From: Epinephelus fuscoguttatus
Taxonomy: Eukaryota > Chordata > Actinopteri > Perciformes > Serranidae
Assembly: GCF_011397635.1 (NCBI RefSeq)
Contig: NC_064763.1
Span: 26,673,437 to 26,737,436, forward strand
Length of the DNA: 64,000 nucleotides
Direction: 5' to 3'
Shown here: positions 1 through 64,000 of the stretch, piece by piece
Numbering within the stretch: the stretch's first letter is position 1
Layout of the letters: each line of letters starts with the position of its first letter
The notes under the pieces: model-generated
Told to the model about the DNA's origin: nothing
Databases searched by the model: none
The model's input: only the letters and a program-made list of their open reading frames with translations
Made by a program: the position numbers and the translations under genes

Positions 1-442
1 CCAATCATCCTCATCAACATACCATCAAAGGAAAACTGACAACTGGAAAGAGCCACATGATGGGTAAATGGCCTTTCACCATGTGCTAAAACAAAGGGCT
101 GTGAACCATTGACACTCACTCACAATGAATGACAAGTCTGTCTACAGATCAGAAGATTCTAGTTTCCACTGGTGGCTAGCTCATAGAAATCTTTAACCCG
201 GAATCACTTGTTCCTCATTTCCAGCGTTCCTCATCTACATACTACATACCTACCTGTGAACCTCTGGGTGTTTCTCCATGTCAAGGCAAGTTCCTCAAAC
301 AAACAAATTTTAAGGATGCTACAATTTTCATAGGTCACACATCATTTAGAAAAAAACCCCATACTGATAAAATAGTAGCAAGGTTTGGATTCAGACTTCC
401 AAACAGACAGTCATAACAAGGAGGCACTCAATAAACCAAGAG

Positions 443-512
443 GCCGTGATCGTATAGAGGTTAGTACTCTGCGTTGTGGCCGCAGCAACCCCGGTTCGAA
501 CTGGTCACGGCA
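443..512 (+). pseudogene. tRNA-His(GTG) copy 1, damaged
   Basis: This copy is 70 nt instead of 72. Two bases are missing on the 3' side of the T arm, just after TTCGAA, so the T stem cannot pair fully. Acceptor, D and anticodon arms are normal. Confidence 0.8.
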
Positions 513-717
513 TCAGTGTGAAGCTGTGCTTAATTCATGTTGTTGCTTAACTTACTCCAATCTGGTCACATGGTTTAGAATTGGACATCTCAAGCTAAGA
601 TCCTGCGTGACGCCCAAATCTTGACCAACATTTTCCACACTTGGCCACCAAGGAAAGAACAAAAGCTTCCATGCAATACTGTGAGAAATGAGCTGTTCCC
701 AAATGTGGCTCAAAGTA

Positions 718-790
718 GGGCTAGTGGCGCAATGGATAACGCGTCTGACTACGGATCAGAAGATTCTAGGTTCGACTCCTGGCTAGCTCG
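718..790 (+). tRNA. tRNA-Arg(ACG) copy 1
   Basis: 73 nt, array consensus. The cloverleaf is complete, with anticodon ACG in loop CTACGGA and T-loop TTCGACT. Acceptor pairs GGGCTAG with CTAGCTC (one G-U), discriminator G. No TTTT follows within about 300 nt. Confidence 0.88.
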
Positions 791-1450
791 TTGAAACCTT
801 TAACTCATAACAATTTGTTCCTCATTTCCAATCATCCTCATCAACATACCATCAAAGGAAAACTGACAACTGGAAAGAGCCACATGATGGGTAAATGGCC
901 TTTCACCATGTGCTAAAACAAAGGGCTGTGAACCATTGACACTCACTCACAATGAATGACAAGTCTGTCTACAGATCAGAAGATTCTAGTTTCCACTGCT
1001 GGCTAGCTCATAGAAACCTTTAACCCGTAATCACTTGTTCCTCATTTCCAGTGTTCCTCATCTACATACTACACACCTACCTGTGAACCTCTGGGTGTTT
1101 CTAAATGTCAAGGAAAGTTCCTCGAACAAACAAATTTTAACAAGTCTGTCTACAGATCAGAAGATTCTAGTTTCCACTGGTGGCTAGCTCATAGAAATCT
1201 TTAACCCGGAATCACTTGTTCCTCATTTCCAGCGTTCCTCATCTACATACTACATACCTACCTGTGAACCTCTGGGTGTTTCTCCATGTCAAGGCAAGTT
1301 CCTCAAACAAACAAATTTTAAGGATGCTACAATTTTCATAGGTCACACATCATTTAGAAAAAAAACCCATACTGATAATATAGTAGCAAGGTTTGGATTC
1401 AGACTTCCAGTTAGTCAGTCATAACAAGGAGGCACTCAATAAACCAAGAG

Positions 1451-1522
1451 GCCGTGATCGTATAGAGGTTAGTACTCTGCGTTGTGGCCACAGCAACCCC
1501 GGTTCGAATCCGGGTCACGGCA
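1451..1522 (+). tRNA. tRNA-His(GTG) copy 2, one stem mismatch
   Basis: 72 nt. The anticodon is GTG in loop TTGTGGC. The 3' anticodon stem reads CACAG instead of CGCAG, giving one C-A mismatch. Other arms are consensus. Confidence 0.8.
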
Positions 1523-1654
1523 TCAGTGTGAAGCTGTGCTTAATTATGCCCCAAATCCTGACCAACATTTTCCACACTTGGCCACCAAGGAAAGAACAAA
1601 AGCTTCCATTCAATACTGTTATAAATGAGCTGTTCCCAATTGTGGCTCAAAGTA

Positions 1655-1727
1655 GGGCTAGTGGCGCAATGGATAACGCGTCTGACTACGGATCAGAAGA
1701 TTCTAGGTTCGACTCCTGGCTAGCTCG
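1655..1727 (+). tRNA. tRNA-Arg(ACG) copy 2
   Basis: 73 nt, identical to the array consensus. The spacer to the preceding His gene is ~100 bp shorter than in other units because of a deletion. Confidence 0.88.
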
Positions 1728-2205
1728 TTGAAACCTTTAACTCATAACAACTTGTTCCTCATTTCCAATCATCCTCATCAACATACCATCAAAGGAAAAC
1801 TGACAACTGGAAAGAGCCACATGATGGGTAAATGGCCTTTCACCATGTGCTAAAACAAAGGGCTGTGAACCATTGACACTCACTCACAATGAATGACAAG
1901 TCTGTCTACAGATCAGAAGATTCTAGTTTCCACTGCTGGCTAGCTCATAGAAACCTTTAACCCGGAATCACTTGTTCCTCATTTCCAGCGTTCCTCATCT
2001 ACATACTACATACCTACCTGTGAACCTCTGGGTGTTTCTAAATGTCAAGGAAAGTTCCTCGAACAAACAAATTTTAAGGATGCTACAATTTTCAGAGGTC
2101 ACACATCATTTAGAAAAAAACCCATACTGATAATATAGTAGCAAGGTTTGGATTCAGACTTCCAAACAGACAGTCATAACAAGGAGGCACTCAATAAACC
2201 AAGAG

Positions 2206-2274
2206 GCCGTGATCGTATAGAGGTTAGTACTCTGCGTTGTGGCCGCAACCCCGGTTCAAATCCGGGTCACGGCA
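2206..2274 (+). pseudogene. tRNA-His(GTG) copy 3, damaged
   Basis: 69 nt. Three bases are lost from the 3' side of the anticodon arm, so that stem cannot form. The T-loop reads TTCAAAT. Confidence 0.8.
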
Positions 2275-2479
2275 TCAGTGTGAAGCTGTGCTTAATTCAT
2301 GTTGTTGCTTAACTTACTCCAATCTGGTCACATGGTTTAGAATTGGACATCTCAAGCTAAGATCCTGCGTGACACCCCAAATCTTGACCAACATTTCCAC
2401 ACTTGGCCACCAAGGAAAGAACAAAAGCTTCCATGCAATACTGTGAGAAATGAGCTGTTCCCAAATGTGGCTCAAAGTA

Positions 2480-2551
2480 GGGCTAGTGGCGCAATGGATA
2501 ACGCGTCTGACTACGGATCAGAAGATTCTAGGTTCGACTCTGGCTAGCTCG
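2480..2551 (+). pseudogene. tRNA-Arg(ACG) copy 3, 1-nt deletion
   Basis: 72 nt. One C is missing from the 3' T stem (CTCTGG instead of CTCCTGG). Copy 9 has the same lesion, which suggests shared descent of the two units. Confidence 0.78.
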
Positions 2552-3028
2552 TTGAAACCTTTAACTCATAACAACTTGTTCCTCATTTCCAATCATCCTC
2601 ATCAACATACCATCAAAGGAAAACTGACAACTGGAAAGAGCCACATGATGGGTAAATGGCCTTTCACCATGTGCTAAAACAAAGGGCTGTGAACCATTGA
2701 CACTCACTCACAATGAATGACAAGTCTGTCTACAGATCAGAAGATTCTAGTTTCCACTGCTGGCTAGCTCATAGAAACCTTTAACCCGAATCACTTGTTC
2801 CTCATTTCCAGTGTTCTCATCTACATACTACATACCTACCTGTGAACCTCTGGGTGTTTCTAAATGTCAAGGAAAGTTCCTCAAACAAACAAATTTTAAG
2901 GACGCTACAATTTTCAGAGGTCACACATCATTTAAAGAAAAAACCCATACTGATAATATAGTAGCAAGATTTGGATTCAGACTTCCAATTAGACAGTCAT
3001 AACAAGGAGGCACTCAATAAACCAAGAG

Positions 3029-3100
3029 GCCGTGATCGTATAGAGGTTAGTACTCTGCGTTGTGGCCACAGCAACCCCGGTTCGAATCCGGGTCACGGCA
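3029..3100 (+). tRNA. tRNA-His(GTG) copy 4, one stem mismatch
   Basis: 72 nt, with the same C-A mismatch in the anticodon stem as copy 2. Otherwise consensus. Confidence 0.8.
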
Positions 3101-3305
3101 TCAGTGTGAAGCTGTGCTTAATTCATGTTGTTGCTTAACTTACTCCAATCTGCTCAAATGGTTTAGAATTGGACATCTCAAGCTAAGATCCTGCATGATG
3201 CCCCAAATCTGACCAACATTTTCCACACTTGGCCACCAAGGAAATAACAAAAGCTTCCATGCAATACTGTGAGAAATGAGCTGTTCCCAAATGTGGCTCA
3301 AAGTA

Positions 3306-3378
3306 GGGCTAGTGGCGCAATGGATAACGCGTCTGACTACGGATCAGAAGATTCTAGGTTCGACTCCTGGCTAGCTCG
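3306..3378 (+). tRNA. tRNA-Arg(ACG) copy 4
   Basis: 73 nt, array consensus. The first downstream T run is at 3684-3688, about 306 nt after the gene. Confidence 0.88.
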
Positions 3379-3857
3379 TTGAAATCTTTAACTCATAACA
3401 ACTTGTTCCTCATTTCCAATCATCCTCATCAACATACCATCAAAGGAAAACTGACAACTGGAAAGAGCCACATGATGGGTAAATGGCCTTTCACCATGTG
3501 CTAAAACAAAGGGCTGTGAACCATTGACACTCACTCACAATGAATGACAAGTCTGTCTACAGATCAGAAGATTCTAGTTTCCACTGCTGGCTAGCTCATA
3601 GAAACCTTTAACCCGTAATTACTTGTTCCTCATTTCCAGTGTTCCTCATCTACATACTACATACCTACCTGTGAACCTCTGGGTTTTTCTCCATGTCAGG
3701 GAAAGTTCCTCAAACAAACAAATTTTAAGGATGCTACAATTTTCATAGGTCACACATCATTTAGAGAAAAAACCCATACTGATAATATAGTAGCAAGGTT
3801 TGGATTCAGACTTCCAAACAGACAGTCATAACAAGGAGGCACTCAATAAACCAAGAG

Positions 3858-3929
3858 GCCGTGATCGTATAGAGGTTAGTACTCTGCGTTGTGGCCGCAG
3901 CAACCCCGGTTCGAATCCGGGTCACGGCA
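3858..3929 (+). tRNA. tRNA-His(GTG) copy 5
   Basis: 72 nt, array consensus. Anticodon stem is CTGCG/CGCAG, loop TTGTGGC, T-loop TTCGAAT, acceptor GCCGTGA with TCACGGC. The first downstream TTTT is at 4049-4052, about 120 nt away. Confidence 0.9.
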
Positions 3930-4135
3930 TCAGTGTGAAGCTGTGCTTAATTCATGTTGTTGCTTAACTTACTCCAATCTGGTCACATGGTTTAGAATTG
4001 GACATCTCAAGCTAAGATCCTGCGTGACGCCCCAAATCTTGACCAACATTTTCCACACTTGGCCACCAAGGAAAGAACAAAAGCTTCCATGCAATACTGT
4101 GAGAAATGAGCTGTTCCCAAATGTGGCTCAAAGTA

Positions 4136-4208
4136 GGGCTAGTGGCGCAATGGATAACGCGTCTGACTACGGATCAGAAGATTCTAGGTTCGACTCCTGG
4201 CTAGCTCG
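4136..4208 (+). tRNA. tRNA-Arg(ACG) copy 5
   Basis: 73 nt, array consensus. The first downstream TTTT is at 4553-4556, about 345 nt away, beyond the decayed Arg remnant. Confidence 0.88.
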
Positions 4209-4868
4209 TTGAAACCTTTAACTCATAACAACTTGTTCCTCATTTCCAATCATCCTCATCAACATACCATCAAAGGAAAACTGACAACTGGAAAGAGCCA
4301 CATGATGGGTAAATGGCCTTTCACCATGTGCTAAAACAAAGGGCTGTGAACCATTGACACTCACTCACAATGAATGACAAGTCTGTCTACAGATCAGAAG
4401 ATTCTAGTTTCCACTGCTGGCTAGCTCATAGAACCCTTTAACCCGTAATCACTTGTTCCTCATTTCCAGTGTTCCTCATCTACATACTACATACCTACCT
4501 GTGAACCTCTGGGTGTTTCTAAATGTCAAGGAAAGTTCCTCGAACAAACAAATTTTAACAAGTCTGTCTACAGATCAGACGATTCTAGTTTCCACTGGTG
4601 GCTAGCTCATAGAAATCTTTAACCCGGAATCACTTGTTCCTCATTTCCAGCGTTCCTCATCTACATACTACATACCTACCTGTGAACCTCTGGGTGTTTC
4701 TAAATGTCAAGGAAAGTTCCTCGAACAAACAAATTTTAAGGATGCTACAATTTTCATAGGTCACACATCATTTAGAAAAAAAACCCATACTGATAATATA
4801 GTAGCAAGGTTTGGATTCAGACTTCCAATTAGACAGTCATAACAAGGAGGAACTTAATAAACCAAGAG

Positions 4869-4940
4869 GCCGTGATCGTATAGAGGTTAGTACTCTGCGT
4901 TGTGGCCGCAGCAACCCCGGTTCGAATCCGGGTCACGGCA
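4869..4940 (+). tRNA. tRNA-His(GTG) copy 6
   Basis: 72 nt, identical to the array consensus. Confidence 0.9.
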
Positions 4941-5146
4941 TCAGTGTGAAGCTGTGCTTAATTCATGTTGTTGCTTAACTTACTCCAATCCGGTCACATG
5001 GTTTAGAATTGGACATCTCAAGCTAAGATCCTGCATGATGCCCCAAATCCTGACCAACATTTTCCACACTTGGCCACCAAGGAAAGAACAAAAGCTTCCA
5101 TGCAATACTGTGAGAAATGAGCTGTTCCCAAATGTGGCTCAAAGTA

Positions 5147-5219
5147 GGGCTAGTGGCGCAATGGATAATGCGTCTGACTACGGATCAGAAGATTCTTGGT
5201 TCGACTCCTGGCTAGCTCG
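5147..5219 (+). tRNA. tRNA-Arg(ACG) copy 6, two substitutions
   Basis: 73 nt. One C-to-T change lies in the D loop (ATAATGCG). One A-to-T change lies in the 5' T stem (TCTTGG) and breaks a pair. Confidence 0.78.
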
Positions 5220-5693
5220 TTGAAACCTTTAACTCATAACAACTTGTTCCTCATTTCCAATCATCCTCATCAACATACCATCAAAGGAAAACTGACAACT
5301 GGAAAGAGCCACATGATGGGTAAATGGCCTTTCACCATGTGCTAAAACAAAGGGCTGTGAACCATTGACACTCACAATGAATGACAAGTCTGTCTACAGA
5401 TCAGAAGATTCTAGTTTCCACTGCTGGCTAGCTCATAGAAACCTTTAACCCGTAATCACTTGTTCCTCATTTCCAGTGTTCCTCATCTACATACTACATA
5501 CCTACCTGTGAACCTCTGGGTTTTTCTCCATGTCAAGGAAAGTTCCTCAAACAAACAAATTTTAAGGATGCTACAATTTTCAGAGGTCACACATCATTTA
5601 AAGAAAAAACCATACTGATAATATAGTAGCAAGGTTTGGATTCAGACTTCCAAACAGACAGTCATAACAAGGAGGCACTCAATAAACCAAGAG

Positions 5694-5765
5694 GCCGTGA
5701 TCGTATAGAGGTTAGTACTCTGCGTTGTGGCCGCAGCAACCCCGGTTCGAATCCGGGTCACGGCA
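5694..5765 (+). tRNA. tRNA-His(GTG) copy 7
   Basis: 72 nt, identical to the array consensus. Confidence 0.9.
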
Positions 5766-5971
5766 TCAGTGTGAAGCTGTGCTTAATTCATGTTGTTGCT
5801 TAACTTACTCCAATCCGGTCACATGGTTTAGAATTGGACATCTCAAGCTAAGATCCTGCGTGATGCCCCAAATCTTGACCAACATTTTCCACACTTGGCC
5901 ACCAAGGAAAGAACAAAAGCTTCCATGCAATACTGTGAGAAATGAGCTGTTCCCAAATGTGGCTCAAAATA

Positions 5972-6044
5972 GGGCTAGTGGCACAATGGATAACGCGTCT
6001 GACGACGGATCAGAAGATTCTAGGTTCGACTCCTGGCTAGCTCG
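5972..6044 (+). pseudogene. tRNA-Arg(ACG) copy 7, U33 lost
   Basis: 73 nt. The anticodon loop reads CGACGGA, so the near-universal U33 is G. The A box has G to A (GGCACAATGG). It is probably not a working tRNA. Confidence 0.75.
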
Positions 6045-6523
6045 TTGAAACTTTCAACTCATAACAACTTGTTCCTCATTTCCAATCATCCTCATCAACA
6101 TACCATCAAAGGAAAACTGACAACTGGAAAGAGCCACATGATGGGTAAATGGCCTTTCACCATGTGCTAAAACAAAGGGCTGTGAACCATTGACACTCAC
6201 TCACAATGAATGACAAGTCTGTCTACAGATCAGAAGATTCTAGTTTCCACTGCTGGCTAGCTCATAGAAACCTTTAACCCGGAATCACTTGTTCCTCATT
6301 TCCAGTGTTCCTCATCTACATACTACATACCTACCTGTGAACCTCTGGGTTTTTCTCCATGTCAAGGAAAGTTCCTCAAACAAACAAATTTTAAGGATGC
6401 TACAATTTTCAGAGGTCACACATCATTTAAAGAAAAAAACCATACTGATAATATAGTAGCAAGGTTTGGATTCAGACTTCCAAACAGACAGTCATAACAA
6501 GGAGGCACTCAATAAACCAAGAG

Positions 6524-6593
6524 GCCGTGATCGTATAGAGGTTAGTACTCTGCGTTGTGGCGCAGCAACCCCGGTTCGAATCGGGTCACGGCA
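6524..6593 (+). pseudogene. tRNA-His(GTG) copy 8, damaged
   Basis: 70 nt, with two single-base deletions: one C after the anticodon (GGCGCAG) and one C in the 3' T stem (AATCGGG). Confidence 0.8.
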
Positions 6594-6796
6594 TCAGTGT
6601 GAAGCTGTGCTTAATTCATGTTGTTGCTTAACTTACTCCAATGGTCACATGGTTTAGAATTGGACATCTCAAGCTAAGATCCTGCGTGATGCCCAAATCT
6701 TGACCAACATTTTCCACACTTGGCCACCAAGGAAAGAACAAAAGCTTCCATGCAATACTGTGAGAAATGAGCTGTTCCCAAATGGGGCTCAAAGTA

Positions 6797-6869
6797 GGGC
6801 TAGTGGCGCAATGGATAACGCGTCTGACTACGGATCAGAAGATTCTAGGTTCGACTCCTGGCTAGCTCG
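6797..6869 (+). tRNA. tRNA-Arg(ACG) copy 8
   Basis: 73 nt, array consensus. Confidence 0.88.
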
Positions 6870-7347
6870 TTGAAACCTTTAACTCATAACAACTTGTTCC
6901 TCATTTCCAATCATCCTCATCAACATACCATCAAAGGAAAACTGACAACTGGAAAGAGCCACATGATGGATAAATGGCCTTTCACCATGTGCTAAAACAA
7001 AGGGCTGTGAACCATTGACACTCACTCACAATGAATGACAAGTCTGTCTACAGATCAGAAGATTCTAGTTTCCACTGCTGGCTAGCTCATAGAAACCTTT
7101 AACCCGAATCACTTGTTCCTCATTTCCAGTGTTCCTCATCTACATACTACAGACCTACCTGTGAACCTCTGGGTTTTTCTCCATGTCAAGGAAAGTTCCT
7201 CAAACAAACAAATTTTAAGGATGCTACAATTTTCAGAGGTCACACATCATTTAAAGAAAAAACCCATACTGATAATATAGTAGCAAGGTTTGGATTCAGA
7301 ACTCCAAACAGACAGTCATAACAAGGAGGCACTCAATAAACCAAGAG

Positions 7348-7418
7348 GCCGTGATCGTATAGAGGTTAGTACTCTGCGTTGTGGCGCAGCAACCCCGGTT
7401 CGAATCCGGGTCACGGCA
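7348..7418 (+). pseudogene. tRNA-His(GTG) copy 9, 1-nt deletion
   Basis: 71 nt. One C is missing at the 3' edge of the anticodon loop, as in copy 8, which shortens the loop or stem. The rest is consensus. Confidence 0.72.
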
Positions 7419-7624
7419 TCAGTGTGAAGCTGTGCTTAATTCATGTTGTTGCTTAACTTACTCCAATCTGGTCACATGGTTTAGAATTGGACATCTCAAG
7501 CTAAGATCCTGCGTGACGCCCCAAATCTTGACCAACATTTTCCACACTTGGCCACCAAGGAAAGAACAAAAGCTTCCATGCAATACTGTGAGAAATGAGC
7601 TGTTCCCAAATGTGGCTCAAAGTA

Positions 7625-7696
7625 GGGCTAGTGGCGCAATGGATAACGCGTCTGACTACGGATCAGAAGATTCTAGGTTCGACTCTGGCTAGCTCG
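7625..7696 (+). pseudogene. tRNA-Arg(ACG) copy 9, 1-nt deletion
   Basis: 72 nt, missing one C in the 3' T stem, the same lesion as copy 3. Confidence 0.78.
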
Positions 7697-8175
7697 TTGA
7701 AACCTTTAACTCATAACAACTTGTTCCTCATTTCCAATCATCCTCATCAACATACCATCAAAGGAAAACTGACAACTGGAAAGAGCCACATGATGGGTAA
7801 ATGGCCTTTCACCATGTGCTAAAACAAAGGGCTGTGAACCATTGACACTCACTCACAATGAATGACAAGTCTGTCTACAGATCAGAAGATTCTAGTTTCC
7901 ACTGCTGGCTAGCTCATAGAAACCTTTAACCCGGAATCACTTGTTCCTCATTTCCAGTGTTCCTCATCTACATACTACATACCTACCTGTGAACCTCTGG
8001 GTTTTTCTCCATGTCAGGGAAAGTTCCTCAAACAAACAAATTTTAAGGATGCTACAATTTTCAGAGGTCACACATCATTTAGAGAAAACACCCATACTGA
8101 TAATATAGTAGCAAGGTTTGGATTCAGACTTCCAAACAGACAGTCATAACAAGGAGGCACTCAATAAACCAAGAG

Positions 8176-8247
8176 GCCGTGATCGTATAGAGGTTAGTAC
8201 TCTGCGTTGTGGCCGCAGCAACCCCGGTTCGAATCCGGGTCACGGCA
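8176..8247 (+). tRNA. tRNA-His(GTG) copy 10
   Basis: 72 nt, identical to the array consensus. Confidence 0.9.
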
Positions 8248-8453
8248 TCAGTGTGAAGCTGTGCTTAATTCATGTTGTTGCTTAACTTACTCCAATCTGG
8301 TCACATGGTTTAGAATTGGACATCTCAAGCTAAGATCCTGCGTGATGCCCCAAATCTTGACCAACATTTTCCACACTTGGCCACCAAGGAAAGAACAAAA
8401 GCTTCCATGCAATACTGTGAGAAATGAGCTGTTCCCAAATGTGGCTCAAAGTA

Positions 8454-8526
8454 GGGCTAGTGGCGCAATGGATAACGCGTCTGACTACGGATCAGAAGAT
8501 TCTAGGTTCGACTCCTGGCTAGCTCG
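8454..8526 (+). tRNA. tRNA-Arg(ACG) copy 10
   Basis: 73 nt, array consensus. Confidence 0.88.
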
Positions 8527-9005
8527 TTGAAACCTTTAACTCATAACAACTTGTTCCTCATTTCCAATCATCCTCATCAACATACCATCAAAGGAAAACT
8601 GACAACTGGAAAGAGCCACATGATGGGTAAATGGCCTTTCACCATGTGCTAAAACAAAGGGCTGTGAACCATTGACACTCACTCACAATGAATGACAAGT
8701 CTGTCTACAGATCAGAAGATTCTAGTTTCCACTGCTGGCTAGCTCATAGAAACCTTTAACCCGTAATCACTTGTTCCTCATTTCCAGTGTTCCTCATCTA
8801 CATACTACATACCTACCTGTGAACCTCTGGGTTTTTCTCCATGTCAAGGAAAGTTCCTCAAACAAACAAATTTTAAGGATGCTACAATTTTCAGAGGTCA
8901 CACATCATTTAAAGAAAAAACCCATACTGATAATATAGTAGCAAGGTTTGGATTCAGACCTCCAAACAGACAGTCATAACAAGGAGGCACTCAATAAACC
9001 AGGAG

Positions 9006-9077
9006 GCCGTGATCGTATAGAGGTTAGTACTCTGCGTTGTGGCCGCAGCAACCCCGGTTCGAATCCGGGTCACGGCA
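9006..9077 (+). tRNA. tRNA-His(GTG) copy 11
   Basis: 72 nt, identical to the array consensus. The 5' flank has one substitution (aggaggcc). Confidence 0.9.
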
Positions 9078-9283
9078 TCAGTGTGAAGCTGTGCTTAATT
9101 CATGTTGTTGCTTAACTTACTCCAATCTGGTCACATGGTTTAGAATTGGACATCTCAAGCTAAGATCCTGCGTGACACCCCAAATCTTGACCAACATTTT
9201 CCACACTTGGCCACCAAGGACAGACCAAAAGCTTCCAGGCAATACTGTGAGAAAGGAGCGGTTCCCACAGGTGGCTCAAAGTA

Positions 9284-9358
9284 GGGCGCGTGGCGCACTG
9301 GATAACGCGCGTCTGACTACGGATCAGAAGATTCTAGGTTCGACTCCTGGCTAGCTCG
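9284..9358 (+). pseudogene. tRNA-Arg(ACG) copy 11, damaged
   Basis: 75 nt. The acceptor strand reads GGGCGCG, the A box is altered (GCACTGG), and GC is inserted before the anticodon arm. It sits in a tract where nearly all differences from the array are A-to-C or T-to-G. Confidence 0.75.
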
Positions 9359-9837
9359 TTGAAACCTTGAACTCATAACAACTTGTTCCTCATTTCCAAT
9401 CATCCTCATCAACATACCATCAAAGGAAAACTGACAACTGGAAAGAGCCACATGATGGGTAAATGGCCTTTCACCATGTGCTAAAACAAAGGGCTGTGAA
9501 CCATTGACACTCACTCACAATGAATGACAAGTCTGTCTACAGATCAGAAGATTCTAGTTTCCACTGCTGGCTAGCTCATAGAAACCTTTAACCCGTAATC
9601 ACTTGTTCCTCATTTCCAGTGTTCCTCATCTACATACTACATACCTACCTGTGAACCTCTGGGTTTTTCTCCATGTCAAGGAAAGTTCCTCAAACAAACA
9701 AATTTTAAGGATGCTACAATTTTCAGAGGTCACACATCATTTAAAGAAAAAACCCATACTGATAATATAGTAGCAAGGTTTGGATTCAGACTTCCAAACA
9801 GACAGTCATAACAAGGAGGCACTCAATAAACCAAGAG

Positions 9838-9909
9838 GCCGTGATCGTATAGAGGTTAGTACTCTGCGTTGTGGCCGCAGCAACCCCGGTTCGAATCCGG
9901 GTCACGGCA
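9838..9909 (+). tRNA. tRNA-His(GTG) copy 12
   Basis: 72 nt, identical to the array consensus. Confidence 0.9.
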
Positions 9910-10114
9910 TCAGTGTGAAGCTGTGCTTAATTCATGTTGTTGCTTAAATTAATCCAATCTGGTAACATGGTTTTGAATTGGACATCTCAAGCTAAGATCC
10001 TGCGTGAGCCCCAAATCTTGACCAACATTTTCCACACTTGGCCACCAAGGAAAGAACAAAAGCTTCCATGCAATACTGTGATAAATGAGCTGTTCCCAAC
10101 TGTGGCTAAAACTA

Positions 10115-10187
10115 GTGCTAGGTGCGCAATGGATAACTCGTCTGTCTACGGATCAGAAGATTCTAGGTTCGACTCCTGGCTAGCTCG
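10115..10187 (+). pseudogene. tRNA-Arg(ACG) copy 12, diverged
   Basis: 73 nt. It begins GTGCTAG, has a rearranged position 8-10 region (GTGCGC), and carries D-arm and anticodon-stem changes (ACTCGTCTGTC). The 3' half from the anticodon onward is consensus. Confidence 0.75.
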
Positions 10188-10666
10188 TTGAAACCTTTAA
10201 CTCATAACAATTTGTTCCTCATTTCCAATCATCCTCATCAACATACCATCAAAGGAAAACTGACAACTGGAAAGAGCCACATGATGGATAAATGGCCTTT
10301 CACCATGTGCTAAAACAAAGGGCTGTGAACCATTGACACTCACTCACAATGAATGACAAGTCTGTCTACAGATCAGAAGATTCTAGTTTCCACTGCTGGC
10401 TAGCTCATAGAAACCTTTAACCCGTAATCACTTGTTCCTCATTTCCAGTGTTCCTCATCTACATACTACATACCTACCTGTGAACCTCTGGGTTTTTCTC
10501 CATGTCAAGGAAAGTTCCTCAAACAAACAAATTTTAAGGATGCTACAATTTTCAGAGGTCACACATCATTTAAAGAAAAAACCCATACTGATAATATAGT
10601 AGCAAGGTTTGGATTCAGACTTCCAAACAGACAGTCATAACAAGGAGGCACTCAATAAACCAAGAG

Positions 10667-10738
10667 GCCGTGATCGTATAGAGGTTAGTACTCTGCGTTG
10701 TGGCCGCAGCAACCCCGGTTCGAATCCGGGTCACGGCA
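10667..10738 (+). tRNA. tRNA-His(GTG) copy 13
   Basis: 72 nt, identical to the array consensus. Confidence 0.9.
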
Positions 10739-10944
10739 TCAGTGTGAAGCTGTGCTTAATTCATGTTGTTGCTTAACTTACTCCAATCTGGTCACATGGT
10801 TTAGAATTGGACATCTCAAGCTAAGATCCTGCGTGACGCCCCAAATCTTGACCAACATTTTCCCCATTTGGCCACCAAGGAAAGAACAAAAGCTTCCATG
10901 CAATACTGTGAGAAATGAGCTGTTCCCAAATGTGGCTCAAAGTA

Positions 10945-11017
10945 GGGCTAGTGGCGCAATGGATAACGCGTCTGACTACGGATCAGAAGATTCTAGGTTC
11001 GACTCCTGGCTAGCTCG
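10945..11017 (+). tRNA. tRNA-Arg(ACG) copy 13
   Basis: 73 nt, array consensus. Confidence 0.88.
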
Positions 11018-11496
11018 TTGAAATCTTTAACTCATAACAACTTGTTCCTCATTTCCAATCATCCTCATCAACATACCATCAAAGGAAAACTGACAACTGG
11101 AAAGAGCCACATGATGGATAAATGGCCTTTCACCATGTGCTAAAACAAAGGGCTGTGAACCATTGACACTCACTCACAATGAATGACAAGTCTGTCTACA
11201 GATCAGAAGATTCTAGTTTCCACTGCTGGCTAGCTCATAGAAACCTTTAACCCGTAATCACTTGTTCCTCATTTCCAGTGTTCCTCATCTACATACTACA
11301 TACCTACCTGTGAACCTCTGGGTTTTTCTCCATGTCAAGGAAAGTTCCTCAAACAAACAAATTTTAAGGATGCTACAATTTTCAGAGGTCACACATCATT
11401 TAAAGAAAAAACCCATACTGATAATATAGTAGCAAGGTTTGGATTCAGACTTCCAATTAGACAGTCATAACAAGGAGGCACTCAATAAACCAAGAG

Positions 11497-11568
11497 GCCG
11501 TGATCGTATAGAGGTTAGTACTCTGCGTTGTGGCCGCAGCAACCCCGGTTCGAATCCGGGTCACGGCA
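11497..11568 (+). tRNA. tRNA-His(GTG) copy 14
   Basis: 72 nt, identical to the array consensus. Confidence 0.9.
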
Positions 11569-11774
11569 TCAGTGTGAAGCTGTGCTTAATTCATGTTGTT
11601 GCTTAACTTACTCCAATCTGCTCAAATGGTTTAGAATTGGACATCTCAAGCTAAGATCCTGCGTGACGCCCCAAATCTTGACCAACATTTTCCACACTTG
11701 GCCACCAAGGAAAGAACAAAAGCTTCCATGCAATACTGTGAGAAATGAGCTGTTCCCAAATGTGGCTCAAAGTA

Positions 11775-11847
11775 GGGCTAGTGGCGCAATGGATAATGCG
11801 TCTGACTACGGATCAGAAGATTCTAGGTTCGACTCCTGGCTAGCTCG
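11775..11847 (+). tRNA. tRNA-Arg(ACG) copy 14
   Basis: 73 nt with one D-loop C-to-T change (ATAATGCG), which should not disturb pairing. Confidence 0.86.
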
Positions 11848-12326
11848 TTGAAATCTTTAACTCATAACAACTTGTTCCTCATTTCCAATCATCCTCATCA
11901 ACATACCATCAAAGGAAAACTGACAACTGGAAAGAGCCACATGATGGGTAAATGGCCTTTCACCATGTGCTAAAACAAAGGGCTGTGAACCATTGACACT
12001 CACTCACAATGAATGACAAGTCTGTCTACAGATCAGAAGATTCTAGTTTCCACTGCTGGCTAGCTCATAGAAACCTTTAACCCGTAATCACTTGTTCCTC
12101 ATTTCCAGTGTTCCTCATCTACATACTACATACCTACCTGTGAACCTCTGGGTGTTTCTAAATGTCAAGGAAAGTTCCTCAAACAAACAAATTTTAAGGA
12201 TGCTACAATTTTCAGAGGTCACACATCATTTAGAAAAAAACCCCATACTGATAATATAGTAGCAAGGTTTGGATTCAGACTTCCAATTAGACAGTCATAA
12301 CAAGGAGGCACTCAATAAACCAAGAG

Positions 12327-12398
12327 GCCGTGATCGTATAGAGGTTAGTACTCTGCATTGTGGCTGCAGCAACCCCGCTTCGAATCCGGGTCACGGCA
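12327..12398 (+). tRNA. tRNA-His(GTG) copy 15, compensatory stem change
   Basis: 72 nt. The last anticodon-stem pair has changed from G-C to A-T on both sides (CTGCA/TGCAG), so pairing is kept. A G-to-C change in the T stem (CGCTTCG) weakens the B box and breaks one pair. Confidence 0.78.
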
Positions 12399-12604
12399 TC
12401 AGTGTGAAGCTGTGCTTAATTCATGTTGTTGCTTAACTTACTCCAATCTGGTCACATGGTTTAGAATTGGACATCTCAAGCTAAGATCCTGCGTGACGCC
12501 CCAAATCTTGACCAACATTTTCCACACTTGGCCACCAAGGAAAGAACAAAAGCTTCCATGCAATACTGTGAGAAATGAGCTGTTCCCAAATGTGGCTCAA
12601 AGTA

Positions 12605-12677
12605 GGGCTAGTGGCGCAATGGATAACGCGTCTGACTACGGATCAGAAGATTCTAGGTTCGACTCCTGGCTAGCTCG
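12605..12677 (+). tRNA. tRNA-Arg(ACG) copy 15
   Basis: 73 nt, array consensus. Confidence 0.88.
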
Positions 12678-13155
12678 TTGAAACCTTTAACTCATAACAA
12701 CTTGTTCCTCATTTCCAATCATCCTCATCAACATACCATCAAAGGAAAACTGACAACTGGAAAGAGCCACATGATGGATAAATGGCCTTTCACCATGTGC
12801 TAAAACAAAGGGCTGTGAACCATTGACACTCACTCACAATGAATGACAAGTCTGTCTACAGATCAGAAGATTCTAGTTTCCACTGCTGGCTAGCTCATAG
12901 AAACCTTTAACCCGTAATCACTTGTTCCTCATTTCCAGTGTTCCTCATCTACATACTACACACCTACCTGTGAACCTCTGGGTTTTCTCCATGTCAAGGA
13001 AAGTTCCTCAAACAAACAAATTTTAAGGATGCTACAATTTTCAGAGGTCACACATCATTTAAAGAAAAAACCCATACTGATAATATAGTAGCAAGGTTTG
13101 GATTCAGACTTCCAATTAGACAGTCATAACAAGGAGGCACTCAATAAACCAAGAG

Positions 13156-13227
13156 GCCGTGATCGTATAGAGGTTAGTACTCTGCGTTGTGGCCGCAGCA
13201 ACCCCGGTTCGAATCCGGGTCACGGCA
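13156..13227 (+). tRNA. tRNA-His(GTG) copy 16
   Basis: 72 nt, array consensus. The spacer just after it (13,236-13,310) carries a cluster of transversions. Confidence 0.9.
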
Positions 13228-13433
13228 TCAGTGTGATGCTGTGCTTATTTCATGTTGTTGGTTAAGTTACTCCTTTCTGGTCACTTGGTTTAGAATTGTA
13301 CTTCTCAAGCTAAGATCCTGCGTGACACCCCAAATCCTGACCAACATTTTCCACACTTGGCCACCAAGGAAAGAACAAAAGCTTCCATGCAATACTGTGA
13401 GAAATGAGCTGTTCCCAAATGTGGCTCAAAGTA

Positions 13434-13506
13434 GGGCTAGTGGCGCAATGGATAACGCGTCTGACTACGGATCAGAAGATTCTAGGTTCGACTCCTGGCT
13501 AGCTCG
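13434..13506 (+). tRNA. tRNA-Arg(ACG) copy 16
   Basis: 73 nt, array consensus. Confidence 0.88.
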
Positions 13507-13985
13507 TTGAAACCTTTAACTCATAACAACTTGTTCCTCATTTCCAATCATCCTCATCAACATACCATCAAAGGAAAACTGACAACTGGAAAGAGCCACA
13601 TGATGGGTAAATGGCCTTTCACCATGTGCTAAAACAAAGGGCTGTGAACCATTGACACTCACTCACAATGAATGACAAGTCTGTCTACAGATCAGAAGAT
13701 TCTAGTTTCCACTGCTGGCTAGCTCATAGAAACCTTTAACCCGGAATCACTTGTTCCTCATTTCCAGTGTTCCTCATCTACATACTACATACCTACCTGT
13801 GAACCTCTGGGTGTTTCTAAATGTCAAGGAAAGTTCCTCAAACAAACAAATTTTAAGGATGCTACAATTTTCATAGGTCACACATCATTTAGAAAAAAAA
13901 CCCATACTGATAATATAGTAGCAAGGTTTGGATTCAGACTTCCAATTAGACAGTCATAACAAGGAGGCACTCACTAAACCAAGAG

Positions 13986-14056
13986 GCCGTGATCGTATAG
14001 AGGTTAGTACTCTGCGTTGTGGCCGCAGCAACCCCGGTTCGAACTGGGTCACGGCA
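13986..14056 (+). pseudogene. tRNA-His(GTG) copy 17, T-arm deletion
   Basis: 71 nt. The T arm reads TTCGAACTGGG, one base short, resembling copy 1. The other arms are intact. Confidence 0.72.
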
Positions 14057-14263
14057 TCAGTGTGAAGCTGTGCTTAATTCATGTTGCTTAACTTACTCCA
14101 ATCTGGTCACATGGTTTAGAATTGGACATCTCAAGCTAAGATCCTGCGTGATGATGCCCCAAATCCTTGACCAACATTTTCCACACTTGTCCACCAAGTA
14201 AAGAACAAAAGCTTCCATGCAATACTGTGAGAAATGAGCTGTTCCCAAATGTGGCTCAAAGTA

Positions 14264-14336
14264 GGGCTAGTGGCGCAATGGATAACGCGTCTGACTACGG
14301 ATCAGAAGATTCTAGGTTCGACTCCTGGCTAGCTCG
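14264..14336 (+). tRNA. tRNA-Arg(ACG) copy 17
   Basis: 73 nt, array consensus. Confidence 0.88.
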
Positions 14337-14815
14337 TTGAAACCTTTAACTCATAACAACTTGTTCCTCATTTCCAATCATCCTCATCAACATACCATCA
14401 AAGGAAAACTGACAACTGGAAAGAGCCACATGATGGGTAAATGGCCTTTCACCATGTGCTAAAACAAAGGGCTGTGAACCATTGACACTCACTCACAATG
14501 AATGACAAGTCTGTCTACAGATCAGAAGATTCTAGTTTCCACTGCTGGCTAGCTCATAGAAACCTTTAACCCGTAATCACTTGTTCCTCATTTCCAGTGT
14601 TCCTCATCTACATACTACATACCTACCTGTGAACCTCTGGGTGTTTCTAAATGTCAAGGAAAGTTCCTCGAACAAACAAATTTTAAGGATGCTACAATTT
14701 TCATAGGTCACACATCATTTAGAAAAAAAACCCATACTGATAATATAGTAGCAGGGTTTGGATTCAGACTTCCAAACAGACAGTCATAACAAGGAGGCAC
14801 TCAATAAACCAAGAG

Positions 14816-14884
14816 GCCGTGATCGTATAGAGGTTAGTACTCTGCGTTGTGGCAGCAACCCCGGTTCGAATCCGTGTCACGGCA
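14816..14884 (+). pseudogene. tRNA-His(GTG) copy 18, damaged
   Basis: 69 nt. Three bases are lost from the 3' anticodon stem and one G-to-T change lies in the T stem (TCCGTG). Confidence 0.8.
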
Positions 14885-15090
14885 TCAGTGTGAAGCTGTG
14901 CTTAATTCATGTTGTTGCTTAACTTACTCCAATCCGGTCACATGGTTTAGAATTGGACATCTCAAGCTAAGATCCTGCATGATGCCCCAAATCCTGACCA
15001 ACATTTTCCACACTTGGCCACCAAGGAAAGAACAAAAGCTTCCATGCAATACTGTGAGAAATGAGCTGTTCCCAAATGTGGCTCAAAGTA

Positions 15091-15163
15091 GGGCTAGTGG
15101 CGCAATGGATAACGCGTCTGACTACGGATCAGAAGATTCTAGGTTCGACTCCTGGCTAGCTCA
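15091..15163 (+). tRNA. tRNA-Arg(ACG) copy 18, discriminator A
   Basis: 73 nt. All arms are consensus, but the discriminator base is A instead of G. Confidence 0.84.
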
Positions 15164-15642
15164 TTGAAATCTTTAACTCATAACAACTTGTTCCTCATTT
15201 CCAATCATCCTCATCAACATACCATCAAAGGAAAACTGACAACTGGAAAGAGCCACATGATGGGTAAATGGCCTTTCACCATGTGCTAAAACAAAGGGCT
15301 GTGAACCATTGACACTCACTCACAATGAATGACAAGTCTGTCTACAGATCAGAAGATTCTAGTTTCCACTGCTGGCTAGCTCATAGAAACCTTTAACCCG
15401 TAATCACTTGTTCCTCATTTCCAGTGTTCCTCATCTACATACTACATACCTACCTGTGAACCTCTGGGTGTTTCTAAATGTCAAGGAAAGTTCCTCAAAC
15501 AAACAAATTTTAAGGATGCTACAATTTTCAGAGGTCACACATCATTTAAAGAAAAAACCCATACTGATAATATAGTAGCAAGGTTTGGATTCAGACCTCC
15601 AAACAGACAGTCATAACAAGGAGGCACTCAATAAACCAAGAG

Positions 15643-15715
15643 GCCGTGATCGTATAGAGGTTAGTACTCTGCGTTGTGGCCGCAGCAACCCCGGTTCGAA
15701 TCCGGGTCCGCGGCA
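15643..15715 (+). pseudogene. tRNA-His(GTG) copy 19, acceptor damaged
   Basis: 73 nt. One inserted base and a substitution in the 3' acceptor strand (TCCGCGGC instead of TCACGGC) disrupt pairing with GCCGTGA. Confidence 0.74.
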
Positions 15716-15921
15716 TCAGTGTGAAGCTGTGCTTAATTCATGTTGTTGCTTAACTTACTCCAATCTGGTCACATGGTTTAGAATTGGACATCTCAAGCTA
15801 AGATCCTGCGTGACGCCCCAAATCTTGACCAACATTTTCCACACTTGGCCACCAAGGAAAGAACAAAAGCTTCCATGCAATACTGTGAGAAATGAGCTGT
15901 TCCCAAATGTGGCTCAAAGTA

Positions 15922-15994
15922 GGGCTAGTGGCGCAATGGATAACGCGTCTAACTACGGATCAGAAGATTCTAGGTTCGACTCCTGGCTAGCTCA
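15922..15994 (+). tRNA. tRNA-Arg(ACG) copy 19, stem mismatch
   Basis: 73 nt. A G-to-A change in the 5' anticodon stem (TCTAA) creates an A-C mismatch, and the discriminator is A. This is the last array copy before the right edge. Confidence 0.75.
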
Positions 15995-16591
15995 TTGAAA
16001 TCTTTAGCTCATAACAACTTGTTCCTCATTTCCAATCATCCTTATCAACATACCATCAAAGGAAAACTGACAACTGGAAAGAGCCACATGATGGATAAAT
16101 GGCCTTTCACCATGTGCTAAAACAAAGGGCTGTGAACCATTGACACTCACTCACAATGAATGACAAGTCTGTCTACAGATCAGAAGATTCTAGTTTCCAC
16201 TGCTGGCTAGCTCATAGAAACCTTTAACCCGTAATCACTTGTTCCTCATTTCCAGTGTTCCTCATCTACATACTACATACCTACCTGTGAACCTCTGGGT
16301 GTTTCTCAATGTAAAGGAAGGCTCCTCAAACTAACAAATTTCAAGAATGCTACAATTTTCACAGGTCACACATCATTTAGAAAAAACTCATACTGACATG
16401 TTAGTGTTCTTTTTCTTTCCCCTTTTGTGTAACTTGCTCATCATCTTTTTCCTTTAAACGAAAATTTGTCCCTGAACGGGTGTAAAAAGGCAACTACTGG
16501 TATCAAGTGTTGAACAACAACAAAGGAGGACAAATCTTTGTTTGAAAATAAAAAGTGACAAAAAAGGGTCTCTGTGCCTGTGTGTTGGTAC

Positions 16592-19500
16592 CTGCAGCAT
16601 TGCCATGCTGTCATCAGGCTTGCCTCTCTGTGCTTCCAGTTCTGCACCTTCGACCATCAAAAGGGCTTGAATATCCAGTTCTCCCCATCGTGCACATTCA
16701 TGAAGACCCTCCTGCAACACCTGAGCTGCCTCCTCATTGATGTTCTTCCCTTGAAAATACAATCACGTTTGTCACACAGAGAGACTAAATATGCAATATT
16801 CAAAATCATATCACTAACCTATATGCAGCTAATGAAGTCTCTGGTTTTTTGTTTCATTAGTTAGCCATTTGACGTTACTGTAAACCCTTCGCTTTTTAAT
16901 ACTCTAATACTGTACTCAAATATTCTGGTAACACTGGGCACTCTGGGCATAATATACCAAACCTTGTTATGTGAAACAATGTAATGAAATAACGTAAAGT
17001 AGTCCTCCACGTATTTTTCAAGTGTACACCCAGTGCCAGTTTGCATATTAGGAAAATGTGTCTAACCCTTGTTTTCACATTTGTAATCCTTGTGACATTA
17101 GTCCAACTGTTTAAAACATACAATACATAAATCAGAAAAAAGTGAGAGCAGCACAAAGCATGATCAGACCTGAGACAAGAGCAGCAGCACCAGGGATTTG
17201 TGCAGCCAGGCTGCGGACCAGAGCCAGGCGGCACTGCAGCCACAGAGGAATTCCAATTCTCTCACCGGCCTCAACTGCTCTGGGACAGTCTCCATGAAAG
17301 GGGTTTGAAAAACCACAATCTTTAGTACCCTGTAGACAGGATATTACACATATTACCAAATGCATATTCATAAACCATGTACAATAAATCTCTATTCTAC
17401 TGCCCCAGTTATGTTCATATTTCACATTAAATGAAAAAAGGTGACATTATCACATTTTGGCACTTTCAGATTGGTTTCTGCAGTTTCAATACATGTTCTA
17501 CTTTTGGTTGTAATGTCGTCATGTTCTGTAATGCTGACAACACAATACACAGATAGGGATTTCATATGCTTGGATTTTGTTCCAAAAACAACTATTTAAT
17601 TCTGCATCTATCTATACAAACATCCTACTCGTTCACTTCCAGTCCGGGCATGTAGGACCTCAGATGCAGGTTTCTGAGCGCCAGGTAAGATTCCTCTCAT
17701 GATTACAGGAGACGTCTCCATCAGCACCAAGGATGAAATTGCCGTCTCAGAACTAAAGGAGGATGATAAAATAGTTAGGATGGTCAGGACATACAGACAT
17801 GAGCATGTTAATACACGCACAGCACACATGAATAAGGCCAACGTACCTAAGTGCAGCACGTCCTTGTTGCAGGTATAGGTCTGCCTTTAGAAGATTGGAC
17901 TCTATCACCAGTTCTAGGTTAACCACTTCATTACAGGACTGAGAAGTGAGCTGCTGAGAAATTGAGTGCAACAAGGAGGATGCTCCTTCTAGCAAAATGA
18001 ACTACATCAGAGGAAATGACAGAAAGTCAACATAAAAAAGTTAGAATCAACAGTAAGAATAAAACAACTCAATGCTGATATTACAGTTAGTGGCAAGCCC
18101 ATGAAGTAAAGATGTATTGAAAAATCCAAATAAATATTACCTTTATCCTTTCTGCTGTGAGCTTCTCCTCTGTATCAAAGGTCAACACTTTTGGCTTTTC
18201 TGTCTGTAGACAGGAGCCCTCAGTGTCCAGCCTGTCCTGTTCATGGGGTTCTGAGTCCACCAGACAAGTTGTTGAGCTGGCACAAGCTTCTCCTTCAGCA
18301 TCATCTGAAAGACATTGAAAGAACAAAGCGAACACAAACCAATAGGACATGGCTAGGGCTGCCACTAACGATTATTTTCATTGTCGACTAATCTGTCGAT
18401 TATTTCTTCGATTAGTTGACTAATCATTTCATCGAAAAATGTGTTAAAATGTTGAAAAATGTCGGTCTGTCTCGCCCAAACCCCAAAATTACGTCATCTA
18501 ATGTCTTGTTTCATACTCATGCTGAAGGGTTTCAGTTCACTGTCATGGGAGAGTGTGTAAAGCTGCCAATATTTGAACGTAAGAAGCTGCAATAGGAGTA
18601 TTTTGGGGTACTTTTATAGTACTTTTCTATGAAAAATTACTCAAACCGATTAGTCGACTACTAAAATAGTCACCGATTATTTTAATAGTCGATTAGTCAT
18701 CGATTAGTCGACTAATCGTGGCAGCTCTAGACATGGCTAAAAGCAAAATAATAACCTTATGAACAAGTTTGTTTCGATCACACTCCCTCTTGACTTCAAC
18801 CCTTTATTTACTTTTCTCACTTCCATTTCTCTTCTTGTGCACTAACCTGAACTGCCAATTAGAGTGATTTCATTCACCTACAGGCTCCATTGTCTCTGAT
18901 GCCAATTCAACATTCTGAATCAGCTGAAAAAAAGTCAAAAAGGGCTGTCAAGGACTGTCAACGGCCGATGGGGGCCAACACAGCGGGAAACACCAGGGTG
19001 TCTAAGGCAACAGACAGTCACGGACGGCGCAACACTGACAGACTGCCGACTGTTGGCCTGGTGTGTCAGGGCCTTTACAGGCCAGTGCATATGCAGATGT
19101 AGTCTCACAATGCAGTGAAAGACTCTTATTTAGCCTTACAACACTAAAGGTGGTTACTCATATCCAAAAATTATAAATAACCTTTAACTATTTTACCTAT
19201 TACATAACCATTCTTAGACATAAATTGGTTGATTTTTCATGTTTATTTAAAAAGATACACAGACCCTTTTGGATGCTGAACATCTGGTGAAATGAAGAAC
19301 ACAAAAGGTCATGTGGTTATTTATATTAGTTTAACAGTATGTATCTTACCCTATTGTCTGTTTATTAATATAACCTTATTTGGTTAAACATGTCACATGA
19401 TGCAAATAATTAACCCAACATAAAAAACAGAGAGAAGAAAGTACACTTGCATACAGACCTGGAACAGAGGGGCTATGTACAGTGTTGCTGAGTGCCAGGA

Positions 19501-22500
19501 TGAGTTGAACACGAGCAAGGTTGAATCGGAGGCACAATGTGGATCCATACAGGGTTTGGACCTCTGGAGCAAAGTCACAGTTCACAAGTTCCTCCAAAGC
19601 CTAACCACAAACCACAACCACACAAATTACATTAACAATATGTTAATGTGTCAAATATAATGCAGAAACAGCAGCACAGAGACAGTGAACAGGTCAGTCA
19701 AGCATTTTTGCCTACTTATGGAAGGATATGTAATTTTTTTTACATGTTTATGTGTGTGTGTATTTTTTGTCAGTGCATTCATGTGAGTGTGTTAGCTGAC
19801 TGATGTTTTTGAATATGTCGCAAAGACCAAATGGCAGGGAGTGGGTTAGGGTTAGGAGGATGAGGTGATTCTGTTATATTATAAAAGCAAATAAAACTGC
19901 ACCTGCACCATACAAAATGGGACAGTCTCGTTAGTCCTTTTAAAAATTATTTGTGCAACAATTCTTCCAACAAAAACAACAGGACATTTAATTTGAAATC
20001 TAAATAAGAATAATTCACTTTTCAGAAATCTACTGAAACCATATATAAAAAAGTACCTCAGAATTGTCCAGGAGAGACTTGTTGCTGTAGAACATCCTCA
20101 CAGGCTGCAGAATAAGCACAATTTGTAATATAATCATACAAACAAGGAACCTAACAATACCTTTTATAGTGTGCAGAGACACCACTAGAACAAAAAAAAG
20201 TTTAATAGTTTTCCAGAAATACTGTACAGTCTTCCACTAATGTTTAAATTAGGTTGGAAATAGCAGGTACACATATCTCTCTAAGGGGGTGAAAGGTAAA
20301 CAACCTTCACATATTCCATTAAAGATTCAGATTTACAGTATTATAAACACAAGGTCAACACTAAAAGTGTGCATAAGGTATGTTAATAACACCAAGATGC
20401 AACACTATCAAAGGTACAGTACCAGCTTGCACAGGCTAAGAGAAAACATATGTGTTTTTACTTGGAGATTGTCTTTGGCAATGTTGTAACCATGAGGCAG
20501 ACGGACTCCTGTTCCTTGTGTGAGCTGAAGTGCCTCCTTTACAGCTTCAGTGAACAGACACAGTTCTGTGAGGGCACGCATCTGCAGAAAACAGCAACCC
20601 AGACTGAAAACTCCACCACAACCACGACAGGAAAACATTTACATGTACATATAGAAGCCAACTCAAATGCTGACCTTAAGTATTTTGCCCTCAACATAGC
20701 GTTGGAAATCTCTGCACACAGTCCCCACAAAATGAAGGTAAAGGGCGAGTATGGGTAGCAGCTGAAATAACAAAGATGATTTAACAAGTCAATTATTTAT
20801 CTTGAGAATTGGAGTTCAAAATGGGGACAGACAGACAGTGTTTACGTGTTTACCGTGATATAGTAGCCTGTGGTGAAAAGCCAGTGGCAGACGAAGTTAA
20901 GGCTGGTTACAGTGGTGCTAAGGTGAACCCTGTGGGGTTCAGAGAACAGGTCAACTCCTGGGAGCAGTTCATCTTCGATGGTGTGAGAGGCGTACTGGAG
21001 GTCGGCCTGGGGCTGAGCCAGTGAGCAACACAGCACACACTGGAGAAGTGGTTTACACAAACACACACATGCATGTCAGACATAATAACTTACAGTATAC
21101 AGTCATGAAAGCAAAAACTTCTCCTGTCATTGTTTCCTCAATGGTGCATTTAGCAACAAAAGTAAAAACCGTGTTTAAGAGAGAGATCAACATCCACTTT
21201 AAGTATTACCTTAAACAGGTGTGCAGACATTAGACAGCACTTGGTCCGTTGGCTGATATCAGACGTTAAGATATACCTGTAGTTAAAAACACGTCCCTCA
21301 GGAGCAGGTAGATTTAAAGGGATGCTTGCAACACAAACAAAACATATAAAATCAATTATGAACCTCGTTGAAACCTACTGTGCAATCTTGGCAGTGAGCC
21401 CAGCAGCCTGTAGACATCCCCACATGCCAGCCTGTTGCAGAGTTTGTTGTAGGGAGCCACCCCAAAATGACAGACCGTCCCATTTCTCTACAGCACCTGA
21501 GCACTGTAAGGCACAGTCTACAGCTTTACTCCAGTATGAGTGTGCAGCCCTGGGGATAAAAAAAAAACAGGCAGGAATTTAGTTATTATAAGATTGTAAG
21601 GAAAATGACGAAAAGCTCAACTCACAGACCTTTGTTGTGTAACTGTAGTTAAACGGCTGAAGGCTTAGATCAACACACCCACACACACACATTCCTACTC
21701 AGCAAACAGATTCTTACCGTGTGTTTCCACTGTAGAACTGTAGGTTTCCCATCTCATGTAGTGCCAGAACTCTGAGGGAGTCATGATTGTTGGCCTGGAG
21801 ATACTCTGAAGAAAAGTTGGATGGAGATGAAGAAAAGTAAGACCTTTAGGACCCTGACAGCCAGACACGTCCAGATGTTTCATGTTATTATCTCGTCATG
21901 CAATTTGCTGGTAGTCTCTGTAACACGTCTAACTCAGTGTCCCACCTATTGACAATTTGACAATACATGTCTTCTTAACGTAAATGTTGTCCACACTTCC
22001 ACACCAAAGTGAACAACAAAAGCTTACATGCAGTTTTGTGACGATGTAGCTGTTCCCAACTACAGCTGTACATAGGGGCTAGTGGCGCAATGGATAACGC
22101 GTCTGACTACGGATCAGAAGATTCTAGGTTCAACTCCTGGCTAGCTCGTATAAACTTTTAACCGGTAACTACTTGTTCCTCATCTACGGACCCTCAAAGG
22201 AAATTTACCACTGGAAAAAGCCACATGATGGATAAATGGCCTTTCGCCATGTGCTAAAAAGGGATTTGAACCATTGTGAAACCTCTGCTGTGGTCTCTAG
22301 TGTAACTTGCTAATCATTCTTCTGTGGGTTTTTAGTATTTAGTATTGTGTGCTCTTACTAATGGAGATGGAGTATGCAGCTTTGACAGTTGGCAAGTGGT
22401 CAGGGCCAATGGGAATGCTGTAAAGAGCATTTGGGGTACTGAAGTCCTCCTCGGTCAGGCTGCAAGGTTGGATGTTTGGAGTAGGCAAAACTAAGGGGCT

Positions 22501-23164
22501 GAAATCAACCAGGCTTGCTGAATGGCTGAGACTTCTGCTCTGACAGTGCTGCAACTGTGTCGCAAAGCCTGGAAAGAGGCACAAATTAATGCAAACAGTG
22601 AAGATTTCAAACAGCTGTTGTGTGAGTGAGTGTGTGTGTGTCAAATCAAAAAGCCCTGAACTCACAGGGATTTGTGTATGCAAGAAGTAGCAGCAGTAAT
22701 GAGCGGCTATGCTGGAAGACATGCAGACAATGTGGTCTTCTCTCAAGAGCTTGACGGTAAGAGCTCAGCGTGTCTTCCACATCCAGAGGAACGCAAACAA
22801 GGGACATGGAGCGCTGTTTCTCTGAATCTTAGACACAGAACAAATATGCATGAAAACATTCTGCACAATTCATACCATAGTATCTCAACATTCCACCATT
22901 AACTATGTTTTTTTTTTAATATTTGGAACATTTCAATTATAAGGCAGCCATCACAATTTACAAAAGCCTACAGACTATTGTTTGTGTGATTAAAATATTT
23001 CGTCATGATAAGACACATGGCTGGCACTTCAAACCTTTAAGATCAACTACATCTGGTTGTGTAGAGTTTGTGAGTGCTGCTTTTTTGCGATTGGGCAGCT
23101 GCTGTGCAGGGTAAGGGCTCCGCCCAATGAGCAGCTGGGAGTCTGCGTAGCTTCTGTAAGTTAC
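16592..23164 (-). CDS. cfap54: cfap54 exons 39-54 (last exons in window)
   Basis: Exons in transcript order: 23035-23164, 22666-22821, 22359-22568, 21718-21805, 21379-21549, 21210-21276, 20854-21039, 20675-20761, 20462-20581, 20057-20104, 19459-19600, 18141-18304, 17847-18001, 17629-17752, 17170-17329, 16592-16749. Intron 41 holds the lone tRNA-Arg and intron 49 a hAT MITE. Exon 54 ends CTGCAG|GTACCA with a normal donor in phase 0. I see no acceptor-exon-stop between 16,396 and 16,591, so the next exon must be left of the array. Confidence 0.85.
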
Positions 23165-23680
23165 CTAAAATAAAGAAAAGAAAGCACCAAATATATATGC
23201 ATACAGTACAATACACATAATGCATAAGTGTACACAAAAGAGATTAATGATTTAGTTATTACCCTTTCAATGACTGACTTTCTAGATTCTATGGAACTGA
23301 ATGATAACTGTTTAAGCTCTCAAGACATTCTCAATCGAAAATGAAGAGGAAAAACCTGAAAATAATTTGGGTTTCTCTTTAATTTTGCAAAGTAATGAAA
23401 TATCCCATGGCACTGGTTAAAAGGTATTTGTTTAATTGGCTTGCTTTTCATTGTTACCCTTTGATTTTGACTATCATACAGTTTTTAAGTGTGTGTGTGT
23501 GGGTATGTGCCACCTCCTTTCCAGTGGCCTTCTGTGTCTTGACATGGTGTGGTTGAGGAACTGGTGGTCCTCCAAAAGAACTAATTCTTTCGAGCAGCCT
23601 CCTCTGAGCATGGACTAGTAGAGGAGTTACGGTCAAGGCATAACGTTCTCTGCGACAGACATAAAGATACAGGCACACAT

Positions 23681-23718
<38 letters not shown>

Positions 23719-26700
23719 TCATGAGTATGTACTCTGAGACAGGTGACTCTGAAATTCTTTAAGCAGTTTTGCCTACATTTGACTAGGGACAGTGTAGAAA
23801 TGCGTGAAAGAGAGAAAGAGGGGTGTGATGTGCAACAAAGGTCCCAAGGCTGGAATCAAACCTGGGACGTTGCAGTTATATTGTATGCTCTCTGACTACT
23901 TGGCTACCAAAAAGCTTCCATGATAGACTGACTCTCTGATTCAGGTTTTCAAAAAAATATGGCAATGTTAAATCCTAAAGAGACATTTTTTGTTTAATTC
24001 CACTTAAAATGTTTAAGTGTTTCTTGTAGGATTTCTGTATATTATGCTGTAGTGATTGTGTGCTATGTTATCTTGGTCCTTAAAGTATTGTATTTTAAAA
24101 GCTCCACACAAATCTCTCTTTAATGTTAACAACCTGCCCAAAACCTTTACTCCTTGCTCTTGAACGTTACTATACAGAACCATTTATTACTAAAACTACA
24201 CTTGTAGATTTATGATTGCAATATAGTCTGTGTTTGGCGCAAAAAAAAAAAAAAGTCTTACTGACCGAGTGTGTGAGTTGAAAACTAAGGCAAAGTGGGC
24301 CAGGCTTTCCCATTTTTCACTGTAATGAAGACGCTCCAGAGTGTGCAGCACCAGGGTGCAGACCCAACGCAGGTCCACCAGTGTGCTGTTATCCAGAGGG
24401 GATGAGAAGTGGAGACTGGACTCTATCTCCTCCTCAGTCAGGTCACTGTCATACAAACTCCACAGCTAGCAGGGAAAAAGACGAAAGATGATGATGAAAG
24501 TCACAAACATGACTGTGTCATGTTCACTTTGTGGTTGTAAATGTGTTTTTGCTTTAGGCTGCTAAAGGTTTGCTTTTCATATTTTGGTAAAAAGGAACAA
24601 TTATGTGTTTGAGTTGTTTTAAACCAGCAGCTACAGTATGTGTATAGCTGTATGTGACACTTACCTCAAGTCTCTTCATCATGTCCATGATTAGGTCAGT
24701 GGCCAGCACCAGTAGTGGGGTGAAGGTGGTGTGCAGTTGGTCTGCTGTGATTGGGGAGGGAGGTTCAAGTTGAGCAACTCCCTGTCCTAGGACATTGATT
24801 CTACAGCTTTGGTCCCACACAGTCTGACACACACGCTGCAGAGTGGTCCAGTGGCTGCCACGATGTGCCAACACCTGAAAAATATTAAATACAATACCAG
24901 GATTAAGACTGTATAGTCACATGTGATGTCCGCATTCCTGTACTTGTGTGTTAAGAGCTCTGATTCATTGCCAGAACCTGATTAGGCCCAACCAGGCCCG
25001 AACCAGGCAGGGCTGTAATTTCTCATTATTGCCCCCGGGCTTGAATCAGGCCAGATTCTCACCAATTTAGCTGTGTTATTTTATTTATTTATTTTTTTAA
25101 TGTAACTGGCAGTTCTCATGCATAAATGACATGAGTTTTAATGGACTGAATCAAGAAGAAAAGAGGAAGAAAGAGGGGGGACTGTGACTGAGAGAGGGAA
25201 AGTGAGTGAATAATAGAGTAATATAGTTAAGAACCAGGGGACAAAGATAAAGCGCACATGAAAAAGAAACAGACTACAAGAGAAAGAGAGATAGAGAGGG
25301 ACTGCAGGGGAAGCATTCCTTTGCCTCCCCAGCAGTGGGAGAGATGTGCGAAACATGCAGTGAAGAGCAGTGATCATCATCTGCGCGTCACATCGCCATG
25401 GATAGAACGTATCAGGCACCAGATGACAGACTATTAAATAAGGAAGAGAAGAAGGACAAGTGGTGCGAGGAAATACATCAGCCCTTTGCTTGTAATAAAT
25501 GTTTTCATATAAAAAAATATAATTAATATTTCTTTTACAGTTGAAATTCAGGTTTTAATCAGGCTCAGGCCCAGAACAGATACTGGGTGGATTCATGTAG
25601 GGTCAAGCCTGATTTTTTGGGCCCATTCACACCTCTATTGTGTGTGAGAGCATGTCTGCCGTTGTGTGTGCACTACCATGGCCCTTCTGAGATGTAAAGC
25701 AGCTTTGTTAAGTGAGTCCAGCAGCGAGGCAGCAGTGACTCTGTGTGTCTCAATCTGCTCTTCCACAGTTCCAGAGGAGTCCTCTCCGTCCTCACAACTC
25801 TCTTCTGTGACAGAGTCATCCACTCTGACTGCTGGAGGAAAATATTGAAACAAGTGATAAAACACACACCAGGTGATAGTTTTTCTTCTAGATTTTTAAG
25901 GAGTTTTTCTCACCCTCCTTTGTGCTCCTCTCTTTGTGTAAAGCCACATATTCCCTCAGACCAGAGTGAGAGGGGTCTTGCTCTGAGCTAACCTCATATT
26001 TAGAGGACTGCTGTCGCTGTGACTTCCACACCAGGACACCAGAGTAGGCCAGAGAGAAACACAAGGGATTTAACTGACTGTAACTGAAACAAAGCACATA
26101 CAGAACATAATATTATTGGCACGCACACAGGAATATACAATTTATGCAGGATTATCTATATTTTAAACAGTAATTATGGCAATAATGATGAGAACTACTA
26201 CAATATCTGACTTCTGATACCAAAATCAAGACTAAATGTCTCCCACAAACAATGCAACCCTGCTAAAGGCCAATCAGCAACAATATGTCTCTTAGTGTAA
26301 TTGCGGCAACCCCTCGGTGTAACCTGTCAATAGTTCCTAGAAAGCAACAGCAAAGGTGAAGTAAAGCAGCTGGTATCATGTAGGTGAACCTGTGCTGCAG
26401 GGCTCCTCCATACAGCTGGTCCAGACCCTGGTACAGCTGTGCTAAATGTGCCTCAGCCATGCTGTAATTGAGCTGAGACTTCCACACTCTCTCCTCGCAG
26501 CACATGTTCCTCAGCTTAAGATGGTTCTTGTGCCGTTGCACCACAGACGACATCATGCTCAGCAGGTTCTCCACAACCTGCATTTCTCTATATACACATG
26601 GAGAGACGTCCAGTGCACATGTGGTTATATGAACCTACATATACAAATTACACACAAACACAGGCAAATAAACACAACACACACATACTGTACCTGCTTG

Positions 26701-28346
26701 TCCTCAGTCTCTTAAGCATGCTTTGTGGCATATTCTGCTTTAGTTTCTTTCTTGCATCATCATGTGAAGGTGCTTTCTTGTTCTGCTACAAACAGCAGCA
26801 CAAAGTATTTGGGGTTAAGGTACTGTATGTGCCTAATGTACTGCACTTACAGCTAACTGTGATGAGTGTTGACAGTATACATAAGGCACTAAAACTGAAA
26901 AAACAATGACCTTATGATATCAAAAACAAGAACACTTTATTCCGCATAATAATATTGGTTCTCTGTGAGTGGTCCTGTAAGGCAGTTTAAAATAAGCTAA
27001 TTTACAGTATTTCTTAAAGCAAGTAAAAATAAATAATGTTAATTTGCATAGCTCATTTTGCTTGGCAAGGTCAGACTCAAATGATGCCAGAGGGGCATCG
27101 TCTGTACACAGGAGAGATGCTTCAGCTGCTTGGTAGATCATTGTCCATGAAATGTAATGCAAAAAAATCTTTGTTTAGCACAGATGCTCAGGATTTTGTA
27201 TGTTCTTGTGTATTTACATGTATGTGTCGGGTATCTGTGTGCATATTTTTTTCACCTGTGCTGGTTCATTTCCTTTCTGTGCCTGAGCACTACTTTTTCT
27301 TTTACTCTGATTTTTTCCCTCTGAACATTTTGTGGACAGTCCCATCATGTGGTCACGCCTGACAGAGAGAGAACCATTAACATACTGTCAAGTCTTTATC
27401 AGTGTAGGCAAAACAGCTACTATCTGTAATCCAGTGGAGTGTGATCCATATGTAAGTGGACAGTGCTGCATTGTTTGATGTTTGACTATAACTGTATAAA
27501 TTCGAATATTACCATTTCTTTATTTAGAATCAGCAAGGAGGTGAATAGTGAAAGCACACCTGGAAAGAAATTCAAATACGGCTTGCCCCCACTTTAACAC
27601 AACGTCTGGGGGGCCTTCTTCCATGGCTCTCTGGAGGAGCAGTGCCGCATACTCAGTAAAATATGCCTTGTATCTGAGCTTAATCACTATAAATACGAAC
27701 ACACAAAAACAAAGGCGTCAATGACCAAAACTAATTATTCAATTAAAAAAAAAAGTATGTCAGTGTGTTACCATCTTGATAGGCATCCTCCAGTGAGCTG
27801 CTGGAAATCAGAGCATACAATTTGGTGGGATCCTCACAGCCTGTCAGTGGGCGTGCAGTCTCTACAGAAAAAAGAGCTTAGAGGAACATATTATATTGGT
27901 TGATGTGTAACTGTAATATAATGTAATATGCTTGACAAAGTCCAGAAACTGTTCACAGAACAATCACTAAGTTAACCAGCTGAGAGACTCAAAGAAATGT
28001 AATGAAATATTTAAAACTGAGCCTTTCTGATGTGTTACATGACGGTGTTACTTTTGGTAAAAAAGCTTCAAAAGTATTATCAAACAGTAGACTGAAAAGT
28101 TTATTATAAAAGATAATGTAAATGCCATAATATATTGTATATTAATTAATACTGTATTTCTTTTCTTACTGATAATTTTATCAAGTGTGTAATATCCTGT
28201 TGCTAACATGTTTAAACTAAAGCCGCCCTGGCATATTTTTACCAAACATGGTATAAATACTTATGAAAATGCAGACACTGTAAATGTCTTGCTATACACA
28301 CCACCTTGTTTTCAACATTTTTGCATTTAAAATAAATTAAACTGGC

Positions 28347-28392
<46 letters not shown>

Positions 28393-31300
28393 ATGTGTGC
28401 TACCATTGTCTGTGGTGAGAACTGCTTCAGATGTGATTCTTTTCTTGTTCTTCCGCTGCAGTGCCTTCAGCTGCAGCTCACCCTTGATTGTAGCATGATC
28501 TGTGGTCTTTGACTACACAAACACACACACAGAAACATATAAAAACTTTGGAACAGTGAAGCAAAATATTCTTCATTTGGTGTATTTTTAAAAATTATTT
28601 AATATTTTAATATTAAACATCACTAAAAATACTGCGACATTTTGTACGAATCTAAAATTATATTGGGTAATCCTATTACAGTTATTTCATGTTTTAAAGT
28701 CACTCTAAGAGTGAGGATGAGTCATGAAATACATCAACACTTTTACACTGTTCCTTTCACTCACAGCTTTACTGGCAAGTCTACTGATCTGCAGCTGGGC
28801 ATCATAGACCTCTTGAAGCAGCCTTCGACCGCAGTCCATCAACATAGAGGCCATCTGATGCTCCCCGAGCACACGCGATGCCTGGTCAGGGAACATAATG
28901 GATAAGACATTACTTTGTTGTAAGGCTGTGGATTGGTTATCATTTTGGCATATCTGGTAAGTCACTGTGGATTAGTGTGGTATTAAGAAGGTGAATAGAG
29001 TATCTGCACACTTGATATTAATCACCACAAAATAAAATATACGGGTGTATATATGCAGACATACCTTGGACAGGTAGTAAGTGATGGAGGCTATCATGTG
29101 CATAAATGACTCTGTGGCGTTTCCTGACCATTTTTGTTTGAGAAGACCTAAATTCTCCTCCAAAACTATCAAGCACTTTTTTAGCACCTGCACAGCAGAA
29201 CGGAGACAAAGGCATATACACACATAGTTATGAATTATTTACAGCTCTATTATGTGATGTTGTTAACAAAGTTAATTTGTAGCTTGTAGGACAGAATGTT
29301 GAGACTGAAATGGATGAGGTATTGCATACCTGAACAACAGGGTCGCAAGTGATCTGATGGAAGATTAGAGGTGCCAGGAGGCCGTAACAGCTAGCTACAG
29401 CTTGCAAGGCAGCGCTGCCGTCATTCAACCACATTGCCAGGTCCATGGCAACAAGCATTCGCTCACACTCTGCCAGTCTAGCTTCCTGCACACATACATG
29501 TGCACATATCATTTATAAATGTTCATGTTAATTTAAAATATCTAACCTTTGTTCACATCAATACAAGCAGAAAAAGGAGATAAAAATTCATATTGTGGTG
29601 CTGCTAACAATGATAATTACCCAACAATTTGTGAAGGTCATTTTATATTGAAAATAAATATTCAATGTGCATGTATACCTTTAAGCAGATTTTTTTTTTT
29701 ACCTGTTCCCAAATAAATGGTCCACTGTCACTGAATGAGTCACAATAAAGCGATCCCTGCTGAATGTTGATCTCCGTCTCAATGAAGATGGAAGTGAAGA
29801 ACAACTGTAATAGGTGAGTAGAGGAGCACTGCAGGGTCTGGACATGCAGCCTTCAGCGTGGTGAATGAGGACAGAGCAAAATGAGATTTGCAAATGCAAA
29901 GAAAAACAGACTGCTTGACTTGAACTGTGAGGATGTGTTTCCCTCCTCACCCTGTGACAGCGAGTCTATCCTGAGTGCTGGGGGACCCATCGTCGGTGTA
30001 GGTATAGTGGATCCACAGTTCACTGCAGGCTCTCTTTGCGATAGCATACTGCTCCGTTTGGAAAGCCACCTAAGGAAAGAGAAAAAAAATAAAACCATAA
30101 CCCTGCTTTTTCTCTGGCTCAATGGGCAACAGTGTTAAGGTATCCATCAGTTTGGCACAGGCCAAAATACCATAAACAGTTGTCTGAGTCAGTGTTAATC
30201 ATTGTAATGCCTACAGGCTCTCCATTCTACTCTACATCCAGATAAGGCAATGTGTACATGTATATTAAGGTGAAAAGGCACTGCTATTCTTCTCCAGGAG
30301 TTTTTCAGCACCTGGAAACCAGCAATGATGAGGGTAGTGAGGTGACAAAATAGAACCAAGTGTCTATTAGTTAAGCGTACCTGTGCCAAGTGAGTCCATG
30401 TAGAGAGCAGTGGTACCGGCAAGGATGCCAGCAGCGGGGCTGTTGACCCTCCTATGGTGTTGCCCAGTAGCTTGCCTTCACTGTTGTAGGCTCCTACAGC
30501 AAACACGTACTTCTGGTTGGGCTCCAGGCCTTCCACCTTCAGCACGCATTCACCAGATACTGCTGGTACCTGAAAACATACAAAGTAAGACCTAGTATTA
30601 CACTAGATCATACAAGATGACAAAAGGTGTTCCACTAAACCTGACACTCTTCTGCTAAAGATAAAAACTGTACCATATTTCCAGTTCCTGGCAGGCTGCA
30701 GTCTGCGAGGCGGACTTTCTGGTTAATGCCGCCAACAGCACGGCCGCAGAGCTGGTACCAGCACACCTGAAAGGAAACAAGAAAGAACAGAGTGAGATAA
30801 AAAAAGAATAGAAGCTGTGTTAGATCATTTGCTACTTGTTAGATTAATAAATTAAAATCTCACTTGTCCCTTGAAGCCATAAGGTGCTGGGGCAAAGGTA
30901 AAGGAGTGGTCAGTGCGTGAGAGCAGGATGGGAGGTGGCGGAGGGCTTTCCTCTTTCTCATTTTTCCTTTCATCTTTGCTTTCAGCTGAAGTCTTAGGGG
31001 TGGTAGAGATGTACAGTCTTCTCTCTTCCACCCCAGCTTTCTCTATCAGGGTGGAGGCCTCCTGGCAAGAGTACACAGACAAACACACATTTGCAAATAA
31101 ACCTACACATTTCTTTGCATGTGGAAATATCAGGTATTTGACATTACATGCGTAGTTGTGACTGCATCTAAGAAAAAGAGAAAGTTTGTGAAGCTGTAAC
31201 CTCGAGCAGACTCTTGGTTTTGTTGCTGTTATTTGGCTCCGTGTTGTTGTACTCCAGCAAGGCTTTCTGGATCAGGAAAAGAGCTTTGGACACCTTGTTC

Positions 31301-32364
31301 TTCTTGATCCGATCCAACAGCACAGACTCTGTGACTAAACACAACCAACAAAGTCATACGATTTTCATATCAATATTGTTTCAGAACATTTACACTGACT
31401 AACCATGATTTATTGTAAGAGATTTCAACTTCTGTTTTGTATCAATGTAAAATTAAGCAGTAAGTAAATGTGTCACTGTAGCAGTGAGGCTGACCTGCAT
31501 TTCGCTGCAGCAACTTGAGAGAAGCCCTGTGGTGGATGATGTCTAGCTCTAGATGAAGGTCTGTGGCCAGCAGAAACACATGTGTGGACTGAGTGTGTTG
31601 AGCACCTCTAATATCTGATTCTGATTCTGTCTTAGTTTCCACTTCTTTTTCCTTCTCACTTATTTCATCATCTTCATTTCCCTTTTCCGATGATGCTGGA
31701 GCCAACAGAGAGGGAGTCGATGGATGGAGGGGACCAAATTTCTATCAGAATAAGAGAACAACAGGTTTTAGTGACACTCACTCTCCTGGTTTGTTTGTTT
31801 TTAAAATGTTTCCATCCCACAATACAGTGTTGAGAACTTAACTCAAGGCAAGACCTGGCTTAGAATGGTGTAAATGAATAAATGTCAGATTGAGTGCTCG
31901 ACAGGTTGCATGCTTACCTGCATGAAGGCAGAGTCAATGATTGCTGAGCAATCACGAGGCAGCAATGTAGCTGCACCCTTTGCTAGAGCTCCAATACCCC
32001 TCTCCGCCACCTCACACACCTTCTGAAGCAGCTCTGTACTTGAACTCTGCAAGCACGCACAAACACATACATTGGATGATGCTTCGTTTTTTAAATATTT
32101 CTGGAAAAAACACCTGCGACAGAATACAGCACATTGGCATATGTGTAACTGTATTTTTTCATCACATGCATATGTTTTTTATAACACTAAGTACTTGTAT
32201 TATACAGAACTATAAGTTGATGCATGTAAAGACATTACATTTACATACCTTAAGTATAAAGAACGAGCTTGGTTTCACACCCTTACAGTCTGCTTCTCCA
32301 GCTCCTAGACACAAGACATGAGAATGATTATATTATCACAGCTATGATGAACATGATATGTAGC

Positions 32365-32419
<55 letters not shown>

Positions 32420-35400
32420 TGGGTGAGTGAGAATTTACCCAGTATCAAATACCACAGTAGCATTCAATAAAACAACACAAGATGAAGTACAAAAGATGCA
32501 TGATTTCAGCTGTCCTGAAGACTGTTAAATGGAGGAACCTAATTCCGTACCTGGACACTCACTACTGCATTCAGCTGCACTCTCCAGCAGTATGGCCAAT
32601 GTGTATATCATCTCTGCTGCCATTATGCAGTCAACAGTTGCCAGGTCACAAGCAAAGGCCACCTCACACAGCACTGACAGACACCACAGCCACTGTGAAC
32701 ATGTTACATACACGTGAAGCACATACACATGAAAAAAAATAAGTAGGATTGCTACATGAAACATACAGTCAAAAATGTAAAATATGCCATACAGTAGTAC
32801 ACTCACTGAACTGCATCAATGTGCACTCACAGAGTCCTCCTTTGATTTAATTAAAGGATATTTAATTTTCAGTTGTGGACTCAGAATTTGAATTTTGTTT
32901 CTTCTGAATTATTGATGTTTGGTGTGTGAGATTTTGTGTTTGATTATTAACTTTGAATGGAGTGTATTTGGTTGAATACAAAGAGATTTAAGTGATGACT
33001 GAGATGATGGTTTTTGTAGCAGACGTTTGCTAGCTATCTGGGCTAACTCCCCAATGTTTTTAAATTAATATCTCTATAAAAGTGACAGGGTAGTATTTAT
33101 TTTCCCATCTGGTGCCCAACTTGTATTTTGTTAATTTGGGGATAAACTTGTTTTATCATGTCTACATTAATGTCACAGTTCACTCAGTCCTAAACTTCAA
33201 AAATTCTATTCATAAAAAAATTCTTTGCTCACTATATATTTGACAATAACTTGTTCCTATCACCCTGAAAGTCAACACTTAGGGTAAAGCTTACCTTTTT
33301 AAATACATACCTTGTCGTAATTATCTATCTTCTCAAGGCAGTATATAATTTTTTGGTTCTGCAGCTGGTCCCTCTGGATCACCAGCTTCACTTTACCCCA
33401 AAGAAATAACAAAACATCCAAAACCAGGTCTCCATCTGGCTGCACCTCCTACACAAACACACACACACACACAGCATATGAAATGTCTGAGCTCTAACTC
33501 TTATTGTAATCTGAACCCTAGTCCTTGGCAGATCAACCCCAATACAAACACACACACAACATAGAAACTTACAGGAGCAGAGCGACAAACAGACTTGTGC
33601 AGGGTGTCTACCAGGACAAGGAACTCATCGCTCATTGAGAATGAAGACTTGTGTCTGTCTGTTGGAAATATCAAAGAACATGACCACATTATACTCAAAG
33701 ATAACTTAAATCAGTGTTGGATATTTTGTGATCAAGTAACCCAGAGTTGAGCACCTGATTCATACCTAATCAATGCCAACTTATGAACATAAAATATCAA
33801 AGTGTGTCAACTAATATCTGACAGGAAGTAACTTGGTTAACATACTCATATATTTAACAGCAACATGGCAATACGGTGACACACACAATTAATCTCAGGG
33901 AATCAAGGAAAAGAAGCCAGAGGGCTGTTCAAGAATCAATGAAGTCTGGGCTCTAGCAATAAATTGCTCATGAGAATTCTTTGTGGACAGTTTCTATAAA
34001 TCCATTTGTCTTCATAAAGGCTCAGAGCCCTGATGATATAAATCAGTCCATGTGTTGCACAATTTCCCTTTGCTACCATCAGTCATGTTGTCCTCTCTAC
34101 GATGGCTCCTCTGGGAAGACAGCAGACTGTTGAAACTGTCAAGTAAAGCAAGCTCCAGCTCGGCCCTTCTGAATGACTGCCCCTCCACACCCTGACGCAG
34201 AGAGACACAAAAAGAAACACTCAAGATCACTCAGACACACAGCACACATTAAACTCAAATTGGAAACACAAGAATACACAAGTGGTTTCCTCTTTCCTGA
34301 GTACTGAGTTGCTTGTGTGTTACTCACAGACAAAACCTGCAGCATCTCTCTGGCAAGTTCAGTGAAAGCATCTGGCTGCTTGTACTGAAACAACATCTTA
34401 ATAAACCTCACCGCAGACAAGATGGGTACTTTGTTTTCTCCTAGCAACACAACACATCACATTACTCCACAATAATTTCCATTTCACTGCACAAAACAAA
34501 CACCTTGCAACACATGATAGTGTTATACATGCTGAATATAATGTGAGAAAAAAAATAAATAAGAAAGCAGTGACTAACCTGAAATGGCTAAATCCATTAG
34601 AGTGGCTGCTGGCGTCAGTGCACTAAGAGACTCACTAGAAGCTGTATCTCCTTCACAAACACAAACATACAGAAACATTACTAAATAAACACAGCGAGCA
34701 TTCCCCACCCTAAACACCCAATTTCAATTTAAGCATTCTAAAGCACCTGCAGTACCTGAGGGTTTTCTGTTCATTGTGCACTTGTAATCACTGTTTTTCT
34801 GCTATGTGTTTGTTTTACTAACCAGACAATATACTGACGCCAGCAGACAGGAGCTCCAGGATCACCTCCTGCAGCTCTGGTTCATCTGGCATCTTCATCT
34901 GCAGTGGGCATCTGGTGCTGTCCCAGAGTGCTTCCAGAATGCTCAAGAACTGCGCTGCACTGCTGTCAAACAGGCCCATTAGCATGCGCTCTGTTGTGGT
35001 GCGGGGCCATGGCGCCTACAGTAAATACAGGCAGGCATACAGGGACACTTCAGGGGGGGATATTAAACATTAGGCACGATGATATGGCAGTACACTGGAT
35101 GTTATTACATTGGGTATGTCCTTCAGGGTACTTTTGGTTTTGAATCTGTTTTTGGGTCTCCTTTTGACCTCATAGACTGCACGCTTGAATATCATGGCCT
35201 CCAGCTGAAAAAAAAGAAACAGTGTTGATAAAAAAAGACCAGCACATCAACACTGTAAAGGCAAACAAATAAACAGTTAACTTAGGCACAGGAAGTACCA
35301 AGAAAATTCCTACACCCTAGTGAAATTGTTACACACTGACAGTTTCCACTGAGTGATTTTATAAATGCAGAGCCACTGTTTGCTTATAAGGTGTGAGTTG

Positions 35401-38400
35401 AGAATTAAGAAATGAGACAGGACTTCACATGGCACTGAAACTGATTATATATGGAGATTGGAATGGTTTTATATTTGCATGTATAACAGCATTTGTTCCT
35501 TGCATCCTTTTGATGTTTGTAGGTGTCACTGAGTTGTGGGAATGATCTCTCCTCTCTAATATTTTATCGCAGTAACAGTATAAAGAGTAGATTTTGGTAA
35601 GAGGAGTCCCCTACCTTGATAGAGGCTTCTTTGAAAGCTCTCTGAGTCTCTCTGGTGGTGGGAACTTCATTCTGCACTTCCTGCTTTGCTAGCTCATTGA
35701 TTTTTCCAAGGGCTCTCCTGGCAAATTCCTATAAGCATTTGAGGAAACACAAACCACTCCACAAACAAGGAGCAGGAGTTAAAAAAATAATTCAGCATTT
35801 CAGTTTATGAATCATTCTATGTGCATTAAATTCCATTCAGAAACATTTGTTTGGAAAACTGATATCTTGATACAGCATACAAATAGAAATCAAAACAGAT
35901 TTTCATTATATAGTCCTGGGTAATTTTCTCTAAAGCACATTAAAACCAGGCAGACTGGCTAACAGAAAACTGCAAACAGTTCAACAACAGGTGACAGTTG
36001 GTATTCATGACTTATAAAGCAGCTTGTGAATCGTCTGCTAACATCACATTGACTGTGTGCTCGTAGGTGTCTGGATGCAGATGACGCGTGTTTTTCACCT
36101 CCGCCTGCACAGCAGCCTGGTTGTCATAGTAACAGTGGCAGACGGCACAGTAGAGAGTGACAATCCATGGCAGATACTCAGCGGTCATCAGAGGGATGGA
36201 CAGCTCTAAACTGGCGCTTGCCCACAGAAGGTACTCCAATGCCTGGACAGGATCGTAAGAGGTGGTATAGAGGATCATGGCACCCAATTATATCAACATT
36301 ATCAATTACACAATTTTATGGTTATATCATATCATTCATCAGGTAAAAGTACCACTCGGTTTTAAGAGTCTCATTGTCTACATTAGTCACAGTGCCCCAG
36401 AGGGAGGTTAAGGATACCAACTGATGCACATAAGAGAGTGAATCACTGAAAACTTACATAATTCGCACAAGCCACATTAATAAGTCAGTTATGGTTTTGC
36501 AGATCTCCCTGTGCTTTATTACTGCACACACTTACAACATTAAGAATTCAAGTCTGATCCATCTGTCACACACCATTTCTCACCCTTATCCATTTACCTT
36601 TTTCTTAAGAGTGTATCAGACATGGCGAAAACAATGTTTTGCATCTAGAATTACAGTAGTATAACTCCCAGCTATCATTTATCTTGAAGTACCTGTGCAC
36701 TACAATTCATGGTCATCAGGTAACGGCAGATATTGAATATGTGTAATGAACCTGGAAAAGATTAGAAAGAAAAAGACAAAGAGGTTAGTTCTACAGTAAA
36801 ATATCAAATACAGTAGAATCTCATACTCTCCCACTTTAAACAACAAATTACTGCAATTACCATTACTTAGATGATTGCCATTCTATACTTTTTTATAAAA
36901 TTTTGCTTCTGAGAAGTTGTGTCAACATATTTCCAGGACTTAAGGCTGCTGTGAAACTGCGCCTACTTAGGGCAACAAATAAGTTTATCTTGGGTGCGTC
37001 GGTATTTCTTCTGCCATCCCTTCTTAATATATTTCCAGGAATCATCAGGTGCCATTGGGAGGTTATTACTTTGAGTATAGTAAGTCACATTGGCTTTGTG
37101 AATAAGACCCCTGCATCTAGGACCTCACAAACCCACCCTTTTGGGTACACGGTGAAATTGTCCTGTTTTAATTTATTCTTACAAAATGTACTATAAGACA
37201 AAAAGCAAGCACTGGACAAATTACATAAGTGTTACTAATATACCATTATATATTTGCCAGCAGAGGTGCTCATGTTGCTGAAATGCCTGCATCATGATCC
37301 TGATGAACTTCAGCAAATCCAGCAGTTTACAGAGTCCCTCCTGGCTGAGAACGCTGTGCTTTTTCTCCTGCTCAAATATACACAAGGCCCAGCCCTGCAT
37401 GGCACGTATCTACAGACACAAACACGCACAGACACAATAAATATATTGTAGATATGTTCAAGGGTTCAAGGATAAACATTTCAAAATAACAATGAGCTTT
37501 CTTCACATGACAAAATTTCTTGGTAATATAAAACAACAAAGCACAACAAGCGTGCCCTGCTTACTGTGAATAGTCAAACATATCCCACACAGCAACTCAA
37601 TGCTCACAAGCTCACACACTACAGTGTACCTTCATGGCAAAGGTATCTTGGTCTGTATCAAAACCATCAGGGAAGAAGCAGGCCATGAAGTGGTCCACAT
37701 CTGTGATGTCAGTAATATTTACTGAGCTGAACTGCAGCAGGTGGAGACTGTAGCCCTGCCAAAGAGCGAGCTGGTACATCTACACACAAAGAGGGGAGGG
37801 AAGTAAGACATAATGCCAACAATATATGGGTGTTGTGCAGAAGACACCTGGGCAAATTGCTGCAGTCAGTTTTGGGAGAGTTAAATGATGAATGATGAAT
37901 GCTGAGGACAGTGAAGAGGCAAGGCGTGGCAGAAGAGACAAGAGGTTGTTAATGACTGATAATATTATGAAGCTAGAATTAAACATTTTTGATGAAATGC
38001 AACTGGTAAAGCAATTAACTACAGCTGTGGAAACCAAATATTAGCAGATATTAGCAGTGCTACTGACAATTACCTTTATCCCAAAGAGAAAATCTGCAAT
38101 CTGCAACATTCGCTCCTGGTACATCTTCGAAGGCAATCGATGTTTGTACTTTTTCCATATCTCCACCAAGACTTTAATCCTTCAGAATGAAAATCAAATT
38201 AAAAACAGGCAAATATTAAAGTTGATAATTAACCAGACTGACAAGACAATACTAATATGGCTGACTCACTATGTATGTAATATAAAATCTGCTCCAAAGT
38301 TACTGTAGCACCTGTTTTATTGCAGAATGTACACCTGATAGACCGCAAGTACTCTTAGCAATCATCTCGACAGATAATAAAAATTCAGAAAACAAATTTT

Positions 38401-40474
38401 TAAAAATGCTGCTTGCACAACTGGCCAAGAATGGGTGCTCCTACTGGAAAGGTGGTATTAAGGGTGACATAACTGAGGCACCCTGTTTATATAAAATGAT
38501 TGTACAACCCAGATTCCAAAAAAGTTGGGACATTGTGTAAAACTTAAGAAACAGAATGCAATGATTTGTAAATCCTTTTCTATCTATATTAAATTGAATA
38601 CAGTGCAAAGATGCAAAGACAAGACTTAATGTTTGAACTGATGAACTTAATTGTGTTTTGTGAAAATACACTTATTCAAAATTTGATGCCTGCAACACAT
38701 TCTAAAAAATGTTGGGACAGTGGCAAAAAAGGACTTGGAAAGTTGAGAATGCTCAAAAAACACTCCACAGGGAAACAGGTTAATTGGTAACAGATTAAAG
38801 TATCATCAATGAGTATGAAAGGGGCATCCATGAAAGGCTCAGTTGTTCACAAGCAAGGAGCGTCACTTTGTGAAAAACTGCATGGGTAAACAGTCCAACA
38901 GTTTAAAAACAACCTTCCTCAACACACAATTGTGTTGTCAAAAAGCTTCAGAGAAATTTTTACATTGGGGGCAAGGCTGTAAAGTAACATTGAGTACCCA
39001 TGACCTGCAGCCCCTCAGGCTGCACTGAATCTAAAACTGGCATGACTATATAAAGGACATTACTACACAGGCTCAGGAACTCTTTGGAAAACTACTGTCA
39101 GTAAGCACAGGTCATCACTGCATCTACAAAGGAAAATTAAGACGACGATGCACCGACTTCTCTGGGCCCAAGCTCATCTGAGGTAGACTCACACAAAGTG
39201 GAAAAGTGTGCTGTGGTCTGACAAGTCTACATTTCAAATTGTTTTTGGAAATCATGGATATTATGTCCACCAGGCTAAAGAGGACAAAGACCATCCAGAC
39301 TGTTACCAGCTCAAAGTAAAAAAAACCCAGCATCTGTGATGGTATGAGGGTGTGTTAATGCCCATAGCAGCATGAGTAACCTGCTCATCTGTGAAGGCAC
39401 CATGAATGATGACAGGAACATGCAGGTTTTAGAGCAACATGTACAAGTTTTTACCAACGACGTCCCTGCTTATTACAGCGAGACAATGTCAAACCACATT
39501 CTGTACATATTGCAACAGTGTGGCTTCATAGTAAAAGAGTGTGGGAACTAGACTAGCCTGCCTGCTGTCCAGACCTGTCTCCATCAATGTGTGCCACATT
39601 AGGAAGCACAAAATGCAGCAATGGAGACCCCAGACTGCTGAGCAACTTAAGTTGTACATCAAGCAAGAATAGGAAAGAACTTCACTTTCAAAATGTCAAC
39701 AATTAGTGTCCTCGGTTCCCAAATGCTTTCTGAGTGTTGTTAAAGAAAAGGTGATGTTACACAGTGGTAAACATTCCCCTGTCCAAACTTTTTTGGAACA
39801 TGTTGTGTGCATAAAATTCAGAATGAGTGTACATTTACCAAAAAATAATGAAGTTTATCAGTGTCAGCATTGAACATCTTGTCACTGGATTGTGCTTTAC
39901 TGAATATAAGTCAACAAGGATTTGAAAATTATTGCATTGTTTTAATTGACATCTTACACAGCATCCCAACTTTTTTGGGGAATTGGGGTAGTATTAAAAT
40001 GGGGGCCCACAGCAATGTTATGCTCTGGTGTTAGCTACGCACCTGTCCTCAACAGTGAAGCCTGCCCTTCCTGTTTGATAACTTATGACTAATAACCTAA
40101 ACAAATTGCTTAATAGTGACTAAACAATGTTAGACTATGAATAACTTAGCTACAACTTTTTTTCTTCTGAGGTAAGTTACAGCTTCTTATAGTGTAGCTA
40201 TGCTAACTGTTTCGTTCACTTTAAAGCTTAACTTAGTTTTACGGAGAATAAACTGCATTAAGCTAGCCGGCTAACCGTTACGTTAATTAGCAGCAAGCTA
40301 ACGCCGCGCGTGCTCTTGATTATCTCACCCTTTAGCATAAGAGCCGTTGTCATGGCTGGTGGAAGAAGCGACCCGTCTCATCAGGGTTATAAACGAGTTA
40401 ATGTCTCGTTCAGCGTTTACAACAACTGGGTTTCTTTTGTCAAGTTTCCCGTAATATGAAGCCGGTAGGTCCAT
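16592..40474 (-). CDS. cfap54: cfap54, cilia- and flagella-associated protein 54 (54 exons, 3' end outside window)
   Basis: This is a large axonemal protein. FAP54/CFAP54 belongs to the C1d projection of the ciliary central apparatus, and vertebrate loss gives motile-cilia defects. I joined 54 exons, all with GT-AG introns and matching phases, into 7,305 coding bases (2,435 codons) with no stop. The start is the ATG at 40474, beginning MDLPASYYGKLDKRNP. Residues 1 to about 330 resemble the CFAP54 N-terminal domain, with a FIRIMMQ motif in exon 4 and ALEYLLWAS in exon 6. A fibronectin-III-like segment spans about residues 835-945 (KVEGLEPNQKYVFAVGAYNS). Other family-typical text includes NNHDSLRVLALHEMGN (exon 42) and IPLWLQCRLAL (exon 53). 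The last visible exon ends SMAMLQ. Family members are about 3,000 residues, so several hundred C-terminal residues lie further left. The frame is intact, so the gene is probably functional. Confidence 0.93.
18354..18729. mobile_element. Non-autonomous hAT MITE in cfap54 intron 49
   Basis: 376 bp with terminal inverted repeats TAGGGCTGCCAC / TAGAGCTGCCAC and subterminal CGATTA/TAATCG repeats, a very common fish hAT family. Perfect 8-bp target duplications GACATGGC flank it at 18346-18353 and 18730-18737. No coding capacity. Confidence 0.92.
22076..22148 (+). tRNA. Lone tRNA-Arg(ACG) with Pol III terminator
   Basis: 73 nt. It is identical to the array consensus except for T-loop TTCAACT in place of TTCGACT; purine 57 is allowed there and the B box stays acceptable. 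Acceptor GGGCTAG pairs with CTAGCTC, anticodon ACG. A TTTT tract lies at 22156-22159, 8 nt after the gene, where the array copies read CCTTTA. This is the best candidate in the window for an ordinary, functional tRNA gene. Confidence 0.92.
22156..22159 (+). terminator. Pol III TTTT terminator of lone tRNA-Arg
   Basis: Four T residues 8 nt past the tRNA 3' end, the usual vertebrate Pol III stop signal. The homologous site in every array unit has only three Ts. Confidence 0.8.
23514..29485 (-). CDS. cfap54: cfap54 exons 25-38
   Basis: Exons in transcript order: 29330-29485, 29065-29187, 28765-28881, 28404-28512, 27772-27861, 27560-27686, 27256-27358, 26694-26785, 26390-26587, 25914-26083, 25677-25831, 24665-24874, 24266-24465, 23514-23649. 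Exons 31-32 encode a Lys-rich linker. Exon 33 must start at 26587 (TATAG|AGAAATG); the nearby GCAG acceptor would put a stop in frame. Exon 35 has a tandem NAGNAG acceptor (start at 25831 or 25828). A (CA)n run follows the exon 28 donor by about a dozen bases on the coding strand. Confidence 0.83.
23683..23715. repeat. (CA)n microsatellite upstream of cfap54 exon 38
   Basis: About 16 AC dinucleotides on the + strand, which read as (GU)n in the cfap54 transcript just before the exon 38 acceptor. Confidence 0.95.
23771..23908 (-). mobile_element. tRNA-derived SINE fragment
   Basis: On the minus strand it begins GGTAGCCAAGTAGTCAGAG, with a B-box-like GGTTTGATTCC and then CTTTGTTGCACATCACACC. 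This is the head and body of an abundant fish tRNA-derived SINE. It lies in cfap54 intron 37. Confidence 0.75.
24955..25640. mobile_element. Possible hAT-like non-autonomous element, cfap54 intron 35
   Basis: The two ends carry GGCCCGAACC/AGGCCTG-type G+C-rich motifs in opposite orientation, and the right end reads GGGCCCATTCACACCTCTA, like the terminus of a known fish hAT group. The left terminus and target duplication are unclear. The short ORF at 25,138-25,419 inside it does not look real. Confidence 0.4.
28348..28391. repeat. (GT)n microsatellite next to cfap54 exon 28 donor
   Basis: About 22 GT dinucleotides on the + strand. It starts about a dozen bases into intron 28 on the coding strand, as (CA)n. 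Confidence 0.95.
29703..33448 (-). CDS. cfap54: cfap54 exons 14-24, with FN3-like region
   Basis: Exons in transcript order: 33311-33448, 32551-32692, 32249-32304, 31918-32046, 31495-31741, 31201-31334, 30864-31061, 30674-30766, 30381-30569, 29951-30069, 29703-29850. Exon 18 encodes a low-complexity acidic stretch (KGNEDDEISEKEKEVETKTE), likely a disordered linker. Exon 20 has a run of five prolines before the FN3-like fold, which runs through exons 20-22. A (GT)n microsatellite lies at 32367-32414 in intron 15. Confidence 0.85.
32367..32414. repeat. (GT)n microsatellite in cfap54 intron 15
   Basis: About 24 GT dinucleotides, about 140 bp past the exon 15 donor. Confidence 0.95.
33573..40474 (-). 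CDS. cfap54: cfap54 exons 1-13
   Basis: Exons in transcript order: 40329-40474 (start), 38074-38179, 37630-37779, 37244-37409, 36693-36751, 36099-36242, 35615-35728, 35109-35204, 34823-35015, 34579-34650, 34328-34440, 34077-34191, 33573-33658. Intron 1 (38,180-40,328) carries the Tc1-type relic. Exon 8 uses donor AAT|GTAATA, chosen because it alone keeps the frame into exon 9 (APWPRTTTERML). Exon 10 (72 bp) is short and its phases match on both sides. Confidence 0.85.
38505..39988 (+). mobile_element. Tc1/mariner-type transposon relic, cfap54 intron 1
   Basis: About 1.48 kb with terminal inverted repeats containing CCAAAAAAGTTGGGA at both ends, flanked by TA at 38503-38504 and 39989-39990. 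The 3' half still encodes broken pieces of a DDE transposase C-terminus (for example AEQLKLYIKQE and QLVSSVP in one frame), interrupted by stops and frameshifts. It is dead. Confidence 0.85.
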
Positions 40475-40576
40475 TTCTGCGGCCACAGCGGCAACTTTAA
40501 CTAACTAACGTTGACGCATTTCTACTAGCTAACGTATATCCCACAACAAACTGCTCGAGGCTGCTGGGGGCAAGGC

Positions 40577-40592
40577 GCATCACCATGGTAAC
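40577..40592 (-). promoter_or_regulatory. RFX X-box in cfap54 promoter
   Basis: On the minus strand it reads GTTACCATGGTGATGC. The left half GTTACC and centre ATGG match the RFX X-box, and the right half is imperfect. It lies about 100 bp upstream of the cfap54 ATG, the usual position for X-boxes in ciliary genes. Binding is inferred, not shown. Confidence 0.65.
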
Positions 40593-42200
40593 GACTCTAA
40601 ACAGACAGGAAGTAAAGTGACTCAATGACATAGTCTCACTAGGTACTAGAAAATAAGTGTTTACATTGATTTATCGTCTCATTTTAAGTGTAAATAGTCA
40701 TAGGAGTTGCAATATGACATTTAAGTAGGGCAGATGATTGTAACTGAGGTCAAGCAGGAGTCCTGTTTTATGGAGGAAATTGTGATCAGGTTACCCAGCA
40801 CATTCAGACACACCCAGTTATATAAAATTATAGACACACCCACAACTCAGAACTATTAACACTTAATACATTTTAATGAGAAAGCAGCGGAAAGCACCAT
40901 GATTGTGGTGCCATAAGGGTTTAAAAGTTTATGTAGAAGCTCAGTGCTTGCATATAAAATATTTAATGTGTGCAGTTCTTTCACATTGGAGACTGTAAAA
41001 AAAAAAAGGATTCTGTGTGGTATCAAATAAGACCAGTTTAATTATGTAAGTCAGTAAGTGACATAATTAATAATGGGTACAGTATACCTACTCTACTAAT
41101 TTGTTAACAGGAATAACTACAGCATAAAAAAAAAAAATAAAATAAACTCCTGCTTCCTCCCACAGTCCAAAGACATGCAGGTTAAGTTAACTGGTAACTC
41201 TAAAGTGCATGTTGATTTGAATGTGAGTGTGAATGGTTGTCTGTCTCTATGTGTCAGCCCTGTGATAGTCTGGTGACTTGTCCAGGGTGTACCCGACCTC
41301 TCGCCCCCTGGCGACCCTGAACCAGGATAAGCGGTTATGAAAAATGAACGGATGAAGGAAATATTGTCTCTTGTGTATGACCATTTTTCAAGTAAAGCTA
41401 ACCTACTTATGAGTGATCAGTTAGTTAGGTAGGTGTTAGGTATTCTTCACCTAATAAGCTTTAGTGTGTCATAGCTGTTAAATTTAGTTTCTCTTAACTC
41501 AAGACATGAGATGAAATCTGCTCAGACAAACCGAGTGCAAATTGTTACTGCACATTTATTGAGTAGATTTCATAGGTGTATAAGTGAACACCACTGGGAG
41601 CATGAAGCAGAGACTGACAGAAATTTTGGTTTGGCACAACTGTTGGACAGTTGGAAAGGACTTCATATTTGACATCTGAGCTCATGGCAAAATGATACAC
41701 GCTTAGAGCATCACCTAATGCTCTCCCATACAAACTCATCAGTTCCCATTCAACCTCACGTCCATTCTGCACACAAACCTAAAGCTTCTGGCACTGGGAG
41801 CACAGCAGGCTAATGCTCTGGCAGCTATTCCTTGAACAAACACACACACAATCACACACAGAGACACACACAGATCCAGACAGGGGCATTTCCTGGGAAA
41901 TGAGTATGGGGGCATCAGCAGTACTCCGAGCCAGTGTTACCCCATGACTGGGAGCAGGGAGATACAGTGAGGCTGAGTTATGGAGAGAGAGAGGGAGAGA
42001 GAAAGAGAAAGAGAGACAGCCAGTCACAGTCAGACCGATGAAACAAAGAGGGTGATGGGGGGGATAAACAGTTGACATCATTGTTCCAGAAAGATCAGCC
42101 TGTTGGCAGAGTCACTATGCCAGTGTGCATGGAGGGTTACGGAGGGGAGGGGGATGCAGAGGACATGAACAGAGCCAAAGCTCGGGTGGGATGGGAGGGA
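40593..42200. other. Intergenic region between cfap54 and the cryab-like gene
   Basis: The two genes are transcribed away from each other. The region holds a LINE 3' fragment (41,120-41,350), A-rich stretches, purine-rich (GAGA)n at 41,980-42,016, and a 75-codon minus-strand ORF at 41,545-41,772 that I cannot assign. A TTCCAGAA heat-shock-element-like pair lies at 42084-42091. Confidence 0.7.
41120..41350 (+). mobile_element. LINE 3' fragment (L2-like)
   Basis: The text 'cttcctcccacagtccaaa', 'tggtgacttgtccagggtg', 'ggcgaccctgaaccagg' and 'ataagcggtta' is the typical 3' end of a fish L2-type LINE. It ends in a degenerate GGATGAA tail. It is 5' truncated, with no intact ORF. Confidence 0.75.
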
Positions 42201-42206
42201 AAGGCC

Positions 42207-42213
42207 TATAAAT
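42207..42213 (+). promoter_or_regulatory. TATA box of cryab-like gene
   Basis: TATAAAT about 107 bp upstream of the ATG, followed ~25-30 bp later by a plausible start site. TATA promoters are typical of small heat shock and crystallin genes. Confidence 0.65.
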
Positions 42214-42313
42214 GCGGTGCAGGAGAGTTCAGTAGCACCCATCTCAGACCAAGTCCAAACCAAGAGGCCTCCTCTGTCTTACTCATCGTTTTTAACTCCT
42301 CTGGAATCTCATC

Positions 42314-43305
42314 ATGGATATCCCCATCCAGTACCCCTGGTACCGCCGGGCCTTCCCACTTCGATTCTCTGACCTCCCTTTGGCAGAACCTCTCACCGAT
42401 TGGCCACTATACTGGCCTTTTCCCTGGTCCTTCCCCTGGATGCGCCCTTCATTCCTGCGCTGGTTCAACTGGCCTGACAATGGACACAGTGAGGTAAAGT
42501 AAAATTCACCTGCGTCCTTGAATTAATCTGAAATATGGAGTTTACTGCTAACTGCAAAAAGTATCACCAATATCTCTTCTATTGCTACTTAAAATCATAA
42601 TTAATATCTAATATACTTGAGTGTGTAGAGTGATGTGACAGGCCATTAGATGCACTCAAAGGCACAGAAAGATTTAATATGTAAGATTTGTCTCAGTGAT
42701 TTTACATCACTGAGTCAAATATGCCACTGATAAATATCCTCTTGCACTAATGCCAGTGTCTGTATTATTTAGTACCTACTTGAGCCTTGCACTGAGATGA
42801 AAACAACAGCTATTTTGTTTTTTTGCACCCAGCCGCCTCCAGGCTGGAGGCATGCAACACAATGTGTTCCTAACTGCTGTATTGTCTGTATAGATGCGTA
42901 TTGAAAAGGATCGCTACGTCATTTATCTGGATGTGAAGCACTTCTCACCCGAAGAGCTGTCTGTCAATGTCACCGACGAGTACATCATAATACACGGCAA
43001 ACACGATGGCAGACAGGTCAGAGAGGCCACAGAGATCTGCAGAAATAGTCTAAACAAAGTTGACTTGGCGACAGTTTAGTCATATGATATGATGACTCTG
43101 ATTCTGTTTCCAGGACGACCACGGCTTTGTGTCAAGGGAGTTTGAGAGGAAGTACAAGCTTCCTGCTGGCGTGTCATGTGCCGAAGTCACCTCCTGTCTG
43201 TCAGTCGATGGTATCCTTACAATCACTGCGCCTCGGTCATCCTCCACCCCAGAGCGCAATATTCCTATCTCCTGTGAAGATGGAACACCAAAACAGAAAA
43301 TGTAG
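42314..43305 (+). CDS. cryab: Alpha-B-crystallin-like small heat shock protein
   Basis: Small heat shock chaperone that holds unfolding client proteins in soluble oligomers; alpha-B-crystallin acts in lens, muscle and other tissues. Three exons, 42314-42493, 42894-43016 and 43114-43305, give 164 residues; the phase-0 introns and the 123-bp middle exon match CRYAB. The N-terminus [12 protein letters not shown] is CRYAB-like. The alpha-crystallin domain runs from about residue 60 ([20 protein letters not shown]) through [16 protein letters not shown], and the C-terminal IPI anchor motif is present (NIPIS). The N-terminal region is unusually Trp-rich (7 Trp in 60 residues). An AATAAA signal is at 43460-43465. 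The gene is alpha-B rather than alpha-A; which fish paralogue (cryaba or cryabb) is not decided. Confidence 0.9.
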
Positions 43306-43809
43306 AGCAGAATCTGACGCTCCTCACACTGTTTCACTACTAACCCCCAGTGCTGCCTGTTTTTATATTTAACCTGTTACTATTATGTTGGCAGTTTAAT
43401 TCATATATACAGTAGGTGGGGCATACAGGTCTAGATGTCTATAAGTGCAAGTGCCTTCTAATAAATCAGTATCTAATTCCTAACTCACTGTTATTCTGAT
43501 GTCTCTGCAAGACAATGGTGCTTTAAAACCAAAGACTAATAAGTTGAGCTCATGTGGCAGAGTCTATCTGACAAGGTTTCGTATAGACACACTGGGGTGA
43601 GGCGCAGGATAATGAGCTTCTGAGAGTTAATGTCCCTATCACATGCCTCTCTGCCAAAGATATTTGCACCTCGGTGTATGTAAATGACACATTAGGGCAC
43701 GTAATCATATATTGAAAGACATTTCCTCTCCTTCATTAGGCATTTCCGAATGTTAGAGTCTGTACTGGCCATGCAGTTAAGTGGAAAAATTGTTTTTATT
43801 AATTGAACC

Positions 43810-44153
43810 TAAAGCTGGGCAATACAGAGAAAATCAAATATCATATTTTTTTTTTTTTTACCAAATACCTCAATTTCGATATTGTGACAATATTGTAAGG
43901 TTAACAATTGGTGCTTTTACAAATAAATTGAATTTTCTGATAAATAATCTTTAGTAATGTGGATATAATGACCAAGTGGTTAAAGGCACAAAATAAAACA
44001 GCGACAACAGTCTGGTAAGTTCAGAAAATTACATCACTTTTCTGTAATTCAGCCTTTAAAACCAGAAAGAGACATCAGTAATGATATTACAATATCCAAA
44101 ATCTAGTCTCATATAAAAATATTGATATAATATTGATATATTGCCCAGCCTTA
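43810..44153. mobile_element. hAT-type MITE
   Basis: 344 bp. The ends TAAAGCTGGGCAATA and TATTGCCCAGCCTTA are inverted repeats, and near-identical 8-bp duplications ATTGAACC / AATGAACC flank it (43802-43809, 44154-44161). The interior is AT-rich with ATTGATATA repeats. No ORF. Confidence 0.85.
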
Positions 44154-44951
44154 AATGAACCCAAACCATTTTAACTTTAGATTGAAATGCTAAAAAGTCA
44201 ATTTAAGGGTTTGGAATGTAAAGACATGTTCTTGAAACTGTCACTGAAGATGATTAAAATGAATTGTATCTACAGTACACAGTATTATCTGAGTGGGTAT
44301 GAGTAGGATGCCAAATGTGCTTTGTTTGTTCATTAAGAATAGTTTCTATCGAGGAGGTGGGAGTTCTCTGGAGGCATATGCAGTCATTTTTAGTTTGTTC
44401 ACTAAAAGAAAAAGCCACCAAAGGACTTGGGACCAGGTGTGTGCTTGTTGAGAGGACAGAATTTGGGTGAATGAGCAGGAGGGAAAGACGTGGACGAAAG
44501 AGAAACTGATGTTTGGAGACGGACAGTTTTTTTTTATCACTGGGCTCCTTTTCCGCTGGGGAGCATGGCCTCTGAGCTGCTAAGGAAAGTGTATGTGTGA
44601 ACGTATCTGAGAGTGAGTGCACAATGTGCTTGTAGATGCAAAAGTTACAGCTCTATCATTCCTTCATATTGGCAACAACCCTCTGGCATATTAACACAGA
44701 AGCCAACAGATAGAATAAATGTTGAAATTTAATATCATAGACCTGCTGTGTGTTCTTTTTTTTTATGTCTGAAGTGTTTCTGATTTCAAGAGAACTTCAC
44801 ATAACAACACGCACTACACCTGGGAAGACACTGATGAATCATCCTTTTGTCTTTGACTTAAGACAACAACCATCACATATTACGCATGGAGGTTTGAGCA
44901 TGATAATCATTCTTTCAAAAATAGATCCAGGTGCTTTATATCAGTGTCAAT

Positions 44952-44952
<1 letters not shown>

Positions 44953-44987
<35 letters not shown>
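44953..44987. repeat. (GAAA)n microsatellite
   Basis: About nine tandem GAAA tetranucleotides. Confidence 0.95.
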
Positions 44988-45613
44988 CAGTGCAAGATTA
45001 GAAGATTTGTAAAATATTGAATTAGACCCTACTGCAGAAGTCACCTGTAGGGGAGAGTGGGGTTGATTGGGACAGCTTTGTATCGACACAAAATAACCTT
45101 CCATCAAGTTATTATGATTAAAAGCCTCTGTTTTATTGCTGCCAGGTTTGCTTTTAGTTATATTTTAATAAAGGTGACGATTTCTATACACCACAAATGA
45201 AAGGAACAGCTGACTTGCATACATTTCTCACCAAGAAAAAGGAGTAGCTGCTATTGTACAAATTGCTTGATCGGAGTAAAGGCATGCGTAGTTCACATTT
45301 GTCTCTTTTTAAAAAACATTATGTCACCTTTCTGCTAAACAAACAGTATGATGAAGTAGTACAGAGAATAAAACAGACACAAGTCAAATGTAGGGTGTTA
45401 AGCAACAATGGTCCTTCCTTCAGCACTTTAAAATCTGGTTACAATTTATAATCATATGTTGCTGTGCAGAGCTGTCGTCCTTATCTTCTAAAGTGCAGAT
45501 TATCAACAGTGTGGATAAGCAAACCTACATATATGTTGTCAGCAATGTGTGTAAGATTGGCTTCTCTGATGTCTTAGACAAGAATGTCGTTCTCTTTATT
45601 GGTCGAGGCAACA

Positions 45614-46408
45614 TCAGTTACAGTAGAAGTCCCATTTCTGTAAATAAGAAGAGAGGTAGAATTAGGGAGAAGCATTATATAATGCATACATGTGCGGAGG
45701 TGTGTGTGTGTGTGTGTGTTCACCTACAGTAGTCTTGACTTCAGTGTTGGCTGGCATGAGAGGATGAGTCTCCTCCACTACGCTGCTGGGGAAGTGGCCA
45801 ATGCGAGCCTCCTGCTGTCCGTAATAGGAGTCTTGTACCTGCAAACAGACGATTAAAGACTACAGGTATTGACAACATCACTTTTGAGAGGAGAATGTGA
45901 GTGCTGCACCCACACAAGTGTTCTTGATGTCTTACAAAGATACACAAAAGCAATATTTTCACTCACACTGCCAGCCCAGAAGAGGTTCCCTCTGTCCTTA
46001 AGCATTGCATACACATAGATGAGCTGCCCCTGTCTGATGGGGATGAACCTGCAGTCTCCTGGGTAGTAGTCCTGCAGCGCACGAGCTATCAAGATAGGAT
46101 CTGGGCAAGAATGTAGGAGACTGATGTGAGGTGGGAGGCTTCATATGGAGGACAGTTTATAATATTTGTCGTATCTATTCAGATTAAAAGCTCAACATGT
46201 GTAATATCATTTCTTTCCTACCTACAGTTGTGCAACATGATCACAACATAACGAAGCACAGCAGCAAAAGGAAGTTAGTGTGCTACTTACGACTGCATTC
46301 GGAGTCGGCGCAGAGTTTCTTGTCAGAAAGTTTTGGCATCTGCCTCCCAGCTTCAGAGGTTGGCAGCAGAAGCCACACCGAAAGAGCGAGCCAGAGTTTG
46401 CAAGGCAT
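45614..46408 (-). CDS. mia: mia, melanoma inhibitory activity protein (secreted SH3-like)
   Basis: Small secreted protein with an extracellular SH3-like fold; MIA/CD-RAP is made by cartilage and modulates attachment to matrix. Four exons, 46291-46408, 45967-46100, 45728-45838 and 45614-45637, give 128 residues (human MIA 131). A signal peptide of about 20 residues (LWLALSVWLLLPTSEA) precedes the mature start GRQMPKLSDKKLCAD. The fold continues ALQDYYPGDCRFIPIRQGQ, GNLFWAGSVQDSYYG, IGHFPSSVVEE, and ends KWDFYCN. Four cysteines (LCADSEC, GDCRF, FYC) match the two MIA disulfides. KLCADSECSHP and KWDFYC favour MIA over otoraplin. The exon 3 donor ACT|GTAGGT is the one that keeps the frame. Confidence 0.93.
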
Positions 46409-48001
46409 GTCTGTATGTGAACGCACCCAGTTATCCAACGGCCTTATTTTACGCTCAGTGAACGTCTTGAGGGCTTTTTGCTCCCTTTTGTCTGTTTGCC
46501 GTCTTTAAGAAGGAGGTGCACTGATGGCAGCCCCTTTTTCTACACTCCCTACCCCCCTGTCTCACACATGAACACACACACACAGAGAGCCTTTCAAATC
46601 CCACAAGCAGGTAAACAGGATGGGGGATGAGGAGGAGGAGGAGGGCCAGATTAGACAGACCCCTGCTTGTGTCCTGACCTTCCCCTCTCTCCATCTCTCA
46701 CCCGGTGTCACCCTCGCTCAAGCAGCAGAGCGTTGGACTTTGCAGCAGCGCATTCCTCAGAGGTAATCTGTGTGTTTCCCTGCCCTTTTCAGCCACTAGA
46801 TGTCACAGCATTTTACTGCTAACACACCAGTGTTGCCATCCTCCCTCCTCTGTCCGCCTCTGTTTGCTCTCTTTACCTTTCCAGCTCAGGAGGTGGAGCC
46901 ACCGGCTGTATTTACATACTGTATGTTTCCACTGCCAAGGAAACCAGCTCAGCCTCTCTTGTGCAAACACTCCCCAACACACACACACACATACACATAC
47001 ACACACAAACACACTCACCAAACAGGAAGAGTGTACCTGTTTGGTATGAGTTGGCTGTGAACTGTCAGGTAAGACACACTTCATTTTTGTTCCTTGGAAG
47101 TCGAACATATTTTAATTTAGAGGTTCTGTTAGTTCTCACAGTGACAACAGATCATGCTAAAGTAGGAATGAGTTTTTGCTTTGAGATGATTTTAAAATAA
47201 GATGCAGCATGGTTTAATGGTAGCAGGTGAGATGGCAGATGGTGACGTCAGATTTACAGGCAGAAATGACAGGGCAGACTCAGACTTCTGAGGGTTGCTA
47301 AATGTGACCAAAATCTGGTTTATATAGACAGAATTTAGAGACATGATCCTGCTGTGACTGAAAATAACAATATGTGACAGCTGCATCTTTTCAAGCCTTA
47401 TTTGTGGCTGTATTTGTTAAAGCAGCAGGTGGACAAGTGTGATGTGTCTTGTCGATTTGGTTAAAACTGATTACTTTAGAGACTGTTTTAGAAACGATCG
47501 AGACTTTGTTGTGTTTGTAGGAAATAGTGCCGCACAATGCCTCTGGAATTTAGGGAGGGGAGCAGGACAAAGATAAGCTGGTATTTCGGTCAGAGTAACA
47601 AAAGCACCTGTCAGACAAAAGACCTCCTTAAAGGCCATATGAGATTAGATTACTAGAAAACAACGGCTCTGATATTCACACATGCCATCATACGTGTCCT
47701 GAATTTCACATGTGTTTGGTGTGTTTTTTCGTGTGTGTTACTGAAGCTCTCACTCAGTGTTATCTGTGAAGAAGAGGAAAAAGGATTTGAATCATACCAG
47801 CAGTGGGACCACTGGCACCAAAGTGAAGAACAAGTTTGGCAGAGACACACTTTGGATTACAAAATAAACTCATCACACCCCTCCAGACCAGACCATCAAG
47901 AAGAATTCCTGATTTAAAAACCAGTCCACCTGCCGCCTGTGTGACTTTAAGTCCAAGACCTGGGACAATGCTTCTCTGACTGACACCTGCATCTATCAGC
48001 A
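46409..48001. other. Divergent intergenic region, mia and BICD-like gene
   Basis: The two genes are transcribed away from each other. It holds a degenerate (CA)n run at 46,978-47,010 and a perfect cAMP-response-type palindrome TGACGTCA at 47243-47250. No coding exon is recognised; 5' UTR exons of the BICD-like gene may lie here. Confidence 0.6.
47243..47250. promoter_or_regulatory. CRE-type palindrome TGACGTCA
   Basis: Full-length CREB/ATF consensus about 760 bp upstream of the BICD-like ATG and 840 bp upstream of the mia ATG. Function is inferred from the motif only. Confidence 0.35.
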
Positions 48002-51000
48002 ATGTTCACCCCCAGGAAAGACAGTCTCCCGTCCCCTAGCTTGGAGGACTCCTTCTTCCCTCTCTCCTCGTCCTCCTCAGTGTCACTCTCCTTCGCTCTC
48101 CCGTCATCCACATCCTCTCTTGGTAGCAGTGACAGCGGAGGAGGGATTGAGACGGATCTGATACTAGCAGCGGAGCTGGGACAGGCTTTACTGGAGAAGA
48201 ATGAGGAGCTGGCAGCCTCTCTGGAGCAGAGGGAGAGGGAGCTGGAGGTAAGGATGAAGCTGCTGGGGAAAAGTGTGTGTGCAAACTTTCGAACATTACT
48301 AAGAAATATACTGAGGTGTATACTTGTTAATCTATGCCACCAATCACAGTTCTCCCATCATACTTGACCAGCACTGATAACAAAAACATAGGATGCAAAA
48401 ACCTGTTAAAAACATGCAAACAACATAACATATAATCCACAAGCAACACTATACAACAGAGCTTACAAGAGCCATGGTAACCCTCTGTCTTTGGACTCAT
48501 CACTGCATTGCACTCTCAAACTCTAACGCCTTGACTACACAATTCATCTAGCCATTAAATTCTATTTTCAGATCCTAAACAACAATCCTACACTTACTGC
48601 TCTACTTCCAAGTCACAACACAAGACAGCAACACGTCACCAGATCAGTCTCGCATGCACTTATTCTTGTACCGCTGTACAAAAACAGCTATGGTCAGAGA
48701 TCATTTTGTCACACTGACACTAAGATCTGGAACAAGATGCCACACCACATTAGAGCAATAACCTCTATTACACATTTCAAACACTATCTGATGGAAGGAC
48801 AGACCTGCAACCACTGATTTAAATCCCATATCCCATTTTACTCACTCTTCATAGCTGCCTACGTTTTGTTGCTTTGCCTCTGTTGAGTGTTTCTGTTTTT
48901 ATACTGTATTGTAATGTGTTATTGTTGCATGACAGGAACCTGCTGAAAACCAGTTCTTAACTGTAGCACACAAGGTTACTTTTAATTCCTTTCCTGTATA
49001 GATAAATTCAATTAAATACAAATGTCAAACATTGTGAAGAGAATAAATGCATTTACTTCCTATGTCAAATTTACATTTTTTTGTTTATGATTTTAGAATT
49101 GTTATATACTTGTCCCACATTTGCACATCTGCATATCACATAGACCAGGGACACTAATGGTGCTTGGATGACCCCGACAGAGAGCAATTCACAGTTCGCA
49201 CCCTCTCTGACCTCCACGCTGCAAATTAAGTATCACTGACATAGGAACAAAACAATTAGACCACTGTTTTCCAGCTGGACCGGCCTCAGAGTCCAGATTT
49301 CTGCTTAGTCATTAGTTCAAGGTCCGCACAGTTTGATACATGCACAGTCATACTTACGTTTGGCCATGTTGTCAAGCTGATTTTCTGTCTCTGTTAAGTA
49401 GCTGTCCGTTAGTCACTCACTCTACAGCAGGAAATGGCACTCAAAAGTAAAAGTGTGTTTTTTACAAACTTGACACGTTAGCAAGTCGCTTGTGGTCCAA
49501 TTTTGGATAGATAAATGTTTTTAGATATTATTCTCATTATTAAAAGTTGTAGAATAAAAATAATGGTAGCCGTAATGGTAGTATTTTTATCGTTGTTTTG
49601 AACACTGCTGGTTTTTCTGTAAGTAGTTTTCCTGTCCATTACACTGCAGGTATGAATCTGTCCCTGATGAGTAAAAGTAACAGCACAGGCCTTTATTAGT
49701 GAGGGCATTTTGACATGTCACAGGAGAAGCTCTGGTTTAAATAATAAAGTGATTGATGCCTAATTTCACATTCAGCAGCTTCAGTTTCAGGGTTCTGACA
49801 CGACTAACTGCTTGAATAGAGCATTATGTCATTAGCAGCTCCTGTGCTTTCCCTACGATGACAGGTCAAATGGTCGGCTGTGAAAAGGACCTACTTTTGT
49901 TTACAAGAACCAACATCACTGAATCTAATCTTTTCTTCAAACACTTTAGCTTCCTGGAAAACGTGTACACTTGTTGTAACTTCACAAGTTACAAAAAAAC
50001 AGACATAAAACAGTCCATGTGTTCCAGTATCTGATATTTTCATGTTGCATAAAGCCTGTTAATGTTGCGTTCAATGTCTCAGGCTGTACAGCAGGAGAAG
50101 CACGTCCTGCAGAGGAAGCTGGAGATGAACGAACTGGCATCTGGGCAGAGAGAGGCAGAGCTGACTGCAGATTTAGCTGCCTTGAGGGCTGAGCTGGAGC
50201 GACATCACAGCCAGGGCCGCAACCGGCGGAGGGACGAGAGTGAGCAGCTGACTCAGTTAGCCAATCATAACCAGCGCTTGGTGGAGCAGCTGGCAGAGGT
50301 TGGTGATACTACCAGTGAAAGGGCAGACTTAATCCTGCCTTAACAAGCCTCAGAAAACATCAATGCTATTAAAATTAACAGCATCTAGGTGTGTGTGTGG
50401 GGGGATTGTCTGCATATGTGTGATGTCATGTCACAGTCAGCAGACAGGAAAAGAATCCAGATGAGCAGGTTTAGGGAGTCCTAACTTTGTCACTCATTGA
50501 ATGAATAGCCTTTTTTTAACTTTTCCATCCTCTACCCACTCAGGCTGTAACACTGGAACACACCTTGAGGACTGAGATTCGTTCCCTCAGAGAGGAGATG
50601 GAGGAATCATCTTTCAGCCGGAATATCAACTTCTCACAGCTAGACAACATTCAGGCAGAGGTATACCAACCAGTCACTTCTTAATATTCTGCACCAGCAA
50701 ATCAATACCAAAATAACTGGCTCAGTTTTAGTGTGAGAGTCATAAACATATCCTGAATGCTGCAGGAGAGCAGGTGATGCACATAAAGCATTACATTTCA
50801 AACATGGCCAAACACTATGAAATTATGATAAAACATGAAAGTGAGGAGAGACGTTTTTAAGGGTGCTTTCACACTTGGTTCTTTTCATGCCTCTAAACGA
50901 ACAGTGACTCAGCATTTTTTGTGCATATGTGAACATCCCAAGAGAACTCAGACTGCTCTGAAGCAAATCAAACTCAGACCATGTCAGGCGGTAGTCTGAA

Positions 51001-52319
51001 ACTGGTTTGTTTCAAGTCTGCAGTGAGGTTCACTTAACCCTCTTTGCAGTTGGTTTGTTTGTCTTTGTAGTTGTTTTGTGTGACTTTGTAGCTGTTTTGT
51101 GACTCTTTAGAGTTGGTTTATGTATCATCGTAGTTGTTTTGTGTCTCTTTGTAGTTGTTTTGTGTCCCTATGTAGTCGTTTGTTGATCTTCGTAGTCATT
51201 TTGTTTCTCTTTGTAGTTGTTTTGTGTCTTTGTAGTTGTTTTGTCTCTTTGTAGTCGCTTTGTGTCTCTATGTAGTTGTTTGTTTCTCTTTGTAGTTGTT
51301 TTGTTTCTCTTTGTAGTCGTTTGTTTCTCTTTGTAGTTGTTTTGTTTCTCTTTGTAGTCGTTTGTTTCTCTTTGTAGTTGTTTTGTGTCTCTTTGTAGTG
51401 ATTTTGTGTTTCTTTTTGGTTGTTTTGTGTGTCTTTTAGTCATTTTGCTCATTTTGTAGTTATTTTGTGCCTTTTTATGGTTCCTTTGCATTTCTTTGTG
51501 GTAACTTTGAGTCTCTTCCTGGTTGGTGCATGGGGACCCCCCAGCCTTTACCTGGTATGTCATTTGGTAGTCCAACCATTATTCACAGTATATATAGACA
51601 CGTAAGTCCTTTCGAAGAATTGTGCCTAATAATTAAATATCCAAGGCCTGCATGTGGCTGTTGTAAATTTTATTGGTTTGGTACTTTGCCAAGTCGAAAC
51701 CTGAGACTCAAACATTTTTAAGTCTCAAATTAGGTCAAGTCTGTAGGGAGTCACGTCTCCTGTAAGTCAAGTCGAAATCAGATCTCAGGTTCTCTTTTGG
51801 TCTCTTTGAATATGACTGGAGTCTAAGTCTCAAGTCCTCAGCTTTGTTGCTAAGCAGCGATGGACATATAAAGTTAACCCATAAAGATGGAATTGATTTG
51901 GGTATCCATATGTCAAAGCTTTAAAATCCAGGTATAAGTCTACTTTTTTTATCTCTCTCATCGCATCATTTAATCAGTATTTTGTGTTCATCCGTCTTTC
52001 CCCTCTCCTCTTACAGAACAGAGTTTTGCTGGAGCGGCTGTCGCACATGGAGGCACAACTAAAAGCCTCACAGGAGGACAGCGACAGACACCGCATGGAA
52101 AGAGAGAGACTGAGAGACAGAGTGTCAGAACTACAAACGAAACTGCGAGACAAAGAAGCAGAGGTGAGGATCGATGATCGACTGGTTTTAAAGATTAACA
52201 GTAGTGTTGAAAGATGAGGCCTGAGGGAACCGAAGGAAGAATGAGAGTGCTGCAGGAGATTTTTGCGCATCACTGACAGAAGTCACCAAAGAGACTGGTT
52301 TGAAGTTTATGATCTGTGT

Positions 52320-52356
<37 letters not shown>

Positions 52357-52553
52357 TGCCTGTATCTCACTGCGTGTGTGTTTGCGTGTGTGTGTGTAGA
52401 TAGAGCAAGAGCAGGGAGTGGTGTTTGAGTTGCGAACTGTGAATCGCTCTCTACAGCAAAAAGCTCTGAACCTGGGGGAGGAGAGCATTCTGGACAGTAC
52501 ACAAACGCAACCTTTGTCTCTGCATAGTGAAATTCAGCAATCACAGGTATACA

Positions 52554-52604
<51 letters not shown>

Positions 52605-54843
52605 TTGGGGAAAAGACTTACTTCTTTTCCTGAGACCACTACTTCCCTGACCCTAACCTTAAGCTAAACCTAACCTTGACTGTTGACCCAGAAATCAGCT
52701 TTTTCTCAAGTGGGGACTCAACTTTTATCCCCAGTTGGACAAGCTGTCCACTACTGACTTGTCTTCAGTCTGAAATGAGTCCCTGAAGTCATACCCACCC
52801 AAACATACACACATGCACACCCACATCTAAAGCACAAACACCGAATAATAACCTCTCTGATATTACTGACCTTTCTGTCTATTGCCCTCTGTGTATCTCT
52901 CCTGCTCTCCAGGCTAGAGAAGCTCTTCTAGCTCACTCCGAAGTCCTGAAAGCGAAAGATGAAGAGATACAAGCGCTCACAGAGGAGGTCTGTTGAACTG
53001 TACACAACCACACCCTCACTTTTCACAAATACATTTTAAATTTGTGAATGACCTCAGAAGAGGAAGTGCTGTTTGTTACTGATATGTTACAGGTTTCTAT
53101 GAAAGCATAATCCATTCACTTGAGAAAAAAATCTGCTTTGTTTTCTGAATTAGCAAAATTATCTCAGGACTCAGAGAAAAGTTTTTATGAGAAAAAATGC
53201 TGTTCTTCTGAATTAACGAGATAATAATCTACTTAAGAGCCAGTCTGCGACACCAGGGAGCAGCACGCCTGGGTCCCCGCCCCTGCCTGCCGCCCGTCCC
53301 TGCAGGTGGTGGCTCCATGTTATTCATTTGGGCTGAGCCCAACCCGACCCCATGGCCCAAGGCCCGGCCAGAATCATGGGGACACTCAAACCCCTCCACC
53401 ACGTTACATGGCGATTCCTGGAGAAGGGCATCTGATCAGGATGCCTCCTGGACGCCTCCTGTTAGAGGTGTTCCGGGCACGTCCCACTGGTAGGAGGCCC
53501 CGGGGCAGACCCAGAACACACTGGAGGAATCTTGTCTGGTCTAGAAATGCCTCAGGGTCGCCCAGGAGGAGCTGGAAAGCGTTGCTGGGCAGAGGGACGT
53601 GGAGAATACTTTGCTCAGCCCGTTGCCCCATTGACCCAGCTTCAGATAGGTGGTTGAAAATGGATGGATGAATCTTCTTAATTAAAAAAGAACAAGAGGA
53701 AATCTTTTCTGAGAGTTCTGGGATAACATTAATAATTCAGAAAAACTGGGCGAATCTAATTTTTCTGAAGTGAATGTTATACACTTTCAAAGGTTTCCAT
53801 TTCAGTGGGTTGAGACTGTCTGAAATGGGTGAAATCCATTGCTACTATATATAGCAATATATTTGTCTAGAGTCTACAGTTACTTCATTTGACTATTGGC
53901 CTTCACTGTGCAGTATCAAATGTCTGTTTGATATTAGAAGGCTGTTTTCACATTCATCTGTTGAAGGAGGAAGTTTTCTTGGTGCTTTTGTTATATTAGA
54001 ATTTGAGACATGTACATGTACGAGATTATTTTGTGACATCACAGTAGTTTGGAGCCAGTCGTGGTCCAATATACAACACAGTGCGCGTACACTAAGAATG
54101 GAGTTTTCAATGCAGTAGGAGACATCTTGTGTCCCTACTTAAACTTTTGGAATGAAAAATATTTGCATATTCAAAGATTCTGGATTTTTTTAAGGGAGAA
54201 GAAGTAGATACAAATTTAATATTTTCTAAACTAGATTATTAATTTTTTTGTGTGTGTTAAAGGAAAAATAAAATGTTATGATCGTTACAATATTTCAATA
54301 TTTTCAGCTGCGATCTCAACAAGAAGAGTTGGAGTCTTTGAGGCAGGCAATCGAGCCATTTACAAGCAGTCCTGATAAGCCAAGCTACAGGTAATGTTTC
54401 ACAACAACATATTTGTCATTTGATTTAATTTGAGCCCACAGCAACATATGTTTCACTAATCATCATATCATGTGCAGCTTCTTAGAGAATGAACTGGCCA
54501 CAATCCGTCAGGAGAAAGAAACACTCACTCAGCAGCTTCTCAACACCATCAAACACAAGGTGAAGTTGTCTCAAGAGCTGGATGCCTGGCAGGTGAGTCT
54601 GTGTGCAGAGATAGAAAATTTCTAAATGTCTGAAATACTTTAATTTACAAGCAGAGCATTTCTTTCATCCTGTTGCAGGAGGACATGCGGCTGGTGATCA
54701 ATCAGCAGGTTCAGCAAAGGCAGGAGGAGAGACTGAAGGAAACACAGCAAGAGAACGCAGTGGGACTCCAGAGAAGCAAGTCTTTAAGAATGAGGGGAGA
54801 AGGAGGGAAAGGATTCTTCTCGTCCTTATTCAAAGACAAATAA
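48002..54843 (+). CDS. bicdl2: BICD family-like cargo adaptor (BICDL1/2 family)
   Basis: Coiled-coil dynein-dynactin adaptor, by homology to BICDR proteins that link Rab vesicles to dynein. Nine exons, 48002-48247, 50083-50298, 50544-50660, 52017-52163, 52400-52546, 52913-52987, 54308-54390, 54478-54592 and 54679-54843, join in frame to 436 residues (human BICDL2 ~508). A Ser-rich N-terminus is followed by the CC1-box-like LAAELGQALLEKNEELAASL (about residues 58-77), the dynein light-intermediate-chain contact in BICD adaptors. Long coiled coils follow (ERHHSQGRNRRRDESEQL; RVLLERLSHMEAQ; TIKHKVKLSQELDAWQEDM). The C-terminus is basic, then GFFSSLFKDK. Family assignment is firm; paralogue (bicdl2 or bicdl2-like) is less sure. 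Exon 5 is flanked by complementary (GT)n and (CA)n repeats. Confidence 0.85.
48611..48817 (+). mobile_element. Non-LTR retrotransposon C-terminal fragment
   Basis: An in-frame stretch with SHNTRQQH, LYKNSYGQRSF, TKIWNKMPHHIRAI and FKHYLM before a stop resembles the C-terminal end of LINE ORF2 proteins. No reverse transcriptase domain remains. It lies in intron 1 of the BICD-like gene. Confidence 0.6.
51041..51520 (+). repeat. Minisatellite, ~22-24-bp TTTGTAGTTGTTTTGTGTCTC unit
   Basis: About 20 imperfect copies of a T/G-rich unit in intron 3 of the BICD-like gene. The complementary strand reads as a repetitive Lys/Thr/Asn-rich ORF (51,168-51,575), which is an artefact of the repeat. Confidence 0.85.
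52325..52352. repeat. (GT)n upstream of BICD-like exon 5
   Basis: Fourteen perfect TG dinucleotides. Further TG runs continue to the acceptor at 52398-52399, so the polypyrimidine tract is largely UG-rich. Confidence 0.95.
52555..52602. repeat. (CA)n downstream of BICD-like exon 5
   Basis: Twenty-four perfect AC dinucleotides starting 9 nt after the exon 5 end. Confidence 0.95.
53240..53680 (+). mobile_element. LINE ORF2 C-terminal fragment
   Basis: The + strand encodes EGHLIRMPPGRLLLEVFRAR and GRRPRGRPRTHWR, the end of a common fish LINE reverse-transcriptase protein, then a 3' tail ending TGGATGGATGAA. It lies in intron 6 of the BICD-like gene. Confidence 0.8.
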
Positions 54844-55796
54844 CAGAGAGAAGTGGCGTCGGGTTAAACGGACAGAGTACCAGCCTTTATCTTTGCCACT
54901 GTGAACCTCTGCTGCAAGACACTGTACGCTGTAATGCATCATGAGCATCGACAACTAAAATGTTTACAGACCTCATATTTTAATCTATTTGTATATATGT
55001 ATGTACAGTATATTATTTCAGAATTTAAGATTTTATATTAAAAATTTAAACCCACCTCTGTAATCTGTTGCTTGTTTTATTGTCTTGGTCTCTCTGACTT
55101 GTTTAGACAGAACGTTAGGAAAGTTTTAAAGGCGGTGCATTAACCAAATTTGGACAAATCATCTTTTTTTGTCGAAGCATGGTAAGTAGCATATATGTAG
55201 TGCTGTGTACAAGTAGGTTTTATGTAGAAATACAGTTGTTAGAATGAGTTAGGTTCATCTAAACTTAGCCAAAAGATATGTGCAAGTATAGAGTAAAAAG
55301 AAAGCTTCAGTGGTAGGTTTAAAGATTTGTAACATCAGAAATGTGAAATTCTACACAGAGGAGTTTGACTCATTTCGTCAAAAAGAAATTTAAAGATGGA
55401 TAAATGAAATTAAATAAAATGTTAGTGGCAATTAAAACGTCACAAATTCAAATTTGAAACGATTTAATGACTTTTAAGGCCTAACATTTATAAATCTGAA
55501 TTTAAGGAGACCCTGTTTCCACTTGAGCAAAACATTTGTGTGAATTCTGGGGCTTTATGAATCTGCTTCATGAATCCACAGGGGGAAGAGCAACTTACAT
55601 GCATACATACAGCAAACATGGAGCAACATTAACATTAATTTGGAGTCTTTAGTGCTTCTGGACATCTTATAAATGCCCCATATCCACTCTCCTTTTAGCT
55701 TTGTTTTGGTCTCCAACAATTCCTGGGGAAATTATTTGGCTTTTTAGCTTTCTGGATGCTAAACTGTGAACATGGAACCAGAACAACGAGCTAAAA

Positions 55797-55920
55797 GGGG
55801 CGCTGAGTAGCTCACCTGGTAGAGCGGGCTCCCCCTATGCAAAGGCTATGTCCTTGCCGGGGCAGCCACAGGCTCGATTCCTGCAACCACTTGCTGCATG
55901 TTATCTCCATTCTCTCCCTC
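55797..55920 (+). mobile_element. tRNA-derived SINE
   Basis: Starts GGGGCGCTGAGTAGCTCACC with A-box-like TAGCTCACCTGG and B-box-like GGCTCGATTCC, then the tail TTGCTGCATGTTATCTCC. This is a widespread fish SINE head. Confidence 0.75.
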
Positions 55921-56244
55921 CTGATCAGATGCCTGAACCACCTCAACTGACTCCCTCTGATGCGGAGGAGCAGCGGCTCTACTTTGAGCTCCCTCCACTC
56001 TAAGGCTGAGCCCAGTCAATCCTCAGAGGAAACTCATTTCTGCCGCTTGTATCTGCAATCTCATTCTTTCCGTCATTACCCAGAGCTCATGACCATAGGT
56101 GAGCGTTGGGACGTAGATGAACCAGTGAATCGAAAGTTTCACCTTCCGGCTCAGCTCCCTCTTCACCACGACGGTCCGGCGTAGAGCCCGCATCACTGCA
56201 GAAGCTGCGCCAAACCACAGATCCGGTACAAATAGTTGATGCAT
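55921..56244 (-). mobile_element. LINE ORF2 fragment
   Basis: The minus strand encodes GAASAVMRALRRTVVVKREL, YVPTLTYGHELWVMTER and QIQAAEMSFL, the connection region of the same LINE family seen at 53,240-53,680. It directly abuts the SINE. Confidence 0.8.
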
Positions 56245-57089
56245 AATTTGTTCTGCAGGTGAGTATTCTGCATTTTCACGTCCTTTTTAACTCATGCCCT
56301 TGGTGTGTAAAGGCCCTCAGGTAACTTTCTGTTGGTTTGTCACTATGAGTGACCCCTTTCATAGTACTTGTAGATATTTTATCCATAATTCAAACTAAAA
56401 ATATTGATTAGAGGATCTTTAAAACACAATGTAGCTACAGAACCGCAATATATTACATAATAATGCTGAAAAAGAAAGAACAGTAACTATGATAGAAATA
56501 ACATCTTTAATAAATTAAGTCCAAAAAGACAGTCACTCCCCTCCACTCATCTCTATGCTTATATAACATAAAGTAGAAATAATACATATGCAACATTTCT
56601 TATGTTTAACAGGACTGGAGCAGCCCTGAAGCAGCGTGAGTAGTGCAGGTTGCATACAGGTCAGTGTTTTCACATGCCTTCATCTACATACATACAGTAC
56701 AGTCCTGGCTCAGTGGAGTCAGTGCATCGCCTTTCTCTCATCCCTCTGCAGGAGGTTAGTGTATATGGAGCAGCACCTTTGCTCTTACAGTCAACAGGCT
56801 GTTTGCTCATGTGAGGAATCTCACACTGGTTTATATGCTGGCGAAAGAAAAAAAGATGTGCATACAATCAGACACACACTTATTCATACACTCGATTTTA
56901 AGGATCACACTGGCATTTTAGCATGATTTTACCCATTTCACATTTCTGCTGACCACTTTGTTTTCCTATTGATCCTCCAGGCATGAGGGTTGGGTTAAAA
57001 ACTGTAAGCCAATATGAACATTAAGAAATGAATAATATGAATTTGGTCATTTGTATCATCTACCCTACATGGGTTTCCTGTTTCTTTGG

Positions 57090-57535
57090 CTGTGTTCCGA
57101 ATCACTTTTTCTTTTTCTTTTTCTTCTCAGTACACACTGCAGCTGCCCTGACAAAGTACGTACTGTTGCATAGAGTATGCATACAACTAGGACGTACTAC
57201 TTCATCATAACATTGCGCCATGAGCTTTGACCCTCTTGCTCATGTAACTGTTGCAGTCCAGAGACAAAATTTGAAGTCAAAAGAAAAGTAAGTGATTTAG
57301 AGCACAGCCGTTATCTTGGAGATACAACAAACGCCATTTGCCCAGCTCACAAGAGACGGGAGTCACCCTGGAGAGCTCTGCTGTTGTTACTTAACAATGT
57401 ATGTCATTTTACCTTCTAAGGTAACTTGCACACCTTATCGATTGTTTGCATACTGCCAACTGGATAGAGCAGGACATTCTGGTATTTTTTTGGTATATTG
57501 CATTTGACTTACTATGTGTTGGAACACACTCAATC
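57090..57535. mobile_element. Probable DNA-transposon relic
   Basis: The ends GTGTTCCGAATCAC and (complement) GTGTTCCAACACA form imperfect inverted repeats, and the interior text is familiar from repeated fish sequence. No target duplication is confirmed. Confidence 0.4.
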
Positions 57536-58085
57536 TTTCTCTGTCATACTAAATAGTATGGATGTTGGAATGCATCGTACAAGCTAATTTTTCTTTAAAA
57601 AATGGTCAGCAGAGAGGTCAGGTAAACAAGAATGATAGTTAGTGGGTTAAAACATGAGAAACACAGTTATCTTTCAATATAATCTATATACATTAAGACT
57701 CTTTTTGACCATCTACAGTATAAAACCTTTAGTTATTTTCAGTTTACAGTACAGTACGCCTCCTGTCCTCACTGTTTCCATTGTCCAGAAGGTGATGTGC
57801 AGTCTGGTTTCAGGTGGACCAGTAACGCATCTCCAGTTGTTGAGTCCCACAAAATCTTCATCCATTTCTCCTGCTTAATCCAATCAGAAAACATCACCTC
57901 CATTTTGAGAGGTAGGTTGCAAGTCCCATGTTTGGGCTTCAACAATCAAAAAAATCCACGATATTCAGTTGGTTTGTAGGACGTGTTTTACCTTGAAAGA
58001 TCAGGTCGTTATAAAGCCTCTGAAACAGGTCTCTGGATGGATGTCCTGACAGCAAGTTGTAACTCCAGCAGGGGTTTGTGGAGGA

Positions 58086-60681
58086 TTATCCCACATTGAC
58101 CCCGAGACCTACTTGCAGCTTGTCACCTCTGTGATTTACAAAGGCACCCATAATCAGGGTGGCAGGGAGCGGGGTCAGACGCTTCTCCAAAACACCTCCT
58201 ATTATGCATCGACTGTTTATCATACCTGAATAAACACACAAAAAAGGTCTCATATACTGTACTCTTTTACTCTTTTTAGTAGTTTTCATTCAGCATGATG
58301 TTTGACTGAGAAAGAAAATTTACCTCGAAAGACCATATTGGCCTCTGGGAGTTCCATCTGGTACCCAAATGAGGTTGTGGTCTCCTGCGTCCTGGTACTG
58401 GCTTCAAACTCCACCCCGATTTGGATCTGGTGACACAAACACATGCAGACGCACATTTGCAATATGCACCTTAAGTAAATGGTGTGCATGACGAAAACTG
58501 ACCTACATATCAATACATAAATAAAGTATTAATAAATACAGTGATTAAAAAATAAATACAAGAATAAATACAGAAATAAATATATAGAGAGAGGCTTAAT
58601 TGAAAAAAATGGAAATATATAAATAAATGTATGAATAAATACAGGAGTAAATAAATAAATAACCTTTTTAAACTTTTTTTTTTTTTTAGATAAATGCAAA
58701 AAATAAGAATACATAAATGCCTAAATATATACAGAAACAAATAGATAAATAATATTTGAATAAATAAATGAATGTTAAAATCAATATGGAAATTAATACA
58801 TAAATAAAAAATAATTAATAAATGTTGATAAATACATAGGTAATAAATAAATATCTTAAATTAATTTCTATATTTTTGTAAAACTATATTTATTTATTTA
58901 TAAATTTTTGTTTGCATTTTAATGAGGAAGGAGGTCTCATCTTTTGCATGTATTTATTAATTTTAAAATTTATTTAAGCATTTATTTATTCTTTTCTGTA
59001 TTTATTTATTTTTGTAATTCTATACTTATCGATTTATTCCTGTGTTTATTTATACGTTTATTTCATTTATTATTGATACTTATGTCATTTTTATCCTCCA
59101 TAGTATGATGCCATTTACTGTACCTGTTTGTTGGCTCTATGATAGTAGCTAGCATGGGCCCCTCCTTTCCCAGCATTCAGCGTTGCCACCCAGTTTGGTC
59201 CTGCGTGGAGACATAGAAAAAAGATGAAACCACGGCTGCACAATCAAACAAAGCAGATCAGAAAGATACTGGGTCATGAAATCTCACTTGAGTACTGTCC
59301 AGCCAAAGTAAGAATTCCTCCTTCCTCTGCTCGGCCCCGATGGTAGACCAGCTCCCCTCCTAAAACCAACCCAGAGGACACACTCTGCAGGAAGTGTGCC
59401 ACAAGGATAACTGTGCAGGAGGAACAAACACAGAAGCATAATAGATTAGATCATTAAAAATATCAACAACAATGTATCACGTTGACAGTTGTATATTCAG
59501 TGAAAAAAAAAACAAAACATCTGACTGATTGTAGTCGCGCTTTCCATAAGTGTCCATTGGACACTTATAGCATGCATGTCATCACTACTGACGGTAAAAA
59601 TGTAAAAAGTGACGCTCACGGTGTCACTTCTCACCTGACTCTCTCAGGATGTCAGGGTTGGCTACCGTCACAGCAGCGGTGAAGTCATTCCCTCTGTACT
59701 CTGTTTCAAACTGCCATGTTACAAACTGGGACTGCTGGGTCTGAAACACAATCAACCAGTTTATACATGAAGTTGTCTGCAGCAAACTGCAGCGTTTATT
59801 TTGTGTTAAGTAAAGTGACTGTGCAGTGACAGCCATGTCGAAAGAGACAGACACTAGGATCTCACCTGAAACACTGTTCTGGCTCGTACGCGCTCAGTGA
59901 GATGCAGCAGAGCGTGAGCGTTCAGACTGCCTGAAGAGTCCATCTCGCCAATCAATGCTGGGGCATCCTGAAATGTGAGGAAGGACCAAGATGCAACCTG
60001 TCAACTCCCCAACGTTCTGAACAGCTAAGCACAGTAAGTAGTGGGAACATATTTATTATGAGTTGACTCGTGCTTGACCTTGTCCTTGCTGTAATCGTCA
60101 GACTGCAGATGCTCCACGTGGAATCGATAGTACGAAGGGCTAACAGCACTGAGGTGGAGAGTATGACTGACCTGGAAGCAAACACATGCATCATATTAAG
60201 CGTTATAACATTTTCAGATGTGAGAGATTTACACCCTTATATTCTTCACAACAAATTGTTTGAATGTGAATTAATGTGGTTGGAAGACTCACCTTAAAGA
60301 AACTACTCAGAGTTTTATTAAGGATCATCTTGACTCCCTCAATCTGCTGAGGAAACACATCTGGGGAGAAAAACAGTCAGATCACAACCATTACAACTTT
60401 ATTACTTTTCTCTATGTATTTCCTGCCCTGTGGTCAGCAGCATCTCTTTAACCACGTTGCGTGAACTCGACATTGCTTATTTTTCAGCAAGAAATACCTT
60501 TGCAGCTCCTGTGGAGAGAGTGAAAGCTGCCAGGGTTGGGTAGGCGGCCATCTCTCCTCTCCCAGCGTGGTGGACTGTCCCAGTGAGCAGGATGTGCGTC
60601 CCAGCGAGAAGGAGGGGGGTCCGAAGAGAAAGGCCAGTTCTGATGGCCCGGACCGGAAGACAAAGCCAGAACGCTGCCCAT
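58086..60681 (-). CDS. tomm40l: tomm40l, mitochondrial import receptor subunit TOM40-like
   Basis: Beta-barrel channel of the outer mitochondrial membrane through which precursor proteins enter. Nine exons, 60498-60681, 60293-60360, 60079-60171, 59866-59967, 59635-59740, 59288-59410, 59124-59200, 58324-58426 and 58086-58225, join to 331 residues with matched phases. The start MGSVLALSS resembles TOMM40/TOMM40L; a Pro/Trp-rich N-tail precedes the conserved [20 protein letters not shown]. Barrel segments include [99 protein letters not shown] and the end [30 protein letters not shown] and ANMVFRG favour tomm40l over tomm40. It is transcribed away from fdxacb1. Confidence 0.93.
58510..59090. repeat. 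AT-rich complementary blocks in tomm40l intron 7
   Basis: 58,510-58,860 is dominated by AAATA/ATAAA words, and 58,870-59,090 by TATTT/TTTAT words, so the two halves are reverse-complementary in composition. It could be a degenerate microsatellite pair or a MITE. Confidence 0.6.
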
Positions 60682-61916
60682 GTGGGCGCAACACTTCCTA
60701 TAAGACACAGAGAGTCAAAGGAGAGATTTATGATGATGCTGTGATCCATTTATTTTTTCCCACCTGCAGCCTGTACCTGCACTGTTTAAAGCCATACTCT
60801 GTCTTACATGAAGATGACAGATGCAAGCATGAACCATACCCTGAAATACAATTTAAAGAGAGAATAAAAGACATATTCCAGAGCAAAAATATATATATAA
60901 TAGTCCATTATTGTACAAACACCAACACTCAGAGGTTAAAGATAGGCATAGAATCAAGAGTGTAACCTTACTTCTTTTTTTTTTATTTGCTAGTAATTTA
61001 AATTGGTTTATACTGGATTTAAGACTTTAATGGCAAGAGTGATGACGTTTATGTGCATCATGCAAGCCAATCTGCTGTTTTCATGTGCAGGTGCAGCAAT
61101 ACCGTTAGCTAGCATGACCTTAGCATCAGAAAAAACACAATCAGTGTGCTAGCTGTTGTACTACCTACTTCCGGTGTTAGCGAGAGACGTTAAAATCCCG
61201 AGCGGAACTGAAAATGACGCATCTGAAAAACTGTCAGGTGGAATTTTTCATGGATAAAACACTAAAACGCGAAGATAATTGATGCTGGGATAAACTGATG
61301 CTGCAAATAGCTCCCTCCTCCAGATGTGAGGTGTCACCCTGCAAATGTGTCCGACTGGAAACACGACGGCCGTTCTGGGGTCTCAGAAATTACGCTTTTA
61401 CAATTATATGTATAAAACAGCCAACTCATTGGTAATATTGATAGAATAACAACTATACATTATAACAGCCTAAAATTAATTTAAAATATGTTAGGTTTGT
61501 TTTCTGACTGCTCGGGGAATCAGCGTAAAGTTCCTGAAATTTGTTTCTCATCGGACTACTGTATCTGTGACACAGCGCTCAGCGCAAGCTGCCACAGGTG
61601 AGATAATATTATTCGGCTTTCATGTACTGCAGCGCCGGGGAGCAGGAGAAGGTCACTGGCTCTAAACTACATCACAGTCCATTTATTCTTTGTTATTCAG
61701 TCGAGGCCGTCTCAGACACAAGATACGGACATTATTTACTAAAATATGCAATTATTACGATTAGGCTATATTAAACCGTGAAGAAGACTGGCGGTGTAAC
61801 GTGGTCATTGACCCTCCTACGCGCTTCTCTTTCTTTCGCACTTAATGCGATAAAATTCAGCTTAACCTTCAGGGAATTGAGTTTTTGTGTGTCCTTCATT
61901 TCCAGTTGGACTGGAC
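60682..61916. other. Divergent intergenic region, tomm40l and fdxacb1
   Basis: About 1.2 kb between two divergent start codons. An acceptor-like pyrimidine tract ending CATTTCCAG at 61905 just before the fdxacb1 ATG suggests an upstream 5' UTR exon. I see no TATA box or other convincing element. Confidence 0.55.
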
Positions 61917-63943
61917 ATGTCTCCTTCACGGTCCATATTGCTGGTGGGAGAAGGGAACTTCTCGTTTTCTGCCTCTGTGAGCCAGCAATACTCCGAGACA
62001 GAGACCAGCATTACGGCCACTTGCCTGCAGCATCAGGAGGAGGCACTGCGGCATGAGGGCGCAGCCAATAACATTAAGATCATCAAGGACTCTGGTACGG
62101 GTTTGTGAGTACTGTCATTTTGTGCTGAGCTGTATTTTGTGGCTCACTTTTATTTTCTCATGTGTTGAACAGGCGGAGTTGTGCTTTTCGAGGTGGACTG
62201 CACAAAGCTGGAGGAATGTGCGTCTCTTCAGGGTCGTCTATTTGACCGGGTGGTGTTTAACTTTCCTCATTGCGGGAGAAAAAGTGGGGTTAAAAAGAAC
62301 AGAAAACTTCTCAAACGCTTCTTCCTCAGGTATGAATGTCAGAGATCTCTCTAAATTCCACCAAATAAATCGTGTTACACAGTGTCAGCAGATGTTAATG
62401 GAATTACAGTGTTGGAAAGGCTATTTTTGAAACATAATGGGTTACAGATCACTATTTAGCCAGTTAAAAATATAACGACTAATGTAACTACTTTAATTAT
62501 TTCCTCAAAATTTTGTAAGTTATCATAATTGACTACTTTACCAACAAATGTTTTAAACTGGGTAATAAAGCCGAAAAGTGTCCAGAAATGGACTATGCCA
62601 AAAGAAGGCATTCCTGTATGGTGCAAAGATTCAGAGCAACAGAATGAATATTATATTTTATGAATAAATTTTATGCAGAAAAAAATATATTCAAATGTAA
62701 CTCCTTTGTAATCACCAACCTTTTGATAAGTACCTGCAATTTCATTATATATTTTTTCTCAGCAACTGTAACTGATTACATTTAATTTGAAATTTAAGTA
62801 GTTACTCCTCAACACTAAAGAAATATAACATTAATTATTCAAGTTCATTTTACATCTTGAAATACTTAAACAAAAAAAAAGAAGGCTGGATCTTAATAGA
62901 TTTTTCCCCCCCTTTTCACAGTGTTTCGTTTCCATCCAAACTTCCTTTTTTAAACCACTGATTTAAAATTTTACTCTGGTGCAGCACATTTATGACACTT
63001 CCTAATGCTGGTTTTGCAATATTTAGCTCAATAACTACAAATTATGAATAGAACCAGGTATCAGACCTGAGATTTGTTTCATTGTTCTGACTGAATTTTT
63101 CTGTAGTAGTGTTGTCACAAGACTGGAATTTCCATCTTTTATATAATACCTTGAAAAAAATGATATTAAATACTATTTTTTTTTATACCAAGGGCACTTA
63201 CTTGACATTAAAGGCATACAATGTCAATTTTTTTTTAAAAGATAAATATAACAAGGCTACATCATAATGACAACGACTTATTTTCTTTGTTAGTAGCAGG
63301 ACAGCAGAATGGCTGTAGTAAATATTAATCATAAGAAAGAGCGAGAAAGCGCAGCTGGTTCAGGTGTATAGATGCTAGTATTGAAAGCATTTAAAATATT
63401 CAGAATTGATATGACTGGATAAATTGATAGTCTGTAACACAAAGTATTGACAGCTGTCGAGTACTAAAAGATGGCATCAAATGTTATTTCTTTGATCAGA
63501 CGGTTCTTGATTTATGTCCAGTTTGTCAGTTTGATTTATTTATTTAAGCTCTCTTATGGCTGTTTGAGTCTAGATATCAATCAACATTTCAGAAAAACAC
63601 ATTTATATTTCTCAAACTAAGGTATCCTAAAAAAAGATTCATTTTGGTATCTGCAATGAAACTCTGATTATTATAGTGGCTATTGATACCTTCTGTTTTC
63701 TGTGACGACACACTCATGTTTGTTTTTCTGTGCCTCCAGTTGTGTTCAAGTGTTGTCTGAAGACGGGGAGGTTCATGTGTCCTTGTGCAACGGACAGGGT
63801 GGGACACCAGCGGACCAGCCGAAGCGAGAGTGGCACAACAGCTGGCAGGTGGCTGCCATGGCAGCAGAGGCACACCTGATCCTCAGTGATGTCCATCCGT
63901 TTGAAAGTGAGAGATACCAGAGCTACAAGTGCACTGGATACAG
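61917..63943 (+). CDS. fdxacb1: fdxacb1, ferredoxin-fold anticodon-binding domain protein 1 (5' part)
   Basis: Exons 61917-62094, 62173-62329 and 63740-63943 encode the first ~180 residues; the donor GTAAGG at 63944 shows it continues beyond the window. The visible part is the N-terminal Rossmann-like DUF2431 (BMT5-like) methyltransferase-fold domain: a glycine-rich LLVGEGNFSFSASVS near the start (family SAM-site motif), FEVDCTKL, FDRVVFNFPHCGRKSGVKKN, and GQGGTPADQPKREWHNSWQV. The C-terminal anticodon-binding domain, if present, is outside. The start MSPSRSILLVGEG was chosen over an upstream in-frame start because an intron acceptor lies between them. Donor SG|GTACGG keeps the frame into exon 2, while the stronger-looking GTGAGT six bases later would not. 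Confidence 0.92.
62407..62816. mobile_element. Non-autonomous DNA transposon, fdxacb1 intron 2
   Basis: The left end CAGTGTTGGAAAGGCTA and the right-end complement AGTGTTGAGGAGTAACTA form inverted repeats. The interior words GGGTTACAGATCAC and AACTGTAACTGATTACA are typical of an abundant fish element. No ORF. Confidence 0.65.
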
Positions 63944-64000
63944 GTAAGGAGTAAAGGTGAGTGTTACTGTGGTATAAATAGAAACAGCCCTGTGTGTGTG

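Follow-up and report, generated by a model that had tools for sequence, protein, structure and literature searches.

The alternating tRNA-His(GTG) and tRNA-Arg(ACG) genes at the left of the window (the 64,000-nucleotide stretch of Epinephelus fuscoguttatus DNA analysed here) look more like a recombining satellite derived from once-working genes than like an efficient tRNA factory, since about half of the copies of each gene are damaged and nearly all of them stand without the usual stop signal nearby. The array amounts to a compact natural experiment in the survival or death of tRNA genes inside a satellite, with two tRNA genes and one relict repeated in 21 copies beside a solo relative that carries the terminator T4 (TTTT).

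Layout of the array and its surroundings

ARAGORN places 38 tRNA loci within 443-15994, all on the plus strand and with His and Arg in turn (15 typed as His, four as 'tRNA-???' and 19 as Arg(ACG)), and one more Arg outside the array at 22076; BLAST with the consensus genes found the same 19 His and 19 Arg copies again. The alternation of 19 loci of each kind on one strand, which an earlier note had read from the letters, is thus borne out, and so is its unit of ~830 bp, the unit consensus measuring 830 bp. Its counts of copies identical to the consensus were reproduced exactly, at 9/19 for His and 10/19 for Arg; both genes are intact together in 4/19 units. A partial unit at 1-442 precedes the 19 units of the window, which span 754-1011 bp, the last of them truncated at the array edge. 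Of the limits proposed in the same note, 1 to 16396, the right one coincides with the edge given by BLAST, whereas the true left edge lies ~1.8 kb outside the window. In the assembly the whole array comprises 21 units over ~18.2 kb at one locus, C12:26.6717-26.6898 Mb, with a GC content of ~43% and a decayed left-edge unit (84%). Its head-to-tail units, each with genes for two different tRNAs on the same strand, give it the layout of a mixed tRNA tandem array of the SYY or 1q23.3 kind.

The relict Arg gene of each unit, psiArg, is a 60-bp match to Arg positions 13-72 with 83-85% identity that starts 232 bp after the Arg start and receives no tRNA call from ARAGORN. Its decay of 15-17% is found inside units whose Arg consensus is intact. 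Three units, two of these inside the window, contain a fusion-like 181-bp extra piece, and two additional psiArg copies are found at 1138 and 4556. To judge from the letters, the two pieces of the first such unit are one of the majority type and one of the left-edge type, and the extra copy seems to have arisen by unequal exchange.

The array sits on the 3' side of CFAP54 and on the opposite strand; the CFAP54 match is strong near 24-24.9 kb and weak but colinear near 26.3 and 17.2 kb. A DIXDC1-like gene with CH and DIX domains also lies near the array. The array may lie either in a CFAP54 intron or downstream of the gene: an intronic place was considered, but none of the exon candidates on the array's left side matched CFAP54, and the matches obtained there were to designed ankyrin proteins.

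Table 1. Features located in the window (window coordinates)
Feature	Position	Strand	Remarks
Tandem array	1..16396	+	830-bp unit in the order His, spacer, Arg, spacer, relict Arg, spacer
tRNA-His(GTG), 19 loci	443..15715	+	first 443-512, last 15643-15715
tRNA-Arg(ACG), 19 loci	718..15994	+	first 718-790, last 15922-15994
psiArg (relict Arg gene)	123..16213	+	one per unit; first 123-182, last 16154-16213
Unit with tandem 181-bp extra copy	959..1321	+	psiArg and its 3' flank
Second window unit with 181-bp extra copy	4377..4739	+	same place in the unit
CFAP54 fragments	17161..26634	-	matches to human CFAP54 (PDB 9ijj_H)
Solo tRNA-Arg(ACG)	22076..22148	+	72/73 identical to array consensus

Homogenization of the units and their relatives

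The units differ from one another by 2.2% on average and from the flanks of the solo gene by 24-30%. Variants are shared in a mosaic fashion, all four combinations being present at 153 of 300 informative site pairs and one variant, 658 T, in nine of ten consecutive units, and all pairs among the 19 units are distinct (minimum difference 0.6%). Unit likeness, mosaic variants and a decayed edge are what is found in satellite-like DNA under concerted evolution, and the proposal of the earlier note that recombination keeps the satellite uniform draws support from the small unit difference, the mosaics, the fusion units and the single locus. The signal for a local spreading of variants is weak: the similarity of neighbours (Mantel r 0.14 over all sites and 0.18 over informative sites) was matched by 504 and 151 of 5000 shuffles, respectively. 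Private substitutions are clustered in three units, and in one of them (U11, window 9006-9837) all 11 are T:A>G:C.

Among the best-scoring matches to the His-Arg spacer in the genome, 22/22 fall at the array locus; the best-scoring matches to the whole unit and to the Arg-His spacer bring in, besides tRNA-gene matches, one diverged relative each on C2, C18, C16 and C1. A SINE or transposon origin was considered and set aside, the spacers having, among these best-scoring matches, only a few diverged relatives elsewhere in place of the dispersed copies of a tRNA-derived SINE. The same searches found no second His/Arg array among their best-scoring matches, and the fetched parts of the His clusters on C10 and C17 were free of Arg. 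The C17 cluster resembles the array in grouping its tRNA-His genes on one strand, several of them spaced ~625 bp. In contrast to the array, it shows signs of selection: its genes are identical (7/7), T4 follows six nt after each, and their surroundings have diverged, the 300-nt stretches around the genes being 65-94% alike (ungapped).

On the Arg side, one relative is the solo gene of the window, where the region 21987-22276 is related to the array (76-79%) and TTTT begins 8 nt past the gene; the array Arg gene has CCTTT in its flank. Only 1/73 gene sites differ between this gene and the array consensus, as against 43/162 flank sites (p 4e-7). Since the gene consensuses have thus stayed intact while the flanks drifted, and psiArg of the same unit decayed, the unit that founded the array was probably functional prior to its recent amplification. 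A second relative, on C18, is 71/73 identical within the gene and has TATTT instead of T4. This copy, together with the CTTT found at psiArg, at the left-edge Arg and at the C1 relative, suggests that the Arg gene may have long stayed intact without T4.

Gene damage and terminators

The consensus genes themselves are sound, and the low scores by which the earlier note would have been refuted did not occur. Against the Rfam RF00005 gathering cut-off of 29 bits, the consensus copies, 19 of the 38 loci, score 59.0 (His) and 57.5 (Arg), compared with 60.9 and 57.6 for genes elsewhere in the genome. They are well over the threshold, as ordinary functional Pol III tRNA genes are, and 35/38 array loci reach it, the exceptions being the His copies at 2206, 6524 and 14816. 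The A that the same note offered as a D-loop marker for array His also holds among copies with an exact core, base 16 being A in 12/12 array copies and T in 25/25 elsewhere. The array Arg consensus has the acceptor pair T5-A68, where nine canonical genes elsewhere carry C5-G68.

The remaining copies tell of decay. Ten His copies are damaged, always within gene positions 31-67, and seven of them carry indels (eight events); the four 'tRNA-???' loci (2206, 6524, 7348 and 14816), all at His positions, have a damaged anticodon arm. Indels thus affect 7/19 array His genes, compared with 0/28 matched loci elsewhere that were picked by similarity. Damaged His copies tend towards the array edges (permutation p 0.01), a tendency that Arg damage does not show (p 0.74). 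Genes are no less variable than spacers within the array (ratio 0.93, bootstrap 95% 0.61-1.29), although they are less variable between the solo gene and the array consensus. A second set of tallies of damage and of gene and spacer variation leaves out U11, U12, U16 and U19. The lack of constraint on single copies is no proof of silence, because under concerted evolution the average gene can remain functional even though some copies are damaged.

Unlike ordinary functional Pol III tRNA genes, which have T4 shortly 3' of the gene, none of the 38 array genes has it within 40 nt downstream, as against 9/9 canonical Arg genes (9/11 if two relatives without a near T4, on C18 and C1, are counted; the solo Arg is not part of the set) and 26/27 His genes tested elsewhere (a count that omits a decayed His copy in L022 with a T run 17 nt on). 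The weaker signal T[ACG]TTT is present within the same distance in 1/19 array His and 5/19 array Arg genes. As the absence is inherited by all copies, it represents one or two ancestral states and not 38 independent events. The suggestion that the array could alter His and Arg tRNA supply if expressed is weakened by the missing terminators and by genes as variable as spacers, with indels in over a third of the His copies. More generally, counts of genes based on cloverleaf scores may overstate the number of working tRNA genes.

Readings of the array and comparison with known systems

The reading we favour, and consider somewhat probable, is that a once-functional His-Arg pair was amplified into a satellite-like array whose genes are now largely passengers with a low output per copy. 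The solo gene at 22076 and the C18 copy would be Arg-side relatives of this ancestral pair, from which unequal crossing-over and gene conversion would have produced the 21 head-to-tail units. Promoters inside the intact genes may still allow Pol III initiation, but most transcripts would read through for ~120 nt (His) or ~300 nt (Arg), and uniformity would stem from recombination and not from selection on each copy. Besides the caveats given above on single-copy constraint, on the shared origin of the missing terminators and on the C18 relative, several points count against this reading: the consensus genes score nearly as high as genes elsewhere, some of the damage may be assembly error, given the clustered private substitutions, and the similarity of neighbouring units is weak.

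The array might instead provide a specialised supply, being expressed in a particular context (the oocyte or early embryo, or else a single tissue) with RNase Z trimming the readthrough. We regard this as unlikely, even though the consensus genes are intact and structurally sound, array His forms an isodecoder of its own (A16) and T5-A68 of array Arg is still paired. According to the passages cited, zebrafish maternal tRNA isodecoders come from highly repetitive regions (PMC11417395) and the Ser/Tyr cluster of Arabidopsis shows activity in root cap cells, with damaged copies outside its core region that the edge-ward His damage resembles (PMC12308677). Against it stand the absence of T4 near the array genes, the lack of measurable constraint within the array, and at least 27 His and at least 9 canonical Arg genes outside the array. 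A narrower version is more doubtful still: in the germ line or early embryo, the recently amplified array would yield its own A16 His isodecoder and a T5-A68 Arg isodecoder that is otherwise confined to a few isolated genes. This would be a recombination-maintained maternal supply from terminator-poor genes, whose long 3' trailers RNase Z would trim in place of clean Pol III termination.

A role in chromatin, for which mature tRNA would be unnecessary, seems improbable. Repeated B boxes binding TFIIIC could let the array insulate CFAP54 from the DIXDC1-like gene or mark a boundary between these two genes, both of which it adjoins, and the human 1q23.3 tRNA VNTR has been proposed as a boundary element (PMC4041453, in the passage cited), but the B-box part is damaged in several His copies. 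Least credible is a shorter array inflated by assembly or polishing, in copy number or partly in variation. The private substitutions that cluster within single units, as in U11, and the many small indels do have the look of read errors; nonetheless, every pair of units differs, shared variants are mosaic, the sequence on either side of the array is unique, and no indel occurs in the 28 His loci with which the array was compared in this assembly. A16 separates array tRNA-His from the 25 exact-core copies elsewhere, so that tRNA-seq could show whether the array contributes to the tRNA pool, and at which stage.

The Xenopus oocyte tRNA repeat is another repeat of tRNA genes, and the array belongs with the tandem tRNA arrays and clusters already known from Arabidopsis, humans and teleosts. 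The literature matches listed name no published His/Arg array in fish. In teleosts, 65% of tRNA genes and pseudogenes are clustered in zebrafish and 87% in stickleback; the passages cited give K-N, K-S and R-T as frequent zebrafish pairs and do not name a His/Arg array (PMC2888827; PMC11417395). The arrays of Entamoeba are likewise tandem, with up to five tRNA genes per unit, but there nearly all tRNA genes of the genome are arrayed and short tandem repeats lie between them, as far as the cited passage describes them (PMC2652664). The human 1q23.3 VNTR is also a vertebrate tandem repeat with tRNA genes in its units; its passage reports a GC-rich 7.3-kb unit, 9-43 units per allele and CTCF binding, compared with the 0.83-kb unit and the lower GC content of the fish array (PMC4041453). 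The Arabidopsis Ser-Tyr-Tyr (SYY) cluster on chromosome 1 shares, in the passages cited, tandem units encoding tRNAs for two amino acids, isodecoders that differ from the dispersed ones, and a core region with flanks richer in variant and pseudogene copies (PMC12308677). It differs in being a plant Ser/Tyr cluster, silent in most tissues and with demonstrated root cap expression, whereas the fish array is known from its sequence and is devoid of near terminators.

Content and surroundings of the array

ARAGORN detects 38 tRNA loci in the array, all on the forward strand with His(GTG) and Arg(ACG) in alternation, and one solo tRNA-Arg besides. The Rfam cut-off is reached by 35 of the 38, and four His positions have a damaged anticodon arm that leaves them untyped by ARAGORN. 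Because the His-Arg spacers are 89-100% identical among units and the genes 93-100% identical to the 830-bp consensus, the array lies far beyond chance. Nine His and ten Arg copies equal the consensus, with both genes doing so in 4 of 19 units. The 100 kb to the left of the window contain two additional units, whose Arg genes are partly masked and left out of our counts, and one decayed unit; the array therefore comprises 21 units over ~18.2 kb, and it is bordered by non-array sequence at both ends. One array His is the sole tRNA found by ARAGORN in those 100 kb.

Features in and around the array
Feature	Position	Strand	Remarks
Array tRNA loci	window 443-15994	+
His, consensus unit	unit 1-72
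Arg, consensus unit	unit 279-351
Relict Arg, consensus unit	unit 499-571
Nearly invariant segment	unit 376-571		e.g. window 9383-9578
Stretch with extra piece	window 959-1321
Units with private substitutions	window 9006-9837, 9838-10666, 13156-13985
Solo Arg(ACG)	window 22076-22148	+
CFAP54 matches	window ~24-24.9 kb; ~26.3 and ~17.2 kb	-	strong; weak but in order
MITE-like element	window ~18345-18745		terminal inverted repeats, by eye; inside CFAP54 region
21-bp tandem repeat	window 51040-51517		degenerate, ~21 copies
Open frame	window 53237-53671		resembles the end of a fish LINE
Arg-derived tRNA-like sequence	2047-2119 of L023 (C1:43733743-43737855)		anticodon now ATG; Rfam score 32; typed His by ARAGORN
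His cluster	2475-7649 of L024 (C17:21372000-21381999)

The gene to the left carries CH and DIX domains and is DIXDC1-like. To the right lies CFAP54, matched to PDB 9ijj_H (E 2e-19) by a query that strings together manually chosen fragments with X between them. A location of the array in a CFAP54 intron would call for C-terminal exons of the gene to the left of the array, where none was identified.

Searches of the 1.047-Gb assembly (26 contigs), in which the window occupies C12:26673437-26737436, scored the best candidates only, and absence from them is not absolute. The His-Arg spacer occurs in 22 places, all at the array locus: the 21 units plus the decayed one at the edge. The Arg-His spacer matches the array locus, the solo gene, an Arg gene on contig C18 with a 3' flank 88% alike, a short stretch on C16 and tRNA-gene hits. 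With the whole unit as query, two further matches appear: on C2 a His copy in decay, 73% alike over unit positions 13-213 and so including part of the spacer, and on C1 a relative of Arg at 76%. The array Arg, solo and C18 genes share T5-A68, changed yet paired, where nine canonical genes have C5-G68. The earlier note's proposal of an A-for-T base in the D loop as a marker of array His is borne out for exact-core copies: a 35-base His core with base 16 left open has 37 exact matches, with A in 12/12 in the array and T in 25/25 elsewhere.

Termination signals and constraint

The Pol III terminator TTTT follows within 15 nt in 9/9 canonical Arg genes elsewhere and in 23/27 His genes (26/27 within 40 nt), versus 0/38 array genes within 40 nt, the usual distance being ~120 nt for His and 302-362 nt for Arg (Fisher 5e-12 and 1e-7, taking copies as independent although the array has one shared ancestry). 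A near TTTT is also missing from the C18 and C1 Arg relatives. The weaker TVTTT, with 20-50% termination measured in a SINE study (PMC8466645), lies within 40 nt of one His and five Arg array copies. CTTT stands 3' of the array Arg and of the relict, edge and C1 relatives, TATTT 3' of the C18 gene and TTTT 3' of the solo gene, a pattern that could reflect loss of TTTT at some stage or its gain by the solo gene. On the His side, eight consecutive T begin 17 nt past the decayed C2 copy. Genes within the array are as variable as spacers (ratio 0.93, 95% 0.61-1.29; 0.87, 0.57-1.23, once the edge unit and three noisy ones are left out). Indels affect 7/19 array His genes (8 events) versus 0/28 His loci compared elsewhere, a set selected by similarity and thus biased against damaged copies. 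These three tests point away from working array genes.

One test points the opposite way: the array consensus differs from the solo gene at 1/73 gene sites versus 43/162 flank sites (p 4e-7). The relict Arg has decayed by 15-17% within a unit whose Arg and His consensuses stayed sound. Hence, either the founder unit was selected until recently, or the array average still is.

Variation between units

Mean divergence between units is 2.2% (range 0.6-4.2%). Among informative sites with two states, all four combinations occur at 153 of 300 site pairs. A 181-bp extra piece is present in three units, two within the window and one to its left; in the tabulated copy, for which letters were compared, a majority-type piece is joined to a left-edge-type piece, the kind of junction that unequal exchange is expected to leave. 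Resemblance between units rises only slightly with physical proximity (Mantel 0.14 over all sites, equalled in 504/5000 shuffles; 0.18 over informative sites, 151/5000). Damaged His copies concentrate towards the array edges (p 0.01), and damaged Arg copies show no such shift (p 0.74). The nearly invariant segment, with borders picked after seeing the data, holds 2/89 distinct variants versus ~21 expected among 15 units compared, and contains the relict Arg and no intact gene. Three units carry clustered private substitutions, 9-12 each and all T:A to G:C in the leftmost; these resemble read errors, or possibly assembly errors.

Origin and output of the array

We favour, with moderate confidence, a satellite-like array that would have arisen from a once-functional His-Arg pair through unequal exchange, and in which most copies would now be poor producers. 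The chief alternative is that the array serves as a tRNA source with a specialised, perhaps maternal, role. It draws on zebrafish, in which maternally deposited isodecoders are reported to come from highly repetitive regions (PMC11417395), and on the Arabidopsis SYY cluster, reported as active in root cap cells and silenced in most tissues (PMC12308677). The C17 His cluster contrasts with the array: its seven tRNA-His genes, several of them spaced ~625 bp, are identical and each is followed by TTTT after six nt, in diverged surroundings (300-nt stretches 65-94% alike, ungapped).
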